The translations under genes were made by a program, and so were the position numbers. The notes under the pieces were generated by a model. It saw only the letters and a list, made by a program, of their open reading frames with translations, was not told where the DNA came from and searched no databases. From assembly GCF_020740835.1 (NCBI RefSeq), contig NZ_JAINFC010000001.1:1-64000 (forward strand): a stretch of 64,000 bases of DNA. Reading direction: 5' to 3'. The stretch is from Streptomyces sp. UNOC14_S4. GTDB taxonomy: Bacteria; Actinomycetota; Actinomycetes; Streptomycetales; Streptomycetaceae. Below are positions 1-64,000 of the stretch, piece after piece. How positions within the stretch are numbered: the stretch's first letter is position 1; the number at the start of each line of letters is the position of its first letter.

Positions 1-68
1 CCCCTCTGATCCGCCATCTCTGGTGGGTCGTGGAGGGGCCTCAGTGTTGCTAGCGGCGTTTCCGCAGG

Positions 69-2105
69 TCAGGACGTCAGCACTGCTTGGAACTTGAAGG
101 TCGCTTGGTGTTGCCAGCCCCGAGGCGCGAGCTCCCCCAAGCGACCTTCACTTTCAAGGATCAGGTCAGGGACGATCGAGCACTCCAACCTGATCTTCGC
201 GGCGGGCTCGGCAGGCACAGGTGCCCCTTCTTCACCCGCGAGGGCGTCCATGACCTGTTCCCAGAGACCTGAATCCCTCCAGCGGGTCCACGTGGTAGCA
301 AGGGTCTGGAAGGGCGGAAACGAGGACGGAAGATCCTGCCACGGTGTGCCCGTACGCGCTTTGTGCAAGATGGATTCCAGGAGCAAGCGCGGCGAGTGCT
401 TCCGTCCCTTGCTAGCCAGCAGCCCTTCAACCTTTGCCCATCCGCTGTCCGTGATGGTCGGCACTTCCCGCTTATTTTTCCGGAACCACTCCGCCAACGT
501 GCAAGATTTTCCCTTTGGCGGAGCTGGCGCATACAAGACGGTGACCTTCACATCCAGCATGCTCATGAAGTCGGCCTGCATCTGCGCAGAAGGTTTCCCT
601 AGACGCTTATGCGCCATCTCGGCCAGCTGGAGCAGCTTGCTCGTCCGATCGTGGGCGCTCTCGGCTTCAGCCTTCCAGTCTTCGACGTCTTTCTTCTTCT
701 TTCGAAGGTTCGCGAGCTCAAGCTGCAAGGGCGCGACAGCCTTTTCCAACTCTTCTTCCGCCTCTGCTTCGGACAGCTCCTCTTGCCCAGCAAGCTCCTT
801 GGCCGTGACTGCCCGGGTCATATTGAGCGCGCGAGTCTGGACTTTTATCTGCTGATCCAGCTCTTTGATGTGGTCGTCGAAGTTGACGCGTTGCCCCGAT
901 CCGACGCCAAGCCAATCATCTGCCATAGCCTTAAGCTGCTCGACATCACCGAGGAACTCTCGGAGTAGATTCCATGTCTCCTTTTCAACAGGTTCGGCGT
1001 GGATGTAGCCGCAGGAACAGACAGAAGCTCCTGCAACCTTCCCTTCCTTGCCCTTGCATCGATACACCCGCTGCCTGCCTTCGTGCCCTCCACCGACGTA
1101 CAAGGCGCCGCAGTCGCTCGGTATGCGCCCAGACAGGGGATACACATTCCCCAGAGAAGACGTACGCGACAAAACCCGTTGAGCACTCTTGAGCTCTTTA
1201 ATCTCTTCGGATGTAAAGATCTCCGGCAGTGAAATCACGACAGAGTCACCATTGATTGGGGCGCCCGCACGATCTCGCTTCACGTGCGCCGATCCTCTAT
1301 AAATCTGGCGAGCCTCCAAAACCACTGGATTGAGGACTTGCTGACGTATACCACCGCGCCCCCATAGAGCACCGTCACGCCTCCGATAACCCTCTGCATT
1401 CAACGCGAGAGCAACATCGTTCCAATTTCTTTTCTGGACGTACAGAGTACGGGCACGCCGAAGACAGTCAGCCTCATGCTTGATCACACAACCGTCGCCG
1501 CAGTTACATTCATCAACAATGAGGCGACTTTCTCCCTTGACGCCCTTATTGAGCACACGGTAGCCATAGGCCACATTACCGCCGGTATAACCTCCATCCT
1601 CCGCCTTTTCCTGAAGGCCGCCCTGGGTGCGCTCACGAATGATATTCCGTTCATCCTCGGCGTAGTCCGCATCCTTACGCATCTTGCTCTCCCCTTCGGG
1701 AGTGCTGTTGTCGTAGTCCTTCTTAGCAACTCCGACATAGATGCCAAGCTTCTTGAGCTCCCAGACCCAGAGCCAGAATGCGCGCCCGGTACGTCCGATA
1801 GCGCGACCTTCATGGACAATCACAATGTCAAAAGGCCGCGGCGTCTGCCGCGCGTCCTCCATGAGCCTGCTGAGATCTTCGCGCTCATGCGCTTCCAGCG
1901 CCCCAGAAACGCCCTCGTCGGAGTAGGTCCCGACGTGCTTCCAGCCCTTACCCAGGATGTACTTCGAGGTCTTCTTGCCCGTGTACGCAATCCCATAGCC
2001 CTTCTTCTGCTCCTCCGTACTGACGCGGAGGTAATCAACAGCTCTGAGCGTGGGGGCTTCGACCCTGCGTGCAACATCGATTGCGGATATGACAGACTGA
2101 CCCAT
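69..2105 (-). CDS. int: Large serine recombinase (phage integrase) with an inserted DUF4096-like region
   Basis: A 678-residue serine recombinase, expected to catalyse site-specific integration of the element. The N-terminal resolvase domain carries the active-site serine in YLRVSTEEQ (about Ser29) and later GRTGRAFW; it is followed by the recombinase domain (GGNVAYGYRVL), a zinc ribbon-like stretch (about residues 340-375) and a long coiled coil (about 415-500). Residues about 549-622 read like the N-terminal DUF4096 region of IS5-family transposases (TDSGWAKVEGLL, RTGTPWQDLPSSFPP, WRDSGLWEQV). Integrases of this class usually lack it. The ATG is preceded by AAGGAG. The gene reads out of the left edge, with a hairpin (2128-2158) just upstream. 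Confidence 0.93.
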   Translation of the reverse strand: MGQSVISAIDVARRVEAPTLRAVDYLRVSTEEQKKGYGIAYTGKKTSKYILGKGWKHVGTYSDEGVSGALEAHEREDLSRLMEDARQTPRPFDIVIVHEGRAIGRTGRAFWLWVWELKKLGIYVGVAKKDYDNSTPEGESKMRKDADYAEDERNIIRERTQGGLQEKAEDGGYTGGNVAYGYRVLNKGVKGESRLIVDECNCGDGCVIKHEADCLRRARTLYVQKRNWNDVALALNAEGYRRRDGALWGRGGIRQQVLNPVVLEARQIYRGSAHVKRDRAGAPINGDSVVISLPEIFTSEEIKELKSAQRVLSRTSSLGNVYPLSGRIPSDCGALYVGGGHEGRQRVYRCKGKEGKVAGASVCSCGYIHAEPVEKETWNLLREFLGDVEQLKAMADDWLGVGSGQRVNFDDHIKELDQQIKVQTRALNMTRAVTAKELAGQEELSEAEAEEELEKAVAPLQLELANLRKKKKDVEDWKAEAESAHDRTSKLLQLAEMAHKRLGKPSAQMQADFMSMLDVKVTVLYAPAPPKGKSCTLAEWFRKNKREVPTITDSGWAKVEGLLASKGRKHSPRLLLESILHKARTGTPWQDLPSSFPPFQTLATTWTRWRDSGLWEQVMDALAGEEGAPVPAEPAAKIRLECSIVPDLILESEGRLGELAPRGWQHQATFKFQAVLTS

Positions 2106-2127
2106 GTCACTCCTTCCCGAGTGGCCA

Positions 2128-2158
2128 GACCCCGGGGCGCTCCAACGCCGCCGGGGTC
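2128..2158. terminator. Stem-loop upstream of the recombinase
   Basis: Inverted repeat with arms 2128-2139 and 2146-2158: an 8-bp GACCCCGG/CCGGGGTC outer stem and a 4-bp GGCG/CGCC inner stem separated by one unpaired base. It lies between the recombinase and the small ORF at 2180-2413. It could be a terminator or attenuator; there is no T-run. Confidence 0.4.
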
Positions 2159-2179
2159 ATCCATGTGGTACGGCGCATA

Positions 2180-2413
2180 CTACGCCGCCTCCTGATCTTC
2201 CCGTGGCGAAAACAGCATCTCCAGCACCCGGCGATAGGAACCAGGTGTGAGGACAGCCCGCAGGATGGGTTCAACTGGCTTGGGGCCAAGGTCACTTGGC
2301 AAGTCGGCCGGAATTAGCTGCTCACAGCTCTCGCGCAGGACATCGCCGTCAATCGCGACCGCCCGTTGCCCTTGACCCACCACAGCCCCTCCCACGTCGA
2401 ACAGCATGTCCAA
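2180..2413 (-). CDS. Possible small hypothetical protein upstream of the integrase
   Basis: A 77-residue leftward ORF ending 75 bases before the recombinase start. Its composition (PKPVEPILRAVL, YRRVLEMLFSP) looks protein-like rather than like a shadow, but no family is recognised. Position next to the integrase would fit a directionality factor or a small regulator; that is only inference. The start is uncertain. The rest of the 2106-2604 gap shows nothing else convincing. Confidence 0.35.
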   Translation of the reverse strand: MDMLFDVGGAVVGQGQRAVAIDGDVLRESCEQLIPADLPSDLGPKPVEPILRAVLTPGSYRRVLEMLFSPREDQEAA

Positions 2414-2604
2414 CGCAGGCCATCACGGGACCAATCAGGATGTCTCAGGCCGAAGTTGGTCACCAGTGTCACGACTTGGTAACGGCGAGCACAGCGCCCA
2501 GCAGGCGGTGCAGACGACGCCACCGACAGCGCACTTCCGCAGATCAACTGCCCGCTGTCAGTGGCATCTGGCACCCTGGCAGCACCCAAACGGAGAGGAG
2601 TCCC

Positions 2605-3111
2605 ATGGAGCATGAAGAGGCGCCACGTGACGAGCTGAGGATGTTCGTCATCCCCATGACCAGAGAGCAGTCGGACCAGGTGGTGGCCGCCCTGCGGACG
2701 TCCTTCGCCAAGGAGGCTGCGCTCCTGCCCGCTAACCTCCGCGGGCCCGTGTCGGCCATGGTCGAAGGCGAAGGCTTCCTGGCTCAGTTCGCCTGGAGTC
2801 GGGGGCACGGGGCCGACGAGCTCCGCGACCGTCTCACGGAGGCGCTGAGAGAGGCAGCCCACAAGTGCGACGGCGACTGTGGGCTCGGCGAGCAAGCCTG
2901 CTACGAGGCACACCCCATCACCTGGTCGGGGATGGCTGGCGGGGAGACGCATATCGACGGCCCTATTAAAGCGATCGTTGACCTAGTTCTTCAGGCTTAC
3001 CTGAAGAGCACTGTCCGCGACATCGCACAGGGCAGGAAGACGAACTGCTGGTACTGCGGTCTCAAGCTCCAGAAAGATGGCACATGCCCCGCTTGTGGTC
3101 ACGGTGTTTGA
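2605..3111 (+). CDS. Hypothetical protein with C-terminal zinc ribbon
   Basis: 168 residues, starting at an ATG behind a strong GGAGAGGAG ribosome site, so a longer in-frame start further upstream is rejected. The N-terminal half (MFVIPMTREQSDQVVAALR) is unrecognised. The C-terminus carries CWYCG-N7-CPACG, a treble-clef or zinc-ribbon pair. A second Cys cluster (CDGDCGLGEQAC) lies mid-protein. It is the first gene of the rightward accessory block, followed after 89 bases by the 264-residue gene. Function unknown. Confidence 0.7.
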   Translation: MEHEEAPRDELRMFVIPMTREQSDQVVAALRTSFAKEAALLPANLRGPVSAMVEGEGFLAQFAWSRGHGADELRDRLTEALREAAHKCDGDCGLGEQACYEAHPITWSGMAGGETHIDGPIKAIVDLVLQAYLKSTVRDIAQGRKTNCWYCGLKLQKDGTCPACGHGV

Positions 3112-3200
3112 TGGCTCACCAAGCGGTAGAAAATTCTCCAGTAACGAATACGTCTCAGGGGCCCGAAAATGACCCAGGATTACACTCGAAGGGGGAAACC

Positions 3201-3995
3201 ATGAGTGGTGACTTCACCTATGACATAGGTCTGGCTCTCGGGGGGAGCGCCAACGAGTACGACATCGATGCCATCGCTGAGGCACTCCACGCTGCCGGTG
3301 CAGTTAAGAGTGTCGACGACGTGCCCGGCGAGATGTTCTGGGGCATTGTGGCTCAGCACGCGCTTCCACCCGGCGAGGGATTGAACCCGCTGGACCAGTT
3401 CAAGGCCGAGGTGAAAGAGGCTGTCGAGGGAGCGGCGGCTGGGGAGCGATCCGTATGGCGGCGCGGGGGCGTATCGCTGGAGATCGAAGGCCACTCGCGT
3501 GTCAACATGGCGATGCCGCAGGTCCTTGCCGTCTATCGTGTCACCGTCGTGGGCGGCAAGACCGTACGGCTCACCTCCGAGGAGGTATCTTCCTGGCCCC
3601 GGCTGTGGGAGACCGTCGAAACATACCTGCATGCCTGGACCACTGCTGTGGAGGAGCGGCGCCGGGAATACGACGCGGCCGTCCGTGCCGCGGAGACCGC
3701 CCGCACCGCTGCCCTGAAGGCCGCCGGGGCGGCTGACCGCGCACGCCGAGAGCTCATCGCCCTCCAGGCGCCTGACGAGGACCTGGTACAGCACGGAACC
3801 ATGTCGCGGGACGAGGTGGCGCAGTATCTCAACATCGCACCCGGATCCGTACGCCGCCAGATGTCCCGGTGGGGAATCGAGGCTGAGTACCAGCTCGGCC
3901 CCTCTGGGCGTGCCGAGGTCCGTTACCCCACCGTCGCTGTTCAAGCGAACGCCGTCCGTCGGCCGGGCAGGGACCACCACGGTGATCTCGCTTGA
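3201..3995 (+). CDS. Hypothetical protein with coiled coil and C-terminal HTH
   Basis: 264 residues from the ATG at 3201, behind GGGGGAAACC; an upstream in-frame ATG lacks a ribosome site. Residues about 150-195 form an Ala/Arg-rich coiled coil (EERRREYDAAVRAAETAR), followed by a helix-turn-helix-like segment (MSRDEVAQYLNIAPGSVRRQM, first 20 residues the core) near residue 205. It may bind DNA. No family is recognised for the N-terminal 150 residues. Confidence 0.65.
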   Translation: MSGDFTYDIGLALGGSANEYDIDAIAEALHAAGAVKSVDDVPGEMFWGIVAQHALPPGEGLNPLDQFKAEVKEAVEGAAAGERSVWRRGGVSLEIEGHSRVNMAMPQVLAVYRVTVVGGKTVRLTSEEVSSWPRLWETVETYLHAWTTAVEERRREYDAAVRAAETARTAALKAAGAADRARRELIALQAPDEDLVQHGTMSRDEVAQYLNIAPGSVRRQMSRWGIEAEYQLGPSGRAEVRYPTVAVQANAVRRPGRDHHGDLA

Positions 3996-4125
3996 TACCC
4001 GCCTCCCCAACAACCTGTGGTGAATAGAGTCACTGGTAACTGCTCCTCGCCACTAAGGACATATCGACCGTCCGCGCGAGGCGTCCCAATACCGAGGCGC
4101 CCGCCCACATCTCGATCGGAGCACA

Positions 4126-4911
4126 ATGACCACAACGCCCATAGCCCATCCGGCCCTGACCCTGTGGGGTTACGCCCCCGACTCCTGCCCCGGCATTGGA
4201 AGGCCAGACAAATGGGAAGTGGCTCGACTGGCCGTACAGGCTGGTGATTTCCTCGCCCAGCACACCAAGCGTCCGACGCCATCGGACGAGCCGCCCAACG
4301 ACACCAACACGAAATCGATCCTCGTGGACGGGTGGGTCCGTACACCCCGCTGGCGGCCGATCGTTCCGACGCATGGACGGCCGTCGCTCGCAGCGATGGA
4401 CCCCGAGGCGGTGCTACGCCGGGCTACCTCGGCGGCAGCTCCCTCCACCCTGCGCGGACTCCTCGAAAGGGCGGTCCGTATCCTGCACGCCCAGTACGAC
4501 ATCCCTGATGGAGTAGCCCTCACTCTTGGTGTCAGCAATCTGCCTGACGCATGGTGGACGTACCTGACTAGCGGATGGCTCGCCACCATCACCGGCGCTC
4601 CAGGGCAGAGCCTCATGCTTCCCCTGCCTCCGGTGCCGACGAACCGGTATGGGCTGACCAACGCTATCCAGTGGCTTCAGGGGTATGACGACCTACAGGT
4701 GGTCCGGGATGCCTTCCGCGTCCGGGCTCAGGAGCCAGGGGCTCAGTCGGTCGTGGATGACGCCCTGTATGCGCTGCGGTACAACGAGCCCACCAGCAAC
4801 CGGGAAGCCCGCACCATCCTGGCGCGCCTGCTGTCCCTGCACATCAGGGCACTTCAAATCGGTGACGAGTCGGTGATCGACTTGACTGCCAGCCTTCGCG
4901 CAAGGGCCTGA
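4126..4911 (+). CDS. Hypothetical protein
   Basis: 261 residues with normal Streptomyces-like codon use. No signal peptide, membrane segment or recognised motif is seen. The C-terminal half (SVVDDALYALRYNEP, ARTILARLLSLHIRAL) looks helical. It sits in the rightward accessory block 130 bases after the HTH-containing gene. Function unknown. Confidence 0.6.
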   Translation: MTTTPIAHPALTLWGYAPDSCPGIGRPDKWEVARLAVQAGDFLAQHTKRPTPSDEPPNDTNTKSILVDGWVRTPRWRPIVPTHGRPSLAAMDPEAVLRRATSAAAPSTLRGLLERAVRILHAQYDIPDGVALTLGVSNLPDAWWTYLTSGWLATITGAPGQSLMLPLPPVPTNRYGLTNAIQWLQGYDDLQVVRDAFRVRAQEPGAQSVVDDALYALRYNEPTSNREARTILARLLSLHIRALQIGDESVIDLTASLRARA

Positions 4912-5071
4912 GTGGCCGCATAAGTGTCAACGCCCTGGCGGACATGGTTCCGGCCTTTGACAGTCCATCCAGCGCCACGTCGCCGTCAGCCGGGAACCGC
5001 CAGCTCAACTTCCGGACCAACGCAGCAATGGGCCGATGCTCAGAGGCGGTGAGCAACCGGCGGGCCTTTTT

Positions 5072-5148
5072 CTCCGCGTGAGCGGAGGAGGTGTATCGAT
5101 GGGTAGGCGCGAGGGGGCATACCTCCCCGAGTCTCCGCGCGAGCGGAG
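5072..5148. repeat. Two CRISPR-like hairpin repeats, 61-base period
   Basis: Two copies of a perfect 6-bp stem with GNRA tetraloop, CTCCGC-GTGA-GCGGAG (5072-5087) and CTCCGC-GCGA-GCGGAG (5133-5148), lie exactly 61 bases apart. With one flanking base on the left and one on the right the identity is 17 of 18. A 61-base unit and this kind of palindrome are typical of type I-E CRISPR arrays, but a full 28-29 base repeat is not conserved. It lies in the otherwise gene-poor stretch 4912-5244. The first copy also contains a GGAGGAGG ribosome site for a 39-codon ORF starting at 5099, an alternative explanation. Confidence 0.4.
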
Positions 5149-5209
5149 GTACCTGCTCTCTCCCCCCGGGAAGTCCTTCCTCTTTTCAGGGGAGGGCTCT
5201 CACACCTCC

Positions 5210-5225
5210 AGGGGCTAAAGCCCCT
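5210..5225. promoter_or_regulatory. Leader hairpin before the 169-residue gene
   Basis: AGGGGC-TAAA-GCCCCT, a perfect 6-bp stem with a four-base loop, ends six bases before the GAAGGAGA ribosome site of the gene at 5245. It may modulate translation initiation or be the remains of a terminator. Confidence 0.3.
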
Positions 5226-5244
5226 CCAGAGAAGGAGACTTTCC

Positions 5245-5754
5245 GTGACCACCGTGCGTACGCTGCTTGCCGACTGCGCCACCGCTACCGGCGATATCGC
5301 TCTCACCGACGGCCAACACACGCTGACCGTCTCTCCTGTGGTCGCCGTCGACCTGGCCGCCATGCTTCTCCACTGCGGCGGCTTGCACTATGCCGACACT
5401 CTGATCGTCTGGTCCGAAATGGACCGCACCGGGGCTATCGCGGAGATCATAGATGAGTACGACAACACAGCCGCGCGGGTGGAGGTCCTTGTTGATGGCG
5501 TATATCGCCTCTGCGATGGGGACGGCTGCTACAGCAGAGTCGAGGACCGGATGCCGCGATGCTCCGACCACTTCGGAGAGAGCATCGCCACAGCCATCCA
5601 CCAACTCAACGAGGACCGCTGGTACCTCGACCGCCGCGAAGCGGAACTGGTAGCTGCTGCACGACAGCGGATGGCCCCCGATGCCGTGATAGGACTGTTC
5701 GCCAAGCACGGCTCAGCCAACGACCGTGTCAAGGCGATCGCCAGGAACCGGTGA
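5245..5754 (+). CDS. Hypothetical protein with Cys-containing central segment
   Basis: 169 residues, GTG start behind GAAGGAGA. The N-terminal third (VSPVVAVDLAAMLLHCGG) is followed by an acidic stretch and a central segment VYRLCDGDGCYSRVEDRMPRC that could bind a metal; the C-terminus is helical (RREAELVAAARQRM). No family is recognised. A terminator follows at 5783-5813. Confidence 0.65.
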   Translation: MTTVRTLLADCATATGDIALTDGQHTLTVSPVVAVDLAAMLLHCGGLHYADTLIVWSEMDRTGAIAEIIDEYDNTAARVEVLVDGVYRLCDGDGCYSRVEDRMPRCSDHFGESIATAIHQLNEDRWYLDRREAELVAAARQRMAPDAVIGLFAKHGSANDRVKAIARNR

Positions 5755-5782
5755 CGATCCGCAGCCCGCACTGACGGAAGTA

Positions 5783-5813
5783 AGAAGGCCCTCGACTCAA
5801 ATCGGGGCCTTCT
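5783..5813 (+). terminator. Stem-loop terminator
   Basis: AGAAGGCCC (5783-5791) pairs perfectly with GGGCCTTCT (5805-5813) around a 13-base loop, 28 bases after the stop of the 169-residue gene. Short T content, typical of high-GC actinobacterial terminators. Confidence 0.6.
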
Positions 5814-5816
5814 GGA

Positions 5817-5880
5817 TCACACGAGCACTGTGCCGTCGCCTTCACAGATGGTGCACCGGTCCACCGACCACCCGATTTTA
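5817..5880 (-). pseudogene. Remnant of a zinc-knuckle protein gene
   Basis: Read leftward this stretch encodes WSVDRCTICEGDGTVLV then a stop, closely matching the C-terminus of the small zinc protein at 6503-6655 (MDECTICEGNGTVPSEH). An in-frame stop lies just upstream and the N-terminal CPHC half is missing, so it looks like a truncated duplicate. A 15-codon ORF starting at GTG is the most it could encode. Confidence 0.45.
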
Positions 5881-5947
5881 GGCAGTCAATTGGCTTACAC
5901 CACCTACCATTTGGGTATCTAAAGCCTCTCGGCAAGGAGGGCACCCC

Positions 5948-6412
5948 ATGAGCAACAGCGGCGAGGCTGGACAGCCAGCGACGGGCCCAGGACTCCCCGG
6001 CCTCAGCGCTGAGATGGTCGCCAGGCTCGACGAGCACGCGCAGCGCCGCGGGGTGACCCGCGCCGACGTCATCCGTTACGCCGTCGAGAGATTTCTACTC
6101 GAACCGCCTCAGAGTGTGGCAGGGCTCGACGAGCATTACGCGAAGGCATGCGAACTGGCCATGCGTGAAGTGCAGACTCTTCAGGTCGCTCTAAATAGCG
6201 TGGAGGGCCTCGACGACGGCCCCACGGTGCGCACCCAAGTCGAGATCACTTTCGTGGGACATTCCCAGGCGGAGGTGCTGGGCCATCTCGCGCGATGGTC
6301 CCAACTCCAGGAAGAGCGGTTTCCAGACTGCCCGAGTATCGCGAGCATGGATATCAGCGAAAGTTACGATGTCACTCCTCCATGGTCTGTCACCATCTCC
6401 ATCTACCCCTGA
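5948..6412 (+). CDS. Ribbon-helix-helix (CopG-like) protein
   Basis: 154 residues, ATG behind AAGGAGGG. Residues about 18-54 (LSAEMVARLDEHAQRRGV then TRADVIRYAVERFLLEP) fit a ribbon-helix-helix DNA-binding domain, which in this class dimerises on palindromic operators. The remaining 100 residues are unrecognised and could be a sensor or partner-binding domain. It lies between two terminators and is monocistronic. It may regulate neighbouring phage genes. Confidence 0.65.
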   Translation: MSNSGEAGQPATGPGLPGLSAEMVARLDEHAQRRGVTRADVIRYAVERFLLEPPQSVAGLDEHYAKACELAMREVQTLQVALNSVEGLDDGPTVRTQVEITFVGHSQAEVLGHLARWSQLQEERFPDCPSIASMDISESYDVTPPWSVTISIYP

Positions 6413-6470
6413 CCCTCTGGCACAAGGTCTACTGGCATAATTCAAGCCCCCGTTCTCTGAAGGGGTTGGG

Positions 6471-6494
6471 AAGGGCCCGGGAGACCGGGCCCTT
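6471..6494. terminator. Bidirectional terminator
   Basis: AAGGGCCCGG (6471-6480), GAGA loop, CCGGGCCCTT (6485-6494), followed by CTTGTTTCC. It separates the rightward RHH gene from the leftward four-gene operon, which ends at 6503. Confidence 0.8.
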
Positions 6495-6502
6495 CTTGTT
6501 TC

Positions 6503-6655
6503 CTAGTGCTCTGAGGGCACCGTTCCGTTGCCTTCGCAGATAGTGCACTCGTCCATCTCTGGCCATCGGCCTCGACAGTGCGGGCAAGGATGCTCGACGA
6601 GGTCGTATTCATGATTGCGGTTCCAAGCAGTCAGACTCGCTGCACACTTACTCAT
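6503..6655 (-). CDS. Small DnaJ-type zinc-knuckle protein
   Basis: A 50-residue protein found by reading the gap. It has a tyrosine- and acid-rich start, then CPHCRGRW and CTICEGNG, two CxxCxG-type knuckles as in DnaJ zinc domains. Its ATG overlaps the stop of the preceding gene as TGATG, so it is the last cistron of the 9409-6503 operon and likely translationally coupled. A truncated copy of its C-terminus lies at 5817-5880. Role unknown; it may assist the TGT-like protein or bind nucleic acid. Confidence 0.7.
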   Translation of the reverse strand: MSKCAASLTAWNRNHEYDLVEHPCPHCRGRWPEMDECTICEGNGTVPSEH

Positions 6656-7944
6656 CATGCGGCGTGCTCGTCAACAATCTCTGCCTCCACAATGTCCTTC
6701 TGCTGTGGTGCTTCGGCAGGGGCTGGCAGGGCCTTGGCCTGCGTGTCGTCCTCACGGCCGAAAAGCCGGGAAATCAGGCCGGTCTGTGCCTCGCCCTTCT
6801 GAGATGCCTTGATAGAGATGGAGAACGAAGTCTCATCCGCCTTGCGCTTCTTGGCTATGAGGGTGCTGAACCTGTCGATCTCCTCAGACAGAACAGGGTC
6901 GAGTTCCCCGTCTTGGTACGACTCCTCCTGTCGCGCTCGCTTGTAGACACGCCCGAGCTGAAGCTCCAGGATGCTGGCCTCGGCGTCAGCGAGCTGTTCC
7001 TTGGTACGTACTCGGATAGGCTCTTCGCGTCGCCATGCAGGTAGGGGAGTTACTTCTCCGTGCCGCTCCTCCAGGGCCTGGGTATCAACTGTCTGGGGGA
7101 CCAGATCCGCGTTCTCATGAGATGGCGTTTCCACGGATGTACTTACTCCCCTGCTCCGGGCGTTCAGCTTGTCCATGTACTGCGACCAGGCATAGATCGA
7201 GGCTCGGAGCAGTTCAGTCGAGTCGTCTGCATCGATGAGATCGACGTCGAGCCCGGCGGCAGCGAGCTCCTGACGATGGCGTGCACGCGCGCGCTCCTTC
7301 ATCTTCTTCGGGTAGCGGCGCAGCTCTCCCCCGGAGTACCAGATGGTGTCGCCGTACTGCGCGGGCGAGAGCCAGCTGGTACTCGTCACCCCGTGAAACG
7401 CGACGCGTTCCATGACGCCAGGTTTTGTGATGCCCAGGCCGAAGAGCCGGATGTCGTGCTCCTGGAGGAGGGCCTTGAGCCGTCGGACGAGGTGGTCGTC
7501 GAGCTCGTCCTTCGGGATCGCAATGTTGGGCCAGTGGGCACTGAGCTCCGCGAGGTCTTGCCCGGGGTGCCAGACGACGACTGCCTTGTCCTTGCGGGTG
7601 GCCATCCAGGTACGCCAGCCTTCCCGCTCCTCCGCCCCCAGGCTCTGTGCATCGAACTCGGTGAAGAATTCAATGCGTTCCAGGTTCGGAGCGACAAGAT
7701 TGGTGTAGTAGGAGTCGGCCATGGCGCGGAGCTCAGCGGGCAACAGGTCGCTGCTGAGACTGTAGGCGCCGGAGTCGAGGAGGATCTGTGCCCTGTCCTC
7801 GAATTGCTCGTCCAGGCGCAGGGGTTTGTCCAGCTTGCGGCGCTTACGCAGCCCCGTGTAGGAGAGGGCGACGTCTGTGTGTCCTTCGGCTGCGAGCAGG
7901 CGTCGATACGTTGGAAACTCGGTTCCTGCAAGGTAGAGCTTCAC
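6655..7944 (-). CDS. TGT/DpdA-like TIM-barrel protein
   Basis: 429 residues from a GTG at 7944 that overlaps the previous stop (GTGA). The N-terminal 250 residues resemble phage tRNA-guanine-transglycosylase-like (DpdA-type) proteins: KLYLAGTEF, ILLDSGAYSL (the position of the TGT DSGG[FY] catalytic Asp), IRLFGLGI and GVTSTSWLSPAQYG, where a DSTSW-type motif would be expected, so the second acidic residue appears to be Thr. The C-terminal 170 residues are charged and helical with a low-complexity tail. DpdA enzymes exchange guanine for 7-deazaguanine in DNA; no 7-deazaguanine biosynthesis genes are visible here. Assignment is by recalled motifs and moderate. Confidence 0.5.
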   Translation of the reverse strand: MKLYLAGTEFPTYRRLLAAEGHTDVALSYTGLRKRRKLDKPLRLDEQFEDRAQILLDSGAYSLSSDLLPAELRAMADSYYTNLVAPNLERIEFFTEFDAQSLGAEEREGWRTWMATRKDKAVVVWHPGQDLAELSAHWPNIAIPKDELDDHLVRRLKALLQEHDIRLFGLGITKPGVMERVAFHGVTSTSWLSPAQYGDTIWYSGGELRRYPKKMKERARARHRQELAAAGLDVDLIDADDSTELLRASIYAWSQYMDKLNARSRGVSTSVETPSHENADLVPQTVDTQALEERHGEVTPLPAWRREEPIRVRTKEQLADAEASILELQLGRVYKRARQEESYQDGELDPVLSEEIDRFSTLIAKKRKADETSFSISIKASQKGEAQTGLISRLFGREDDTQAKALPAPAEAPQQKDIVEAEIVDEHAA

Positions 7945-8432
7945 AGGGGCTCCGCCGTCCGCCGGGGGTCCCTGGCGTGGGTGTCGGCCTGGAGTCGGGC
8001 TTCGGCTACGAGGTCGTCCCAAGGGCGGGGGGCCTGGGTGTAGTCGGGGCGCCATTCCGGCTTGGCGAAGTTCGGCAGCGTGAGGGTAGCCGTTGGGTAC
8101 CCCTGGGCCAGCAATTCCGCGGTGACGGCCGGGTCAGGCTCGATGACCAGATTCACCTTCGTGCCTGTGCCAGAGAGCTGGCTTATGGCGTCGAGTCGGA
8201 TCTGCGTGGTGGAGCGCCGATCGGCGGCGTGCCGGTTGTGGATCACCTTCATGTGACGGTCGAGCCCGTGTAGGCGCAGCCAGCGGCGGACGGCTTCGTG
8301 GTCGATGTCATCGGAGACGAGGTAGATGCTGTGGTGCGCTGCGAGCGCGTGGTAGATGCCGCTGCCCGTCGAGATCAGCGCGTCGTTGGCAGTGTTCCGG
8401 AGAATCCCCTCGACGGTGATTGCGATGTTCAT
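7941..8432 (-). CDS. HAD-like protein lacking the catalytic DxD
   Basis: 163 residues with HAD layout: an N-terminal strand MNIAITVEGILRNT where DxDG should be, then IYLVSDD and a late VNLVIEPDPAVTAELL, followed by a proline-rich tail (PEWRPDYTQAPRPWDDL) seen in phage nucleotidase-like proteins. Both aspartates of the first motif are replaced (TVEG), so phosphatase activity is doubtful. Its start and stop overlap the flanking genes by four bases (ATGA and GTGA). Confidence 0.5.
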   Translation of the reverse strand: MNIAITVEGILRNTANDALISTGSGIYHALAAHHSIYLVSDDIDHEAVRRWLRLHGLDRHMKVIHNRHAADRRSTTQIRLDAISQLSGTGTKVNLVIEPDPAVTAELLAQGYPTATLTLPNFAKPEWRPDYTQAPRPWDDLVAEARLQADTHARDPRRTAEPL

Positions 8433-9409
8433 CGTTTCCCCCAGAGTGCCGCGCTGATGAGGGCCTGCCTCGCGTCGGCGATTGGCTCTCCGTAGAGCTC
8501 AGTGTCCGTCAGCTCCTGAGCGGTGACTCCGATGTTCTTGATTTCTCGGAGAGATGCGGCAATGCCGCGTTCCTTGGCTGACTGCCAGCGGAAGTTATGG
8601 AAATCGGAGTAGCCATCGCCGTTGAGGGTGAATGCTTGCTGGCGGCCGTCATGGATGGAGTTATATAGCTGAGCTGCCACGGCGACCGTGCGCTTCAGTT
8701 CTGCTGCCGCATTCATCCACGCTGGTGATGCCTTGGTGAGGCTGCTCAGTTGGCCTTGCAGGGAGCGGTAGCGATCGATGATGTAGCGCGCTTCCTGCTC
8801 ATCGATGTCAGCGGCTTCGGTGTATTCACTGGGATACAGCGAGCGTGGGTCTTCGGCCAGGTCGGGGGGACGGACGGTCCATGCGTCCTTCGTAAGGCTG
8901 TATGCCGCGTAAGGGTGGATGGCGGTGATGTCCTGAACGCCTCGGGCGGAGTTCCAGTAGAAGGTGACCTCGTAGGACTTGTCTCCGATACGCGTGTTGG
9001 CTGTCTGGGGCCAGAGTTCTCGCCGGAGGGAGTCGTTTATGAGCTGTGCTGTCTCAGCTGAAGCCAGGCCCGCGTAGACCGGGTTGACGCGTGTGAATTT
9101 GCTGTAGTCGACGCCGATTAGCACATCCAAGTCGCCGTTCCCTCGGTCCGCCTCCCACTGGTAGGAAATACCTGACCCTGCTATCCACACTTCAGCCCAA
9201 AGACGGAATCTTGTGACGTCTCGGAAGAAGTCTTCGAGGATGTCGATAATCCAGCTCCGGAGTTCGGGCTTGACCCGGTCACCGTCGAAGAGGTTCGGAT
9301 CGAGGTGGGTTGCGGGTTTAGAAAAGTACCCGCTCTGGCCGGTCTCCGGCTTGTCGATGTCGTGCACCGCTTCGGCGAGGTTCTTGTAGAACGCGTTGTG
9401 GCCAGTCAT
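8429..9409 (-). CDS. Nucleotidyltransferase-fold protein
   Basis: 326 residues. The segment WIAGSGISYQWEADRGN then GDLDVLIGVDYSKF matches the Pol-beta-type nucleotidyltransferase signature (GS followed by DxD), near residues 75-105; EVTFYWN may supply a third strand. The C-terminal half is helical with NFRWQSAKERG. It is the first gene of the leftward operon (NTase, HAD-like, TGT-like, zinc protein). Substrate unknown. The start ATG faces the 9410-9697 control region. Confidence 0.55.
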   Translation of the reverse strand: MTGHNAFYKNLAEAVHDIDKPETGQSGYFSKPATHLDPNLFDGDRVKPELRSWIIDILEDFFRDVTRFRLWAEVWIAGSGISYQWEADRGNGDLDVLIGVDYSKFTRVNPVYAGLASAETAQLINDSLRRELWPQTANTRIGDKSYEVTFYWNSARGVQDITAIHPYAAYSLTKDAWTVRPPDLAEDPRSLYPSEYTEAADIDEQEARYIIDRYRSLQGQLSSLTKASPAWMNAAAELKRTVAVAAQLYNSIHDGRQQAFTLNGDGYSDFHNFRWQSAKERGIAASLREIKNIGVTAQELTDTELYGEPIADARQALISAALWGKR

Positions 9410-9610
9410 GGCTGTGACGCTATGAGTGGTCCGCCAATAGGTGTTAGCGCTGAATCTCTTGACATCGCCACGCTGGGTAGTCGCCCTCAGATGTCAGCGT
9501 GGATCTACCCCTTGCGCCCTGTGCCGCTCGCGCTGCCCTTGCTGTGGACTCAGCCAGGATCCGGGGCGCGGCCGGTGTGACGCCGCCCCTGGTCCACCCT
9601 CAACCTTCCT

Positions 9611-9637
9611 GTGATGCAAGCGACTTGCTTGCATCAC
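9611..9637. promoter_or_regulatory. Palindromic operator candidate 1
   Basis: GTGATGCAAGC (9611-9621) and GCTTGCATCAC (9627-9637) form perfect 11-bp arms around a five-base centre. It lies in the 288-base divergent region between the leftward operon starting at 9409 and the rightward gene at 9698. Confidence 0.65.
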
Positions 9638-9645
9638 ATGGACTG

Positions 9646-9666
9646 GTGCAAGTACGTTGCTTGCAC
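9646..9666. promoter_or_regulatory. Palindromic operator candidate 2
   Basis: GTGCAAG (9646-9652) and CTTGCAC (9660-9666) with a seven-base spacer, the same GCAAG-N7-CTTGC architecture as the site 32 bases upstream (centre to centre, about three helical turns). It ends 31 bases before the ATG at 9698. Confidence 0.6.
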
Positions 9667-9697
9667 TCCCACTCACAGTGCCTGAGAGGTGCTCTTC

Positions 9698-10303
9698 ATG
9701 TACACCGACAGCAAGTTGACGCTGCCCTCTGACGCCTTCGCTCCCGTCACCGACACTCTGCCGTCCACCCAGCTCATCGACTGGAGCGTGGCCGTGGGAG
9801 ACAAGGAGTCGGTGGAGATCGAGCTGGACCTCCCGGTGCCGCCTCAGCAGGTCCAGGCGGGCGCCCGCTACTACGGAGGTCTTCTGACGGGCGTACCGAC
9901 CGTCCACATGGGCGACCACAGCAGCTTGGAGGCGCTGAACGCCTCCGATGAGGAGTCCGTTCTCCTCGAATCCGACATCGAGTGGTCGTGGGGCTCGCTG
10001 GCGTCCATCGGCCTGTACGCGCAGTGCATCCGAAGCGCCGTGGCTGATGCTGAAGAGGCCGTCAGGGTCGGCACGCTTGGGGAATCCGCAGCACGCAAGG
10101 CTCTGAGGTCATGGGTCAGCGCGCTCGAAAATCTGCACTACTACGCCGTCGTCGGTGACTTCGGCCTGCTGGGCCAGGTCTTCCAGATCGGCAAGATCTA
10201 CCAGGCGAGCATCGCCCTCTCGGAGACTCTGTCCGTACAGCGCGGGGGCACCCCCTACATCCCCAAGTTTGTCCAGGGCTGGGTTGACGAGCTGGGGGTG
10301 TGA
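9698..10303 (+). CDS. Hypothetical protein (upstream of AcrVA2-like gene)
   Basis: 201 residues from ATG 9698 behind GAGAGG; a GTG at 9689 lacks spacing. A hydrophilic N-terminal half with acidic clusters is followed by a helical C-terminal half (ALRSWVSALENLHYYAVVGDFG). No family recognised. It is placed directly behind the paired palindromes and overlaps the next gene by four bases (GTGA), so expression of both is probably controlled there. Confidence 0.65.
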   Translation: MYTDSKLTLPSDAFAPVTDTLPSTQLIDWSVAVGDKESVEIELDLPVPPQQVQAGARYYGGLLTGVPTVHMGDHSSLEALNASDEESVLLESDIEWSWGSLASIGLYAQCIRSAVADAEEAVRVGTLGESAARKALRSWVSALENLHYYAVVGDFGLLGQVFQIGKIYQASIALSETLSVQRGGTPYIPKFVQGWVDELGV

Positions 10304-11688
10304 TCGCCTTGGACCTCAATGAGGCGTTCAGTGCATGGCGCGACCAGCTCTCATCAGAGGCTTCCAGCGGTAGTCCCATGTACATCAATGACAAGACCAC
10401 TGCGCAGCAGCGGGTTCTTCAGGACCTCGCCCAGCGCCGGGTGGAGTTCTCGTCGCTGCTGGAGCATGTTCAATGGCTTCGGCTGATCGCTGCGCGAAAC
10501 AAGCGGTATCACTCCTGGTGGGATGAGTGCCAGGCCGTCTTGGTCCCGGCGTTGCGTGACCAGCTGATCGAGGGCTATCGCGCGTATCCCGATGCCGAAG
10601 CCAAGCTCCGCGAAGCCTACGAAGAGCAGCGCCTCATCCTGCGTGATCGTAGAGCAACGATCTTGCGCAGCCTGCACTCGCTGTCGGGCAGGTGGGCTGA
10701 GGTTGCGGAGCAACTCGGCAAGAGCCGAGCCGCGTTGGGCCAGGAGGTCGACGCCGTTCCGTCGTTCGACCCCTTCGCCGAAGTCGTTGTGCCGTTGCCA
10801 GGTCACAAGATTGAGCACCGCACTGGGATCGGTCACCCAGCGGCGTGGAAGCCTTCAGGCTGTCAGCTACTGTGGGTTTCCCACACTGACACGGCGGCGC
10901 TGGCGACCTGGTTCAGGGAGCTGACGGCTGGTGCGGAGGAATCTGGCATCAGGCTAATCATCGCGGACGTGGCAGGAAAGCTCACTGGCGCTGCAACACC
11001 GCGGCACCTCGTCACCGAGATGATCGATGCCGCAGCCCGGCCGGAGATCACGTCTGAGTTGCCCTGGAAGCCGCCGACCTTGCTCGTGCTAGCCGGGGTT
11101 TCTTGGCAGTCCATGGATGATCCCCTCGTCCGGCGTGTACAAGAACTGGCATCGCAAGCAGCAAACGGAGCAGCTGACTTCGCCGTGGCCATCCTCGTGT
11201 CTCCCAAGGTATGGCCTGAGCTTCTTCCCGCGCCAGAGCCGGGCCAGCGCCCCGATCGGGGGACCTGGGGCTGGGCTCGCGAAGCTCCTCTCGTCGTGCT
11301 GGGTCCGCCGGTCGAAGGGTTGTGCCTTCAGATCTCGCCTTACTGGGCTGGCGAGGAGCCTCCTGAGGTTCAGCATGATCTGTACTTCGGTGCCTGGCGG
11401 GATCAGGACGGCTTGTACGGCTGGTTTCGGCGTGATCCCGGTATCACCAGCTCCAAGAAGGCCGACAAGGTGCGACGCCTCGTAGACCAAGAGGACAAGA
11501 AACTCCAAGATCGAGTAGCTGGCGACGAGCCCGCAGTATCACTTCCTGCGACGGAGGACGCTCGGCAGGAGGCGCCGACCAGCAAGCAGCGCGGGGGCAA
11601 GAGGAAGAGGCCCGCACCGGTCGTCATTCCTGATGACACCACCCAGATGCGGGAGCTAGGGCTGAGGCAGTTCCTGCCTGCCGACTGA
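10300..11688 (+). CDS. Hypothetical 462-residue protein
   Basis: GTG start overlapping the preceding stop. The N-terminal 160 residues are helical and charged; the middle has alternating hydrophobic strands (QLLWVSHTD, IRLIIADVAG, PTLLVLAGVSW, FAVAILVSP) suggestive of a Rossmann-like or RecA-like core, but no Walker A is present. The C-terminus is strongly basic (KQRGGKRKRP). Family not recognised. A strong terminator follows at 11706. Confidence 0.65.
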   Translation: MIALDLNEAFSAWRDQLSSEASSGSPMYINDKTTAQQRVLQDLAQRRVEFSSLLEHVQWLRLIAARNKRYHSWWDECQAVLVPALRDQLIEGYRAYPDAEAKLREAYEEQRLILRDRRATILRSLHSLSGRWAEVAEQLGKSRAALGQEVDAVPSFDPFAEVVVPLPGHKIEHRTGIGHPAAWKPSGCQLLWVSHTDTAALATWFRELTAGAEESGIRLIIADVAGKLTGAATPRHLVTEMIDAAARPEITSELPWKPPTLLVLAGVSWQSMDDPLVRRVQELASQAANGAADFAVAILVSPKVWPELLPAPEPGQRPDRGTWGWAREAPLVVLGPPVEGLCLQISPYWAGEEPPEVQHDLYFGAWRDQDGLYGWFRRDPGITSSKKADKVRRLVDQEDKKLQDRVAGDEPAVSLPATEDARQEAPTSKQRGGKRKRPAPVVIPDDTTQMRELGLRQFLPAD

Positions 11689-11705
11689 CCGCGCCTGAAA
11701 TAGGT

Positions 11706-11737
11706 CTAGGGCCCCGGTTGCTGAACCGGGGCCCTAG
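11706..11737 (+). terminator. Strong stem-loop terminator
   Basis: CTAGGGCCCCGGTT pairs perfectly with AACCGGGGCCCTAG over 14 bp with a GCTG loop, just after the stop at 11688. It separates the 9698-11688 pair from the AcrVA2-like gene. Confidence 0.8.
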
Positions 11738-11915
11738 GCAGTCGGACCTGGTTGTCCAGATACCCGGGCCAGGACCGCAGGTCGACGACAGCATCAACGC
11801 GCCTTGCAGGACACGGAGTTGCTTTGCACGACGGGCGTAGGGCGCATCGATCAGGGACACGTCAGTGGTGTCGAACCAGCTCGACCTCAGCAGCGGACCT
11901 TACGGAGAGGATTTC

Positions 11916-13061
11916 GTGAAACGACAGCGTGAGCCGAAGGTCCCGGTGCGTCACGGACGCGCCATCACAGCCAATGACGTGAGTGAGTGCTTCACCCAGA
12001 CGTTCTCTGTCCTTGAGGATGCGCTACGAAGCGAGTACCAGTGGGTGCTGCCGGTTCTGGACAAAGTCGCTAAGGGTCAACGGGCTTCGGCGGCGCGGCC
12101 AGCAGGTTTGAGCGTGCATCAGATCGTCGATATTGTCACTCTTGCCGAGCAGGTCGGCGTGTGGAAAATGTGGGCGAGCCGGGGTCGTGTCACCTACGAC
12201 TTCAACGAGCATTTCGCCGCAGAGCTTTACCGGTCTAGCAGTGACAAGATCCCGGGTAGCATCTTCCGCCACCTTCCGCACATTAACCCTTTGGTGGTCC
12301 TGCCTGACCCATGGCCGATCAGCGGGGGCCTGGTTCGCGGCTTCTATGTCTATGGCGTTCGGAAGGTCGAGAACGGGCTCTTACAGAAGGTCTTCACCGA
12401 CGACAATTGGGACTACTTGGGGCTGCTGTTCGTTGTCGACCTTCTCGATGACGAGACCGGCGAGGTGCTGTCCCAGACCCACGTTGAGGCGATGCTCCCG
12501 ACAAGTAGGGACCGGTTCACCCTCAAGGATGCTGTGCAGTTCTCCACGGTTGAGGAGGTTGACCCAAGGGTTCAAGGGAAGGTCTCGGAGATCTGCACCG
12601 AGCTACTCCGTCCAGCCATGTCCATGCTCCTCTATCTGTGCTGCGACAACCGCGACATGGCCGAGCCGCCAGTAGCCCAGCCCAGCGTTCACAGGCGCGC
12701 CAAGGTCAAGCGGGACCGGGCACCATTCTTCGTCGAGGTGGGGTGGCGCCTAGGTCCGAAACTGCACGCCTTGCGACGCCAGGCTGGTCGCGTCCAGGAC
12801 GGGGAGAGTATTCCCTCTGGCGTTGAGCAAGCGCCTCACCAGCGATCGGGGCACTTCAAGAGAGTTCTCTTTGGCCCCAAAAGAAGCCAGGAGACCACGA
12901 AGTTCATCGCCCCGTACTGGGTCCGACTTGATCTCCTTCCCGACGGGGAAGATCCCATCACGACCGTGGTGGCGGTGGAGGAGCAGCGCCATGATCCCCT
13001 ACGGCGGCGAGGCTTGAAGACCATCGTCCGTCGTACCTCAGCACGTGGGCCTCAGCCTTGA
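11916..13061 (+). CDS. AcrVA2-like protein
   Basis: 381 residues from the GTG at 11916, five bases after GGAGAGG; GTGs at 11865/11868 have no ribosome site. Layout and motifs recall AcrVA2, an anti-Cas12a protein that acts on Cas12a expression, and its wide family on mobile elements: PGSIFRHLP near residue 114, GFYVYGV then LGLLFVVDLLDD, LLYLCC, FFVEVGWRLGPKLHALRR near 273, and HQRSGHFKRVLFGPK then FIAPYWVRL near 306. The family's RRGHW motif appears as RSGHF. Members are common outside Cas12a hosts, where the role is unknown. The call is by recalled similarity, not a search. Confidence 0.6.
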   Translation: MKRQREPKVPVRHGRAITANDVSECFTQTFSVLEDALRSEYQWVLPVLDKVAKGQRASAARPAGLSVHQIVDIVTLAEQVGVWKMWASRGRVTYDFNEHFAAELYRSSSDKIPGSIFRHLPHINPLVVLPDPWPISGGLVRGFYVYGVRKVENGLLQKVFTDDNWDYLGLLFVVDLLDDETGEVLSQTHVEAMLPTSRDRFTLKDAVQFSTVEEVDPRVQGKVSEICTELLRPAMSMLLYLCCDNRDMAEPPVAQPSVHRRAKVKRDRAPFFVEVGWRLGPKLHALRRQAGRVQDGESIPSGVEQAPHQRSGHFKRVLFGPKRSQETTKFIAPYWVRLDLLPDGEDPITTVVAVEEQRHDPLRRRGLKTIVRRTSARGPQP

Positions 13062-13143
13062 GCCGGTGATCTCGTATTGCCGATCTTGCCGTGGTTGCCG
13101 GGCGGTTTCCTCCCTTCGAACGAGATGTGGCCAAAGGAGCTTC

Positions 13144-13251
13144 ATGAAGCTTGCCGCGCCCCTAGAGTCCCGCCGTGAGCTATCTGAGTCTTCTCAAGCA
13201 GCGTCCGGTCCTGTTCTTGTGGGTCGCGGAGACGCTGTCGGTTTTTGGTGA
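13144..13251 (+). CDS. Possible leader peptide of the MFS gene
   Basis: A 35-codon ORF starts at ATG 13144 behind AAAGGAG, the best ribosome site in the area, and overlaps the first 77 bases of the MFS gene in another frame. The MFS GTG start itself has only a weak site. This arrangement could couple or attenuate efflux pump translation. It may also be fortuitous. Confidence 0.3.
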   Translation: MKLAAPLESRRELSESSQAASGPVLVGRGDAVGFW

Positions 13252-14431
13252 TCGATTTTTCACTCTTGCACTCGCGTGGACCGCTTGGCAAAGATCCGGT
13301 GCGGTCGCCATGGGTCTGGTTGTGGTGATCGAGTCGGTGCCCCACCTGCTGATCGGGGCCTTCGGCCGGAAGCTGGTCGCAAAGTGTGCCTCCTTCCGTG
13401 CCCTGGCCGTGATCGATGCCGTGCAGATCGCCGTTGTCGGGGCGATGCCCTGGCTGTGGCAGTCGGTCGGCCTGACTGGCGTGCTGGTGGTGATCGTTGT
13501 CATCGGCACGTGTGACGCTCTCACAGGCCCGAGCCTGTCGGCCCTGGCGCCGGGTCTTGTCCGAGGCGACGAGGTTCGTCAGGTAACAGCGCTGATGGAC
13601 TTCTCGAACCGTGCGACATGGTTCCTGGGCCCCGGCTCGGCTGCGGTGCTCCTCGCGGTCATGGCGGCTGAGGACTTGTTCTTGATCGATGCCGGGACGT
13701 TCGCGATCTCGGCGCTTGCTTTCTTTTGGCTCAGCCGGGCGGTGCCGGACGCTGCGCGTATCTCTGCTTCGCCGAGTGGGAAGGCGGCGAAGCCGGATGT
13801 GAAGGCGCTGCCGTTGCTGCGCGCCCGGCCATCGATCAGTTGTGCACTCCTACTGAGTGCGGTCGGTGAGTTCTGCTCCACTGTCGCGACCATCGGTATT
13901 CCTATCTGGCTGACTGACCGGCTCCACGCTGGGGCAGGCGCGTACGCGGTGGTCCTCACTGCGATGGGAATGGGTTCGGTGCTGGGCAGCTTGGTTGCTG
14001 GTCACGTCAGCCTGCCGGGTCAATTCCCGTCCGGCTTCTGCGTGGTCTGGTCGGTGCGGGGTCTGCTGCTGGCAGCGTTCGCGTACAGCAGCAGCCTGGC
14101 TGAGGTCGCCGTGGTGGCGGCCATGGGGAGCTTGTTGATCCCAATCACGTCGATCGGGCTCAACACGGAGATCGCCGCGCTCCCCGGACCCGAGAGGTTG
14201 CGGATGTTCAGTGTCTACTCCGTCAAATTGCACGTGGCCAGCATGCTGAGCATGCTGGTTTTGCCCATGGCCCTGGAGCGTGTACCCCGAGCCTCATTCG
14301 CTCTTGGAGGTGTGGCGACGGCCACGGCTGGCCTCATGGCCTGGGCAGCACTGAAGACGATGAAAGTGCGGACGGCCGAGCCCGTTGTCCTGTCCCTGGA
14401 GCCGGAGGCGGACAAGCAACTGCGTGCGTAG
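13175..14431 (+). CDS. MFS efflux transporter
   Basis: 418 residues with about 12 hydrophobic segments and MFS_3-type features: N-terminal RPVLFLWVAETLSVFGDRFFTLAL, the first-loop basic motif FGRKLVA and the DALTGPSLSALAPGLV segment typical of macrolide or siderophore exporters. It would sit in the inner membrane and export a small molecule by proton exchange; the substrate is unknown. It is monocistronic, ended by an 18-bp terminator stem. As phage cargo it would be a lysogenic conversion gene. Confidence 0.85.
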   Translation: MSYLSLLKQRPVLFLWVAETLSVFGDRFFTLALAWTAWQRSGAVAMGLVVVIESVPHLLIGAFGRKLVAKCASFRALAVIDAVQIAVVGAMPWLWQSVGLTGVLVVIVVIGTCDALTGPSLSALAPGLVRGDEVRQVTALMDFSNRATWFLGPGSAAVLLAVMAAEDLFLIDAGTFAISALAFFWLSRAVPDAARISASPSGKAAKPDVKALPLLRARPSISCALLLSAVGEFCSTVATIGIPIWLTDRLHAGAGAYAVVLTAMGMGSVLGSLVAGHVSLPGQFPSGFCVVWSVRGLLLAAFAYSSSLAEVAVVAAMGSLLIPITSIGLNTEIAALPGPERLRMFSVYSVKLHVASMLSMLVLPMALERVPRASFALGGVATATAGLMAWAALKTMKVRTAEPVVLSLEPEADKQLRA

Positions 14432-14448
14432 ATCGTGTGGTGCGCGCG

Positions 14449-14510
14449 GGAAAGCCCTCACCAGAAATCTCGGGAAGGGGAGCCGGGACTTGTTCTGGTG
14501 AGGGCTTTCC
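14449..14510. terminator. Bidirectional terminator between convergent genes
   Basis: GGAAAGCCCTCACCAGAA (14449-14466) pairs with TTCTGGTGAGGGCTTTCC (14493-14510), a perfect 18-bp stem with a 26-base loop, between the MFS gene and the leftward methyltransferase. Confidence 0.85.
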
Positions 14511-14526
14511 TGTGCGGGGAGGATGC

Positions 14527-15240
14527 CTAGGTTTCGGCTGGGCGGTGGGCTCGCAGGACCAGGGCCTGGTGGCCGCCCCCTGTGGGGTCGTCGACAGTCA
14601 GTGCCGTGTCGAGGGTCAGCTCTGCCTCCTGGAGGAGGTACCTCCAGGTCGGCAGGGCGTAGGAGTAGTACACGACGGGCAGCCTGATGCCGTCAGGGAG
14701 CGTGAGGTTGTCCACGCGGCGGCCAGGCACTTGTCCGGTGCGGAGGGCGTTGACGGTGAAGGCGAGCACGCCTCCGACCTTGAGCCGGTTTCGGATGACG
14801 GGCAGGAGCAGGGCCGGGTCGGCGTACCAGAGCGCGCCGTAGATGGAGATGCAGATGTCGATCTTGGGCAGGTGGGCTGTGGCCTCGATGGCGTCGCCGA
14901 CCTCCCATTGGATTCCGGCGAGATGCCCATATCGCTCTTGGGCCTGCTTGATGCGGTGTTGGGCGATGTCCACTCCGACGGCCAGCGCGGCTCCGTGAGC
15001 GGCCATGTAGGCGGTGTGCTCGCCGGTACCGCAGCCGAGTTCGGCGACCCGCTTTCCGCTCACGTCCCCGAGGAAGTCGTGGTCAGGCCCATGTCCGGGC
15101 CACGAGGTCCATTCGATGTGGTCTGGGACTTCAGCGGGACCGTCGCATGGCGTCAGCTGGTCGGCGATGCCGTTCCATGCGGCGGTATTCACTTGCGCGT
15201 CGGCGGAGAACGTGTGATGCAGCTGATTCGTGCGTGCCAT
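14527..15240 (-). CDS. Class I SAM-dependent methyltransferase
   Basis: 237 residues from the ATG at 15240 (behind GAGGGGAG). Motif I is VAELGCGTGEHTAYMA, followed by VGVDIAQHRI, an EVGDAIEA segment and ICISIYGALWYAD where motif IV lies. This is the small-molecule or cofactor methyltransferase type (Methyltransf_11/25) rather than a DNA methylase, as no DPPY or PC motif is seen. It lies 3' of the unknown 250-residue gene, with a terminator between them. Confidence 0.85.
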   Translation of the reverse strand: MARTNQLHHTFSADAQVNTAAWNGIADQLTPCDGPAEVPDHIEWTSWPGHGPDHDFLGDVSGKRVAELGCGTGEHTAYMAAHGAALAVGVDIAQHRIKQAQERYGHLAGIQWEVGDAIEATAHLPKIDICISIYGALWYADPALLLPVIRNRLKVGGVLAFTVNALRTGQVPGRRVDNLTLPDGIRLPVVYYSYALPTWRYLLQEAELTLDTALTVDDPTGGGHQALVLRAHRPAET

Positions 15241-15267
15241 GGGTGACTCTCCCCTCGTGGTGTGACA

Positions 15268-15295
15268 GGGAGCCGGGGCGATTGCCCCGGCTCCC
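15268..15295 (-). terminator. Stem-loop terminator
   Basis: GGGAGCCGGGGC, GATT loop, GCCCCGGCTCCC: a perfect 12-bp stem after the stop of the leftward 250-residue gene and before the methyltransferase start. Confidence 0.75.
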
Positions 15296-15308
15296 CTTCT
15301 GGCCTCGG

Positions 15309-16061
15309 TCACTTACGACCCATGGCCTTCACGCGGTCCTGCCACTCGTCCCCCATCGCACCCAGTTCGCTGGTGAAGCGGGCGAGGTTCGTGCCGTACT
15401 CCAGTACCGTGCCGCCCAGCATCTCGGCGGATGCCTGGCACCCGTGGACGAGTCGGCCGCCGAGTGCGGCGTGAGCGAGTACCGACTCGCGCCGACGGTC
15501 CTCGTTGAACCATCCGCCGTGGTACAGCTCGTCGACCTGCTTGCCCTTGTCCTCGTCGAATCCGAAGACGACCGAGGTGGCGATCGGGAAGAACCAGCAC
15601 GGGCCCACGTTCGCGATGCGCCCGGTCAGCTCGACCTTGTTCAGCGCCATGATCGTGGCGGCCTCGCGCAGCGCCTTGACTTCGTGCTCGGTGACGTCCA
15701 GCTTGCCGACGCCGACGTAGTCGTCCCGGAAGATGTGCGCAGCGACCTGGTAGCCAGTCTTCAGGACCTTGGCCGGGTCGTTGGTGGACCGGCCGTGGGC
15801 CTTGATGAAGTTGCTGGCCAGCTGCTCGATGGTCTGCTCGCTGGTTTCCGTGACACCGAGGAGTTCGGAGCGGACCAGCTCCCAGTCCACGAGGAGCCAC
15901 GTGGGGTTCTCGTAGCGGAAGAAGTACCGTGCGGTGTCGATGGTGATCTGGTTGCCGTCGACGGTGATGCCGTCGATCTTGTTCCAGGTCGGGGTGAAGT
16001 CCTCCGGCAGTTCGACGGAGAACACGGTGTGGTTGGTGCGTTGTGTGGTTGCGGTCGTCAT
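15309..16061 (-). CDS. Hypothetical protein
   Basis: 250 residues, soluble, with a well-formed ORF and normal composition (FEVRYENP-like N-terminus; YFFRYENPTWLLVDWELVR; NVGPCWFFPIATSVVFGFDE). No family recognised. Its position between an XRE regulator and a methyltransferase suggests a small conserved Streptomyces cassette, with the regulator upstream. Function unknown. Confidence 0.65.
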   Translation of the reverse strand: MTTATTQRTNHTVFSVELPEDFTPTWNKIDGITVDGNQITIDTARYFFRYENPTWLLVDWELVRSELLGVTETSEQTIEQLASNFIKAHGRSTNDPAKVLKTGYQVAAHIFRDDYVGVGKLDVTEHEVKALREAATIMALNKVELTGRIANVGPCWFFPIATSVVFGFDEDKGKQVDELYHGGWFNEDRRRESVLAHAALGGRLVHGCQASAEMLGGTVLEYGTNLARFTSELGAMGDEWQDRVKAMGRK

Positions 16062-16221
16062 GATGACGGCGCCTCCCAGTTGTCGAGGACAAGTGCACCT
16101 GAGCCGAGAAGAGATCCCTGCTGGTCTGCGGGGGTGTCTCGGGCTCGCTATCGAGTGAACCGTCGTCCTGGCTTCTGGGGAATTGCCAACTCGTGTGCCA
16201 AATCGTCTGCCAAACTCGGCC

Positions 16222-17502
16222 TTACGAAGGGGTGGCGTCCCAGTGCATGAGCACCTCCTCGACTTCCAGCGCCTGGCGGTGATGCCGCAGTGCGGTCAAC
16301 ACCACCTGTCCTCGTTCGCTGGCGCGTGACGAGGGTACCGATGCCGTCATCTCGAACATCCGAGTGGCCTGGACGGCGGCTTCCTCGATCTCGTTGGCGT
16401 CCAGCAGCGCGGTGACCAGCCACGACAGGTAGAGGGAGTACTCGCGTACGTGCGTGGGGTCGTAGTTGTCGAGAACACGGCGCAGCAGGGGGACGGCGCG
16501 AAGGGGACGATGGAGCTGGGTGGCCACCCTGGCTTGCATCACTTCCTGTTCAGGGATGTCCACCCAGTACAGCCACAGCTTGTCGTTGGCCTCTTCGGGG
16601 TCCGCGTCGTGGATCTGCTGCATGGCGTCGCCGATGTGCCGGAGGGCGCTGCGGTCGTCTCCGGCTAGGGCGTTCACCCATGCGAGGCGCGCTGCGGTCA
16701 GTGACTTGGCGACCAGGGGGACGTCGCTCCCGGCGGCTGCTTCGGCTGTGCGTACGAGTTCGACGCCTCGGTGGGGGTTTCCGGTGTTGGCCTGCCAATA
16801 GCCCCAGGAGCCCAGCAGGTGGGCGGTCAGAGCGCCGTCTTGAGCCTGGCGTGCGGCTGACGCTCCGAGGCGGAAGAGGGGCTCCGGGTTGACCGCGCCG
16901 CCGGTGTCGGTGGCCACCCATCCGGCCAGTTGTGCCATCTCTGCCACGGCTGTGAGGAGGCGCTTGCCGACCTTTTCGGTGTGGCAGGTGCCGTTGTAGA
17001 GGTTGATGGTCCGGCGGAGTTCGCGGACGCAGGTCTCCACCAGGTCTCCACCGGCTAGGACGTCGTCAGCCAGGCGCAGGCCATGGACACGGCGCAGGAG
17101 AGCTTCGGCGTCGTCCTTGCCCACTCGCCGCCCGGTGTGGGTGGCGAGTGGGGAGAAGGGGTCGTCGGGTGGGACGAGGGAGGCGAGGACTTCGGCTGGT
17201 GTGACGGTGGTGAGGTGTCCGATCCTTCTGGCTGCCTTTGATGCTGCCTTCGCCGCTTGGAGCCGTGTGACCGGGATGTCCAGCACGTTGGCCAGGTGCG
17301 GGAGCCAGAGGGGTCCGGCTGTTCGTCCCTCGTACTCGACCTCCCATCGCCACACTTCGGTGCGGGTCATGGTTTTGCGGCCGGAGTCGTCGATGAGAGC
17401 CTTGGCGAGATCGTCCTCGGTCCAGCCTTTGGCTTCGCGCAGCATGCGGATCAGTGGTCCCAGCCGCTCACCGGATGATGGGTGTCCAAGCATCGCGTCC
17501 AT
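16222..17502 (-). CDS. XRE-family regulator with TPR-like C-terminus
   Basis: 426 residues from ATG 17502 behind AAGGGG. The N-terminal helix-turn-helix (LGPLIRMLREAKGWTEDDLA, then TRTEVWRWEVEYEGRT) is followed by about 330 helical residues with TPR-like repeats (LLGSWGYWQANTGNPHRG, ARLAWVNALAGDDRSALRHIG, LYLSWLVTALLDANEIEEA). Such proteins are common actinomycete transcription regulators. It probably controls the adjacent 250-residue and methyltransferase genes; a role in lysogeny control cannot be excluded. Confidence 0.8.
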   Translation of the reverse strand: MDAMLGHPSSGERLGPLIRMLREAKGWTEDDLAKALIDDSGRKTMTRTEVWRWEVEYEGRTAGPLWLPHLANVLDIPVTRLQAAKAASKAARRIGHLTTVTPAEVLASLVPPDDPFSPLATHTGRRVGKDDAEALLRRVHGLRLADDVLAGGDLVETCVRELRRTINLYNGTCHTEKVGKRLLTAVAEMAQLAGWVATDTGGAVNPEPLFRLGASAARQAQDGALTAHLLGSWGYWQANTGNPHRGVELVRTAEAAAGSDVPLVAKSLTAARLAWVNALAGDDRSALRHIGDAMQQIHDADPEEANDKLWLYWVDIPEQEVMQARVATQLHRPLRAVPLLRRVLDNYDPTHVREYSLYLSWLVTALLDANEIEEAAVQATRMFEMTASVPSSRASERGQVVLTALRHHRQALEVEEVLMHWDATPS

Positions 17503-17586
17503 GCATACCCCTTCGACGGGCGGGACGACACGTGCGTGGCCTGAAGATGGCCCGTCTATTCGTGTACTCGATGCCGTCGTGGGCGG

Positions 17587-17880
17587 CTACAGCTTGAGCG
17601 ACTTGGCAAGGGCTTCGGTCTGCATCTGCTGCTGCACCATCTGGCCCACGGCCATCATCTGCTGCTGGACCAGGCCCGAGATCTGCATGGCCCGTGTGTC
17701 CTCCTGGACGACGTGGGAGGCCGTGCGGATGTCGGTGAACGTTGCGGAGCGCTCGACGTTCGGAGGGTTGGCGAGATCGGTGCTCACGGATACCGAGCCG
17801 TCGGTATCGACCACGACGAGGAAGGCAGTGGTGGCCTGAGAGGCGGCGCCCTGCTGATTCTTGAGATTACTGAGGTCCAT
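17587..17880 (-). CDS. Small phage protein, Gln/Met-rich C-terminus
   Basis: 97 residues; a GTG at 17886 overlapping the HNH stop is an alternative start. An N-terminal beta-rich segment (TAFLVVVDTDGSVSVSTDL) precedes a Gln/Met-rich helix (LVQQQMMAVGQMVQQQM). Not recognised beyond resembling small phage proteins. Last gene of the HNH operon. Confidence 0.6.
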   Translation of the reverse strand: MDLSNLKNQQGAASQATTAFLVVVDTDGSVSVSTDLANPPNVERSATFTDIRTASHVVQEDTRAMQISGLVQQQMMAVGQMVQQQMQTEALAKSLKL

Positions 17881-17882
17881 AG

Positions 17883-18194
17883 TCACTTCTTGGTGACCTT
17901 CTTCTTGTCCCGCCGCTCGTGCATCAGCTGAGTATTCCGAGCCCTACTCACAACTCGGAGATTTGACGGTCGGTCATCGTGATGGTTGCCATTGATATGG
18001 TCGACGGTCTCGTCGGACTTCAGCTTGCGCCCGAGCTTCTTCTCCATGACCAGGCGGTATCCGTAGGTGACCTTGCCGGTCTTTGGGTCACGCACGCTGC
18101 TGTAGCCCTTCTTGGTGCGCGCAATCCCCTTCTCAGCGCCCTTCTTGCCATCTAGGATCTGCTGGCCGCGGGACGTCTTCTTCGCTTCGGGCAT
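17883..18194 (-). CDS. HNH endonuclease
   Basis: 103 residues with the HNH_3 signature VDHINGNHHDDRPSNLRVVS and a downstream RNTQ. The Lys-rich N-terminus and the GYRLVMEKKLGR segment are typical of small free-standing phage HNH homing-type nucleases. It cuts DNA in a metal-dependent way. It overlaps the next gene and lies two bases from the preceding one. Confidence 0.85.
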   Translation of the reverse strand: MPEAKKTSRGQQILDGKKGAEKGIARTKKGYSSVRDPKTGKVTYGYRLVMEKKLGRKLKSDETVDHINGNHHDDRPSNLRVVSRARNTQLMHERRDKKKVTKK

Positions 18195-18196
18195 GG

Positions 18197-18706
18197 TCAG
18201 TCCTTTGGTGCGGTCTTGTCGAAGTGCGCCTTGCGTACTGCGTTGGCTACCGGACAGAAGTCGCAGAGGTAGCGGTCTTTCGGGGAGCGGTACTTAGGGA
18301 GTCCAGCTACCTTGCGCTCCTTCGCAGTGCCAGGAGTGAGTCGTACCTTGTCGCTCTTCCAGTCGGAGCAGTCCAGACTGCGGTTGTGGCGCTTCCAGCA
18401 GGCCATGGCGTCGTCCTGAAAAGTTGCCTTCGTGTTGTAAAAGTCGCCGCCAAGGCCATCGCTGCCTCCCTTAGCGAGATTATGGTTGATCTTCTTGATG
18501 ATCTCGTCCTTGTAGTGCGCCTTCTCCCAGTACGCCTTCGGGACCTTCAACAGTTGCCCTCGATGCTTCGCACCGTCAGGGAATTCGTGGCGGTTGACGA
18601 GGTTGTCAAGCAGGTGGTCCTCGCGGGGGTGCCCATCGTGATCGGGCAGCTCCTCGATGGTGCGGCAGTTATGGCACATCAGCAGGCGGATGTTCTCTTC
18701 GGTCAC
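18197..18706 (-). CDS. Cys-rich phage protein
   Basis: 169 residues, GTG start. An N-terminal MCHNCRTIEELPDHDGH and a C-terminal YLCDFCPVANAVRKAHFD provide two CxxC pairs, suggesting a zinc-bound fold; a further C-N9-C pair lies between them (ACWKRHNRSLDC). Immediately upstream of the HNH gene. No enzymatic motif recognised. Confidence 0.6.
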   Translation of the reverse strand: MTEENIRLLMCHNCRTIEELPDHDGHPREDHLLDNLVNRHEFPDGAKHRGQLLKVPKAYWEKAHYKDEIIKKINHNLAKGGSDGLGGDFYNTKATFQDDAMACWKRHNRSLDCSDWKSDKVRLTPGTAKERKVAGLPKYRSPKDRYLCDFCPVANAVRKAHFDKTAPKD

Positions 18707-18729
18707 AGACCTTCCCCTTACACGGATAT

Positions 18730-18760
18730 CGGCTCGCCCCTCACGCTATGGGGCGAGCCG
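18730..18760 (-). terminator. Stem-loop terminator
   Basis: CGGCTCGCCCC (18730-18740) pairs with GGGGCGAGCCG (18750-18760), nine-base loop, 29 bases after the stop of the Rpf/LysM gene. Confidence 0.8.
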
Positions 18761-18788
18761 AAAGGTCTGTTAACGGCCGGATCGAGGG

Positions 18789-19412
18789 TCAGCGCATCCC
18801 GGCATCGAAAGAGCAGACGGGCCATGCTCCGGGCCCCTGGTCTGCCAGCACCTTTTCAGCGATGCGTATCTGCTCCTCGCGGGAAGCGTCCTGCGGCATG
18901 CCGTTTCCTCCGTGCTCTCGCCAGGTACTCAGGGAGAACTGGAGACCTCCGTAGTATCCATTGCCCGTGCTGATCGACCAGTCACCAGAGGATTCACACT
19001 GGGCGAGGCGATCCCACATACCGTTGCGCGATTCCGTGTCCGTCGCCTTCGGTTTGGCGTGGCGTGGAGTGGTTGTCTTCGCCTCATTCTCGCCCGTGTA
19101 GGGCTTGCGGTGGCCCGTGGGCAGCGCAAGGCTCTGGCCCAGCCGGATGAAGTTGGGGTCGGGTCCGATGATTCCTTTGTTGATTTCGTAAATGCTCTGC
19201 CAGTGGCGTGTATCACCGAGTTGGCGTTGTGCGATGAGGCTGAGGGTTTCGCCAGTCTGGACGGTGTGCGTACTCGGCGCACTCTTTTCAGGGGCTTCCG
19301 ATCGGGTGGTAGTGGTTGGCTCCGCGCGGGTGGCGGATGCCTGTCCGGTGGATACAGCCAGTGCGGTAGCGGTGATTGCGGGCAGGAGTGCTATGGCAAG
19401 CTTGCGGAGCAT
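18789..19412 (-). CDS. Secreted LysM plus Rpf/transglycosylase-like protein
   Basis: 207 residues from ATG 19412 (behind GAAGGGAG). It has a Sec signal peptide (MLRKLAIALLPAITATALAV, cleaved near ASA), a LysM domain (THTVQTGETLSLIAQRQLGD to GQSLALP, about 45-95) and a C-terminal transglycosylase-like Rpf domain (MWDRLAQCESSGDWSISTGN then GYYGGLQFSLSTWREHGG). Host Rpf proteins cleave peptidoglycan glycan strands to wake dormant cells or spores. Placed 3' of the holin gene but between its own terminators, it may aid lysis or act during infection of resting hyphae. Confidence 0.85.
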   Translation of the reverse strand: MLRKLAIALLPAITATALAVSTGQASATRAEPTTTTRSEAPEKSAPSTHTVQTGETLSLIAQRQLGDTRHWQSIYEINKGIIGPDPNFIRLGQSLALPTGHRKPYTGENEAKTTTPRHAKPKATDTESRNGMWDRLAQCESSGDWSISTGNGYYGGLQFSLSTWREHGGNGMPQDASREEQIRIAEKVLADQGPGAWPVCSFDAGMR

Positions 19413-19451
19413 GCCGCTCCCTTCTCTTGTGTGCAGGGGGTGCGAACGCGG

Positions 19452-19485
19452 CACAGCCCCCGGCTGTGTGATGCCGGGGGCTGTG
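19452..19485 (-). terminator. Stem-loop terminator after the holin gene
   Basis: CACAGCCCCCGGC (19452-19464) and GCCGGGGGCTGTG (19473-19485) form a 13-bp stem with an eight-base loop between the membrane protein gene and the Rpf/LysM gene. Confidence 0.8.
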
Positions 19486-19490
19486 GGATG

Positions 19491-19748
19491 TCAGAGCTGG
19501 ACGGAGTTGTCGGCCGGGATGAAGCTCTGGGGGGCAGGTGCCGGAAGGCTGGCGATCTTGTGGTTGGCGGTGACGCGGGTACGGGATTCAAGGCCAATGA
19601 TCAGGACGAGCAAGGTGTTAAGCCCGCCGATGACCACCTCGTTGGCCTCGACACCAGCCAGCGCTGGTACCACGTGGACAAGCGCGGTGAGGAGGCCAAC
19701 GATGACCGTCCGAGTCAGGATGGGGTTGTCCTTAATGTACTGTCGCAT
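19491..19748 (-). CDS. Holin-like membrane protein
   Basis: 85 residues from ATG 19748 behind GGAGATT. Two hydrophobic segments (TVIVGLLTALVHVVPALAGV and VIGGLNTLLVLIIGLES) and a short charged C-terminus fit a class II holin, which permeabilises the cell membrane at the end of infection. It sits 3' of the endolysin, in the usual lysis order. Confidence 0.7.
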   Translation of the reverse strand: MRQYIKDNPILTRTVIVGLLTALVHVVPALAGVEANEVVIGGLNTLLVLIIGLESRTRVTANHKIASLPAPAPQSFIPADNSVQL

Positions 19749-19750
19749 CG

Positions 19751-20056
19751 TCAATCTCCTTCAGATATACGGTGGTAGAGCAGTGAGGCTGGCGGCTCGG
19801 GCTTCTCAGGGGTGAGTCCAGCAGCGAGGAGTTGGTACTCATATCCGGCAGCCACGCCGCGCCAGTAATTGAGGAGGGCTTCCACCTCACGCAGCTTCCC
19901 TGCGAGGTCTTCTCGCCATTGGGCGATATCGTCCATGTGCTCGCGCCGTGTTTGGTTGTAGCCATCGCGGCGCATGCGCATTCCCTGGAAAATGCTGGTG
20001 ATGAGAGACCCGAGACCGGCACTGAGCACTGCCGCTAGCGCGGTCCATTCGGTCAC
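19751..20056 (-). CDS. Membrane-anchored lysis-cassette protein
   Basis: 101 residues with one N-terminal membrane segment (WTALAAVLSAGLGSLITSIF) followed by a charged coiled coil (REHMDDIAQWREDLAGKLRE). The topology suggests a second holin-like or a spanin-like accessory protein. It overlaps the endolysin stop by four bases and is directly followed by the holin gene. Confidence 0.65.
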   Translation of the reverse strand: MTEWTALAAVLSAGLGSLITSIFQGMRMRRDGYNQTRREHMDDIAQWREDLAGKLREVEALLNYWRGVAAGYEYQLLAAGLTPEKPEPPASLLYHRISEGD

Positions 20057-21156
20057 TGCATCAGCCGCTTCCAGGTCACCGGGCCGACATCGCCGTCAGC
20101 GTCGCTGCCACTCCAGCCCTGATCCCGCTGGAAGGCTCGTACGCCTGCCCGTGTGGTGTCGCCGTAGTAGTCGGACGGGCCGTAGGAGAGGTAGCTGCCG
20201 TAGCCGTGTCGGATCAGGGCCTGGTCAACAGCGAGGACCTGGGGCCCGCTGGCTCCGTAGCGGACTGCGTCCCGGCCGGGGTACTCAGTGCTGGACGAGC
20301 CGAGCAGCTGGTGCAGGGTGACGGAGCCGGGGATGCCGTCCGCGTCCTTACCGCTGTAGCCGAGTGACCTCTGGTAGGCGGCGTACGCCTGGGTATCGGC
20401 GTCTGTCCAGCGTGGGCCGGGGCCCTCGGAGTACGCGCTGCCGAACCCCGCGGCGACGAGGGCCTGGCCGACGCGGGTGACCTGACTGCCGTATGCGCCA
20501 GGGCCGTAGGTCAGGCCGTCGATGGTGACCTCGTAGTGGCCCAGGCCGTCGGACGGGGGCGGCGGCTTCGGCTTGCTGGGCTGGCCGTCGCCCGGCGTTG
20601 CGTCGAAGATCTTGCTCGGGTTGATTGCGCCCGGATCGCCGTGATCGTTGCCGGGGATGTTGGCGTGGCAGTAGTGGCCGCCCTCCTCCTCCCAGGTGTC
20701 GCGGTCGCGCCGGGAGTCACCTGGGTACTCCGGTGGGGCTCCCATGGGGAATGTATCGGGGATGTCCCAGGACCTGATGGCCTTCATCATCGCAACGAAG
20801 TTCGGTCCGGGGGTCCAGTAGTCGGTGAAAGGGCTCGCGGCTCGGGCCAGCACTTCGATCTGGATACATGCCGTCCCGGTGCGGTTGGTCCTCGTCGAGC
20901 CGTCATTCCTCAGAGCGCGGGCGGACTGGTCGAGCGGGCCGAACTGACCGAGGCGGTCTGTCGTCGGGTCGTACAGAAAATGCGGCTGTACCTCCTCCTC
21001 GATGAGGCCCGCGGCGACATTGTCGAAAGACTGGTCACCATTGCCGGTCTCGGTGCTGTGCCAGACGACACGTGCGGGCAGCTCCGGACTGTCCATGTCG
21101 CCACCGATGCTGCCGTTTCCCAGGTCTTCGGCCTCAGCGACCCATCGTGTACCCAT
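20053..21156 (-). CDS. Endolysin: PGRP-type amidase with two peptidoglycan-binding repeats
   Basis: 367 residues. The N-terminal 170 residues look like an N-acetylmuramoyl-L-alanine amidase of the PGRP/Ami-2 type: VVWHSTETGNG, HFLYDPTTDRLGQF, CIQIEVL and a late HANIPGNDHGDPGAI supplying the zinc ligands. Two related C-terminal repeats (GPGPRWTDADTQAYAAYQRS..GKDADGIPG and GPSDYYGDTTRAGVRAFQRD..GSDADGDVG) are PG-binding domains separated from the amidase by a proline-rich linker. It degrades the host wall for release. Confidence 0.9.
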   Translation of the reverse strand: MGTRWVAEAEDLGNGSIGGDMDSPELPARVVWHSTETGNGDQSFDNVAAGLIEEEVQPHFLYDPTTDRLGQFGPLDQSARALRNDGSTRTNRTGTACIQIEVLARAASPFTDYWTPGPNFVAMMKAIRSWDIPDTFPMGAPPEYPGDSRRDRDTWEEEGGHYCHANIPGNDHGDPGAINPSKIFDATPGDGQPSKPKPPPPSDGLGHYEVTIDGLTYGPGAYGSQVTRVGQALVAAGFGSAYSEGPGPRWTDADTQAYAAYQRSLGYSGKDADGIPGSVTLHQLLGSSSTEYPGRDAVRYGASGPQVLAVDQALIRHGYGSYLSYGPSDYYGDTTRAGVRAFQRDQGWSGSDADGDVGPVTWKRLMQ

Positions 21157-21176
21157 GTTTGGTCTCCTCTTAGTTG

Positions 21177-21389
21177 TCAGTGCAGTGGCTTGTCGTGTGC
21201 AGACATGGCGGCGGCGCCAGTGTCAGAGAGGCCCAGTGACCCGAAGTGGCGGTAGTCGAGGGCGGCACGGGACTGGACTGTGGTGTCCTCGACGTATCCG
21301 CCTCGGTTGGGGCTGGCTTTGCGGAGTGTGCCGTCGGTCAGTCCGTAGCTGAGCTCGTTGGTGAGCGGTCCGCGTGGGATGTACGCCAT
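21177..21389 (-). CDS. Small phage protein
   Basis: 70 residues from ATG 21389, overlapping the preceding stop as TAATG. Sequence MAYIPRGPLTNELSYGLTDG is followed by ALDYRHFGSLGLS. Not recognised; likely a minor structural or assembly protein in the run of small genes before the endolysin. Confidence 0.55.
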   Translation of the reverse strand: MAYIPRGPLTNELSYGLTDGTLRKASPNRGGYVEDTTVQSRAALDYRHFGSLGLSDTGAAAMSAHDKPLH

Positions 21390-21577
21390 TACGTGCGCTC
21401 CGTATTCGGCATTCGAGGTGTCGGCGGGGTTGTCCGCCTGTTGTTGCCGAGCTTCGACTTCGAGCGGTCGTTGAACAAGGAGTCCAGTCGCCCGCGGGCC
21501 AGCAGTGCCAGGTCGTCGGGGATGGTCCATCTGACGTTGTCGCCGCGCCCGGACCGGCGGCGGTCGAATAGCGACAT
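21389..21577 (-). CDS. Small basic phage protein
   Basis: 62 residues, start chosen at ATG 21577 (MSLFDRRRSGRG). A GTG four codons upstream is possible. Basic C-terminus (KSKLGNNRRTTPPTPR). Unknown function; coupled to the following gene by a TAATG overlap. Confidence 0.5.
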   Translation of the reverse strand: MSLFDRRRSGRGDNVRWTIPDDLALLARGRLDSLFNDRSKSKLGNNRRTTPPTPRMPNTERT

Positions 21578-21581
21578 AGGC

Positions 21582-21785
21582 TTATCCACGGTGTGGCTCC
21601 CTCGGGGCAAGTGGGTAGGCAGCGTCGGGGTTGAATGCGTCTTCCACCGCGGGAGCCCGGTTGCTGCGCATATGGCTCGGGCGGGGTGCAGCCCACGGCC
21701 CTGGTGCAAGGGTGGTGGTGTGCGCGTTGAGCAGGTCGCGCAGCTGATACTTGCTCAGCGTCTCCCAGGGGCGAGGAGTGTCCAT
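21582..21785 (-). CDS. Small hypothetical protein
   Basis: 67 residues (MDTPRPWETLSKYQLRDLLN N-terminus), proline- and alanine-rich. Located between the 161-residue gene (ends 21793) and the 62-residue gene (starts 21577), matching operon spacing. No family recognised. Confidence 0.5.
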   Translation of the reverse strand: MDTPRPWETLSKYQLRDLLNAHTTTLAPGPWAAPRPSHMRSNRAPAVEDAFNPDAAYPLAPREPHRG

Positions 21786-21792
21786 CAGCGCA

Positions 21793-22278
21793 TCACTTCC
21801 AGGAAGGCAGGAGCTTCCGAAGCTCCTGCCGCTTGAGCGGGTTTACGTCAAGGGCTTCTGCTGAAACATCGCTCTTCGCCGGGTTGTGCAGGGGCTGATT
21901 TTCCGGATTCCCCTGTGCGGTCCAGCGGCGGCCCTGTCTCTGGTGCTCAATTCCTGTCATGGGGTGGAAATCGACGGGCCATTCGTAGTCGCTGGGTACC
22001 AGGCGGCTGCCCTTGTGGACGCCTCGCAGGTACGGTCGTGAGTTGTTCCGTTCGGCAGTCCGCACGGATTCGTTGCTCAGGCGGTCAGCGCGTCGCGAGG
22101 TGAAGGTGCCGAGGTAGCCGTCGGGGTACTCGGCCTCCGGAAGGCGTCCCTTCGCCATGCCGGATCGTGCAGCGGAGATGTCGCGGGCACCGGTGATGCT
22201 GGTGCTGCCTCCGCCGCCGTAGACGGCCCCGCCGCTGCCGGGGACCTGGTAGGGCGTGGAGTAGAGGATGTCGCTCAC
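21793..22278 (-). CDS. Hypothetical phage structural-like protein
   Basis: 161 residues with a Gly/Ser-rich N-terminus (GSGGAVYGGGGSTS) and a hydrophilic remainder. Low-complexity starts are frequent in minor virion proteins. It overlaps the previous stop by four bases. Confidence 0.6.
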   Translation of the reverse strand: MSDILYSTPYQVPGSGGAVYGGGGSTSITGARDISAARSGMAKGRLPEAEYPDGYLGTFTSRRADRLSNESVRTAERNNSRPYLRGVHKGSRLVPSDYEWPVDFHPMTGIEHQRQGRRWTAQGNPENQPLHNPAKSDVSAEALDVNPLKRQELRKLLPSWK

Positions 22279-22565
22279 GGGCGCCCCTGGCGTGCCTGGG
22301 CATTGGTGACCGGATTGCTGCCGATGTACGTGCTCGGGCTGGAGCTGCCGGTCGAGGACCCGGTCGTGCTGGCAGGTGAGACTGGTCTCGTGGTGACATT
22401 CTGGGTGGCCTGGGTGCCGAGGAGACCGCCGATAATGTTTCCAGTCGGCGACGTGCTCTGCATCGGCTGAGACTTGCCGCTCAGAATGTTGCCGACTTCG
22501 GTCGTGGCCTTTCCGAACTGGGTTTGGCTGAGGACTCCGGCGCTATAGGCAGGGGTGTTCAGCAT
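22275..22565 (-). CDS. Ser/Thr/Gly-rich small phage protein
   Basis: 96 residues with a Ser/Thr-rich C-terminal half (SPASTTGSSTGSSSPSTY). No family recognised. Part of the tandem small-gene run upstream of the lysis genes. Confidence 0.55.
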   Translation of the reverse strand: MLNTPAYSAGVLSQTQFGKATTEVGNILSGKSQPMQSTSPTGNIIGGLLGTQATQNVTTRPVSPASTTGSSTGSSSPSTYIGSNPVTNAQARQGRP

Positions 22566-22576
22566 GAAGCTTCTCC

Positions 22577-22810
22577 TCAGCGGTTGTAGACGGGGTTGGA
22601 TTCATCGCTGCCGGGGGCCTGCGTGCTGCTGTCGCTGCCGGAGTTACTTCCGCTGCTCGCGCCCAGAGCCATTCCCGTGGCGAATTGAGCGGGCTGGAGC
22701 AGCCGTGCAGCGCCGCCAGAAGCGGCAGCCCCGGCAGCTCGACCGGCGGCGATACGTCCGATAGCGGGTGCGACGACGCGTGCAGCTGCACCGAGTATGA
22801 GAGGGAGCAC
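22577..22810 (-). CDS. Ala-rich small protein with possible membrane-active helix
   Basis: 77 residues. The first 50 residues are Ala/Gly-rich and amphipathic (LGAAARVVAPAIGRIAAGRA); the rest is Ser-rich. It could be a membrane-associated or virion protein. Not recognised. Confidence 0.5.
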   Translation of the reverse strand: MLPLILGAAARVVAPAIGRIAAGRAAGAAASGGAARLLQPAQFATGMALGASSGSNSGSDSSTQAPGSDESNPVYNR

Positions 22811-22813
22811 GTG

Positions 22814-23113
22814 TCACTTACCGGAGGTGTCGAAGTGGAACTTTGACGGAATGGTGTGGACGCTGCGGCCGGTCTCTTCGGCGATGGGTGTGTTCTGCAC
22901 AGCCCGGTACGCTTTGATGCCACCGATGCCAGTGCGATCGACCTTGGCGCTGCGGTGTCCCGTCGCATGCTCCGGGTATGGCTTGCCGCCCTTTGCGTTT
23001 CCTGTCTTGGGGATGCGGATGCCTGCCTGAGGCTGGACGAAGGCTGCGGGGGTGCCTGCCATGGACTTGCCCACGGTCGGGAACTGACCGGTGGAGATGA
23101 TGTGCTCACTCAT
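22814..23113 (-). CDS. Small hypothetical phage protein
   Basis: 99 residues, basic, with IISTGQFPTVGKSMAGTPAA at the N-terminus and SKFHFDTSG at the end. Unknown. Three bases separate it from the next gene. Confidence 0.55.
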   Translation of the reverse strand: MSEHIISTGQFPTVGKSMAGTPAAFVQPQAGIRIPKTGNAKGGKPYPEHATGHRSAKVDRTGIGGIKAYRAVQNTPIAEETGRSVHTIPSKFHFDTSGK

Positions 23114-23184
23114 GTGGCCTCCTGGCCGTGGACTTGGGGTTTACTGGCTGTTGTCGTGCCGCTTCTTCGTGTGCGTCTGGTGAG

Positions 23185-23508
23185 TTACCGGGCAGTGTCA
23201 GTGATGCGGAATTGCAGTCCGGTCTTTGTCTGTCCTTGGATGTCGCTGTCGAAGAAGGAGATATTGACCGCGAGCTGGTGGCCTTTGGGGGCTGCGTGTC
23301 CCTGGGCGATCGGAATCGACTTCGCTGCCTGGTTGACGGCAGAGGCTCCAATTGCTCTGAGGCTTACGCGTTTTCCTTCGTAGATGCAGCGTGCCAACAT
23401 GGAGCCGAGACTCGTGGCTGATGTGGAGGATTTCACCAGGAGGGTGATCTCCTCGGGTGCGTGGTTTTTCATCTGAGCCGCTTCTCTGGGTATGTCTGCT
23501 AAGGACAT
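23185..23508 (-). CDS. SpoVS-like (Alba-type fold) protein
   Basis: 107 residues; the start may instead be the ATG at 23472. The core EITLLVKSSTSATSLGSMLA, then VSLRAIGASAVNQAAKSIPIAQGHAAPKG split across AIGASAVNQAAKSI and ARG-like helix, and a final DSDIQGQTKTGLQFRI, follows the stage V sporulation protein S pattern (KSSPNSVAGALA, AIGAGALNQAVKAVAIARG, TAIKLIV). SpoVS adopts an Alba-like fold and affects sporulation and cell division in Bacillus; its molecular role is unsettled. On a phage it may bind nucleic acid or alter host development. Confidence 0.75.
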   Translation of the reverse strand: MSLADIPREAAQMKNHAPEEITLLVKSSTSATSLGSMLARCIYEGKRVSLRAIGASAVNQAAKSIPIAQGHAAPKGHQLAVNISFFDSDIQGQTKTGLQFRITDTAR

Positions 23509-23548
23509 TTCCGAGAGTAGGAGGTGTGACGGCTTGAGTGGTAATAGC

Positions 23549-23580
23549 AGAGAGCCCCTACTCAGATGGAGGGGCTCTCT
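23549..23580 (-). terminator. Stem-loop terminator after the RuvC-like gene
   Basis: AGAGAGCCCCT (23549-23559) pairs perfectly with AGGGGCTCTCT (23570-23580), ten-base loop, 13 bases after the RuvC-like stop. Confidence 0.8.
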
Positions 23581-23592
23581 GGTCTTGGCGTC

Positions 23593-24165
23593 TTAGGCGA
23601 CCTCGCTGTGACGGCGCCGGTCGGCTGAAGGCTGGATTTTTTGGACGAGGGCGAGCTGCTCCGGGGTGCCGTTCCCGGTTGCCCATGTGGCGGCGACGCG
23701 TGCCAGCGTGTAGGCATCGGCAAGATTATCGTTGCGGAAGACGGGACCATAGCGGCTAGCCACCGTGTCGAGCATCTCCTGCTTTGTCGCCGTACCCTTC
23801 CCGGTGAGGAACTTTTTCAATGTGGGAGGCGGCACGATGATGGGGTGGCGCCAGGTGTCGTATCCGGCTGCTTCAGTTATAGCCAGTTTTACTGTCCCGC
23901 CGAGTTCGCCGAGGGACTCGCGCTGGAACTTGGAAGCGTGTGCGTACCCTTCCATGGCGATTGCCGATATTCCTCCGAAGGCTCGGATAACATCGGTGAG
24001 CATCATCTGAACGTCACGGAAGACCTTGTTGAGCCGGTCGGACTGGGAAACGAAATCCTTGGCCTGCCACTTCCCTGTCTTGGTCTGGTAGATCTCACTG
24101 GGGTGGCAGTAGACAGCAAAACCGAAGCCTGAGTAGGACTGGTCGATACCGATGAAGGGGTACAT
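23593..24165 (-). CDS. RuvC-like Holliday junction resolvase
   Basis: 190 residues. RNase H-fold resolvase signature: GIDQSYSGFGFAV with the first Asp, SAIAMEGYAHASK with the Glu, PPPTLKKFLTGKGTATKQEM and the C-terminal NDNLADAYTLARVA acidic pair. Phage RuvC-type enzymes resolve branched DNA before packaging. Last gene of the leftward DNA-metabolism operon; TGATG-coupled to the preceding gene. Confidence 0.85.
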   Translation of the reverse strand: MYPFIGIDQSYSGFGFAVYCHPSEIYQTKTGKWQAKDFVSQSDRLNKVFRDVQMMLTDVIRAFGGISAIAMEGYAHASKFQRESLGELGGTVKLAITEAAGYDTWRHPIIVPPPTLKKFLTGKGTATKQEMLDTVASRYGPVFRNDNLADAYTLARVAATWATGNGTPEQLALVQKIQPSADRRRHSEVA

Positions 24166-24383
24166 CAGGCGACTGTTTTCCAGCGTGTGATGGCGCGCTC
24201 AATTGTGTACGTGCATGACACGGCCTGCCAGGGCATGTACCTGGAGAGCACTGCGATGGCTCCTTGGGCTGCCCCCTCCGTGGTGTAGGGGCCGTAGTAG
24301 GACGCGTCCTCCCGGCCATCTGTGTAGACCGCCTTGCGAACTACGCGGAAGAGTTCAGGGGTAGCTGCGTGAAGCTGCCTCAT
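24165..24383 (-). CDS. Small phage protein
   Basis: 72 residues from ATG 24383, overlapping the previous stop (ATGA). Contains YTTEGAAQGAIAVLSRY and CTYTIERAITRWK. This short alpha/beta layout resembles small early proteins of actinophages, function unknown. Confidence 0.6.
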   Translation of the reverse strand: MRQLHAATPELFRVVRKAVYTDGREDASYYGPYTTEGAAQGAIAVLSRYMPWQAVSCTYTIERAITRWKTVA

Positions 24384-24820
24384 GCGGCCAGGCCCCCCGG
24401 GAACACCGCATCCGGCAAGCAGGGCGAGTCGCGCTGCGTGTGGCCGTAGCACTGGATGCACACGAGCCGGACGACGGACCGTCGATCCTGAGGACAGAGA
24501 ATCTGTATCGGGAACCAGTTGTGGTGGCCATAGTCCATGCAGGTCTGGGGCAGCCGCGCCACTGCGGAGTCGGCGGGCGTGGGTACCGGCGCGACGAGCT
24601 GGTAGCAGTCGGAGCTGAAGCGGCGTGTCAGGATCTTCGTGCGGCGGCCTCGCTGGTCAAGCGCTTTATCCCCGGCGTCCACGAAGAGCTGGACTTTGTG
24701 GGAATTGGATACGACCTTGGCATGGACGTACTCGTGGTCGAAGGCCATCACTTTCAGGGAGCGTCCGAGGCGGCGCGGATCCCTGCACGTCCAGATCTGT
24801 CCGATAGCGAGTGAGGTCAT
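24380..24820 (-). CDS. Hypothetical protein with C-terminal Cys cluster
   Basis: 146 residues from ATG 24820. The N-terminal 75 residues (IGQIWTCRDPRRLGRSLKVM, FVDAGDK) look like an SH3-like small barrel; the C-terminus has LCPQDRRSVVRLVCIQCYGH, a probable zinc site. Located between the nuclease and the RuvC-like gene. No family name. Confidence 0.6.
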   Translation of the reverse strand: MTSLAIGQIWTCRDPRRLGRSLKVMAFDHEYVHAKVVSNSHKVQLFVDAGDKALDQRGRRTKILTRRFSSDCYQLVAPVPTPADSAVARLPQTCMDYGHHNWFPIQILCPQDRRSVVRLVCIQCYGHTQRDSPCLPDAVFPGGLAA

Positions 24821-24864
24821 GGCTGCTCCTGTGGGTACCGCAGGTGTGTCCGGTCGTGGAGTGG

Positions 24865-25803
24865 TCAGTTGGCCCGGTGACGGCGGCGGCGCGGATGTGT
24901 TTCTGTGTAGGGTGCGCAGTCGCCGCATCCGTCGTGCGGGCAGGGCGGGGGGTTGTGGCTGCCCAGGCGCTCTTTGATGTCGTGGGCCATGGCGATGCGG
25001 TCGGCGATGGTGTTGGTGTCGGCGCGCACGGTGAAGCTCTTGGTGTCCTGGTTGAATTTGGATTCGTAGACGTATTCCATGCCATCGATGTCGAGCCCGG
25101 CCTTGCGTGCAAGCCACATGTAGATCTGGCCCTGGCGGATGTGGCTGGGAAAGGGGACGCGGGTGTCGGCCCAGACAGCTGCCAGGTTCACGATGGTGGA
25201 GCCGTCGTCCAGGGTGACGGTGTGTTTGGTGAGCAGGTCGGGGTGCTCCATGCGGTAGGTCCCCTCTCCCACCGTCTTGATCTCCAACAGTTTTCGAATC
25301 GGTTTGAGGAGGCCGTCAGCGTGTCCGGCGATCTGATAGCCGTCGATGTCGGCGACGGGGACTTCGGCGTACATGAGGGCGGTACTGGAGCATCCATCAC
25401 AGCGGTCCGGGCTGACCGACCACCAGATGTGGCCACAATGGAGGCACTCGAAGTTCCCTTCAAGCCAGCCGAGTTGCCATGCGCGGCGTTGCCATTTTGT
25501 GTGGGCCTCATGTCCGGTGTCGAAGATGTTGAGGCTCCGGAACTTGAAGTCTTTCTTGTAGTGGATGCCTGTTTCGATGCGGAGATAGGTGGCGCGCGGG
25601 CACCAGTCGGCCTTGGCCATCTCCGACGGGTGGATGATGTCCTGCCGTCGCGATGTGTCGGCCTGATGCTGGGCGATGACGTGTGCGCGGGCTTCAGACA
25701 AGAAGGACTTGTCCGTCCGACGTGACTCGAAAAGGGAGTTCAAGCTGGCGGGGGCCGGTGTCTTCCTGCGCCGTACCGCGGGTGTCTTCGGTATGTGCTT
25801 CAT
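24865..25803 (-). CDS. PD-(D/E)XK (Cas4/RecB-like) nuclease
   Basis: 312 residues from ATG 25803. Catalytic motif: IHPSEMAKADWCPRATYLR early, YQIAGHADGLLKP then LLEIKTV, and HIRQGQIYMWL. An internal CLHCG-N13-CDGC zinc pair (about 130-150) and a C-terminal Cys group (CPHDGCGDC) recall Cas4-type iron-sulphur or zinc binding. Phage homologues act in recombination or end processing. Its first 110 bases overlap the WhiB gene in another frame; no later usable start exists before the conserved domain. Confidence 0.8.
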   Translation of the reverse strand: MKHIPKTPAVRRRKTPAPASLNSLFESRRTDKSFLSEARAHVIAQHQADTSRRQDIIHPSEMAKADWCPRATYLRIETGIHYKKDFKFRSLNIFDTGHEAHTKWQRRAWQLGWLEGNFECLHCGHIWWSVSPDRCDGCSSTALMYAEVPVADIDGYQIAGHADGLLKPIRKLLEIKTVGEGTYRMEHPDLLTKHTVTLDDGSTIVNLAAVWADTRVPFPSHIRQGQIYMWLARKAGLDIDGMEYVYESKFNQDTKSFTVRADTNTIADRIAMAHDIKERLGSHNPPPCPHDGCGDCAPYTETHPRRRRHRAN

Positions 25804-26143
25804 GCTGGACGAGCTCCTCGTGCGCGATGGCGTTCTCGACATGCCACTGGTCCGGCTGGTGGCGGAAGTGTCTGCGCATCCAGACCAGTTGGATTTCGGT
25901 GAGTCCCGCCCAGACCCCGTGCCGCTCGTTGTTGATCATTGCCTGGGTCAGGCACTCGTGGCGCATGGGGCAGATGATTCCGTCGGCTGTCCCATTACAG
26001 ATGGCGCGAGCTTCGTCCGGGTCGTCGAACCATGGGTCGGAGGTGGCCGTGTCAGGAGTGCGGGGTTTACGGCACTTCGCTTCGAGGGCCGGATTGCCGT
26101 TGGCGCTCCAGTCGGGTGCCTTCTTCCGAGAGTAGAGCGCCAT
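25694..26143 (-). CDS. WhiB-like iron-sulphur regulator
   Basis: 149 residues. WhiB features: WFDDPDEARAIC, CPMRHECL and the GVWAGLT turn before a basic region (QLVWMRRHFRH). The second and third cysteines are eight residues apart (CNGTADGIIC) rather than the usual two. WhiB proteins bind a 4Fe-4S cluster and modulate transcription with the primary sigma factor. Phage copies can alter host development or superinfection. Its 3' end overlaps the nuclease start by 110 bases. Confidence 0.8.
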   Translation of the reverse strand: MALYSRKKAPDWSANGNPALEAKCRKPRTPDTATSDPWFDDPDEARAICNGTADGIICPMRHECLTQAMINNERHGVWAGLTEIQLVWMRRHFRHQPDQWHVENAIAHEELVQHEAHTEDTRGTAQEDTGPRQLELPFRVTSDGQVLLV

Positions 26144-26302
26144 TCACCGCTCGTCCGGTATGAGCAGCCGGTCTTCCATGGCGTCGAGGCGCTGGAGGAT
26201 CCGGGACAAGTTGAGGTGATCACAAATGGTGTTGATCAGGGCAGCGGCGGCGTTGAGGACGAGTGATCCGATCAGGGCCCACAAGTAGAATTCGACGCTC
26301 AT
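26144..26302 (-). CDS. Small single-pass membrane protein
   Basis: A 52-residue ORF found in the gap: an N-terminal hydrophobic helix (FYLWALIGSLVLNAAAALI) followed by a charged helix (LSRILQRLDAMEDRL). It ends immediately before the WhiB ATG. The ATG is preceded by GGGGGATCCC. Common early-phage layout; function unknown. Confidence 0.6.
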   Translation of the reverse strand: MSVEFYLWALIGSLVLNAAAALINTICDHLNLSRILQRLDAMEDRLLIPDER

Positions 26303-26438
26303 GGGATCCCCCAGTTTGTAGCGCTTCTGGCGCTTTGCCTGACGGAGACACTACGAAGCGAGTAACTCATATGTCATGCGCTGGAGTTACTCCCCCGGAT
26401 CACGGACGGGTAAAGGATCAGACGGGCCCAGACGGCAC

Positions 26439-26475
26439 AGCGCCCTGGAGGGAACGTGCACTCCCCCAGAGCGCT
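26439..26475. terminator. Imperfect stem-loop
   Basis: AGCGC-CCTGG-A-GGG and CCC-C-CCAG-A-GCGCT arms (26439-26452 and 26462-26475) can fold with small mismatches. It lies after the 56-residue gene in the leftward operon. Possible terminator or processing signal. Confidence 0.35.
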
Positions 26476-26488
26476 GCTTGCGCAGATT

Positions 26489-26659
26489 TCAGGCTTGGCA
26501 GTCGAGTGCCAAGCCTCTGAGAATGTCGGCTATCTCGGAGAGGCTGCGGGCCGTGCCCGTGTCTTCTCCTGTGGCGTAGGTGGAGCTCAGCTGTTCGGCG
26601 CGCTCTTCACACGCGAGAGCCAGGGACTCCAGGGTGTCCATCATCATCTGCTCACTCAT
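26489..26659 (-). CDS. Small acidic hypothetical protein
   Basis: 56 residues from ATG 26659 behind AAGGAACGGG. Helical and acidic (MDTLESLALACEERAEQL; LSEIADILRGLALDC). No family recognised. Confidence 0.55.
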   Translation of the reverse strand: MSEQMMMDTLESLALACEERAEQLSSTYATGEDTGTARSLSEIADILRGLALDCQA

Positions 26660-26761
26660 TTCCCGTTCCTTAGTGAACGTCGTGGCACGGTAAGTCGTTT
26701 CCCCGCATTCCCGGTAAGGCGCCCGTTCGTCCTCCGGGATGCGGCAGAGAGGAGAGACCAC

Positions 26762-27118
26762 TCAGCTGGCCCGCACTGTGTCGAGCCTGGCGGTGTCGGC
26801 GGTGGGGCAGGGCCACGGTGTGAGAAGCCCCCGGCAGAGCTGTCCGTCCCAGTTGGAGCACTCGGCGCACACCTCGATGCCGCCTCGGAGCAGCGGCCAG
26901 TGGAGCCGGGCGAGAGCGGTCCGCAACCGCCGTGCCTCCGCTGCGCGCTGCTGAGGACCCCTTGAAGACCGCGGGCGGCGTTCTGCGGGCCGACTGGCCA
27001 GTGCCTGGACTCCGCGCCGCAGGCGATCGGCTTCGGATGCCGTGAGGCCGCCGGGGCGCTCCGCCCGGTTGGCGAGCACCAATAGCTGCTCCACCGTGAT
27101 GATTTGTGTGGCTGCCAC
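26762..27118 (-). CDS. Helical protein with C-terminal Cys motif
   Basis: 118 residues from GTG 27118 behind AAGGAAC. Arg-rich helices (LTASEADRLRRGVQALASR, RRLRTALARL) precede EVCAECSNWDGQLCRGLLTPWPCPT, a four-cysteine motif seen in short actinophage and Streptomyces proteins. Unknown function. Confidence 0.55.
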   Translation of the reverse strand: MAATQIITVEQLLVLANRAERPGGLTASEADRLRRGVQALASRPAERRPRSSRGPQQRAAEARRLRTALARLHWPLLRGGIEVCAECSNWDGQLCRGLLTPWPCPTADTARLDTVRAS

Positions 27119-27126
27119 AATGTTCC

Positions 27127-27456
27127 TTAGCCGATGCGATGGACGATCTGGTGAATGCTCGGGCTGCTCGGGGACTGAATGCGCGCGGGGGTGGGCGGCC
27201 CATCCGAAGGTCCGGCTATCAGTCCGCTGGTGGAGTGCAGCTTGGGGTAGCCGCAGTCGAAGCACCGGGGATGCTGGGGGGCATTGGGCGGGGCCATGTA
27301 GTGGCCTGAGCCGCACCCGGGGCAGGTGGACGACTGGTGCGCAGAAGGCGTCTTGGCCGGTGTGGGCATCAGGTGCTGGGGAGGGGGCGCGGAGCCTGCC
27401 GTGCCAGACGGGACGGGGGCCCCGCTCCCGACGACCCGGTCCCAGAATCCGCTCAC
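27127..27456 (-). CDS. Zinc-ribbon phage protein
   Basis: 109 residues from GTG 27456, overlapping the previous stop (GTGA). A Pro/Ala-rich N-terminus is followed by CPGCGSGHYMAPPN then HPRCFDCGYP, a zinc ribbon, and a Pro/Ser-rich tail. Similar short zinc ribbons are frequent in actinophage early or structural gene sets. Confidence 0.55.
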   Translation of the reverse strand: MSGFWDRVVGSGAPVPSGTAGSAPPPQHLMPTPAKTPSAHQSSTCPGCGSGHYMAPPNAPQHPRCFDCGYPKLHSTSGLIAGPSDGPPTPARIQSPSSPSIHQIVHRIG

Positions 27457-27854
27457 CGGCGGGCCCTGCGCGGCGCGTGCGTGATGACGCCCTTGTCGAT
27501 CAGGTTCGCCACGATGGCCACGGACACCGCATTCATGTGGCTGACGATCTGGGTGACCAGCTGATCCCACACTTCGGCGACTTCGCCAATGTCCGCGGCC
27601 TCCTCGGAGGTGAGCTGGTACATACCCTCGGCCCACAGGCGGCAGTACATCTCGATAAGGGGCCGCAGAGGCGCGACCGACTCCAGGCGCGCTCGGGACG
27701 CCTTTGTCTCCATGTCCAGGACGTCGGGGCTGCGCCGGGGCTGCCCGAGGCGCTCCAGGTACACAAGGAGCTCCTCGTCGATCGTCTCGACGGAGTCCAT
27801 GAGGAGCTCGGTCTGGAGCGAGCTGGAAGTGGCGGGGATATGCGACTCAGCCAT
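27453..27854 (-). CDS. Hypothetical helical protein
   Basis: 133 residues, acidic N-terminus and long helices (ETIDEELLVYLERL, MYCRLWAEGMYQLTSEEA, VVTQIVSHMN-like amphipathic helix), with a basic terminus (APRRARR). Not recognised. Coupled to the zinc-ribbon gene. Confidence 0.55.
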   Translation of the reverse strand: MAESHIPATSSSLQTELLMDSVETIDEELLVYLERLGQPRRSPDVLDMETKASRARLESVAPLRPLIEMYCRLWAEGMYQLTSEEAADIGEVAEVWDQLVTQIVSHMNAVSVAIVANLIDKGVITHAPRRARR

Positions 27855-27871
27855 AGGGGGTGCTCCTCGGT

Positions 27872-28651
27872 CTATGCGGCGGACGAATGGTTTTCCGACT
27901 CGGCAAGCACCCGAGCGACGGCCTCCCGCAGCTCAGCGACGCTGTTGTGCCGCTCCCACGCCTCGTTTTGGACTCCCTGGAGCAGCCTGGACGCGTCTTC
28001 CTGACTCGGCGACTGGATACCCCAGTCCTCCTCCAAGTCGCGGGCCTTGACGGTTTCGACGTGGTACTTCGTCTCGGTTCCTGCGCCCGTCTTGGAGACG
28101 GCGAAATAGAGGACCGGATTGGTCAGGGGTCCGCGCTTGCGGTCGTTGGCAAGAGCACGGAGCTGGTCGCTGACGGTCCTGCCGGTTTCCCAGACCCGGT
28201 TTTCCCAGGTGCCCGTAGTGTCGTCATAGGCAGCGACGTTGAAGACCCCGACCTTGCGGGGACGGTGGCCAAGTTCGTCGCACGGCGGGCAGCCGACGTC
28301 ACGTCCCCGGAAAGACCGGCGGCCGGTGGTGATCTCCTTGAACCAGTGGACGTGATAGCTGTCGAAGGGCTGATTGTCAAGGATTTTCAAGAGCGTGGGC
28401 ACATTGGAAAGTTGCAGACGCAGTGCGTTCTTGGCTTCGTAGCTTGTCTCTCCAGGTCCGGCGACACGGTCGTAGGCGTCCCACCCGGCGTTCGCCGCCT
28501 GAGGTCCCTCAGTGCTGGTGTGCTGGTCCGGGGCGGGGAGCTGGTATGCGAGGGCAGCGGGTTCGCTGTACCCCGACGGCGCATCCTGCGCCGTGTCGTA
28601 GGAGACGGAGGCGCTGGGCTCGTTCTGGGCTGCGTACCGGGGATACGGCAT
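27872..28651 (-). CDS. Possible phage single-stranded DNA-binding protein
   Basis: 259 residues. An N-terminal flexible region (1-70) precedes a core with VHWFKEI, GCPPCDELGHRPRK, VGVFNVAAYDD and PVLYFAVSKTG that suggests an OB-fold with an inserted metal site as in gp32-like proteins, then a charged C-terminal helix. The neighbourhood (nuclease, resolvase, replication initiator-like gene) fits. The call is tentative. Confidence 0.4.
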   Translation of the reverse strand: MPYPRYAAQNEPSASVSYDTAQDAPSGYSEPAALAYQLPAPDQHTSTEGPQAANAGWDAYDRVAGPGETSYEAKNALRLQLSNVPTLLKILDNQPFDSYHVHWFKEITTGRRSFRGRDVGCPPCDELGHRPRKVGVFNVAAYDDTTGTWENRVWETGRTVSDQLRALANDRKRGPLTNPVLYFAVSKTGAGTETKYHVETVKARDLEEDWGIQSPSQEDASRLLQGVQNEAWERHNSVAELREAVARVLAESENHSSAA

Positions 28652-28654
28652 CGT

Positions 28655-28885
28655 TCACATCCTTTGATGGTGGGGCCGGGTCAGGCCGGGGTGGGTATGG
28701 ATGAAGGAGGTCTCCTCAGCATGCTTTCTGGCCAGTAGGCGCTCGGGGACGAGGAGGTAATTAATGGTCTCTTCAATGTCGTTGATGGTGTTTGCCTCGG
28801 AGTCGCATTGAACTTCAACGGAGACTTCGATGTGCTCGCCAGATCCCATGTTGTAGCGCTCAGTGACAAGCTTGCGGTAGATCAC
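28655..28885 (-). CDS. Small hypothetical protein
   Basis: 76 residues; beta-rich N-terminus (HIEVSVEVQCDSEANT) then a helix (DIEETINYLLVPERLL). Four-base overlap with the upstream gene. Not recognised. Confidence 0.6.
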   Translation of the reverse strand: MIYRKLVTERYNMGSGEHIEVSVEVQCDSEANTINDIEETINYLLVPERLLARKHAEETSFIHTHPGLTRPHHQRM

Positions 28886-29382
28886 GCGGCCTGCCCCTGG
28901 TCATGCAGCCGGTTTGCGAGGTCGCGAAAGAGTTCGATCACGCGCTCGGAGAAGCGGGTGTCGGAGATGTGGATCCCCTCCCCCTCGTGGTGAAGGATTC
29001 CCTCCTCATCGGCGATGCGGAGCATCCCTTCGACCTGCTCGCGGGTGTAGAGGCGGCGGTTTCCGCGCTCGGTCTTTCCCCTGATGACGAAGGTGGGGAT
29101 GGGGATGATGCCGCTGGTCTCCCATTTGCGGATGGTGACGGGTGACCGATTGAGGGCATTGGCGAGCTGACCGATGGTGAAGAATTCACGCCATTCGGTG
29201 CCGACGCGCAGGAGGCGGGGCTGGGCGTCCCACACGGGCTCGGCGGGTGCGGGGGCCACAAGCTGCATGGTGTCGGGATTGACGGTGCGGATACGACGGG
29301 ACGAGCCCGGGTAGTAGGCGTGGACATCGGCGCCCTGGGCGCTGCCCTCGACGGGCTTGAAGTAGCGGAGTCGCGACGTCAT
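28882..29382 (-). CDS. MerR-like HTH protein
   Basis: 166 residues from the ATG at 29382 that overlaps the preceding stop (TGATG); a GTG at 29385 is adjacent. FFTIGQLANALNRSPVTIRK, then WETSGIIP and RRLYTREQVEGML, form a MerR-type winged helix near residues 68-130. Phage proteins of this form act as early regulators or excisionase-like factors. The first 60 residues are unrecognised. Confidence 0.7.
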   Translation of the reverse strand: MTSRLRYFKPVEGSAQGADVHAYYPGSSRRIRTVNPDTMQLVAPAPAEPVWDAQPRLLRVGTEWREFFTIGQLANALNRSPVTIRKWETSGIIPIPTFVIRGKTERGNRRLYTREQVEGMLRIADEEGILHHEGEGIHISDTRFSERVIELFRDLANRLHDQGQAA

Positions 29383-29855
29383 CACTTGCCTGCCCGGACG
29401 AATCGGTAAGAGATCTCTTCGGGAAAGATTTCGTCTACCTCATCCTCCGTCAGCAGGTCTTCCTGGAGGAGGACGTGGACCTCTTGTGGATCGAAGACAC
29501 GGCGGTGGGGGAAGAGACGGTCGAGGAGATTCTTCTCCAGGGCGATGCGTTCGGCGACGTCTTCATCTGCTGTCCGCTGACGGGAGCATTCCAGCTTCAG
29601 TGCCGTGAAGGGCTTCCCCGAGACTTCGTAGGTGGTACCGAGGTCGATGATGTAGGAGCCATTATCGTCCCGGATTCCGAACTCCTGGAGATTGGCAGAG
29701 AGGGACCGTTTCAGGTCGTCAAGGATCCTGGTCTGAGCTTCTATCTGCGACCTGACGAGCGCCCACCGGGCTGCCTTTCTCCGGAAGGCCGCTTCAGGCG
29801 CTTCGTTCTGACTGTCGCGGCTTGCATCAGGGATGTCGGTACCGAAAAAAGGCAT
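29382..29855 (-). CDS. Hypothetical early protein with coiled coil
   Basis: 157 residues. AARWALVRSQIEAQTRILDD forms a coiled coil, then a compact alpha/beta stretch (YIIDLGTTYEVSGKPFTALK) and an acidic C-terminus (LTEDEVDEIFPEE). It looks like nuclease-inhibitor-like or Gam-like small phage proteins but no family is assigned. First gene behind the 29960-30030 control region. Confidence 0.55.
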   Translation of the reverse strand: MPFFGTDIPDASRDSQNEAPEAAFRRKAARWALVRSQIEAQTRILDDLKRSLSANLQEFGIRDDNGSYIIDLGTTYEVSGKPFTALKLECSRQRTADEDVAERIALEKNLLDRLFPHRRVFDPQEVHVLLQEDLLTEDEVDEIFPEEISYRFVRAGK

Positions 29856-29969
29856 GAGGGTGCTCCTGAGGACACGTCAGAGGGACTTGAGTTACGGCGG
29901 ATCCAGCCGCAGAAGTAGGCGCGGGATATCTCCTCCCGACACCAACGACACTACAACAGCCCTGTTAGT

Positions 29970-29997
29970 GCCCTACTAACGAAGAATTCCCTGTCAA
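29970..29997 (-). promoter_or_regulatory. Sigma-70-type promoter for the leftward early operon
   Basis: On the minus strand TTGACA (29997-29992), 16 bases, TAGGGC (29975-29970). The -35 is perfect and the -10 is weak. It would drive the operon starting at 29855. An inverted repeat GTTAGT-N5-ACTAAC (29964-29980) overlaps the -10 region. Confidence 0.5.
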
Positions 29998-30013
29998 ACA
30001 CTTTCGCCAGCAG

Positions 30014-30029
30014 CACCAAACGTTTGGTG
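30014..30029. promoter_or_regulatory. 16-bp perfect palindrome, operator candidate
   Basis: CACCAAACGTTTGGTG is a perfect palindrome 17 bases upstream of the TTGACA box. A half-site copy (GCACCAAAA) lies at 30053-30061. This is the layout of a phage repressor or activator site. Confidence 0.6.
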
Positions 30030-30124
30030 TCTCTGGCAGCGTTACTACTGCTGCACCAAAACAACTGATAAGTATTGACGATGCGTTTGACGGAAACTAA
30101 ACTTTCTCGGCCCGGTGTCGTATG

Positions 30125-30316
30125 TCACACCAGATATGCGGAGCGGCGGCGCTGGTACCAATCCGCCAGCTCGGCTTCCAGCACGGCCCGGTGCTCGGCC
30201 GCCCTGGGATCAGGCGTCTTCTTAGGGTCAGCAGCCTGCGAACGTTGCTCCTGCGGGCGAGGGCCCCCGAAACTGCCTGTGGGCAGCTCCTCCGCCAGGA
30301 GCTGCTCCCACCTCAC
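30125..30316 (-). CDS. Small hypothetical protein
   Basis: 63 residues, charged (EQRSQAADPKKTPDPRAAEH; EAELADWYQRRRSAYLV). ATGA overlap with the upstream gene supports it being real. Unknown function; last gene before the control region. Confidence 0.6.
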   Translation of the reverse strand: MRWEQLLAEELPTGSFGGPRPQEQRSQAADPKKTPDPRAAEHRAVLEAELADWYQRRRSAYLV

Positions 30317-30990
30317 GCTGCATCCTGCGTGGAACTTGCCTCCAGATAGCGGCGGGAGGCATCCCGGCGGCGGTCCATCTCGCGCTCCGCTGCTCCGGCG
30401 TCCGGCATCTCATGGCCGAACGCGGTATCCACCCGGTGGCGGTGCGCGGCGCGAGGTTTGCCGCTAGGTGTACGGCAGGGTCGGCCTATCGGCGCGCTGC
30501 ACGTGGGGCAGTCTGTGCCAAGCGGGCCGGGGCGGCGTACGGCCGCGATCTCCGCTGCCGTGTCGTCGTCGACAGCATGGCCGACGCCGCTGAGGAGGGC
30601 TGCGACCTTCGGATGCGGCGGTCCGGTCAGGGCCACTCTTGCAGAGGGGGACGGCTGATGGCCGGAGGCGACAGCGGCCAGCTGGTGGCGGCGGCGAGTG
30701 AGGTACTGCTGGGTGCTCTCGTCGGGGTCGCCGTCGTAGACGTAGGTTTCCAGGCGCTCGCTGCGGATCGTCTTGCGAAGGGTTCGCACGTCGTGCGGCT
30801 GGATCCACAGGCGCTGTCCAGGGTCGCGCGGCGGGGTGCCGTAGTAGCGGGCGACGGAGGCCAGGGCGTCCTCGTCGAGCGGGACATCGCGCAGTGCGGC
30901 AGCCCACCCTTCGCTGGCGGCCCGGCTCGGCTGTCTGTTGTCGAATGCTGCGCAGTGGGCGAGGAGTCGTCCGGCTTCGGCGGGGGTCAT
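30313..30990 (-). CDS. Hypothetical protein with C-terminal zinc-binding segment
   Basis: 225 residues from ATG 30990 (ATGA overlap). The N-terminus MTPAEAGRLLAHCAAFDNRQ to GTPPRDPGQRLWIQPHDVR is typical of actinophage genes following a replication initiator. The C-terminus has DCPTCSAPIGRPCRTPSG then RAAHRHRVDTAFG, a Cys/His zinc motif widespread in actinophages. Likely accessory to replication initiation; inference from context. Confidence 0.6.
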   Translation of the reverse strand: MTPAEAGRLLAHCAAFDNRQPSRAASEGWAAALRDVPLDEDALASVARYYGTPPRDPGQRLWIQPHDVRTLRKTIRSERLETYVYDGDPDESTQQYLTRRRHQLAAVASGHQPSPSARVALTGPPHPKVAALLSGVGHAVDDDTAAEIAAVRRPGPLGTDCPTCSAPIGRPCRTPSGKPRAAHRHRVDTAFGHEMPDAGAAEREMDRRRDASRRYLEASSTQDAA

Positions 30991-31886
30991 CGTGTCTCCC
31001 GGTCCATCTCGGCGATCAGGGCGTAGTGGTCGGCGACGCGGCGGTCCGTGCCGGTGGGGTGCAGGCCGTTCGGCAGCTGAGGAGCGCCGGAGGGCTTGGA
31101 CGTCTTGCGGAGCTCGGCATACGCGTAGGTCAGCGTGCCGCCGGTGACGGGCTTGCTGAGCTCGCCAAGTCTCTCCATGGCGCGCCACAGTTCGCGGGGG
31201 TCGTTGCCGTTGTCGAGGGCCTCGGCGATGGTCGCGTGCACGGATCTCCGGCCTTGCGCGGTGCGGCGGCCGTAGCGTTCCCACCATGCGGTCAGCATCT
31301 GGTCGGCCAATGCAGGGGCCTGTGGGGCGACCTCTGGAGCAGCGGAGGAAGGGGCTGCGGAGGGGGCTGGCGAAGGGGTACGCGAGGGGGGTGCGGTAGG
31401 GGGTGTGAGCTCCCTGCATAGCGCCTGGACGTGCTGGATGACCTGCTGCCGGATGGACGGACCGCTGCTGGTGGAGACGTCGGTGAGGTCGCTCAGGGGG
31501 AGGCATTCGATATCAGCGCGGAGCCGTGCGCGCAGGGATGGTGACGTGATCTGGCGGGCGGCGCGCACCATCGCTCCCATGATCCGCGGCTGCTTCCAGA
31601 TCCTCGTGGTGCGGGCGTAGCCGCAGATGAGCAGCTCGTCTGTGGTGTGGTCCACGGCAACGAGGTCGGCCTGGGCGAGGGCCTGGAGGGTTTCGCGGAG
31701 GCTGGCGGGAGTCAGTCCGCTGGCCGTCTGTGCCCAGCGGCTGAGGGTTAGCGGCAGGACACCTGTGTGGGTGACGTCAGGCTGGCAGATGAGGAACAGG
31801 TAGAGCCGCTGTGCTTTTTCATCGAGCTTCAGGAAGTTGGGGTTGTCCCATATTTCGGCGTCGATTCTGCCGTGTCCACGTGGCAT
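30987..31886 (-). CDS. Replication initiator-like winged-helix protein
   Basis: 299 residues from ATG 31886. The N-terminal 120 residues (GRIDAEIWDNPNFLKLDEKA, then RLYLFLICQPDVTHTGVLPL and LRETLQALAQADLVAVD) are a winged-helix domain as in phage DnaD-like or replisome organiser proteins. A Pro/Ser linker (165-195) leads to a helical domain (WWERYGRRTAQGRRSVHATI). It would bind the origin or recruit the host helicase. First gene of the leftward early run. Confidence 0.6.
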   Translation of the reverse strand: MPRGHGRIDAEIWDNPNFLKLDEKAQRLYLFLICQPDVTHTGVLPLTLSRWAQTASGLTPASLRETLQALAQADLVAVDHTTDELLICGYARTTRIWKQPRIMGAMVRAARQITSPSLRARLRADIECLPLSDLTDVSTSSGPSIRQQVIQHVQALCRELTPPTAPPSRTPSPAPSAAPSSAAPEVAPQAPALADQMLTAWWERYGRRTAQGRRSVHATIAEALDNGNDPRELWRAMERLGELSKPVTGGTLTYAYAELRKTSKPSGAPQLPNGLHPTGTDRRVADHYALIAEMDRETR

Positions 31887-31974
31887 CCCGGGGCCTTTCA
31901 TCTGGTGCAGAGAAGCTGCTGCCTGGCATCGGAGATTAGGCAGCTGGTAGGCCGTGGCTCAACTGGGGATCAAC

Positions 31975-32127
31975 TCATTCCTGCGAGTTGGTATGCGCTG
32001 CGACTTCTCTCTCCAGCGCGGGTGAGAGCTCGCCCTCCGGCAAGGCAGGTGGGTGACACGTCATGTGGTACCAAATTGTGCAGGTCTCATGGCTGAAGCG
32101 GCAGAGGGGGGCGAATTCCCTGCGCAC
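31975..32127 (-). CDS. Possible small Cys/His-containing protein
   Basis: A 50-codon ORF from GTG 32127 behind GGTGGA: FAPLCRFSHETCTIWYH then CHPPALPEGELSPALE. Three Cys and several His suggest a metal site. Low certainty. The rest of 31887-32401 holds no other gene that can be supported. Confidence 0.35.
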   Translation of the reverse strand: MRREFAPLCRFSHETCTIWYHMTCHPPALPEGELSPALEREVAAHTNSQE

Positions 32128-32180
32128 GATTCCACCAGCCTGCGGGTGGACGGTGCTGTGAGTGCTGGAAGGGAAGCATG

Positions 32181-32206
32181 ACCTGTCAGCGTTGCCGCCG
32201 ACAGGT
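32181..32206. promoter_or_regulatory. Strong stem-loop in intergenic region
   Basis: ACCTGTC-A-GCG-TTGC-CGC-C-GACAGGT: a 7-bp outer and 3-bp inner stem separated by one mismatch, four-base loop. It has no T-run. It could be an operator, a small RNA element or a weak terminator. Confidence 0.35.
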
Positions 32207-32401
32207 TGAGCGGTGGCTGAGGCGGCGGGAACGGTTAGAGAAACAACCGGAGTTCGGCGCGTCATTCCCTGGCTCTTTATGAACTGGCCCACACCAACAA
32301 TGGATTGGCAGTTGATACGCACTCTACGCGAGAGGCCCGCTCACATATTCAGCGTTGCTCTCGTTACCCTCTTCTCAGAGGTCCCCCCTGCCTCTGAGGT
32401 C

Positions 32402-32442
32402 AGACCCCCAGGGCGTGCCCCTCTCCCCCGCCCTGGGGGTCT
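32402..32442 (-). terminator. Terminator of the morphogenesis operon
   Basis: AGACCCCCAGGGCG (32402-32415) pairs perfectly with CGCCCTGGGGGTCT (32429-32442), immediately after the stop of the last tail gene at 32445. The 14-bp stem marks the end of the leftward late transcript. Confidence 0.85.
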
Positions 32443-32444
32443 TG

Positions 32445-35400
32445 CTATGCGCCCTTGGCGGGCTGCTCGGCGCCGGGCCATCCCTTGTAGCGGCTGGTCC
32501 CGCCGGGTCCGCCGATCCACTCCCAGTCCTCGGTGTCACCGGACGCCCACGGGTGCACGGTCGAGCCTGGGGTGATCATGAGGTTGTCGAGGTAGTACAG
32601 CTCCCCCTTCTTCGTCGGCTCTGCGAAGTCGCCGATGCGGTACATCACGTACATCTCTGTTGCCCCGGCAGGCGCCGTGTCCGTGTAGGAGATCCGGCTC
32701 CACTTGAGCTTCGGGAGGAGTTGTGGAGTCATATCGGTGTGGGGCAGTTCCTTGCCGTCCTTGTCCCACCAGATCATGACGATGGAGCACTTGCGGTCGG
32801 CGGTGTAGGGCAGCACGAAGGCGCTCGCCGTCCACGGCTGGCCAGGCTGGACCGGGATGCGCTTGGGATTGTGGGTGACGGCGACGGCGGCGTTGTCCCG
32901 GGCCGTGTACTGAAGGTAGTGCTCGCCGCTGGTGGTGTTGATGTCCAGCTCGGTGATGCGTGAGTCCCTGTTGAGCGTCCACACGCCGCCGATCAGTCCG
33001 TTGCTGTCGCGCTTGAGGTACTCGAATCCGGGATCGGGTGCCCAGTTCACCAGGCCGAGCGGCCACTTCGCCGGGCTGGTGGTGACTGTCAGAGCGCTCC
33101 TGGGCGACTCCTTGTCGCGGGCCGGATCGTAGTAGGCGACTTCGATGGTGTACGTGGTGCTTGGTTGGAGTCCGGCAAGGCGGAGGCTGCGGGTGGCAGC
33201 ATCCCCTTCCCACTGCTTCTGGCCGGACAGCCAGACCCGGGCGGTCAGAGCCCGGTCGGCGGGCGGCTGGCCCCACGTGATCGAGACGTCCTTCTCGCTG
33301 GTGCGCAGCGCGGTGAGACCGAAGGGTGCGGGCGGTGCCCCGTCGTCGGCGTAGGTGCTTGTGCTGGTGGCCCCGGGGTCGGAGTTCCAGCGCCAGCCGG
33401 GGGTGTCGCCGTCGGCGTACTCCACGGTCGATGGGGTCTTGGTGAGCATGACCGCGTCCACGTGGCAGCTCTCGCCGTCGACCTGGTTTTCGAAGACGGC
33501 CATCATGGACACTCGGGTGGCCGTCACCGGAGTCTTGCCGGAGACCGTGAGTCGCTGCCACTCCCCCGGGGCCAGCGGAAGGCTCTGCCCCTGCTGAAGG
33601 AGGACGTCTGCACCCGTGGCGTTCTGCCAGCGCAGGGTGATGCGCGCCGTGGAGGAGGCGGTGCTGCGCACCCATCCGGAGGCGGTCCAGCTCTCGCCCT
33701 CGGCGGTGGCCGCGGGTGCGGCACTGTGATGGAGGGCGACGGTCGCGCCTGTCCTGCCGTGCAGTGCCAGGCTCCTGGTGCCGATGGGGGCGGTGGTGCT
33801 CAGCTCGATTGTGCTGCCTGGGGTGTCGGTGGACCACGGTCCGAGGCTGTTGCCGGTGAGGGTGCCGTACTCGAAGCCCGGGTTGGGCGCGTAGTTGGTC
33901 AGGCCCTTGGTCCAGGTGTCCGGCTGGGTGGTGAGGGTGAGGGTCAGCGGGCCTGATTCCTGCCCGTCGTCGTATCGCTGGGTGACGGTGTAGGTGTAGC
34001 CAGTGCGCGGTCGCAGACCGGTGAGCCGCTTGAATCCGACGGTCTTGGGCACTTCGGCGATGACCTGCGTGCCTTGACGGATGATGATGTCGCGCTTGGC
34101 ATTGCTCGGATTGGCAGGATCCCACTTGATGGTCGCGGAATAGGCGCCGATATCGGTGATCTGAAGTCTGCTCGGCGTGACGCGCTCTCCGGGCAGGCCG
34201 ATGTACCGGGCCGTACGGTCGGCATCAGTGCCGATCCATTCCCAGCCCGCGGTGCCGCCGTCCGCGTATTCGACAGCGGAAGGGGTGGAGGTGAAGGAGG
34301 CGCCGTCGACCCAGTACGCCTCCCCCGGTGCATGCTTGGGGAAGTGCACGTGCCCGAAAGCGCTGTCTGCCCCGTCGGGTACGGTGCCGCTGACGGTCAG
34401 GTAGGTCCAGGTATTGGCGGGCAGGCTGGCGGCGGCGTCCGTGATGGAGACATCTGTAGTGCCGCCCTCAGCCCACCAGCGAATCCAGATCCCCGCCGGG
34501 CGCGCGGTGGAGGTACGTACCCATGCACTGAAAGTCCACTGCTGGCCGGGGACGACGGGGCGGCGGTGGGGCCACATGGTGATGCCGTAGCTCTGGCCGT
34601 CACCGCGGGAGTCGAGCCGGAGGCTGGCCGATCCCAGGAGCGCGGTCTGGGTGTCCAGGAAGAGGCCGGTTGGGCTGGTCTCGCGGTTCACGGTCCACCT
34701 GCCGACCTGGCCGCTGCTGGGCTGCCCCGATGCTTCGAATGACGGATCCGCCGCCAGGTTGAGGAGCCCCTCCGGCCAGGCGGTGCGCCTGGTGTGCACA
34801 GTCACCGTGGCTGGGGCGGACTCCGCTCCGGTGGCATCGTCGCGGCGCAGCACGGTGATGTGGTGCAGGTTTTCGGGTTCCAGTCCTGACAGGTAGACGC
34901 CGCCCAGGGCAGGTGGGCGCACGGTGTCAGCGCGTCCGGGGACGCGCACGACGATGCTGCGGCCGGTGTCGGTGTGGGACGTCCAGGCCACGACGGCCGA
35001 CCGGGACGCGACCTGTGTGGCGCGCACGCCGGGGACGGCGGGGGTGGAGGCGCCGGGCTTTCCGGGCAGCGGGGGCAGCGCCTCGCTCTGGTCAGCTGTG
35101 GGTGCGGTGGCGTAGCGGAGGTCGTAGGGGGTGCCGTGCTGGATGTGGGCGTCGAGGTTCTCGGCGAGGCGGCGCTGCAAGGAGCGGCGTTCGCGGTAGA
35201 GGTGGCTGCGGGTGTGCTCGCCGGAGTCACCTGCGGCGGGGCCGGTGTCTTCCCAGAGGTAGTCGGGGTGGTGGGCTGCGCCGTCGAAGTAGGGCTGGAG
35301 GATTCCGGCTTCTTCGAGCAGGACGTCGTCGAGCTGGAAGCTGCTGACAGTACTGCCGGTGAAGTCTTCGACCGGTGGTCCGAACCAGGCGGTCACCCAG

Positions 35401-36854
35401 CGGGAGCTGCCGGGAGGCGGGGTGAAGGTGATCCATACGCGTACCCATTCGCCGTCGGTGTGCTCGGGGTGCTGCGCGCGGACATCGGTGGTGGAGATGC
35501 CCCGGTGGACGGTGGCGACGGTGCCCTTGCCGGGGATCTCCTGGGTGACGCGCACGAAGGCGTGGACGGGAAGGGTGTTGCCGGGGGTCTCGCGGATGTA
35601 GGCAGAGAGGGTGTGCTGGCGGCCGACGTGGATGAGCTCCAGGGCGGTGCTGCTGGGCTGCGGGCTGACGCTGCTGCCGATGCCGATGCGGGTTCCGTCA
35701 GGGTGGACGGCCTCGGGGCTGGATGGGGTGGCGCGGAAGTCGCCTGCGCCGGGTCGGGTGCGTCCTACGGCCTGGGTGATGACGGTTGGGCCGTCGCCCT
35801 CCGGGGTGTAGGTGCGCCAGGTCGCGGGAGTGTTGCTGGTCAATGAGGGATTGCGGGCGAGGTTGATGCGGTTGGCGAGCAGGTTGATGTACATGTGGCG
35901 GGCGGGCCGGTAGCCGTTCTTACCGGGACGCGGGGCGGTGAGCGACTGGTACCGCACGCCGAAGGCGGCTGTGTAGATGTTCTCTCCGACCTGCAAGGTC
36001 GCAGAGGGGCGTACGGACGGGACGACGCTCGCGTAGACAGCCGCGGGCGGCGGGGTGACGTCGAGGGTGGCATTGGCCCACCCGTAGCCGCCCGGTGTCG
36101 TGAATTTTTTACTGCCGTCGGTGCTGGAGAGTGCGTTGCCCAGGGCGTCGTAGAAGGTGCCCACAAGGGTGAATGTCTCGGCGAAGCTCGTGGCGACGGA
36201 GGCGGACAGGGTCAGCGGGGGCGCGTTGTCCGGCAGTTTGGCCAGGGCGGCGAAGGTAGGTGTGGGGCCGATGGCGGGTCCGGCGGGGTTGGTGACGGTA
36301 CAGCGCAGTGACCGGTTGCCGACCAGGACGAGGTCGGCGGAGAGGGTGACGTCGCAGCAGGTGCCGGTGTAGCAGACGGCTCGCAGGTGGTAGGCCGCAT
36401 CGGCATGCAGCAGGTTGCTGCCTGTGTGCCGCTCGACCATGACGGCGCTCAGCTGAGGGGTTGCCCCCTTGGGCAGGTTGGGCAGGCGTACGGCCAGTGC
36501 AGCGTAAGCAGCCCCCCGGTAGGAGCTGTTGGTGACGCCGGTGTTGCGGCCCTGGGGGACGGTCGCGGTCAGGAAGGTCCGGCGCCAGCCATCGGTGGCA
36601 TCGACGATTCCGTGGCCCAGGGTCATGGCGGAGACAGGGTCCACCCAGGGGATGCGACGGCCTGCCCTGGTGTTTCCGAACGCAGCGAACCCGAAATCAG
36701 TAAACCCGCCGAATGCGGATGCTCCGAAGAGCTGTGCGCTGCCCTTGAATCCTGCGGTGACCTCGGCGGACATGGCCGGTATTTTGACGCCGAGTGTGGG
36801 GCTGGAGCCGAACGCGGTCGCGCTGGCTGCGTCGGTGATGCCAAGATCGGTCAC
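32445..36854 (-). CDS. Giant tail fibre-like protein with Fn3 and CBM4/9-type modules
   Basis: 1469 residues. An N-terminal virion-binding region (about 1-320) precedes four carbohydrate-binding jelly-roll-like modules of CBM4/9 type (starting near 330, 695, 990 and 1280; each opens with NxAxxPxFE-type text such as NLAADPSFEASG, NYAPNPGFEYG, NWAPDPGFEYL) alternating with three fibronectin type III domains (near 610, 900 and 1190; LSGLEPENLHHITVL, LTGLRPRTGYTYTV, LAGLQPSTTYTIEV). Each CBM unit ends in a VEYADG-type line followed by WxW. It is the probable receptor-binding protein, recognising cell wall or capsule glycans. Confidence 0.85.
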   Translation of the reverse strand: MTDLGITDAASATAFGSSPTLGVKIPAMSAEVTAGFKGSAQLFGASAFGGFTDFGFAAFGNTRAGRRIPWVDPVSAMTLGHGIVDATDGWRRTFLTATVPQGRNTGVTNSSYRGAAYAALAVRLPNLPKGATPQLSAVMVERHTGSNLLHADAAYHLRAVCYTGTCCDVTLSADLVLVGNRSLRCTVTNPAGPAIGPTPTFAALAKLPDNAPPLTLSASVATSFAETFTLVGTFYDALGNALSSTDGSKKFTTPGGYGWANATLDVTPPPAAVYASVVPSVRPSATLQVGENIYTAAFGVRYQSLTAPRPGKNGYRPARHMYINLLANRINLARNPSLTSNTPATWRTYTPEGDGPTVITQAVGRTRPGAGDFRATPSSPEAVHPDGTRIGIGSSVSPQPSSTALELIHVGRQHTLSAYIRETPGNTLPVHAFVRVTQEIPGKGTVATVHRGISTTDVRAQHPEHTDGEWVRVWITFTPPPGSSRWVTAWFGPPVEDFTGSTVSSFQLDDVLLEEAGILQPYFDGAAHHPDYLWEDTGPAAGDSGEHTRSHLYRERRSLQRRLAENLDAHIQHGTPYDLRYATAPTADQSEALPPLPGKPGASTPAVPGVRATQVASRSAVVAWTSHTDTGRSIVVRVPGRADTVRPPALGGVYLSGLEPENLHHITVLRRDDATGAESAPATVTVHTRRTAWPEGLLNLAADPSFEASGQPSSGQVGRWTVNRETSPTGLFLDTQTALLGSASLRLDSRGDGQSYGITMWPHRRPVVPGQQWTFSAWVRTSTARPAGIWIRWWAEGGTTDVSITDAAASLPANTWTYLTVSGTVPDGADSAFGHVHFPKHAPGEAYWVDGASFTSTPSAVEYADGGTAGWEWIGTDADRTARYIGLPGERVTPSRLQITDIGAYSATIKWDPANPSNAKRDIIIRQGTQVIAEVPKTVGFKRLTGLRPRTGYTYTVTQRYDDGQESGPLTLTLTTQPDTWTKGLTNYAPNPGFEYGTLTGNSLGPWSTDTPGSTIELSTTAPIGTRSLALHGRTGATVALHHSAAPAATAEGESWTASGWVRSTASSTARITLRWQNATGADVLLQQGQSLPLAPGEWQRLTVSGKTPVTATRVSMMAVFENQVDGESCHVDAVMLTKTPSTVEYADGDTPGWRWNSDPGATSTSTYADDGAPPAPFGLTALRTSEKDVSITWGQPPADRALTARVWLSGQKQWEGDAATRSLRLAGLQPSTTYTIEVAYYDPARDKESPRSALTVTTSPAKWPLGLVNWAPDPGFEYLKRDSNGLIGGVWTLNRDSRITELDINTTSGEHYLQYTARDNAAVAVTHNPKRIPVQPGQPWTASAFVLPYTADRKCSIVMIWWDKDGKELPHTDMTPQLLPKLKWSRISYTDTAPAGATEMYVMYRIGDFAEPTKKGELYYLDNLMITPGSTVHPWASGDTEDWEWIGGPGGTSRYKGWPGAEQPAKGA

Positions 36855-39589
36855 TGCGTCTGCCCCTTGATTTCCGCGAATCCCACGTGGTGGCCTGTCA
36901 TTTCGGGGTTCTTTACGGTGAGCAGGTCGGCCATCTGGTAGCCGTCACCGCTGGACTTTTTGATCACCATTTGATCTTTTTCGTAGCATACGGTGATGCG
37001 TTCGCCGTCTTTGAATTCCGGGTAGCCGCCGAGTTTGACAGCGGCGTATTTTCCTGCGGTGAGCGTGTACCGGTAGAGACCGTCCCGGGCTGCCAGGGTG
37101 AACACGGCCATGTCCGCCTTAGCGGACAACACGACACCGTGCCGAGCCAGGGGGTCGGAGGGACGGCTCATGAAAGTGCCGCTGACGTTGAGAGGCAGTG
37201 TGCCTGGCGCGGCTCCGGCCAGGGCCTGCGGCTCGAAGATCGCGTAGGTCAGGTAGGTGCCGTCCGCAGCCTTCACCGGAGCGGCATGCGTGATGCCGTC
37301 GGTGACGGACCACGTTCCCCCGCCGGTGATCCACGTCGTGGGGGCGGACCCGGTGGCCGCACCCTGGAGCGTGTCGCGGTCGGCGTCGAAACGGTCCATC
37401 ACCGCGCTGCTGGTAGTGCGGCTGCTCCAGGTCATGTACGCGGCGTCCTGGTCGTACCACCACAGGTCCACGGCAATGTCGGCCAGCGCCTTGCCGTCAG
37501 CGTAGCGTGTCCACGCGCTGGCAGTGACCGTCTCAATGTTGGCTCCAGCGTAGGACCACGACCGGCTGTCGCGGGGGCCTCCGCTGGGGCGCTCCCCTGT
37601 GCTCGGCAGGACGGCTTCGTAGTGGTAGCGGCCATAGATGACCAGGTCGCCGGGCATGTAGTGGGTACTGGGACTCCAGTCGTACAGGCGCGGCAGCGGG
37701 ACGCCGTAGCTGGCCACGAGGGAGGAGTCCGGGTTGCTGCGGTCCGCGGTCATCAGCGAGGGCCGCCAGTGGGCCTGGCTGCGCCCCGGCTCCTGCCCCT
37801 CGCCGACGGTGGCGATGGCTTCCCACGTCGTGCCCTGCCAGGCGACCAAGTTGCCGATCACGTAGTCGGTCCGGGGATCCCAGGGCCGGATCTGGGCGCT
37901 GGCGACGGAGGAGAGGGTGTAGGACTGCTGGTCATCGGGCGCGGTGAACGTCAGGCTCGTGCCTGCGTAGCTGGCACCGGGCACGGGCGTCATGCCGGTC
38001 TGAGTGCCCAGCCCGCCGACCGGCAGCCGCGCCATGGTGTCGTCCCGGAAACCCCACCATGTGGACGGGTCCAGGGTGACAGGGTTGCGTTCCAGCGCCC
38101 AGTCCCGGGGTGGGTCCTCCTGGCTCCAGAAGAGGCCGGAGTCGACGTGTCCCTGGGGCGGTACGTCGGCGGCGCGCAGGGTTCCCGTGGGGACGATGGT
38201 CCAGCTGTTCACGCCCATCTGGTATCCGCCGGAGGCGTCGTTCTTCCCAGTGGAGACGAAGCGCAGATGATGTGTCCCGGCGGTAAGGGTCGCGCGTCCG
38301 AGGCTGACTCCGGCGGGCATGACGTAGGCGCTGTATCCGGCGAAGCCGGTGTGGATTTTAGTGCCGTCGAGCTCGGTGTCCCAGATGGAGTAGTCGCTGG
38401 CAGTGGTGTAGACGGCGGAAAGGTCGTATTCGCCCGCGGTGGTGACCTCGAATGCGAGGGTGAAGGAGTCGCCGAGCTTGAAGTTCTCGGCGAAGGCGCG
38501 CTCACCCTGGTAGACCTGCCTGCGGACCGTTCCTTGCGAGGAGGAGGCGGCGGGGGGCAAGAGCTGGGCTGCCTGATAGGTCTTGCTGGAGCCCTTGGCC
38601 TTGTAGATATTGTTGCCGTACCGGACGTACTCGCCTTCGGCATAGCGGATACCCGGCTTCCACTCCTGGTGAGTGGGGTGCCAGATCCCGGACTGGTCCT
38701 GGTCGACCATGAGGTTGAGGGTGGCCTCGATCCGGCAGTTCCATCCGGTCATGTCCCGGATCACCTGGCGCAGTCCGGGCATGGAGCCCTTGGCGCGATT
38801 TGCCTTGGTGGAGTTGCGCACCCGGTTGCGCCGCAGGGCCGGGCGCTCGGAGAGGGCGGGCTCAACGCCCAGGGTCGCAGCGGCGCGTTCGGTTTGGGTG
38901 AGATCGGTATGGCGTTGGTCGTGGATGCGGATGCGATTGTCCAACTCTGTTTTGATGACGTCGAGTTGGAGCCCGAGGATCTGGAAGAAGGCGTACAGCT
39001 GGCGGTTGGTGATGCCGTCTTCGTAGCCGGTGATCTCCTCCAGGGCCGTGCGATAGGAGCGTGGCGTCAGCCGGTACAAACGCTCGGCGTAGCGGTGGTT
39101 ACCTACGGCGATGGCGGCGGTGTTGCCTGCCCGTACCCACGTTCCGGTACCGGTCGTCGCGGACCAGGCGGTGCTCTGGCCGGGAGTGGCCGTGGTGTTC
39201 GTCTGGCAGACATAATTCTGCCCCTGGTAGGTGACGCCGTCGCCGGGCTGGTAGGCGGTACTCGGGGTCCAGTCCGGGTAGGGCGCGGCGACGAAGATCG
39301 AGTAGTAGTAGGGGCGCCCCTGGGTCAGGTTGGTGTCGAGGTAGCTCGCGACGAGGCCCTCGTGCCCGGTCTCCAGGAGCAGCTCGCCGTCGCTCACATC
39401 GCCGGGCAGTCCCAAGGGGTTGCGCACCAGGCGCAGCATCGTCCAGGCGTCCTCCTTCGAGGGGGACCACTGAAGGTGCACCATGCCGGGCCCGGTGGGG
39501 ACAGCGGTGACGGGCTCAACGCTGTAGTCGATGCGGATATCGATGCCGTATTTCGACATCGAGTAGAAGTCGAGTCCGTAGACCGCCAT
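36851..39589 (-). CDS. Tail protein with four CBM5/12 chitin-binding-like repeats
   Basis: 912 residues. A central region (about 165-300: YRLTPRSYRTALEEITGYED, then GSMPGLRQVIRDMTGWN) resembles baseplate gpI-type tail proteins. Four CBM5/12-like repeats sit near residues 104, 305, 563 and 633 (PDWTPSTAYQPGDGVTYQG, QEWKPGIRYAEGEYVRYG, RPWDPRTDYVIGNLVAWQG, YDWSPSTHYMPGDLVIYG). CBM5/12 domains bind chitin or GlcNAc-rich polymers. The C-terminus is a lectin-like sandwich (ARHGVVLSAKADMAVFTLAA). Four-base overlap with the giant fibre gene; the two probably form one adhesion apparatus. Confidence 0.8.
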   Translation of the reverse strand: MAVYGLDFYSMSKYGIDIRIDYSVEPVTAVPTGPGMVHLQWSPSKEDAWTMLRLVRNPLGLPGDVSDGELLLETGHEGLVASYLDTNLTQGRPYYYSIFVAAPYPDWTPSTAYQPGDGVTYQGQNYVCQTNTTATPGQSTAWSATTGTGTWVRAGNTAAIAVGNHRYAERLYRLTPRSYRTALEEITGYEDGITNRQLYAFFQILGLQLDVIKTELDNRIRIHDQRHTDLTQTERAAATLGVEPALSERPALRRNRVRNSTKANRAKGSMPGLRQVIRDMTGWNCRIEATLNLMVDQDQSGIWHPTHQEWKPGIRYAEGEYVRYGNNIYKAKGSSKTYQAAQLLPPAASSSQGTVRRQVYQGERAFAENFKLGDSFTLAFEVTTAGEYDLSAVYTTASDYSIWDTELDGTKIHTGFAGYSAYVMPAGVSLGRATLTAGTHHLRFVSTGKNDASGGYQMGVNSWTIVPTGTLRAADVPPQGHVDSGLFWSQEDPPRDWALERNPVTLDPSTWWGFRDDTMARLPVGGLGTQTGMTPVPGASYAGTSLTFTAPDDQQSYTLSSVASAQIRPWDPRTDYVIGNLVAWQGTTWEAIATVGEGQEPGRSQAHWRPSLMTADRSNPDSSLVASYGVPLPRLYDWSPSTHYMPGDLVIYGRYHYEAVLPSTGERPSGGPRDSRSWSYAGANIETVTASAWTRYADGKALADIAVDLWWYDQDAAYMTWSSRTTSSAVMDRFDADRDTLQGAATGSAPTTWITGGGTWSVTDGITHAAPVKAADGTYLTYAIFEPQALAGAAPGTLPLNVSGTFMSRPSDPLARHGVVLSAKADMAVFTLAARDGLYRYTLTAGKYAAVKLGGYPEFKDGERITVCYEKDQMVIKKSSGDGYQMADLLTVKNPEMTGHHVGFAEIKGQTQ

Positions 39590-39613
39590 TGCAGCCCTCC
39601 CCTCTAGATGTGG

Positions 39614-40438
39614 TCAGATGCCGAGTGGGTCAACGTCCCACGGCGGGCGGGTGTGCATCTGCTCGGGGAGCGCACGGAGGTAGGAAAGACCGATCCAGGT
39701 GTAGACCGTCTGCGCGCCAATCGGATCATTCACGGGCGCATTGGCGATGGATTTGTTTCCCATATGCCGGATCTCGACGGAGAGTTTTTCTCCCTGGTAC
39801 CAGGGGCCGTTATAGGTCGGGTTGTTGCGGTGGTAGCCGTTGGTGCCCAGCGGGGCCGAGTCACCGTCGGTGGCCACGTCCTTGGAAACGGGGTCGATGT
39901 GGATGCGCGTGAACATGGCGTGGTCAGTGGACTGGGTTCTCGGCTGGCGCCGGGGCACCCACATCATGGTGCGCACGGAGATGGTCCACCAGCCTGTCTG
40001 CGGGCAGGTGAGGTAGTAGGTGGGCTTTTTGGCGATACCGAGGGGGTCGATGACCGGCGAGTCGTAGAGCAGCGGCCACCAGTCCTCCACCGGTGAGTTC
40101 GGGCTGGTCTGGTTGACGGTCTGGGGAATGTTCGTGCCGGAGGAGCGGATGGAGGCGACGGGCAGATTCCATCCGGTCTTCGCAGCATCCAGTAGCCCGT
40201 CCTGGTAATACTTCAGCCTCTCGATGTCACGCTGGATATTGTCCAGACGGGAGTCGACGCTGGTGTAGCGGGTGGTTTTGCCCGTGGAGTCCAGGTATTC
40301 GTTGGGCATGACACCGAGAGTGGCACTGATGCCCTGGACTTCGTCCTGGATTTCGTTGACGTCCTCCGCCATGACGTAATCGCGCTGATTGGCGTGCTGG
40401 GGCCAGCGCCGGATGGCCTTGGGGTAGTGAGAGGGCAT
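39614..40438 (-). CDS. Baseplate/tail-associated protein
   Basis: 274 residues from the ATG at 40438 that overlaps the previous stop (TGATG). Residues about 20-95 form a coiled coil (VNEIQDEVQGISATLGV, DSRLDNIQRDIERLKYYQDG) and the C-terminal 150 residues are beta-rich (GWWTISVRTMMWVPRRQ, YQGEKLSVEIRHMG), the usual trimeric fibre-attachment layout. Context: between gpJ and the gpI-like gene. Confidence 0.65.
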   Translation of the reverse strand: MPSHYPKAIRRWPQHANQRDYVMAEDVNEIQDEVQGISATLGVMPNEYLDSTGKTTRYTSVDSRLDNIQRDIERLKYYQDGLLDAAKTGWNLPVASIRSSGTNIPQTVNQTSPNSPVEDWWPLLYDSPVIDPLGIAKKPTYYLTCPQTGWWTISVRTMMWVPRRQPRTQSTDHAMFTRIHIDPVSKDVATDGDSAPLGTNGYHRNNPTYNGPWYQGEKLSVEIRHMGNKSIANAPVNDPIGAQTVYTWIGLSYLRALPEQMHTRPPWDVDPLGI

Positions 40439-41946
40439 CACAGACCTCCGTCGGTTGCGATGTAGAGATTTCCGGGGACGGGTATCTCCCAGTCTCGGCA
40501 GACGATGTCCTGTGCTCCGTTCTGGACGGCCCCGTCGCGGGTGAGGAAAGGGATCTTGGCGTACTCCACGCCCGGGATGCCGTCGAGCAGTCTGTAGACC
40601 CGGGAGACGGGAATGGTCATGCCGAAATCGGTGCCGGTGTCGGAGAGCAGCCCCTGGAGTGCCTGGGTCGCGGCGAGCATGACGTCTTCACGGTGGTGAT
40701 TGGGGTACAGGCCCAGGAGAATCGGGGAATCCTTGGTGCCCAGGTGCACGCGCACCAGAACGCCTGGTGAGACGGTGACGCTGACCCCGGCCACCGCCCT
40801 CTTCTGGAGGTACCGCTCGGTCTTGTCGAGCAGCTCCGCCGACGGGATCGAGTTGTGCGCGCCGACGACCCGTACTTGGACGGAGGTCGTCTGGCGGGCG
40901 AGCGCACGGGCCTTGGCAATGCCAGGGACCGCAAGCGCGAGGTCTGCGTAGTCACGCAGGCTGACGGCGCGGTCCTGCGTGCGGTGGGCGCGAGGAGCGC
41001 TGGCACGGATCGACTCCAGGCCCTCGGCGTCCCGCCCGCCGGTCATGGCGGAGGAGGAGATGATGTAGACGCCGGTCAGGGCGTCGGCGAGGTCGACGAG
41101 TGATCCCGCGGTGACATTGCCCTGGCTGCCGCCTCCGGTCCGGTAGGCCGCGTACATCGGCTGACCCATCGCCGGGATGGACCCGGTGATGCCGTCGCCC
41201 AGGACGAGCGTGGTCACGCCTTCCAGGGAGGTGTCGACCTCGAAGACCGTGTCGGAGGGGCCGTACTCCATGAGGGAGTCCACGCGCCGCCATTCGACGG
41301 TGTCCGCTCCCCCGTCCGCCCACAGCCGGATGCTGTCGAGGATGGCGGGGGACTGCGCCAGCGTGATCCGCTGATCGCGCTGTCCGCTGGAGGTCCCCAG
41401 CGCCTCGACCGGCACCTCGTGCTCCTGTGCGGTACGCCGCTGGATGAGCAGCGGCGTAGTCCCTGCCGTCGCACCTTCGATGACTCTGACGGTGGCGCTG
41501 CCTCCCTTGGCGGTCAGGGTGACGTCCTCGGTGGTCTCGTACACCAGCGGGCCGTCGAGCTCGGGCAGATACGCGGTGGTGGTCTTGGTGCCTGCGGGCA
41601 CAAAGACGTCGGTGGCCTGGGTCTCCTCGGTCGCCAGGACGACGGTGCCGGTGGCGGGGGCGGCGACATCGGGCGTGTAGCCGAGCATGCGCGCGAGTTC
41701 CATGATGGACTCGCGGCGGGTGGCGGTGGAAAGGAATGCCTCGCGGGCGGCGGCTTCCTGGTAGTAGCTGAGGATGTCGCCCATGTAGGCCATGAGCTCG
41801 ACGAGGACGACGCCGAAATCCGCCGTGTTCCTGCCGGTCCACTCGGGAAAGACCTGGGCAGCGTGGGCGAGCATGGCGTCCCGGAAGCCGTCGAAGTCCT
41901 TCGCCGTGTAGTCGATGGCGGGCTTGACCGGCTTGCCTTGTGCCAT
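40438..41946 (-). CDS. Baseplate J-like (gp47/gpJ family) protein
   Basis: 502 residues. The N-terminus IDYTAKDFDGFRDAMLAHAA then FGVVLVELMAYMGDILSYYQ, followed by ATRRESIMELARMLGYTP, is the classic gpJ/gp47 entry; a later GSQGNVTAGSLVDL and ARALARQTTSVQVRVVG match the family core. gpJ proteins form the baseplate wedge. Transcribed right after gp25-like, as in P2 and T4. Confidence 0.92.
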   Translation of the reverse strand: MAQGKPVKPAIDYTAKDFDGFRDAMLAHAAQVFPEWTGRNTADFGVVLVELMAYMGDILSYYQEAAAREAFLSTATRRESIMELARMLGYTPDVAAPATGTVVLATEETQATDVFVPAGTKTTTAYLPELDGPLVYETTEDVTLTAKGGSATVRVIEGATAGTTPLLIQRRTAQEHEVPVEALGTSSGQRDQRITLAQSPAILDSIRLWADGGADTVEWRRVDSLMEYGPSDTVFEVDTSLEGVTTLVLGDGITGSIPAMGQPMYAAYRTGGGSQGNVTAGSLVDLADALTGVYIISSSAMTGGRDAEGLESIRASAPRAHRTQDRAVSLRDYADLALAVPGIAKARALARQTTSVQVRVVGAHNSIPSAELLDKTERYLQKRAVAGVSVTVSPGVLVRVHLGTKDSPILLGLYPNHHREDVMLAATQALQGLLSDTGTDFGMTIPVSRVYRLLDGIPGVEYAKIPFLTRDGAVQNGAQDIVCRDWEIPVPGNLYIATDGGL

Positions 41947-42007
41947 GGACCCTCCATGATCGGGAAATGAGTTCCCTTAGAGCGTGGAGCCGGTGACGTA
42001 AAAATTA

Positions 42008-42430
42008 TTAATAGATGTCTACCCGGCCGCCGGGCCTGACCACGATATTGTCCTCCATGCCGTCCGTTGCCTCGGGGTCGGTATTGGACCGGCCGATATC
42101 CACATAGACGTCAGCCACCCCTTGCGCTTCGTCTTTCACCAGCGGCTCGATGCCCTTGATGATGGCGTTCGGCTCCCAGCGGCTGAGGGAGTCCTGCACG
42201 GTGTGACGGATCGCCTGACGGGTCGTCGAATCGTTGATCTCGAAGAGAAAGGGCCCGAGGTCGGTCCCGAAGTCCGGCCGCATCACGCGCTCGCTCAGGC
42301 CCGTGGCCACCACGGCACGGACCCGTTGGGACATCTGCTGGTCACGGCTCTCGACCGCGGCGACCTTCCCCGTCTTGTCCAGTGCAAAAGGCACTGACAG
42401 CTGCTGGGACACGTGGACCTCCGTGCTCAT
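42008..42430 (-). CDS. gp25/gpW-like baseplate wedge protein
   Basis: 140 residues from ATG 42430. SQRVRAVVATGLSERVMRPDF then GTDLGPFLFE and RQAIRHTVQDSLSRWEPN are the GPW/gp25 signature (the EPR-type motif appears as WEPN). gp25 starts sheath assembly at the baseplate. ATGA overlap with the small hub gene. Confidence 0.9.
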   Translation of the reverse strand: MSTEVHVSQQLSVPFALDKTGKVAAVESRDQQMSQRVRAVVATGLSERVMRPDFGTDLGPFLFEINDSTTRQAIRHTVQDSLSRWEPNAIIKGIEPLVKDEAQGVADVYVDIGRSNTDPEATDGMEDNIVVRPGGRVDIY

Positions 42431-42648
42431 GGGCGGGACAGGTAGACCGGGCAGTGAGGATCGCCCCCGGCGAAGAAGACCCACACTTCCTCACCGACCG
42501 CCGGGAGGCGTGACCCGGGGAAGGCCGGGGAAGCCCACGGCTGGGGGCTGTCTCCTGCGAGCTGCGGGATCTTCACCCGGATTCGGTGACGCTGTGCCGG
42601 GTCCTTGCTGTGCGAGACCACTCCGAGGAAGATGCCCAGCTGGCTCAT
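42427..42648 (-). CDS. Short gpV/gp5-like baseplate OB-fold protein
   Basis: 73 residues from ATG 42648 (TGATG overlap). GIFLGVVSHSKDPAQRHRIR then VGEEVWVFFAGGDPHCPVYL is the OB-fold of gpV/gp5 spike-base proteins. The beta-helical spike and any enzymatic domain are absent, so the protein is far shorter than the family norm. Confidence 0.75.
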   Translation of the reverse strand: MSQLGIFLGVVSHSKDPAQRHRIRVKIPQLAGDSPQPWASPAFPGSRLPAVGEEVWVFFAGGDPHCPVYLSRP

Positions 42649-43829
42649 CAGGCAGCTCCGGTGTGCTCGGCACGCCAGCGCCCCTGCGTCAGCACCGTGC
42701 GGACCGGCGCGGGCAGGACCCGCGAGCGGGGTACTGCGTCCAGGCCGTCCGGGCGGTTGCGGCCCACCATCATGCTCAGGCTGTAGACCGACTTGCGTGC
42801 GTCGTTCAGATGCAGTTCGAGATGGTGGTGGGCGGAGAGCACCATCCACTGGCCGGTGTTGCGCGGCCCCATGCCTGCGCCCTGCATCCAGACCTCCGTA
42901 CCCGGGCGTACCCGGGCGTCTCCCCGGACACGTGCGACGGCCTGCACCCACAGCTGCGCATTCGCAGGCTGGCTGACAGCCCGCCGCGTCGCCATCGTCT
43001 GGGAGGCGCTGGGCAGCTGCGTGGCGAAGGTCGTGCTGCGCGCTCTGGAGGTGGCCTTGTCGACGACCCGGGACAGGTGGCGGGTCGCGGGGTTGTAGCT
43101 GAAGCTCTCCGAGCGGGTACGCCGACCACTGGCCGGGTCCAGCTCGCCAGTGGTGACACGGAATTCGTCCACGGTGTCGCGGATACCGGGGAGTTTCGTC
43201 AGGAAGAACGCGGGGACCTCCCGGCCCTCGCGCAGCGACACCAGGGGATCAGTGAGGCAGACGTTCGTGTTGTCCACGACCAGGCGCAGCCCGCACTCCG
43301 CAGCAAGTTTCCTGAGGAACACCCAGTCGCTCTGGGCATTTTGTGCCCGTGCGCCCAGGCGCCCCACGTCTCGCTGGACCATCGGCGCGAGCATGTGGTC
43401 ACGGCAGATGGTGCGGGCAATGTAGGACGGCGATGCTGCAATCCACGTCCGGTTGGTCTGCGTCTGGAGCGGACTGGTAGCCCCCACCAAGGTGTAGGTG
43501 ACGGACACTTCCGTGTTCTGGGTGAAGCGCGTGTCATCGCTAGCGGTGGCAATCGAGTAGGACTGCACGTAGCCGAAGAAGTTGCTGCGCTGGTGCGGGC
43601 CGGAGCCGTACACCAGGTGTACCGGGGCATCCTCCGGTATCAGGCGCCCAGTCTCCAGCAGCCAGCCCTGGATATTGGCGCGCAGGGGTGCAGAGAACGC
43701 TACTGTCACCTCGGCGACCGGATGGACAGTTTCGCCTAGGCGGACGGTCACCTCCGTGACGAATTGCCGCAATGAGGTGACCTGGGGGTAGACGATCTCG
43801 GCATGCGGAGCGTGTACGTTAAGAGACAT
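42648..43829 (-). CDS. Baseplate hub protein (gpD/gp27-like)
   Basis: 393 residues. FGYVQSYSIATASDDTRFTQ and VTYTLVGATSPL, then RTICRDHMLAPMVQRD and DWVFLRKLAAECGLRLVVD, match the late-control gpD hub domain organisation. GDARVRPGTEVWMQGAG then GQWMVLSAHHHLELH completes it. It links tube, spike and wedge. Confidence 0.85.
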   Translation of the reverse strand: MSLNVHAPHAEIVYPQVTSLRQFVTEVTVRLGETVHPVAEVTVAFSAPLRANIQGWLLETGRLIPEDAPVHLVYGSGPHQRSNFFGYVQSYSIATASDDTRFTQNTEVSVTYTLVGATSPLQTQTNRTWIAASPSYIARTICRDHMLAPMVQRDVGRLGARAQNAQSDWVFLRKLAAECGLRLVVDNTNVCLTDPLVSLREGREVPAFFLTKLPGIRDTVDEFRVTTGELDPASGRRTRSESFSYNPATRHLSRVVDKATSRARSTTFATQLPSASQTMATRRAVSQPANAQLWVQAVARVRGDARVRPGTEVWMQGAGMGPRNTGQWMVLSAHHHLELHLNDARKSVYSLSMMVGRNRPDGLDAVPRSRVLPAPVRTVLTQGRWRAEHTGAA

Positions 43830-44097
43830 TCGGAATCCTGATCACTGTTCCGGAGTCGGGCTCGGTCCAGTCCAGTACGTGCGGATTGACGTCGGCGATG
43901 CGCCACCACTGGGTGGGATCGCCATACCAGCGGTCGGCCAGCAGGTCGACGCGGTCACCTTCTTTCCACCGATAGCGCCGGGCGCGGGCGCGCACTGTCT
44001 TCTGACTACTGGGTGAAATCACCTTACGAACGGTGCCGTCGGGACTGGTAGCCAGCTCGGTGCCGTTGTGTGCATACCGGGATCGGCTCGATATCAC
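43819..44097 (-). CDS. LysM-like tail protein (gpX-like)
   Basis: 92 residues. YRWKEGDRVDLLADRWYGDP then QWWRIADVNPHVLDW is the short LysM-like domain of gpX/XkdP baseplate-tube junction proteins. It overlaps the hub gene by eleven bases. Confidence 0.85.
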   Translation of the reverse strand: MISSRSRYAHNGTELATSPDGTVRKVISPSSQKTVRARARRYRWKEGDRVDLLADRWYGDPTQWWRIADVNPHVLDWTEPDSGTVIRIPNVS

Positions 44098-44109
44098 GGG
44101 TGCCCTCCT

Positions 44110-44853
44110 TTACTTGGGCAAGCCGGTGACCGTCAGGCTTACCGCGCAGCGTGTGGGTATCATCTCCTGGACCCAGTGGGAGTAGTTGATCGAGATATTG
44201 CTGATGAAGCCGTAGAAGTACAAATTCTGGTGGCCGCCGAAATATACGTCCACGGGGACCATCTGCATGGGGCCCGTGATGGTCTGGGGCATCTCCCCGG
44301 AATCAGATGACGGCTTGTCATCCTTGTCGCTTCCGCCGATCCAGGGACCTACGGGGAAGTCGTCGTCGCCACCGCCGCCGATGTTCGGCTTCACTTTCTG
44401 GTTGATACCGCACAGGTTGTAGAGCATGTTGACGTCGTACATCACGCCGAACTTGGCGGGGGGCTTGTCCCGGGGGCCGATGACGTCGAAGGTCCGGTCG
44501 AAGAGCAGTGAAAAGCTGCACGAGTTGTTGACCGGCAGCAGCGCGGTTCCAGTCATGTCCTCTGACCTCTGCCACTGGGCCAGCTGCATATTCTGCCCGT
44601 CGAGCCCATGAGTGATAGCGACGGTGGACGGGTTGTACAGGAAGCGGAGAGTCTTCATATCCGCCACAGGAACACCGCTCGACTTGGCTGTCTGAATGAA
44701 TCCCCGGCGGCTGAACAGCTCGTTGTGGTAGTCATCAGCCCCCTCTCCGATGCTGCCGCCTCCGGCCCACACGCCTGCTGTCGCTGTCTGACGCCGGTCC
44801 CAGGGCTCATTGGACTTCTGATCGGCACTCAGTTCCTTCGTATTCTCAAACAT
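44110..44853 (-). CDS. Baseplate/tube-initiator protein
   Basis: 247 residues. FLYNPSTVAITHGLDG, CSFSLLFDRTFDVIG, DVYFGGHQNLYFYGFISNIS and a final HWVQEMIPTRCAVSLTVTGL follow the pattern of tail-tube-initiation proteins in contractile systems (as in afp7-type and gp53/gp48-like proteins). Sits between the tape measure and the LysM gene. Confidence 0.75.
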   Translation of the reverse strand: MFENTKELSADQKSNEPWDRRQTATAGVWAGGGSIGEGADDYHNELFSRRGFIQTAKSSGVPVADMKTLRFLYNPSTVAITHGLDGQNMQLAQWQRSEDMTGTALLPVNNSCSFSLLFDRTFDVIGPRDKPPAKFGVMYDVNMLYNLCGINQKVKPNIGGGGDDDFPVGPWIGGSDKDDKPSSDSGEMPQTITGPMQMVPVDVYFGGHQNLYFYGFISNISINYSHWVQEMIPTRCAVSLTVTGLPK

Positions 44854-44855
44854 TC

Positions 44856-47800
44856 CTAGATTCCCGCCCCGATCTTCTTGATGCGATCATCAGCGGCAAT
44901 ATGGTCGACGATCTGCTGCACCATCTGGTAAGCGGCCGGTCCGGAAGAGCCGCCTGCGACAGTGACGCGAATGGCCCCGTCGGCGAAGTGCAGCGTGACT
45001 CCTCCGCCGCGGGTGGACGTCCCCGAAGCACTGGCGCGAGCGGCTTCGGCAGCCGGAGATTTAATCGGGATCGAGTCCTGGAGCAATGCCTGGCGAATTG
45101 TTTTTGCCTGCTGGGCAGGGATGATCATCTCGCCCTTGTGTACCTGAGCGATCTCGTCATTAGGGAGTTCCCAGGCACCCACGGCGTATCCCCGCGGCTC
45201 TGCCATACGCTCGGCCCAGCCGCTGCCGTATCTTCCCCGGGCATAGTGCACAGCGGAATAGATGTTGGCTGCCGCGTTGGTGGAGACGCCATAGGAGAAG
45301 GGCCCTGTGTGCAGGTACGGACCGGCGTTCTCCTTGAATGTAGGTCCGATGACCTGCATGAGTCCGACGGAGGGAGTTCCGTCGACCCAGTTCGAATCCC
45401 ACTTGTTGACGATGGTCGGGTTGCCGCCTGACTCCTTGTCCATAGCCTTCAGGACAAGACTGGTCTTGTTCATAGGTTCACCCAGCTGCTTCAGGACAGC
45501 CTGGACGACACCCTTCCAGCGCTGGACTCCAGATCCGCCGGAGCCGTCCATCGAGGCAGCTGAGGTATCTCCTGACTCGCCGTTCTCATCACGGGACTTC
45601 TCCTTCGGCGAACTTCCGCTTCCCGCCGGAGAACCCGCGGACGTTGCGAGGGCTGCCTTGAGGACGTCGACTTCGTTGGCACTGCCGTAGACGTCTCCGA
45701 CAGCGCTGATGGAGGATGCTCCGGTCTTCGCGCTGTTGTCGTTACCCGCTCCGGCTTCCGAGGACTTGCTGCCGTCACCACCGTCGTACGTATCCCCGCC
45801 ACCGGCAACGAGCCGCCGGACAGCTATGTACTTTCCGAAATGCGATTCCGGGTCGATGCGGATCTTCTGCCCGCTGCGCGGCGCGTGGAGGATCTTCCCA
45901 TTGCCCAGGTACATGACCACGTGCCCCGAGTTCGGGAACATCAGATCGCCGGGGCGCCGGTCCTTGTAGTCGATTCCCTTGCCCTGGGTCATCTGCTCAT
46001 AGGTGGTGCGCCCGAGCCGGATTCCCGCCTTGGCGTAGGCGTATTGCATAAAGCTTGAGCAGTCGAAGCCCACGGTGGTTGAGCCTCGTCCGATGCCTGT
46101 GCTCGGGCCGTCCGGCCCACCGCCGCCCCAGGAGTAGTCCACCCCGATCTGGGTCAGCGCCGCGCGTATAGCCGCGTTCGCGCTGCCCTGGGTGAGGTTG
46201 GACCGCGTTCTGTTAGTGGACTTCTGCTCGCTGCCACCGGAGCCGCCTCCGCCGTCGGCACCGCCGAAGATGAGGCCGCCAAGACCGCCGATCAGACCAC
46301 CGGCAGCTGCGCCGACAGCGGTACCGATGCCCGGTACGAAGGAGGCGATGCCCGCTCCGGCCAGTGCGCCCTTGGCCGCTCCGCCCAGGGTGCTGCTCAG
46401 CCGTCCGCCGGTGCCGCTGTCGACACCCTGGTATCCGCCGATGAGCTGTTTGAGCCCGGGGAGCTCCAGGACCGAGTTGAGTGCCTCTTTGAATTTGATG
46501 ACGACGTCTGTTGTGGCGGACAGCGCGGGAGCGAAGGCATCCATCATCTGGCTGTCGTGACGGCGCTCTTCGCCTTCTTTTCTCTTGCGCTGGTTGATCA
46601 GGTTGTCGGTGTCAAGGCCGCCCTCGTCGAGCTTGTCGCGCGCCTTCTTCGCTTTGTCCCCCGTGCCACCGGCATCCTGGAGGAGCTTGTCGAACTCCTC
46701 AGCGCTTCCACCCGTCTTCTCCTGCCACTTGGCCTGCGACTGGATCTGGGTCAGCCGGTTCTCCACCCAGTCCTGCGACTGCCCCTGGGCGCGGGCCATG
46801 GCCTCCAGCGTCGTGCGCAGTGCGCCGCCTTGCTCGCTGTCGGCCTGGACGTTCTTGAGGGAGTAACCGCCGCCTCGGTAGATACGGTTGAGGAGATTCT
46901 CGTTCAGCTGGGACTGCGACATCCGCTCGCCGCCTTCGCCGATGGTCGGCCCGATCCCCAGGACCTGGTACATCATGCTGGCCTGCGGCGTGTACATCGC
47001 CGTCATCATCTGGGCGGAATCCGCCATACCCATGCTCGGGTCGAGGACGGCATAGCCCGACGCCTGCTTGTGCAGGATGCGCCGCTCGGCATCCGAGCGG
47101 CCCGCTCCCAGTCGGCGGTCGACCTCGAAGAGGCCGGTATTCAGGTCTTCGGTGCTCGTCGCGGTACTGCTGTGCATGGCGTCATTGCGCAGCCGGTTCT
47201 TCTCGCTCCAGCGTCCCTTGTCCGGGTCTCCCCACTGTGTGTAGGCGTATGTGGCGTACCGGTCCATCTCGTACGCCTGCGAGGTCATGTGATCGACCCG
47301 GCGCTGGAATTTTCCGGCGCCCCACGTCATCGCCCGATTCGTGGCCTGCCCGAGCCCAAAGCTGAACCGTTCAGGGTCACCGCGCCTCGGGCCACCATCG
47401 TCTCCCCCACCGGCTCCGCCTCCTGCCAGGGGCAGTGGACGCCATGGAACGGGAAAGCGGTCCAGCCGCGTCAGGTCGACCCGGGGCGGCTCCTGCGGAC
47501 GCGTCGTGGTGTAGAGCCGGGGCAAGTACTGCGGCCGGAGCACAGGGAGCCGGTCGCCGTCCGCCTGCTGCACCGCCACCGCCGATCCCGGCGGAATGAA
47601 GCCGGAGCCACCAGCCTGCGTGGGGGCCTGCGCCAGTCCTGCCCGCGACGCTGTGTTCGCCCGGGGAAATCTCCCGGCGCTGCGCCCGGTGCCCTGGATC
47701 GTTCCTGTCAGGCTGTCGATCGCCTTGTTCATGCGATCCAGGGACTGGCCCAGCTTCTTGATCTGCTTCTCTGTGTCCTCTACTCCCTTGACGAAGGCGC

Positions 47801-47861
47801 TGGTACCCAGGAGGCGGCCTGCGATATTCGGTTCGGTTGCTGGCTGGTCATTGGACGGCAT
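44856..47861 (-). CDS. Tape measure protein with NlpC/P60 and transglycosylase domains
   Basis: 1001 residues. N-terminal coiled coil (VEDTEKQIKKLGQSLDRMNK), a long low-complexity middle with a Gly/Ala membrane-like segment (near 490-540: AGAGIASFVPGIGTAVGAAA), an NlpC/P60 cysteine peptidase domain near 557-690 (FDCSSFMQYAYAKAGI, GDLMFPNSGHVVMYLGNG) and an SLT-type transglycosylase near 775-885 (AMDKESGGNPTIVNKWDSNW, GLMQVIGPTFKE). It sets tail length and helps DNA cross the wall. Perfect AAGGAGG site before ATG 47861. Confidence 0.9.
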   Translation of the reverse strand: MPSNDQPATEPNIAGRLLGTSAFVKGVEDTEKQIKKLGQSLDRMNKAIDSLTGTIQGTGRSAGRFPRANTASRAGLAQAPTQAGGSGFIPPGSAVAVQQADGDRLPVLRPQYLPRLYTTTRPQEPPRVDLTRLDRFPVPWRPLPLAGGGAGGGDDGGPRRGDPERFSFGLGQATNRAMTWGAGKFQRRVDHMTSQAYEMDRYATYAYTQWGDPDKGRWSEKNRLRNDAMHSSTATSTEDLNTGLFEVDRRLGAGRSDAERRILHKQASGYAVLDPSMGMADSAQMMTAMYTPQASMMYQVLGIGPTIGEGGERMSQSQLNENLLNRIYRGGGYSLKNVQADSEQGGALRTTLEAMARAQGQSQDWVENRLTQIQSQAKWQEKTGGSAEEFDKLLQDAGGTGDKAKKARDKLDEGGLDTDNLINQRKRKEGEERRHDSQMMDAFAPALSATTDVVIKFKEALNSVLELPGLKQLIGGYQGVDSGTGGRLSSTLGGAAKGALAGAGIASFVPGIGTAVGAAAGGLIGGLGGLIFGGADGGGGSGGSEQKSTNRTRSNLTQGSANAAIRAALTQIGVDYSWGGGGPDGPSTGIGRGSTTVGFDCSSFMQYAYAKAGIRLGRTTYEQMTQGKGIDYKDRRPGDLMFPNSGHVVMYLGNGKILHAPRSGQKIRIDPESHFGKYIAVRRLVAGGGDTYDGGDGSKSSEAGAGNDNSAKTGASSISAVGDVYGSANEVDVLKAALATSAGSPAGSGSSPKEKSRDENGESGDTSAASMDGSGGSGVQRWKGVVQAVLKQLGEPMNKTSLVLKAMDKESGGNPTIVNKWDSNWVDGTPSVGLMQVIGPTFKENAGPYLHTGPFSYGVSTNAAANIYSAVHYARGRYGSGWAERMAEPRGYAVGAWELPNDEIAQVHKGEMIIPAQQAKTIRQALLQDSIPIKSPAAEAARASASGTSTRGGGVTLHFADGAIRVTVAGGSSGPAAYQMVQQIVDHIAADDRIKKIGAGI

Positions 47862-48009
47862 TACTGGCGACCTCCTTCCGTTCCTTCTGCCACAGGGCCA
47901 AATCGCGCCAGTAATGGCGCTCGCGCACGGTCAGCCGCTTGACCTCCGAGGGAGTCCAGCCGTAGGCGTGGACCAGCGAGGAGTAGTCGATGAGTGCGGC
48001 TTCGACGTC
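47848..48009 (-). CDS. Tail assembly chaperone, frameshifted second ORF
   Basis: A 53-codon open frame (LIDYSSLVHAYGWTPSEVKR core) lies directly after the stop of the first chaperone gene, with no ATG, GTG or TTG at its beginning. Reading CTC-TGA-C as CTC followed by GAC (a +1 shift, as in prfB) fuses it to the upstream 283 residues. It ends 14 bases inside the tape measure ORF. Position, length and the WTPSEVKRLTVRERHYW text fit the G-T-type chaperone pair of contractile and flexible tails. Confidence 0.75.
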   Translation of the reverse strand, partial: DVEAALIDYSSLVHAYGWTPSEVKRLTVRERHYWRDLALWQKERKEVASNAVQ

Positions 48010-48859
48010 AGAGGTTGAGAAAGGTGTCCGTCAGCGTGAGCGGCAGCGGAACCTCTTTTCCGCAGCTGTCGTGTTCGACGGAGACGTGTGCAAGCTCCGG
48101 GCCCGGCGCGTGGTCGGCGAGGTAGAGCAGGGCCTTGCGGCGGTCGGCGATACCCATCTGCTGGGCAACCTGGGAGCTGCCCGGAGTGGCTGTGCCGTCC
48201 GGCGCTTCGATGTGGTCCAGGCAGCGCTCCAGCAGCAGCGTGTTCCTGCGGGCGTCGCTGGTGTCCTGGTCGGCGAGGATGTACGCCTGATCGGCTCCGG
48301 TAGGAAAGCGCAGGAAGGCGGTGCCCTTGCGCAGCGCCACGCTGTGCGGCTCCACCGGGAGCCCTCGCTGTGGGACGGTGGAGAGGTCGACGGTGACATC
48401 GATGCGCTGGCCGCAGCCGGGGCACTCCACGCCGGTCATCTCCAGCGCCTTGTCGAAGGTCGCAATGCGGATCGCCAGGAGGAGTGCGTCTCGGTCGCCG
48501 ACGTAGAGGCTCTTGAGGAGGTCCGGAGTCGGTTTGGTGTCACCGATACAGACGACGCCGCGCTGGAGAACGACGTCGAAGAACCGCAGGGAGTTGGTGG
48601 CGACCTTGGCGAGGGCTTCCTCGTCTTCTCCGGTCAGCTCACGGATCTCGGCCTCGCGCACGGTCTTTCCGTCGATCTCGATGCCGACGGGAAGGGTGAC
48701 CAGACAATCGTTGGGCACGGGGACGTCCGGTGCCGGGCCGGTGGACTCGGCGAGCACCTGCTGCATGGCGGCGTTGGCCTGCGCCGCGTTCTCGGCGGGG
48801 TTGATGGCCTGCGGAGTGTTGCCGTCGTCAAAGTGCCAGTCGTAGGTGGTCTCGGACAT
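48008..48859 (-). CDS. Tail assembly chaperone, first ORF
   Basis: 283 residues, soluble, ending LTDTFLNL then CTC TGA. Contains IEIDGKTVREAEIRELTGED, a LLKSLYVGDRDALLLAIRIA helix and a zinc-like ECPGCGQ. Phage proteins of this layout lie between the tube gene and the tape measure gene and are extended by programmed frameshifting. It is longer than typical gpG-type proteins and resembles the 280-residue form seen in contractile-tail actinophages. Confidence 0.75.
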   Translation of the reverse strand: MSETTYDWHFDDGNTPQAINPAENAAQANAAMQQVLAESTGPAPDVPVPNDCLVTLPVGIEIDGKTVREAEIRELTGEDEEALAKVATNSLRFFDVVLQRGVVCIGDTKPTPDLLKSLYVGDRDALLLAIRIATFDKALEMTGVECPGCGQRIDVTVDLSTVPQRGLPVEPHSVALRKGTAFLRFPTGADQAYILADQDTSDARRNTLLLERCLDHIEAPDGTATPGSSQVAQQMGIADRRKALLYLADHAPGPELAHVSVEHDSCGKEVPLPLTLTDTFLNL

Positions 48860-48893
48860 CTACAGCTCCTGTGTGGGGGTCATCAAGTGGGGT

Positions 48894-49475
48894 TTAGAGG
48901 GAAACTCCGGTGGGCCCGGACTTCGGAGCCACCTTGAAGTCGAACCCCTCGTGCGCAAAGGTCATCTGGTGGACCGAGTACATGTTCTGGCCTGCGTCCA
49001 GGTCGCCGAACGAAATGGCCGTGGGCCACGCGTTGTAGACGCGCCAGATTGCCTTCACTGCTGCGGTGGATGTCGTGACCGGATGGTCGATGAGCATGAT
49101 GTCGATCGTCGCTCTGAAATCGGTCTTGGTGTCATAGGTCTGCCCCACGCCCTGCATAACGCTGAACATCTGGTACATCCAGTCGAGCAGCTGCTGATCA
49201 CCCGGGCAGAGGCCCTTGGAGAGGGTGATCGGAGAGAAGTCGGACTGCCCCGGGAGCTTTTGAGTAGTCACATTGTTGCCACCGGTCCGGTAGGCAATCA
49301 CGTCGGTGGTCATACTCAGTCCGCTTACCGCCATGAACCCCAGCTTGGGGTAGGCGTTCTGAAGAGACTGGGGCCCGCTGATCTGTACATGAAACTTAAA
49401 CGAGCGTAGAGGGTCAGTCGAAATGGAGGCCAGTGACGACTTCTGCTCGACGGTGGTCCTGGTCTTGCCTGCCAT
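48894..49475 (-). CDS. Tail tube protein
   Basis: 193 residues. RSFKFHVQISGPQSLQNAYP, then GFMAVSGLSMTTDVIAYRTG and an alpha/beta core ending SFGDLDAGQNMYSVHQMTFA, are the gp19/XkdM tube pattern. Directly downstream of the sheath gene as in other contractile systems. It polymerises into the inner tube. Confidence 0.88.
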   Translation of the reverse strand: MAGKTRTTVEQKSSLASISTDPLRSFKFHVQISGPQSLQNAYPKLGFMAVSGLSMTTDVIAYRTGGNNVTTQKLPGQSDFSPITLSKGLCPGDQQLLDWMYQMFSVMQGVGQTYDTKTDFRATIDIMLIDHPVTTSTAAVKAIWRVYNAWPTAISFGDLDAGQNMYSVHQMTFAHEGFDFKVAPKSGPTGVSL

Positions 49476-49490
49476 GACGCGCTCCTTCCC

Positions 49491-51089
49491 TTAGAGGGAA
49501 TCCGTTGAGGTCGATCCGCCCTCGAACTGTCCGATATGGACTCCGATGAACTCAGCCGGTCGCGCCAGGGCAAGGCCGATATCGATATGCACCTCGCCGT
49601 TGGCCACCGTGACCGCGGTGTTGTTGGTGGAGTCACAGACCACACGGAATGCCTGGTCGGGCGTCGCCCCCTTGAGCATCTGGGTCTGCGTCATCTCGGT
49701 GAGCCGCTGCGTAACGATGGCGGAGAGGGATGCCCATAGGTCGGGAGTGTTGGGCTGGAAAATGGCGAACTGTGTCGACTCCACCAGGATCTTGCGCACG
49801 TGGATGAGGAATCGGCGCACGGCGATGTACCGGTCCGGGTAGCCCGCTCGCACAGTGCGCCCGCCCATGACGCAGAAGCCGGTGTTCGGCACCTGACGAA
49901 TGATGTTGATACCGGCCTGGTTGAGGGCGTCGAGCTGCGTATCGATGAAGCGGTACTGCGCAGCGTAGACAGCTTTCAGGGATGCTTCCGGTCCGGCTGG
50001 GGTCCGGTGGGGGCCGTACTGGATGTCGAAGTCTGCGAACTTGCCCATTACCGCGCCACCTGGCGGGAGAAGCCGCGTCGCACCCACAGCGGCAACTGCG
50101 GGGTCGGCTGTACTGATCCACGGGCCGTACACAGCGACGTAGGAGGACGAGCGCAGCGGTGCCGGGCTGGTCCCCTTGTTGCTCAGCGGAGACAGTGCCA
50201 GGTACTTGTCGACGGCCTGTTCGGTGTTGGTGTTGCCGTCGAGCTTGGGGGCATCGACGACCAAGAAGCCGTATCCGTAGGATTCGATCCAGTCGATGAT
50301 GGGGTTGAGGACGCTTGCGTCGCTGACCCCGGGAAGGTTGATGTTCAGGGCCTGTCCGGTCTCCTCCAGGAGCTTGGCCGCGGCCACGAGGTCCGGCGTG
50401 GCCGCGCCGTCATCACCACCGGCCAGCGAAGCTCCCTGAACGGGCACGGGGGTGTAATCCGCCTTCCATACCGGCTGGTTGAGGTATTCGGCTGTGAGGA
50501 ATTTCGAGCCGGTGGTCGGGGAGTTGATGACGGCGACGACGTTGCGTGAATCAGCGGGGTCGGTGGTGATGTCGTTGAAGCGTTCGACGACATTGCTTGC
50601 CGAGTCTCCGCCGACCTTGATCCAGAGGTTGAAGCGGCCCAGGCCCGTATTGGAGTCGGTGATGCTGACCGAGATGCTGTTGCCGTAGCTGCCCGCGGCC
50701 TTGGCTGTGAGCCGGAGTGTGTCTGCCGGGAGGGCTGCCGCCTTCGTCTTGTCGCCATCAGTGTTCGCCGGTGTGGCGGGGGTCTGCCGGTCCTTGAGTG
50801 TGAGCTGGGACGTCTTGGCGTCCTTGGCGACGCCGCGCACCACGTAGGCAGCACGGCCTCCGTTGCTGAAGTACTGGTGCACGGCAAAAGGCAGGAGGTA
50901 GTTGCTGTTTCCGAATCCGCCGAAAATGGTCACGAAATCGGCCCAGTTACGGACCAGGGTGGGTGTGCTCGGTCCGTAGGTGTGCTCGCCGACGAAACAG
51001 GACACGAAGTCGCCTGCTGGGGCATCGTTGACCAGGATGGGGGTGAGTGTCTCGTCGACGAAGATTCCGGGGCGCCGGTAGTTGGCCAC
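49491..51089 (-). CDS. Contractile tail sheath protein
   Basis: 532 residues. RRPGIFVDETLTPILVNDAP, CFVGEHTYGPSTPTLVRNWA and YAVVRGVAKDAKTSQ-like region start the family; later YVAVYGPWISTADPAVAAVG, PGGAVMGKFADFDIQYGPHR and a C-terminal VRRFLIHVRKILVESTQFAI with QTQMLKGATPDQAF are the sheath core. Contraction drives the tube through the host wall. It defines the phage as myovirus-like, unusual for Streptomyces phages. Confidence 0.92.
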   Translation of the reverse strand: MANYRRPGIFVDETLTPILVNDAPAGDFVSCFVGEHTYGPSTPTLVRNWADFVTIFGGFGNSNYLLPFAVHQYFSNGGRAAYVVRGVAKDAKTSQLTLKDRQTPATPANTDGDKTKAAALPADTLRLTAKAAGSYGNSISVSITDSNTGLGRFNLWIKVGGDSASNVVERFNDITTDPADSRNVVAVINSPTTGSKFLTAEYLNQPVWKADYTPVPVQGASLAGGDDGAATPDLVAAAKLLEETGQALNINLPGVSDASVLNPIIDWIESYGYGFLVVDAPKLDGNTNTEQAVDKYLALSPLSNKGTSPAPLRSSSYVAVYGPWISTADPAVAAVGATRLLPPGGAVMGKFADFDIQYGPHRTPAGPEASLKAVYAAQYRFIDTQLDALNQAGINIIRQVPNTGFCVMGGRTVRAGYPDRYIAVRRFLIHVRKILVESTQFAIFQPNTPDLWASLSAIVTQRLTEMTQTQMLKGATPDQAFRVVCDSTNNTAVTVANGEVHIDIGLALARPAEFIGVHIGQFEGGSTSTDSL

Positions 51090-51100
51090 GTGTGTCTCCT

Positions 51101-51712
51101 TTAGGTCGGCCAGGGGTGCTGGGTGTCATTGATCTTCTGGATGACTTCCTTGACACGGGTCGGATTCTCGACCTCGCCGAGCACTTCACTGGTGACCTGC
51201 ACGAGGTAGACGGCTTGGAAGAGGCGCTTTCGGTATTCGTCCCACCCGACGGGGAACTCCGGGCCGCCGATGAGGTCGAGGCTTCTGACGGTGCCGTCCT
51301 CGGGGACTTCCAGGAAGCCGAATCTGGCCGGTAGGTATGCGAGATCCGACAGCAGGGCTGCAAGGTCCGCGATGTGCTTCTGCTTACGTGCCAGCGCCGT
51401 GACCTGATAATCAATCAGGTAAGGGATTGGGTCACGCGTGAAGTACGGGGACTTCGACGGGTCAGTCATATCAGCCCAAGGCTCGTAGCCTTCCGGCGCG
51501 TACTTGAGCTGAACACTTCCGCGCCACTCCCGGCTGGGGTCTCGGGATACACGTGTGCGCTCAATGATGATCAGCGGGAAGTCCTGATCAGCCAGCTCAT
51601 TCTCAGGCAGCGAGAAACGCACACCCACAGGCAGCTCCACGTCCCCGTCTTTGACAGACAGGCCATGGATCTTCCGCCTGACGGCGGCATCCTCATTCCT
51701 CAGCCACGGCAT
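51101..51712 (-). CDS. Tail terminator/neck protein
   Basis: 203 residues from ATG 51712 behind AGAGGT; a TTG at 51730 is rejected. Acidic strands (VELPVGVRFSLPENELADQD, LIDYQVTALARKQKHIAD) and the position right before the sheath gene fit a tail-completion or terminator protein. Family not pinned. Confidence 0.65.
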   Translation of the reverse strand: MPWLRNEDAAVRRKIHGLSVKDGDVELPVGVRFSLPENELADQDFPLIIIERTRVSRDPSREWRGSVQLKYAPEGYEPWADMTDPSKSPYFTRDPIPYLIDYQVTALARKQKHIADLAALLSDLAYLPARFGFLEVPEDGTVRSLDLIGGPEFPVGWDEYRKRLFQAVYLVQVTSEVLGEVENPTRVKEVIQKINDTQHPWPT

Positions 51713-51774
51713 GAATCGACCTCTGCTCAATGATCATTGACAGATCCAGAGTCACACCTGATACCCGCGAACAG

Positions 51775-52314
51775 TTAGCGCCGCTTATTCAGCAACCGCC
51801 CATGAAAGTCTCGGTACGCCTTGAACAACGGATCGGAGGTCAGCTCGTCGGCCTTGATCTCAGAGAAGGTCATGGCGACCACGGTGTCCCGCCGGTTCAG
51901 CCGACCGAGCACCTGCATGTCCTCAATACGGAAAAGGCGCCCGTCGTAGCCGATCCAGTCCCTGAGATACCGATAGTTGTACAGGTCCGGCGCCGTGAGG
52001 CCGACACGCTCCATCTGGCGCAGCGACGCAGTGACCTGGAGCGGGGCAACCTGATAGAGGCCCTGCTCGGTGCGGTCGGCCTGGCCCTGGTCTCGGTAGG
52101 CGCTGAGCAGGGGGACGGTTATGGGGCCCCAGAAGATCCGGCCGCGCCCTGTGCCTTCGTCGTACACGTCGTCCGCCTGTGACGTCTCGGGGGCGTAGCG
52201 GTACCAGGTCAGGGCGTCACCGGTTTTCGTGGCCCAGGCGCGCAGTCCCCGGTCGATGGTGGCCGATGCCTGTGCTCGCGACCACCGGCCCCTCTTGCGG
52301 TCGGCGCGCGTCAC
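51775..52314 (-). CDS. Head-tail joining protein
   Basis: 179 residues from GTG 52314 (GTGA overlap). GRIFWGPITVPLLSAYRDQG, LQVTASLRQMERVGLTAPDL and LRDWIGYDGRLFRIEDMQVL suggest a neck protein with a small barrel core. Located between the 272-residue connector-like gene and the terminator protein. Confidence 0.65.
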   Translation of the reverse strand: MTRADRKRGRWSRAQASATIDRGLRAWATKTGDALTWYRYAPETSQADDVYDEGTGRGRIFWGPITVPLLSAYRDQGQADRTEQGLYQVAPLQVTASLRQMERVGLTAPDLYNYRYLRDWIGYDGRLFRIEDMQVLGRLNRRDTVVAMTFSEIKADELTSDPLFKAYRDFHGRLLNKRR

Positions 52315-53129
52315 CCGGTCAGCCCCGGAAGGATGGGTGAGGGGATACCGGACGGGTCCTCGTGGTGCCGGTCGATCGGCGGCAGCTGGCGCGCCGGATA
52401 GGAGGCATCGTCGAACTCGCGCGGCGAGTAGCCGGGGATGTAGCGGCCGGTGGTCTGCGAGACCCTGCGCAGGGTGGAGATCTCGATCCGGTACATGCCG
52501 ACATTGAGCTGCTCGCACAGCTCCTTGTACCGGTTGGTCAGGGCGGTGATCTGGTCCATGGTCTGCTCGTAGACCTGCGAGCGGGATATGTGCGTGCCTT
52601 CGGCCGTTTGGATGTCGGGCTCGGTGGCGGTGGAGGTGGCGACCTGCCACAGGGCGTTCACCGCGGCGAGAAGGGCGAGGGGGAGTTCCTCGATTTCCGG
52701 CAGGTTGTCCAGTGTCAGGGGCTCGTCCGAGTAGCGGATGAAGCCTTCCTTGGAGCGGTACCGCGTAGTGATCGTGCGGTTTCCGCAGTGCCAGAGCTGG
52801 GCGTCCCGGACGTGCTGGGCCAGGTCCTCGTCCGTGAGCATGCCGCGGGCAGTGCCCTCGACGATGACGGTGGCGCCGAGCGGCAGGGTGCCCACGCCGC
52901 CGCGGAAGATGATGCGCCCTTGGTGCTGGTCGACGGTGTAGTTCCTCCCGGCCTGGAGGTCGGTGATGGTGCCGCCGGAGATCTGGGACACGCGGTCGAC
53001 GGTGACGTTGGACTCGGACAGGTCGTATTCGTCGAGGTCACCGGTGCCGGTGAGCACATCGCGGTACGGGGTGCCGTAGTCGTCGATCATGGCGCGGACG
53101 CGGCTGATGATTTTGGCGATGTCTGCCAT
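52311..53129 (-). CDS. Head-tail connector-like protein
   Basis: 272 residues from ATG 53129 (TGATG overlap). ISRVRAMIDDYGTPYRDVL is followed by a beta sandwich (VDQHQGRIIFRGGVGTLPLG) and a helical C-terminus (LPLALLAAVNALWQVATSTA). The layout resembles adaptor or connector proteins in actinophages; identification rests on position. Confidence 0.6.
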   Translation of the reverse strand: MADIAKIISRVRAMIDDYGTPYRDVLTGTGDLDEYDLSESNVTVDRVSQISGGTITDLQAGRNYTVDQHQGRIIFRGGVGTLPLGATVIVEGTARGMLTDEDLAQHVRDAQLWHCGNRTITTRYRSKEGFIRYSDEPLTLDNLPEIEELPLALLAAVNALWQVATSTATEPDIQTAEGTHISRSQVYEQTMDQITALTNRYKELCEQLNVGMYRIEISTLRRVSQTTGRYIPGYSPREFDDASYPARQLPPIDRHHEDPSGIPSPILPGLTG

Positions 53130-54340
53130 CAGGCGGCCTCCAGGTGCAGCGTCCATTCCGGTATGACGAGTTCTTCGAGCTGCTGGGCCCGCAGGGGCGT
53201 GTCGAGCGGCCATACGGCGATGACGTGGCCGGTGTCCGGGTTTGAGGTGATGGCGATGTGCGTGACGGAGGACCTGGAGCCGTCGGTGTCGGTAAAGGGG
53301 CCGAAGACCCGGCGCTGGGGGTTGCTGAGGCTGTGGCCAGAGGACATTCCGGCCAGTGCCGCGGTCTGCGGCATGTAGCCGGGAGCGAGCAGCTCGGCCT
53401 CCAGGACGTCATCCATCGTCGGATCGGGTCCGGGGCTGTCGGCCAGCAGGCGCACCCACAGCTCCGGGGTGTAGTCGAAGCCCGCAGAGCGCTGGGCACG
53501 AGCAGCCAGGACCGCGGCGATGTACTGGCTGTCAGCCCTGAGGGCGGCGCTCAGCCAGCGCAGAACGTCGTCGTGCACGGCGTACAGCAGCGCGTCGACT
53601 CCGGACTGGGATACGAGGTACGCGCTCATGTGCCGCATGAGCGGGACGAGGGCGTCAGCTCCTCCGGCGACGCTGAGGGATGCGTGGAGGACAGCCTGGT
53701 AGGCGGAGCGCACGATCGGACCGGCCCCGGCAAACCGCAGCGTGAGACCGCCCTTGGGAATGACTAAAGCACTGCCCTGCGTCGCTACCACGGTGGTGTC
53801 GAGCTCGGCGACCGCGATGGGCACGGTGTCTCCACGCACCGGGTCCGGAAGTACCGCGAGATGGCTGATAGCGCCGCCGGAGCCGGAAGTGCCAGTGAAG
53901 GGGCCGAAGATGAGCGTGTTGGAGCTGCTCACCATGACCGAGCCGTCGGCGCCCACTTGAATGCCGTCAGCGAACTCCAGCCGCTGGGGCGTACAGCCCT
54001 CAGCAATGACCTCGACATCGCGGGCCAGTGCCGCGCCGGACGCCCACATGTCACGCGGAGGGCCAGTCAAAAGCATGACCCAACAGTCGCTGCTGCGCGA
54101 GCCGGTCAGGAAAACGTCCAGCCCCTCGGGCGCGAGCGCGAAGCGGCCGTGCAACTGCGCCAGCGTCGGCGTACTGAGGCTCGACAGCCACACACCGCCG
54201 TCGCCGCCTGATGCCTTGGCCAAGCGCGCGGTGGCCGTCTCGTACCACTGCCGGATGCGGCTGCTCTGCACATCGGCTCGGGGGTGAAGCAGGGCCTGCA
54301 TCCACAGGTCCTGCATGCCCGGAGTGATCATCTGCGCCAT
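53129..54340 (-). CDS. Virion protein with two repeated beta domains
   Basis: 403 residues from ATG 54340. Two copies of one domain, one near 120-200 (LIFGPFTGTSGSGGAISHLA..) and one at the C-terminus (RRVFGPFTDTDGSRSSVTHI..), are separated by a helical region (ALVPLMRHMSAYLVSQSGVD). The same domain occurs once in the adjacent upstream gene. Probably a head or neck decoration or structural protein. No family name. Confidence 0.6.
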   Translation of the reverse strand: MAQMITPGMQDLWMQALLHPRADVQSSRIRQWYETATARLAKASGGDGGVWLSSLSTPTLAQLHGRFALAPEGLDVFLTGSRSSDCWVMLLTGPPRDMWASGAALARDVEVIAEGCTPQRLEFADGIQVGADGSVMVSSSNTLIFGPFTGTSGSGGAISHLAVLPDPVRGDTVPIAVAELDTTVVATQGSALVIPKGGLTLRFAGAGPIVRSAYQAVLHASLSVAGGADALVPLMRHMSAYLVSQSGVDALLYAVHDDVLRWLSAALRADSQYIAAVLAARAQRSAGFDYTPELWVRLLADSPGPDPTMDDVLEAELLAPGYMPQTAALAGMSSGHSLSNPQRRVFGPFTDTDGSRSSVTHIAITSNPDTGHVIAVWPLDTPLRAQQLEELVIPEWTLHLEAA

Positions 54341-54936
54341 CAGCCCACCCCGAGCTGCGCCGTGCCCGCCTTCAGGGATACGGTCTCGCCGCTGTGGACC
54401 TGGAAGGGCGTCGCCAGCTGCCACACGGCCAGTACGCGCAATGTGGTCGTGTCGGACTCCATGACGGCAGCCACATGAGTGACCGTCCCTGCGCCGTCTC
54501 CACCAGTGAAGAGCAGCGGGCCGAACATGACCTCCGTAGTCGCATAGAAGAGACGGCCCTGGTCATCCCTGGATTCCACGAACGTCAGGTTCTGCCGCTG
54601 ATACCCGGCGGCGACAATCTCCCGTGACGCGATGCCGTCGGCGGAAGCATCCGGACCGGGGTCGGAGGACAGCAGGGCGAGACGGCGGCGCACAGGGCGG
54701 TCCTTCACTTGCTCGATGTCCTTGAGGAGCGCGGCCTCTCCCCCAGCACTGATAACGGATGCCATCGACGCCAGGAAGTCGGCTGGCAAGAGCCGGTAGA
54801 GCAGTTGGCGGTCGCCCTTGGCCGCGTTCCACAAGCTTTGGAGGTAGGCGCAGACCAGGGCGTTATCTGGAGTGGGCGACGCGGCCAGCAGCTGAGTGAG
54901 TTCGGCCGCGGTCTGCTTGGGCACGAGTGCGCTCAT
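54340..54936 (-). CDS. Virion protein sharing a domain with its neighbour
   Basis: 198 residues. An N-terminal helical half (LTQLLAASPTPDNALVCAYL) is followed by one copy of the VMFGPLLFTGGDGAGTVTHV type domain that occurs twice in the next gene. TGATG and ATGA overlaps on both sides. Suggests gene duplication within the connector region. Confidence 0.6.
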   Translation of the reverse strand: MSALVPKQTAAELTQLLAASPTPDNALVCAYLQSLWNAAKGDRQLLYRLLPADFLASMASVISAGGEAALLKDIEQVKDRPVRRRLALLSSDPGPDASADGIASREIVAAGYQRQNLTFVESRDDQGRLFYATTEVMFGPLLFTGGDGAGTVTHVAAVMESDTTTLRVLAVWQLATPFQVHSGETVSLKAGTAQLGVG

Positions 54937-55268
54937 GTCACGGCGTCCTGGTGCTGGTCATGGGTCGGCTGGCCGATCATGACTGTGCTGTCGTCGATGA
55001 GGTCGAAGTTCTGGAGAAAAACGGGTTCCGCGCACGCGATGCGCCGCTCTAGCAGCTCTCCAGGCTGTATCCGAGGGTCATAGAAGAGGAAGGCAATATT
55101 CGCTTGGTCCGGAAAGGGATTGCTGCGCTCACCCGGCGGCGTTATCCCGTAGACCTGGACCTGATCCCCGGGTTCGAGCTTGGCGAACCCAATACCCATG
55201 CCCTCTGGTGCACGCAGCCGGTAGTGACGCCCGATCACGACGGGCGAAGTGTTCTCGATGGAGGACAC
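54933..55268 (-). CDS. Small virion-region protein
   Basis: 111 residues with a small barrel-like beta pattern (VVIGRHYRLRAPEGMGIGFA, LEPGDQVQVYGITPPGE). Four-base overlaps with both neighbours. No family assigned. Confidence 0.6.
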   Translation of the reverse strand: MSSIENTSPVVIGRHYRLRAPEGMGIGFAKLEPGDQVQVYGITPPGERSNPFPDQANIAFLFYDPRIQPGELLERRIACAEPVFLQNFDLIDDSTVMIGQPTHDQHQDAVT

Positions 55269-55621
55269 TACGCCCCCCAGACGAGGCGCTTCTCATGGAG
55301 ATGGGCATAGACGTGAGACGGCACCCGGTACTTCCGCCCAGCCTCAAAATCGTAGGTCTGGCGATACCCGATGGTGACGTCCCGGAGATCCTCCACCACC
55401 TGCATCTCCCGGACCGGATCACCGACCTCGACCTGCTGGGTCTCCACCACGACATCGGGCTGTGTCAGGTCGACGACCTGACTACGAACCTCTTCAGCAA
55501 CCTGCGCCTCCATCAACTCGCGCTGCGCGGCCTCCTTCTCGGCCAGCTCGCGGTTCTTCACCAGCTCGTCGTGCACCATCGCAGTGTGATCGCGAGGTGA
55601 AATCTTCTTCCTGGGCGGCAT
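55268..55621 (-). CDS. Small coiled-coil phage protein
   Basis: 117 residues. A charged coiled coil (DELVKNRELAEKEAAQRELM) is followed by EMQVVEDLRDVTIGYRQTYD and GRKYRVPSHVYAHLHEKRLV, a pattern repeatedly seen in actinophage genomes near head-completion genes. Ribosome site GAGGAG. Confidence 0.65.
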   Translation of the reverse strand: MPPRKKISPRDHTAMVHDELVKNRELAEKEAAQRELMEAQVAEEVRSQVVDLTQPDVVVETQQVEVGDPVREMQVVEDLRDVTIGYRQTYDFEAGRKYRVPSHVYAHLHEKRLVWGA

Positions 55622-55645
55622 CTGGCACTCCTCACGTAGACAAAA

Positions 55646-55678
55646 GAGATCCCTGCGAGAAATCTTCGCAGGGATCTC
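55646..55678 (-). terminator. Stem-loop terminator after the MazG-like gene
   Basis: GAGATCCCTGCGA (55646-55658) pairs perfectly with TCGCAGGGATCTC (55666-55678), seven-base loop. It ends the leftward cargo-island transcript before the connector genes, or partly attenuates it. Confidence 0.8.
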
Positions 55679-55713
55679 AAAGAGGAGTTAGCCGAGCTTC
55701 GCCACTGCCTGGG

Positions 55714-56052
55714 TCAGCTGGAGAGCAATCTGTCGGCGGCGGAGGAGAGATGTGCGCCGAACGCCTTCTTCGCGTCCGGCCTCATGGTCACCACAGCGAC
55801 CATGGCAGTCAGGATCACGTCGAACAGCTCCCTTACGATGTCATCCTGCGTGTGGCTCACCCCCTTGCGGGGATTAGAGCCCATAACGCCGTGGACGGCT
55901 TCGGCCACTTCCCCGTACTCCTCACCGATCTTCAGCACGCGCAGGAGTTCCACCGTGCTGGGTGGCAGATCAGTCTTCGAGTCCAGCCACTCCACGATTC
56001 GACTCACGATGTCCCATGACGTCTCATCATCCATTGGCTTGCAGTGCTCCAT
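55714..56052 (-). CDS. MazG-like nucleotide pyrophosphohydrolase
   Basis: 112 residues. LKIGEEYGEVAEAVHGVMG (the EExxE-type metal site) and DIVRELFDVILTAMVAV (the ExxxD site) are the MazG signature. MazG proteins hydrolyse NTPs or alarmones; phage copies are thought to manage nucleotide pools or the stringent response. Start at 56052 or the ATG at 56034. Last gene of the island before the terminator. Confidence 0.75.
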   Translation of the reverse strand: MEHCKPMDDETSWDIVSRIVEWLDSKTDLPPSTVELLRVLKIGEEYGEVAEAVHGVMGSNPRKGVSHTQDDIVRELFDVILTAMVAVVTMRPDAKKAFGAHLSSAADRLLSS

Positions 56053-56076
56053 TTAGTGGATCTCTTTCACTTTCAC

Positions 56077-56916
56077 CTAGAACAGTGCTGGAGGCTCTTG
56101 GGCCCGGATGTTTATTGGATCAGAGACCGGGAGAGCTTCAACGGGGTTGACCGCCAGCCGCAGGCTGAGTCCGGAGTGGTCGCTGAGCCGGGGCTCCGTG
56201 CAGTGACGCGGCTCGTGCACGTAAGCGCATGAGTGTACTGCTGCACGGAGAGAGCCCGAAACGAATGCGTGGTCATACCGGTAACCGTCGCCGGTTCTCC
56301 CCACCCATGAGTACTCATGGGTACTGGGATGAAGCTCCCGGAAAGCGTCCAGATAGCCAACCGAATCAAACCACTGGTAGAAGCCGTATTCGAACGCCCG
56401 AAACGCAGAATATCGGGGAACATGCCCTGGTTCCAGGACGTTGAAGTCGCCGATCACCACGCGCCTGGACGGCGTGCCTCCGCCAGGAAGCGCCTTTTGG
56501 ACCTCTTCGAGGAATCGACGCTTGCGCTCAACCTTGGGTGCACTGGCGTCCCGTGACGGGACGTACAGGCCCACGATGTCGAGCGGTCCGTCATGGGCCT
56601 TAACCGCCACCCGCACCGCACGGTAGGGCAGGTAACCAGTCTCCAGCGTTCCGCCCGCGCTGATCGGCAAGCGGCTGACGATCAAAACCCCGCGCTCACC
56701 CCGTTCAGGCGCCGGGTACACCACTTCGTACCCGGCGCCCTCGAACCGCTCCGCCAAGAGATCGCATCCACGACTGGGCGTTGTTTCGGTCAAGATCAGT
56801 ACATCCTCCGGGCGCTGCGCAAGCCAGGCGAGCTGGCGCTGCGCCCGTTCCGGGGATGGTCCGCCGATGTTGAGCGTCAGCATCCTGATGGAATTGACCG
56901 GAGCCTCAGTCGGCAT
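56077..56916 (-). CDS. Endonuclease/exonuclease/phosphatase (EEP) family protein
   Basis: 279 residues. MLTLNIGGPSPERAQRQLAW, LILTETTPSRGCDLLAERF, VGLYVPSRDASAPKVERKRR, VVIGDFNVLEPGHVPRYSAF, YRYDHAFVSGSL and a final LSDHSGLSL cover all EEP metal and His/Asp motifs (N, E, GDFN, DH). Such enzymes cut phosphodiesters (ExoIII, DNase I or phosphatase types). It is the third gene of the radical SAM operon, two bases after the kinase. Confidence 0.85.
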   Translation of the reverse strand: MPTEAPVNSIRMLTLNIGGPSPERAQRQLAWLAQRPEDVLILTETTPSRGCDLLAERFEGAGYEVVYPAPERGERGVLIVSRLPISAGGTLETGYLPYRAVRVAVKAHDGPLDIVGLYVPSRDASAPKVERKRRFLEEVQKALPGGGTPSRRVVIGDFNVLEPGHVPRYSAFRAFEYGFYQWFDSVGYLDAFRELHPSTHEYSWVGRTGDGYRYDHAFVSGSLRAAVHSCAYVHEPRHCTEPRLSDHSGLSLRLAVNPVEALPVSDPINIRAQEPPALF

Positions 56917-56918
56917 GC

Positions 56919-57539
56919 CTATCTCCCTGTCAGCAGTGCAGTGATCTCATGGGAGACGGCCTCAGCTACCTGGGCGGGGCTGCGCGTGGTGCAGTCGATG
57001 ACCAGTGTGTGGAAGCCCGCCTCCTGGAGAAAGGTAGCGGCTTCCGTGAACAGAGTGGCCTCTCTTGCGGAGTTGTCATGCATACGCTCGAAGCGACTGT
57101 GTGCTCCTCGGGCTTGGAGGCGCTTCGCGATCACCCCTGGTGCTGCTGTGAGGATCACCGAGAGATCCGGCCGCAGGACATGCCGGTTCAGCTCCCAGAT
57201 CATCTGCTGGTCCACGCCGTCCAGGCGTTGCAGGACCAGCGAAGACGCAATGTACCGATCACAGAGGACCACGTACCCCTGGTCGAGAGCAGGCTGGACC
57301 TCAGTACGCACGTGGTGGTAACGGTCGGCTGCGATCAGGCACGCGAGCTCCCTCCCCTGGTACGTCTCAGTGCCATGCCGTGCCAGATAGCCCAAGGACG
57401 CCCGTGACGGCTCCACGGTGGTGTGCACCAGCGCCCCGGCGTTGTCCAACTGGACAGCGCTGAGTTCTAGCGCTGTTGACTTTCCCACGCCCCCGGGGCC
57501 GTCCAGGGTGACGAACAGGCCGCTGGACTTGAGGGTCAC
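56919..57539 (-). CDS. Thymidylate kinase-like protein
   Basis: 206 residues from GTG 57539, overlapping the radical SAM stop (GTGA). Walker A GPGGVGKST (about 14-22) in FVTLDGPGGVGKST, then VVLCDRYIASSLVLQRLDGV with the DR(Y) motif, and a lid-like ARGAHSRFERMHD. This is the dTMP kinase family. A host copy would suffice for growth, so a specialised substrate, perhaps the product of the adjacent radical SAM enzyme, is possible but unproven. Confidence 0.85.
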   Translation of the reverse strand: MTLKSSGLFVTLDGPGGVGKSTALELSAVQLDNAGALVHTTVEPSRASLGYLARHGTETYQGRELACLIAADRYHHVRTEVQPALDQGYVVLCDRYIASSLVLQRLDGVDQQMIWELNRHVLRPDLSVILTAAPGVIAKRLQARGAHSRFERMHDNSAREATLFTEAATFLQEAGFHTLVIDCTTRSPAQVAEAVSHEITALLTGR

Positions 57540-58639
57540 GTGGACACCACCGGCAGCAGGGAGCGGCCAGGAGAAGGCGTGACCGGGCACTGCTCCGCGT
57601 CGACGGAGCCGATCCGCTGGCCTGCGGACACCACGGCTGCCGGGCAGCCTTTCCCGCACCCATCCGACAGCGTGCAAGAGCCGCAGGTGGGGTTGTCTCC
57701 GAGGGTGTAGCGCTCGTGGAACTTGTAGGCGTCCAGCCGGGCCGCGATGTCCGCGTCGGTCCAGATGTTGCCGACGATGAACTCGCTGTCGGAGTGCTGG
57801 GACTGCGGTGTCCGGGCGGCGAAGACCAAGTACGGGCAGACCGTTACCTCTCCCGCTGTGAAGACATAGATGATCGTTCCCGCCTCACACCCAGCCAGAG
57901 GCTTGGAGTCGTTCGGGAACCGAATGTGCACCATGTCCAGGTCGTCGGCGAACGGCTCGGTCAGCTCGTGGATACGCCGCATGTGCTCCTCAGGACTGGC
58001 CAGCTTCCGCTGCGCCTTCACCCCGCGCCCCATGCTGGACAGGGGGTTCATCAGTACGTACCGAGCACCCTGTTCCTTGGCGAAGGCGCATAGGTCGGCG
58101 TACTCCCGGTCCTCGGCGAGGGAGTTGGGGGTGCACAGCAGCCCTTGGAGGATGCCTGCCGTCGCGAACTTCTTCACCGTCTCCACGGTGGTGTAGAACG
58201 ACTTTCGGTTCCCCCGGAATTTTCCGTGGGAGTTCTCAGCGAACCCGTCGAGGCTGACGTTGGTGTGGACGCCCATGCCTGCCAGCGCTTCGATCTGGTC
58301 GTCGGTGGCCAGCGTCGCGTTCGTGCAGACTCCCACGCTCATGCCGCCCGTGCGGAACGCGTCGATCACCTCCAGGAGGTTCGGGTGAACGAACGGTTCC
58401 CCGCCCGTGAGGGTGACGCGGGTGACGCGGCTCTCCTTTAGGCGCGGTACCACCTTCCCCCGGATCTCTTCGAGAGGCATGGTGTCGCCGTACGGTCCGG
58501 CCGACACGAAGCAGTGAGCACACGTCAGGTTGCACCGCTCGGTGATCTGTACCAGAGCCTTGCGATTCGGGTGATCGACCGAGGTACGGAAGTAGCACGA
58601 CGATGCCTGCGAGTCACTGACGATCTTGCGTAAACCCAT
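57536..58639 (-). CDS. Radical SAM protein with SPASM-type C-terminus
   Basis: 367 residues. C36xxxC40xxC43 in ITERCNLTCAHCFVSAG binds the radical 4Fe-4S cluster; TLTGGEPFVHP is the GGE motif; VSLDGFAEN follows. The C-terminus has Cys-rich text (GCEAGTIIYVFTAGEVTVCP and CGSCTLSDGCGKGCPAAV) like SPASM auxiliary-cluster domains of peptide or enzyme-modifying maturases. It lacks the viperin pattern. It leads an operon with a thymidylate kinase-like and an EEP protein; no precursor peptide gene is seen. Start ATG behind GGAGAAA. Confidence 0.85.
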   Translation of the reverse strand: MGLRKIVSDSQASSCYFRTSVDHPNRKALVQITERCNLTCAHCFVSAGPYGDTMPLEEIRGKVVPRLKESRVTRVTLTGGEPFVHPNLLEVIDAFRTGGMSVGVCTNATLATDDQIEALAGMGVHTNVSLDGFAENSHGKFRGNRKSFYTTVETVKKFATAGILQGLLCTPNSLAEDREYADLCAFAKEQGARYVLMNPLSSMGRGVKAQRKLASPEEHMRRIHELTEPFADDLDMVHIRFPNDSKPLAGCEAGTIIYVFTAGEVTVCPYLVFAARTPQSQHSDSEFIVGNIWTDADIAARLDAYKFHERYTLGDNPTCGSCTLSDGCGKGCPAAVVSAGQRIGSVDAEQCPVTPSPGRSLLPVVST

Positions 58640-58737
58640 GCTGTTTCTCCAGCTCGGCTTGAATTGCCTGGATTTTGACGTTCAGTTCGTTATCGCACGA
58701 GGGCGCCTGGCCCTCTGATGTCTCTGTCTCCTCTGGC

Positions 58738-58962
58738 TCATCCCTTTCTGATCACTGTGGCTTGGACTGTGCAGATAAGTTTGAACGACCCGTGGCCAGA
58801 GCGGCCACTGTGTTCCAGGCACGCCAGGTCCACAGCCGCCTCATCGGGGTTGTGCCTCACCTTCCAGCCACACCCATGGCATTTCGCGCCGTAAATCAAA
58901 GTGCCATCCACCCGGGAGATCGTGTGGTCTACGTGACGGAACTTAGAGCGGAACATGTCCAT
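58738..58962 (-). CDS. DUF7848-like small protein
   Basis: 74 residues. RHVDHTISRV, KCHGCGWKVRH and LEHSGRSGHGSFKLI are the pattern of a short Streptomyces family with a Cys/His site, often beside XRE regulators. Some members have a longer Cys cluster. Function unknown. Confidence 0.6.
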   Translation of the reverse strand: MDMFRSKFRHVDHTISRVDGTLIYGAKCHGCGWKVRHNPDEAAVDLACLEHSGRSGHGSFKLICTVQATVIRKG

Positions 58963-58990
58963 TCCTCAGCGGCGAGAGACTTCAAGAGAT

Positions 58991-59365
58991 CTACACGCCC
59001 GTACTCAGGCGGCCAATGCGCTCCCCTGCGGCACATTGACGTACGAAAGTCGGGCGACGGACAGTGATTTCGTAGGTGAGGCTCTCATTCGGCACAAGGA
59101 ACGCGTAACCGATAAACGCCTCACCGCCTTCGAGTGCAGCTACATCCTGACGGAAGAGCGCGTCATCCTCGACCCAGGACAAAACCTGCTCAGCAACAGG
59201 GACAGGTAAGAGCGCTGCAAGGAACTGGGCACGTGAGTGAACCTGAATCATCACGTCCCAGGCAGACCAAGAACCGAAGTGCCACAGCAGGGTAAGGCTG
59301 AAAGGAGCCTCACGAAGGGCGACACACTCGGCACTAAAGCACCGAGTTCGCTGTTCCACGTCCAC
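58991..59365 (-). CDS. Hypothetical protein
   Basis: 124 residues from the GTG at 59365, eight bases after AGGAGG; the ATG at 59251 is another possibility. Contains VHSRAQFLAALLPVPVAEQV and AFIGYAFLVPNE. No family recognised. Located between the DUF7848-like and the Nudix-like genes in the island. Confidence 0.55.
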   Translation of the reverse strand: MDVEQRTRCFSAECVALREAPFSLTLLWHFGSWSAWDVMIQVHSRAQFLAALLPVPVAEQVLSWVEDDALFRQDVAALEGGEAFIGYAFLVPNESLTYEITVRRPTFVRQCAAGERIGRLSTGV

Positions 59366-59482
59366 CTTCACCTCCTCCTTTATAGGTTCAGAAATAGCCG
59401 TACTGCTCGATGAGTTCGGTAACTGACAGACTCACCAGGAGCCAGGTCAGAATCACGAACAGGCACCCGAGGCCGATCCGGC

Positions 59483-60040
59483 TCAGCCGGGCCTCATCGC
59501 AGCGACAGCGATTCGTTTCCGAAGTAGGCTGTCTCGAACATCGCGGATCGAGATCCACTTCGTCCCGAACTTCGTGAACTCCGGACAGTTCAACTGCGTC
59601 GACAGAGCCCTGAACAGGTACCGGAATGTGTAACAGGTGCGGGGTGGGATGCATCGATTCCGATCGCCGGGAACTGTGCTCACATCGATCAACAGTGGCG
59701 GCTGGGGCTGCGGCGGGAGCCAAACGCTGTCCATACCCAACGTCTCCACGAGGATCTGGTAAGCGCTATGCGCCAGGCTCTCCGTCGACGGCTCAACGAA
59801 ATCGGCGTACAACACCCACGACCTCGTCGGCACATGGAAGAAGTGCAGGACCGAATCACGCTCATCCAGCACAACGGGGCTGACGGCAATCAGCGGACAC
59901 CTACTGTCGCAGGCCGCATCACCATCATGGCGGTGTTCCTTCAGCGCATCATGTAGAGGCTTCAACACCCCTAGCTCTTCCACATGCACGCGCAGGTAGT
60001 TACGGACGTCTTCGAGTATTGACTCTCGGGTAAGTCTCAC
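59483..60040 (-). CDS. Degenerate Nudix-like protein
   Basis: 185 residues from GTG 60040 (GTGA overlap). SPVVLDERDSVLHFFHVPTR then VLYADFVEPSTESLAHSAYQ and ILVETLGM align with the Nudix fold as in actinomycete Nudix proteins, but the REUXEEXGU catalytic box is lost (EPST..ILVETLGM). It probably binds rather than hydrolyses a nucleotide-linked ligand. Coupled to the 122-residue gene. Confidence 0.6.
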   Translation of the reverse strand: MRLTRESILEDVRNYLRVHVEELGVLKPLHDALKEHRHDGDAACDSRCPLIAVSPVVLDERDSVLHFFHVPTRSWVLYADFVEPSTESLAHSAYQILVETLGMDSVWLPPQPQPPLLIDVSTVPGDRNRCIPPRTCYTFRYLFRALSTQLNCPEFTKFGTKWISIRDVRDSLLRKRIAVAAMRPG

Positions 60041-60405
60041 GGGGCACGCTCCAGCAGCAGGCAGGGCGTTACAAGTGGAAGCTTCTTGACCACGTACAAG
60101 CACCCCTCCAGATCGGAGGAGTAGCTCTCGGAGTGCACGACATACGGTCGGCTCGCATCACCGTCGAGCCACCGTGACCGGCCTTGCAGATCACGGCGAA
60201 GCCTTCGAATTACAGCCCGTCGTGCCCTGGGAAAGGGCCCGTCGATCTCGTGCTGGACAAAGGCGTCGTCGAGCCAAGACAGCGCAGCCCTAGGATTCTC
60301 CAGAACGGCGCGCTCAATGAGGACTCGCTGGCCGCCACTGGACGTACTGATCAGCGTGCCATGTATCGCCAGAGGGAGATTCGGAAGCACAACAGGCGTA
60401 GTCAT
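60037..60405 (-). CDS. Hypothetical protein of the regulatory cluster
   Basis: 122 residues from ATG 60405 (ATGA overlap with the ATPase gene). TTPVVLPNLPLAIHGTLIST and LSWLDDAFVQHEIDGPF; acidic and helical. No family recognised. Placed second in the leftward unit that starts with the HATPase gene. Confidence 0.55.
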   Translation of the reverse strand: MTTPVVLPNLPLAIHGTLISTSSGGQRVLIERAVLENPRAALSWLDDAFVQHEIDGPFPRARRAVIRRLRRDLQGRSRWLDGDASRPYVVHSESYSSDLEGCLYVVKKLPLVTPCLLLERAP

Positions 60406-60881
60406 GAGACCCAGCCCAACGTACGGCAGGGCGACAGCTCGTATGGTGCTGGAACTTCGAACAGGCAACAGACTCTCTTGCCAACGTCGGCCCGCACGAC
60501 GTCGTATGCTTCGGTGACGGCCTCCACCACATGCAGGCCACGCCCCGTTCCCTCTTCCCAGTCCGGCTCACGAAGCTCGGGAAGAGCCGACGAGCCATCT
60601 GCGACCTCTACGTACAGCGCAGTACCCGAGCGCTGCATCAACAAGGTCGCGCGCTTATCCGCGTGGCGGTAGACGTTGGTGAGCAGCTCACTCACAACCA
60701 CGAGCACGTCATCCGTGACCGGTAGGTCGAGCCGCGCGCCGTCCAACTCCTCGACGAGGCCCCATAACCGAAGCCTTGCCCTGACGATTCGCCGTATACG
60801 GCCGATTGTGTCGCCCTTGTCCGGGTACATGTCGACTACGTCTTCGTACTCCTGGACGAGACCTTGGTTGGGGACAGCCAT
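60402..60881 (-). CDS. Anti-sigma-type histidine kinase-like ATPase (HATPase_c_2)
   Basis: 159 residues. VLVVVSELLTNVYRHADKRA is the N box, and VADGSSALPELREPDWEEGT with GRGLHVVEAVTEAY are the G1 and G2 boxes of RsbW/SpoIIAB-like ATPases. In Streptomyces such genes sit beside XRE/DUF397 pairs and act as small regulators rather than classical kinases. Divergent from the XRE gene across a 200-base region with repeats. Confidence 0.8.
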   Translation of the reverse strand: MAVPNQGLVQEYEDVVDMYPDKGDTIGRIRRIVRARLRLWGLVEELDGARLDLPVTDDVLVVVSELLTNVYRHADKRATLLMQRSGTALYVEVADGSSALPELREPDWEEGTGRGLHVVEAVTEAYDVVRADVGKRVCCLFEVPAPYELSPCRTLGWVS

Positions 60882-60900
60882 GTCACCTCCACAGGGTCAA

Positions 60901-60962
60901 CTCGACACAGGCAGCGTGCAGTTCACGCCAAGCCGCACCCAGACAGCGGAGCCTGTGTCGAG
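60901..60962. repeat. Inverted repeat in the divergent regulatory region
   Basis: CTCGACACAGGC (60901-60912) and GCCTGTGTCGAG (60951-60962) are perfect 12-bp arms around a 38-base spacer, between the ATPase and XRE genes. Possibly a regulator-binding pair, a looping site or the scar of a small element. Confidence 0.5.
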
Positions 60963-60968
60963 AGACAT

Positions 60969-60995
60969 GTTGCTCGCGAGAAAGGTTGCTCGCAA
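60969..60995. promoter_or_regulatory. Direct repeat GTTGCTCGC, operator candidate
   Basis: GTTGCTCGC occurs at 60969-60977 and 60985-60993 (16-base period); the second continues as TTGCTCGCAA, a near-palindrome. It lies about 90 bases upstream of the XRE start and could be its autoregulatory site. The GTTGCT[TC]GCA text recurs at the 9646-9666 operator. Confidence 0.4.
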
Positions 60996-61081
60996 GCTCC
61001 AGGTGCTAGAAAGTTGACGCCCTGATGGGAGCACGAGCACCGCAGCAGCCGAACGGTACGCTGCGTCGTCGGAGGTGGAAG

Positions 61082-61948
61082 ATGACGGACGCCCAGCCCA
61101 ACGTGCATCGGCGAAGGCTCGGCCTGGCGCTCAAAGCGCTCCGCAAGGAGGCAGGGCTGAGCTTGGAACAGGCTGCACAACTGGTCGGGTTGTCGGGCCA
61201 GTCCGCCCTCAGCAAGATCGAGAACGCTCGTCAGCGAGTTCAGCCTTCCATGATGGCCGCGTTCTTCGAGGCGTACGGCTGCACGGACAGCAGGCGGAAG
61301 GAAGAGATCAAGGAGCTGGCCACCCTTGCCTACAAGGGCAAACCCAGCAACCTACTCAACGAGTTTCGCGGGACGATCCGAGACCCATTCGCCGAGTACC
61401 TCACGCTTGAACAGGTAGCCACCAGGAGCGACACCTTCGCCAGCGTGATCCCCGGCCTCCTTCAGACAGAGGCGTACGCCACCACGGTCGTCGAGCGCAG
61501 CCGCAAGTGGCACCATGCCGACCAGATCAAGAACTTTGTCAAGCTACGCATGGCTCGCCAGGCAGTTCTCACACGGGACGAGCCGCTGAAGCTGTGGTGC
61601 ATTCTCGACGAAGCGGCACTGTACAGGCAGATGGGCGGAAAAGAGGTGATGCGCGATCAGCTTCAGCGGCTCGTCGACATCACCACGCAGCACAAGCACA
61701 TCGCCATACAGGTGCTGCCGTTCGACTACGGGGCCCATGCCGGACTTGACGGAAGTTTCCACCTCATGCGCTTCGCAGGAGGGCCTCCGGTTGTGGCAAT
61801 CGAACCGATGACAACAGCCATCTACCTGGAGGAAAATAGTGACACCGACCGCTACGAGACCGCTTTCAACCATCTTCGCACAGAAGCCCTTGATCCCGAG
61901 GCTTCGCGTCGCCATATCCAAATTTTGATCAAGGAACGTTACTCATGA
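61082..61948 (+). CDS. XRE regulator with DUF5753 domain
   Basis: 288 residues, ATG behind GGAGGTGGAAG. The HTH is LALKALRKEAGLSLEQAAQL then SGQSALSKIENARQRVQ (about 10-60), followed by the DUF5753 domain (YLTLEQVATRSDTFASVIPG, GLLQTEAYA, LKLWCILDEAALYRQMGG, IQVLPFDYGAHAGLDGSFHL). This is the whiJ-type Streptomyces family that works with a DUF397 partner to regulate development or antibiotics. Here it forms a bicistron with DUF397 (ATGA overlap). Confidence 0.88.
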   Translation: MTDAQPNVHRRRLGLALKALRKEAGLSLEQAAQLVGLSGQSALSKIENARQRVQPSMMAAFFEAYGCTDSRRKEEIKELATLAYKGKPSNLLNEFRGTIRDPFAEYLTLEQVATRSDTFASVIPGLLQTEAYATTVVERSRKWHHADQIKNFVKLRMARQAVLTRDEPLKLWCILDEAALYRQMGGKEVMRDQLQRLVDITTQHKHIAIQVLPFDYGAHAGLDGSFHLMRFAGGPPVVAIEPMTTAIYLEENSDTDRYETAFNHLRTEALDPEASRRHIQILIKERYS

Positions 61949-62169
61949 TCAAGCAAGTTGACCTCTCCAAGGCCAAGTGGACCAAGAGCTTCCTCAGCAA
62001 CGGAGGAGACAACTGCCTTGAGGTCGCTTTCGTAGACGGGGTTGTGGCACTGCGCGACTCTAACGACGTCGGACACCCCGACGCCCAGGTCCTGGTCCTA
62101 TCCGAGGACGACTGGCGTGTCTTTACAGGCGGCATCATTGCTAAGCAGAAGGATCTCTTGCTCCCGTAG
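61945..62169 (+). CDS. DUF397 protein
   Basis: 74 residues. VDLSKAKWTKSFLSNGGDNC, then LEVAFVDGVVALRDSNDVGH and SEDDWRVFTGG, are the DUF397 pattern. Members are small partners of XRE/DUF5753 regulators in Streptomyces and may modulate their DNA binding. ATGA overlap with the regulator; a strong terminator follows. Confidence 0.9.
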   Translation: MIKQVDLSKAKWTKSFLSNGGDNCLEVAFVDGVVALRDSNDVGHPDAQVLVLSEDDWRVFTGGIIAKQKDLLLP

Positions 62170-62185
62170 ACCGCAGCAACGAAAC

Positions 62186-62219
62186 GAAGCCCCCAATCCT
62201 CACCAAGATTGGGGGCTTC
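62186..62219. terminator. Bidirectional terminator at the island edge
   Basis: GAAGCCCCCAATC (62186-62198), eight-base loop, GATTGGGGGCTTC (62207-62219). It separates the rightward XRE/DUF397 pair from the leftward capsid gene that ends at 62233, and so marks the border between cargo and capsid genes. Confidence 0.85.
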
Positions 62220-62232
62220 TGCGCATCCAGAT

Positions 62233-63225
62233 TTAATTCGTCTCGATAGTCACAACACTCTGGTCGGTAATCAAGCCCATACCAAGCACGCTATACCAGC
62301 CAAGTCGGTGTTCACGTCCCATATCGATGACTCCGCCATCCCTGAGTTCCACCGGAAGACTGATCGCGTGAGCAAAAGCATTGTCACCGATCATGCTGCT
62401 CTGGTAGACGGTCTTACCTGCCGAGTTCTGGAGCTGGCGGACCTGCGTCGTTTCCACAAAGATTGTATCGTCGATCCGGCCTATCTCCCCGATCGAGAAA
62501 TTCCCGGGCTGCGCATAAGAGGTCGCATTGATCCACGCCGGGTCCTCGCGGAGCCACCGAGATTGATGCGGATGCACGAACATCACATAGGTGTCACCGA
62601 GCCGCGGAATGTTCTTGCTGGCGAGGGTCTCTACACCGTCCTTGACGGTACTGGCGGTCAGGTAATGGCTCGTCAGTCCGTCACGCCCGGCCGCGGCATC
62701 GCCCTTGTCGAAAGGCGAGAGTCGAGTACGCGTCGCCTTGGCGCCAGACAGGTCGAACTTATCTCGGCCGTACAGCACAGAGGTGGCTCCCAGAAGCACG
62801 TCTCGCGCCATGCCATCGAGGTAAATCGCCATGTTCCGTCCGAGCAGACGGGAGGCGCTAGCCATGACGTCGTCGAACGAGGCATTAAGCAGAAGTTCCG
62901 AGACAGCCACAGCCGCGCCGTGTTCATGGACACTCACTGAAAACTGACTAGCCGTCAATGCTTGGGTTTCCATGTGGATACCCTCGGTGAGCTGCTTGGC
63001 ATCCTTGAGGTTGTCGTACCTCATAAACTGGATGGTCAGGCCCGGAGAGACCCCGAGCTCCGTTTTCTTAACAGCGAAAGCCTCGTACCTGAGGATCGGC
63101 ATGGATTGAAAGAGGATTTCCTTCGACCATATTTGCTGGATCGCCGGAGTGAGCTGGGAGTTGGGGCCCGTGTAGTTCGTAGGATTGGGCGACAGGAAGC
63201 CCGTACCAGTAATCGCAGATGCCAT
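62233..63225 (-). CDS. Major capsid protein, N4-gp56 family
   Basis: 330 residues from ATG 63225. SQLTPAIQQIWSKEILFQSM, LTIQFMRYDNLKDAKQLTEG, SVSVHEHGAAVAVSELLLNA, YVMFVHPHQSRWLREDPAW and FSIGEIGRIDDTIFVETTQV are the N4-gp56 capsid pattern (HK97 fold). The protein forms the icosahedral shell. It is preceded by the scaffold-like gene and followed by the cargo island rather than by connector genes. Confidence 0.9.
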   Translation of the reverse strand: MASAITGTGFLSPNPTNYTGPNSQLTPAIQQIWSKEILFQSMPILRYEAFAVKKTELGVSPGLTIQFMRYDNLKDAKQLTEGIHMETQALTASQFSVSVHEHGAAVAVSELLLNASFDDVMASASRLLGRNMAIYLDGMARDVLLGATSVLYGRDKFDLSGAKATRTRLSPFDKGDAAAGRDGLTSHYLTASTVKDGVETLASKNIPRLGDTYVMFVHPHQSRWLREDPAWINATSYAQPGNFSIGEIGRIDDTIFVETTQVRQLQNSAGKTVYQSSMIGDNAFAHAISLPVELRDGGVIDMGREHRLGWYSVLGMGLITDQSVVTIETN

Positions 63226-63366
63226 ATCGTGATCCTTCTGTGTTGGCGATATGAACCGGTCTCGCGCTGTTACTGGCACCCCCTTCCCCTCGGAGTCACC
63301 AGGGCGCACTCAAGCCTGTTCGCCATCAGTTTCGATCACGGGCATACCAATGTGTTAAGACAGCAA

Positions 63367-63396
63367 GAAGCCCTCGGCACTCCTGTCGGGGGCTTC
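63367..63396 (-). terminator. Hairpin between scaffold-like and capsid genes
   Basis: GAAGCCC (63367-63373) pairs with GGGCTTC (63390-63396) and the interior can extend the stem (TCGGC/GTCGG). It may adjust the ratio of capsid to scaffold transcripts. Confidence 0.5.
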
Positions 63397-63413
63397 GCTC
63401 CAAGAATGTTCAA

Positions 63414-64000
63414 CTATCCGAACAAGCCCTGACCACTCGCCCGCACGGAGCCTGGCATGCCCTGCTGAGTGCGCCTCTTGACATACTCAGCCATCGGCAT
63501 GTTCCGAATCTGCTCCGCACTCAGCTCCTGGACCTCGCCAACGATGCCCCCTGAGCCGACGCCATAGCCCGTTGCGGAGGTTCCTCGCATGTTGGCTCGT
63601 GCCTGTACCTGGGCCTGCTGGACGCTCGCAGCGATCTGCGCCGACTTCGCCTTCATTGCCTCAATCGATGCATCGACCGTCGGCTTGTCGTCACCTGCGA
63701 TGAGGTCCAGGAGCTCGGGCGCGATGTCGTTCTGCGCCGCCGCGATGGCCTCGGTCTTGTACTGCTGGAGCTCCTGCCAGGCGCGCTCCTTGGCATAGAG
63801 CTCCTGCTCCTTCTGCCGCTGCTCCTCCATGGCCGCCAGGCGCGCCTCGAACTCGTGGCGCTGCTCCTCGACGAGGGCCTTGGCCGACAGCTCCGCCTTA
63901 CGCTTGGCCTCGGCCTCCTCCGCAGCCTTCTGGGCAGCCTCGTCCTTCGCCTTCTGCTCCGCCTCACGCGCAGCACGCTGGGTAGCAAGCTCCTCCTGGA
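63414..64000 (-). CDS. Scaffold-like protein (partial, runs off the right edge)
   Basis: At least 195 residues; the reading frame is open to the window edge. The visible part is a long charged coiled coil (EELATQRAAREAEQKAKDEA, EEQRQKEQELYAKERAWQEL) ending with IAAAQNDIAPELLDLIAGDD, EAMKAKSAQIAASVQ and a glycine-rich tail. This composition and the place immediately upstream of the capsid gene fit a capsid scaffold. N-terminus not visible. Confidence 0.75.
   Translation of the reverse strand, partial: QEELATQRAAREAEQKAKDEAAQKAAEEAEAKRKAELSAKALVEEQRHEFEARLAAMEEQRQKEQELYAKERAWQELQQYKTEAIAAAQNDIAPELLDLIAGDDKPTVDASIEAMKAKSAQIAASVQQAQVQARANMRGTSATGYGVGSGGIVGEVQELSAEQIRNMPMAEYVKRRTQQGMPGSVRASGQGLFG

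Follow-up and report, generated by a model that had tools for sequence, protein, structure and literature searches.

A distant AcrVA2-family gene in a BRock-like prophage of Streptomyces, and its proposed role as a nascent-chain silencer of a gene other than cas12a

Introduction

What would a relative of the Cas12a inhibitor AcrVA2 do in a Streptomyces phage? AcrVA2 of Moraxella bovoculi is reported to recognise the sequence LSKT at the N-terminus of nascent Cas12a and thereby to cause decay of the mRNA, by a machinery that is unknown; it is presented as the first prokaryotic inhibitor on record to destroy the mRNA of a defence gene via the nascent peptide (PMC13131331). A conference summary further reports that AcrVA2 down-regulates tagged Cas9 and Cas12f, a programmable loss (PMC12908700). 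In Streptomyces sp. UNOC14_S4, a gene at 11916-13061 was proposed in an earlier note to encode an AcrVA2-like phage protein which, Cas12a being rare in Streptomyces, might act in the same way on another host gene. We analysed the whole stretch of 64,000 nucleotides in which it lies (hereafter the window), asking whether the kinship is real, what kind of element carries the gene, and what the product could act upon.

Results

The gene and its start site

The frame closing at 13061 on the forward strand carries all the motifs on which the proposal was based, namely SIFRHLP, FVVDLLDD, VGWRLGPKLHALRR, RSGHFKR and WVRL. Its longest reading begins at a GTG at 11865 and gives 398 aa. The GTG at 11916 was preferred, because a GGAGAGG sequence is found 5 nt upstream of it (Table 1). 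The 398-aa reading serves for residue numbering throughout; its G+C contents at the three codon positions (0.67/0.43/0.73) are consistent with a real gene.

A perfect hairpin separates the AcrVA2-like gene from an overlapping gene pair upstream. The segment 11690-11750 has a folding energy of -38.5 kcal/mol (z -5.35), and the hairpin is a probable factor-independent terminator lacking a U-run; it was absent from the output of a scan for terminators with a U-run. No promoter-like site was returned by a sigma-70 scan of 9400-13400. As the hairpin parts the gene from the pair, the AcrVA2-like gene probably has its own promoter and is transcribed separately.

Table 1. Features of the window around the AcrVA2-family gene and along the phage backbone.
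Feature	Position	Strand	Evidence
Large serine recombinase, probable integrase, near contig start	69..2105	-	Resolvase PF00239, E=1.3e-26
DpdA-like transglycosylase	6655-8055	-	phrog_887; tblastn to BRock gp36
Left phage core block, remaining genes	7941-8432, 8429-9409	-	tblastn to BRock gp38, gp39
Gene without family, first of overlapping upstream pair, 204 aa	9689..10303	+	ORF, codon bias
Gene without family, 462 aa, 4-nt overlap with preceding gene	10300..11688	+	ORF
16-bp perfect hairpin, 4-nt loop, between upstream gene pair and AcrVA2-like gene	11704..11739	.	RNA folding
GGAGAGG ribosome-binding site for GTG 11916	11904..11910	+	Read from sequence
AcrVA2-family gene, 381 aa, GTG start	11916..13061	+	ORF; phrog_6160; PDB profile match; model Z 13.1 to 7ci1
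MFS-type transporter	13175..14431	+	PF07690, E=2.8e-8
Methyltransferase	14527-15312	-	Methyltransf_25
Insert gene without assigned family	15309-16061	-	ORF
HTH regulator	16222-17502	-	phrog_10886 transcriptional regulator, E=6.8e-39; HTH_31, E=6.9e-4, below its cut-off
Lysis block right of insert	18197..21156	-	Relatives of BRock gp42, gp43, endolysin gp40
Baseplate J	40438-41946	-	PHROG/Pfam; BRock relatives
Tape measure	44856-47861	-	PHROG/Pfam; BRock relatives
Tail sheath	49491-51089	-	PHROG/Pfam; BRock relatives
Major head protein	62233-63309	-	PHROG/Pfam; BRock relatives

The product is a distant homologue of AcrVA2

Used as a single query, the window protein matched the family phrog_6160 (PHROGs v4) with E=1.9e-12 (48 bits, residues 87-355). 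The AcrVA2 sequence of PDB entry 7ci1 (residues 63-318) matched the same family with E=1.2e-55, so that phrog_6160, which bears no function name, is the AcrVA2 family. Pfam, NCBIfam and PADLOC yielded no family for the window protein, and a phmmer search of the PDB with this single sequence gave no match at E<=10. An alignment of 20 sequences (A1: the window protein, 8 from IMG/VR, 10 from plasmids and 1 from a phage), 19 of which match phrog_6160, was turned into a profile and compared with PDB chains. AcrVA2 (7ci1/7ci2) was the sole distinct match at E<=1, with E=7.6e-16, and it was collinear, profile positions 64-335 being paired with residues 63-318 of the 323 in AcrVA2. With hhalign, a 19-row alignment from which the distant relatives had been left out (A3) scored 67.6% (E=5e-5) when AcrVA2 was the only sequence on the other side, and 99.5% (E=2.2e-22) when AcrVA2 was taken together with three distant relatives. 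By itself, a profile built from 14 close sequences (A2) did not reach AcrVA2 in the PDB. The link to the AcrVA2 PDB entry thus needs either the distant relatives or a profile-profile comparison. In the printed 7ci1 alignment, SIFLNLP, FVVDTDTDD, IGERLGSEVRR and PHIRRGHWHGYWQG appeared in matching order, as the motif order read in the earlier note had implied.

Structure prediction led to the same protein. The AlphaFold2 model had a mean pLDDT of 66.1 and a pTM of 0.66, with much of residues 262-355 below 50. Its best three PDB chains in Foldseek were all AcrVA2 (7ci2/7ci1, E from 6e-6 to 2e-5; next unrelated chain, 1.4e-2), at low global TM-scores of 0.29-0.41. VIA-align 2 gave Z scores of 13.1 for 7ci1 (226 residues, 4.0 Å) and 12.8 for 7ci2, against 3.2 for the entry that followed. 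Both programs thus put AcrVA2 first, and the protein is predicted, from a model of moderate confidence, to have the AcrVA2 fold.

Could the resemblance have arisen by chance, without true kinship? The empty single-sequence search of the PDB and the failure of the close-clade profile would be in keeping with this. It is refuted by the common membership of phrog_6160, by the PDB profile and hhalign E-values, and by the gap in model Z score between AcrVA2 and the next entry, and we regard it as having practically no chance of being right. From sequence comparison, we conclude that the product of 11916-13061 is homologous to AcrVA2, as a distant member of its family, with a profile relation that extends over most of its length. 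The AcrVA2-like assignment made earlier was therefore upheld by the family match, the PDB profile, hhalign (the profile comparison having been set beforehand as its test) and the fold, a different fold having been named as the outcome that would speak against it.

Identity to AcrVA2 amounts to 39 of 231 aligned positions (17%). It is spread as 12/53 in residues 285-345, 15/76 in 111-200 and 9/68 in 201-284, with 2/24 up to residue 110 and 1/10 beyond 345. Conserved positions, defined in the window protein as those where at least 18 of the 20 aligned sequences have one residue, number 25, and AcrVA2 keeps the residue at 15 of them (W103, Y111, P130, L137, P138, L258, C259, D264, G293, G297, P324, R327, G329, H330 and G337). 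The C-terminal module among these, G-x3-G ... P-x2-R-x-G-H-x6-G, is largely common to AcrVA2 and to the members on Streptomyces, Thermus and Lactobacillus elements; two Thermaceae members have A in place of the G before H in P-x2-R-x-G-H. As the motif is kept over such a range, the module likely supports an activity common to the AcrVA2 family. Given the low overall identity, the activity of the Streptomyces member may nevertheless differ from that of AcrVA2.

The gene lies in an insert of a BRock-like prophage

The window belongs to a 67,296-bp contig (C1) of an 8.2-Mb Streptomyces assembly in 1,076 contigs. Its nearest phages are BRock, GiJojo, LuckySocke, Alone3 and pSt2308. In a translated comparison, 33 of the 76 window ORFs had relatives in the first 100 kb of BRock (Borockvirus, NC_048650), spanning 6.6-63.8 kb of the window. 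Virion, lysis and DpdA-region genes are shared in mostly the same order, except that the lysis block is arranged differently and that one short window match sits elsewhere in BRock. A tail fibre gene was also recognised in the window (PHROG/Pfam). We concluded that the contig is of the prophage type and mostly follows the gene order of BRock, a Streptomyces phage with a contractile tail, which supports the phage setting that had been proposed; the host phage is probably a temperate, Borockvirus-like Streptomyces myophage. The serine recombinase near the contig start fits a temperate phage, and recombinases 27-31% identical to it occur in the stretches of four IMG/VR contigs bearing an AcrVA2-like gene.

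The best relatives of the AcrVA2-like protein are found on plasmids, which raised the question whether the window itself descends from a plasmid. This was rejected, since the virion genes match BRock-type phages. A megablast against plasmids gave one 250-base match for 1-25000 and none for 30000-54000.

Some features of the backbone were recorded in passing. The C-terminal part of the serine recombinase matches DUF4096 of IS4/5 transposases, an odd combination of domains. The DpdA-like transglycosylase and two linked genes (6655-9409, reverse strand) are also present in BRock and GiJojo, which suggests deazaguanine DNA modification by the BRock-type phage group. A Radical SAM protein (57536-58639, reverse strand), which weakly matches QueE-like proteins of phages (E 1e-6), may be connected with the DpdA-like gene.

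In the window, the gp39 homologue and the lysis block are 8.8 kb apart; the gp39-to-endolysin gap is 64 nt in BRock, 71 nt in GiJojo and 71 nt in pSt2308. This interval holds an insert of roughly 8 kb (9689-17502) with seven larger genes, the AcrVA2-like gene among them. None of the seven had a match in the first 100 kb of BRock, the last 12.5 kb of that genome lying outside the comparison, and the AcrVA2-like matches from the phage collection included no BRock record. Neither the 204-aa nor the 462-aa protein encoded upstream of the AcrVA2-like gene matched Pfam, PHROG or PADLOC. Among 246 Streptomyces genomes, the 462-aa protein was found in the window's own genome only, and no relative of it was detected in plasmids or, by a pattern scan, in viral contigs. 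The idea that this pair (9689-11688) forms a defence or conjugation module was dropped, as no family match supported it.

Relatives are found on large Streptomyces plasmids

Beyond the window, relatives of the AcrVA2-like protein were recovered from 9 IMG/VR loci (15 with a broader query), from 21 plasmid records and from one Lactobacillus phage with two accessions. Scans of viral contigs with the Lactobacillus, NBC_00582 and Thermus members recovered the Lactobacillus phage itself and nothing more. In a search of the genus, 6 of 295 Streptomyces genomes matched, including that of the window, and 4 were kept as carriers; a further search of Streptomyces genomes gave 6 loci. The two matches dropped (L015 in G031, E 2.1e-5; L016 in G060, E 6.5e-4) lie in frames that read as unrelated large proteins, NACHT/STAND-like as far as can be told from reading the frames alone.

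The tree groups the window protein with 8 Streptomyces sequences (98/98 support), on 4 plasmid records of 293-438 kb (L018, L019, L024, L025) and 4 genome contigs of 139-375 kb. Since this clade includes plasmid records, the subfamily is common to the window phage and to Streptomyces plasmids. The nearest relatives, at 50-57% identity, are on large Streptomyces plasmids or contigs, and among the matches listed all those at this level of identity are in Streptomyces. The AcrVA2-like gene is thus encoded by a mobile element here, and relatives lie on plasmids and IMG/VR contigs.

Two copies are unusual. G224 has a second copy, on its largest contig (L017, G224:C1), which is a distant member whose translation reads without P-x2-R-x-G-H, and the copy of Streptomyces diastatochromogenes NRRL B-1698 (G683; L048, 8001-8810) is without the 5' part.

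When 76 window ORFs of at least 80 aa (first 20 kb) were compared with the flanks of 30 relatives, over 4-12 kb per locus, matches were limited to the AcrVA2-like gene, frames antisense to it and the recombinase; with same-clade loci, only the gene and its antisense frames were in common. Among 10 plasmid loci, the stretch viewed included an annotated DNA methylase in 6 and a DUF4007 gene in 4, counts that come from stretches of varying length and have no background rate beside them.

Carriers have no detected Cas12a

A Cas12a profile gave no match in the window's genome, nor in any of the 9 distinct carrier genomes, some of them draft assemblies. These 9 correspond to 10 carrier records, two of which were counted as one assembly, and include the genome with the shortened copy (G683) and one with a distant member (G632). 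The search itself works, since it found Cas12a in one of 396 Actinomycetota genomes (G519, E=4e-132), the other 395 giving no match. G519 is not one of the two genomes matching phrog_6160 in an equal-sized sample. The Cas12a match of G519 (G519:C100; L055, L056) reads through in-frame TGA codons, and the contig is perhaps a contaminant with another genetic code. In line with the rarity of Cas12a in Streptomyces stated in the earlier note, no Cas12a target was found among the carriers. As Cas12a was not detected in the host, another bacterial gene is probably the one silenced.

Type I-E CRISPR-Cas in carriers

The genome of the window carries type I-E genes at two loci, one with matches to cas7e and cas1 (C102) and one with cas3, cas7e, cas5e, cas6e and cas1e (C174). 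A type I-E Cas7 above the curated cut-off was present in 6 of 9 carrier records, these 6 being every tested genome whose same-clade copy is intact; three of the clade members (L018, L024, L025) are plasmid records whose host chromosomes lie outside the Cas7e counts. The background in the genus was 100 of 295 Streptomyces genomes for Cas7e above the cut-off (114/295 at E<=0.001) and 80/295 for Cas1. Comparisons of carriers with this background, all of them post hoc and uncontrolled for relatedness, gave the following. Within the sample, Cas7e was found in 4/4 carriers versus 96/291 other genomes (Fisher P=0.013), or in 3/3 carriers when the window's genome was left out (P=0.037), and Cas1 in 4/4 versus 76/291 (P=0.005). 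Over all Streptomyces carriers, Cas7e was found in 6/8 (binomial P=0.02), and in 5/7 without the window's genome (P=0.049). Counting the two dropped loci (L015, L016) as carriers would change the 4/4 for Cas7e in sampled carriers to 5/6.

The exceptions were G683, whose copy lacks the 5' part and whose genome matched neither Cas1 nor type I-E Cas7, G684, which belongs to another clade and has a Cas7e match that stays under the cut-off, and G632, which comes from a different bacterial family. The association with type I-E is weak, small and post hoc, and we treat it as a lead, not as a result.

Discussion

The explanation that we favour, by somewhat more than an even chance for its two parts taken together, is that the AcrVA2-family gene is an accessory gene (a 'moron') of the phage and that its product silences an mRNA co-translationally as AcrVA2 does, with the target shifted from cas12a to another host gene, most likely a defence gene. 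The Streptomyces protein would, as AcrVA2 does, bind a short peptide at the N-terminus of a single host protein while this protein is leaving the ribosome, and binding would then trigger decay of the mRNA of that protein. The activity held in common with AcrVA2 would come from the conserved C-terminal module (G-x3-G ... P-x2-R-x-G-H ... G), and the part that binds the peptide would be adapted to a target that is not cas12a, with the type I-E cas genes as leading candidate. The most economical reading would be that the Streptomyces branch keeps the activity of AcrVA2 and differs in peptide specificity. The suggestion of another host gene in the earlier note is compatible with our data. Its account stands as regards homology, fold, phage setting and a host without detected Cas12a; the lowering of an mRNA is a proposal, and the weak association with type I-E CRISPR-Cas was the only lead to a target. 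In the literature searched, we found no functional data on actinobacterial members of the AcrVA2 family.

Other readings start from the same ancestry. The protein might have kept the AcrVA2 fold and be a plain binding protein, which sequesters or blocks a host protein and leaves its mRNA intact. Crystals of AcrVA2 have also been obtained with a Cas12a peptide that is internal rather than N-terminal, and its decay machinery is described as unknown (PMC13131331); the low identity of the Streptomyces protein to AcrVA2 likewise leaves room for such a change. The C-terminal motif, kept from Streptomyces, Thermus and Lactobacillus elements to AcrVA2, would rather suggest an activity beyond peptide binding, and we hold plain binding to be possible, with the odds clearly against it. 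The nascent chain acted upon could also belong to the element itself, phage or plasmid, instead of the host, as the presence of the family on large plasmids as well as on a prophage would allow. Within the 4-12 kb flanks compared, same-clade loci share nothing but the AcrVA2-like gene and the frames antisense to it; a common target could lie elsewhere on the elements, and we hold this reading to be unlikely. More unlikely still is that the protein continues to inhibit Cas12a, on elements that sometimes enter hosts having it. Membership of phrog_6160 together with AcrVA2 speaks for it; the carrier genomes devoid of Cas12a matches, the single Actinomycetota genome with one (itself without a phrog_6160 match), and the confinement to Streptomyces of the relatives at 50-57% identity, among the matches listed, speak against.

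AcrVA2 itself (7ci1, 7ci2) resembles the window protein in being homologous over most of the chain, with the same predicted fold, with conserved W, P, G-x3-G and P-x2-R-x-G-H-x6-G positions, and in being phage-borne, as reported in PMC7913775. It differs by the 17% identity, by the host, which here has no detected Cas12a, and by the close relatives, which here are on Streptomyces plasmids. AcrVA2-like genes on other phages are already known. They have been published on huge phages (PMC7162821), and ORF43 of Shewanella phage vB_SbaS_Y11 is described as a putative AcrVA2 relative, a likeness that we take from its description; there, the host is a gammaproteobacterium, docking is reported, and a Shewanella genome with a type I-E system is mentioned alongside (PMC10846135). 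For the Streptomyces branch, no description was found in the literature searched, a search with preprints and most subscription journals outside its range.

Returning to the retargeted silencer, its most specific form would be that the Streptomyces branch disarms type I-E systems through the nascent N-terminus of a Cascade subunit or of Cas3, AcrVA2 then being one member of a general class of reprogrammable nascent-chain silencers of phages and plasmids. We put this forward as a conjecture that is doubtful as it stands. If co-translational silencing were true of relatives in hosts without Cas12a, mRNA decay triggered by the nascent chain would be a general weapon of mobile elements, and every branch of the AcrVA2 family would offer a naturally occurring silencer of a specific gene. 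This can be tested directly in laboratory Streptomyces, given the carriers, their type I-E content and the plasmid/prophage pair (~55% identity).
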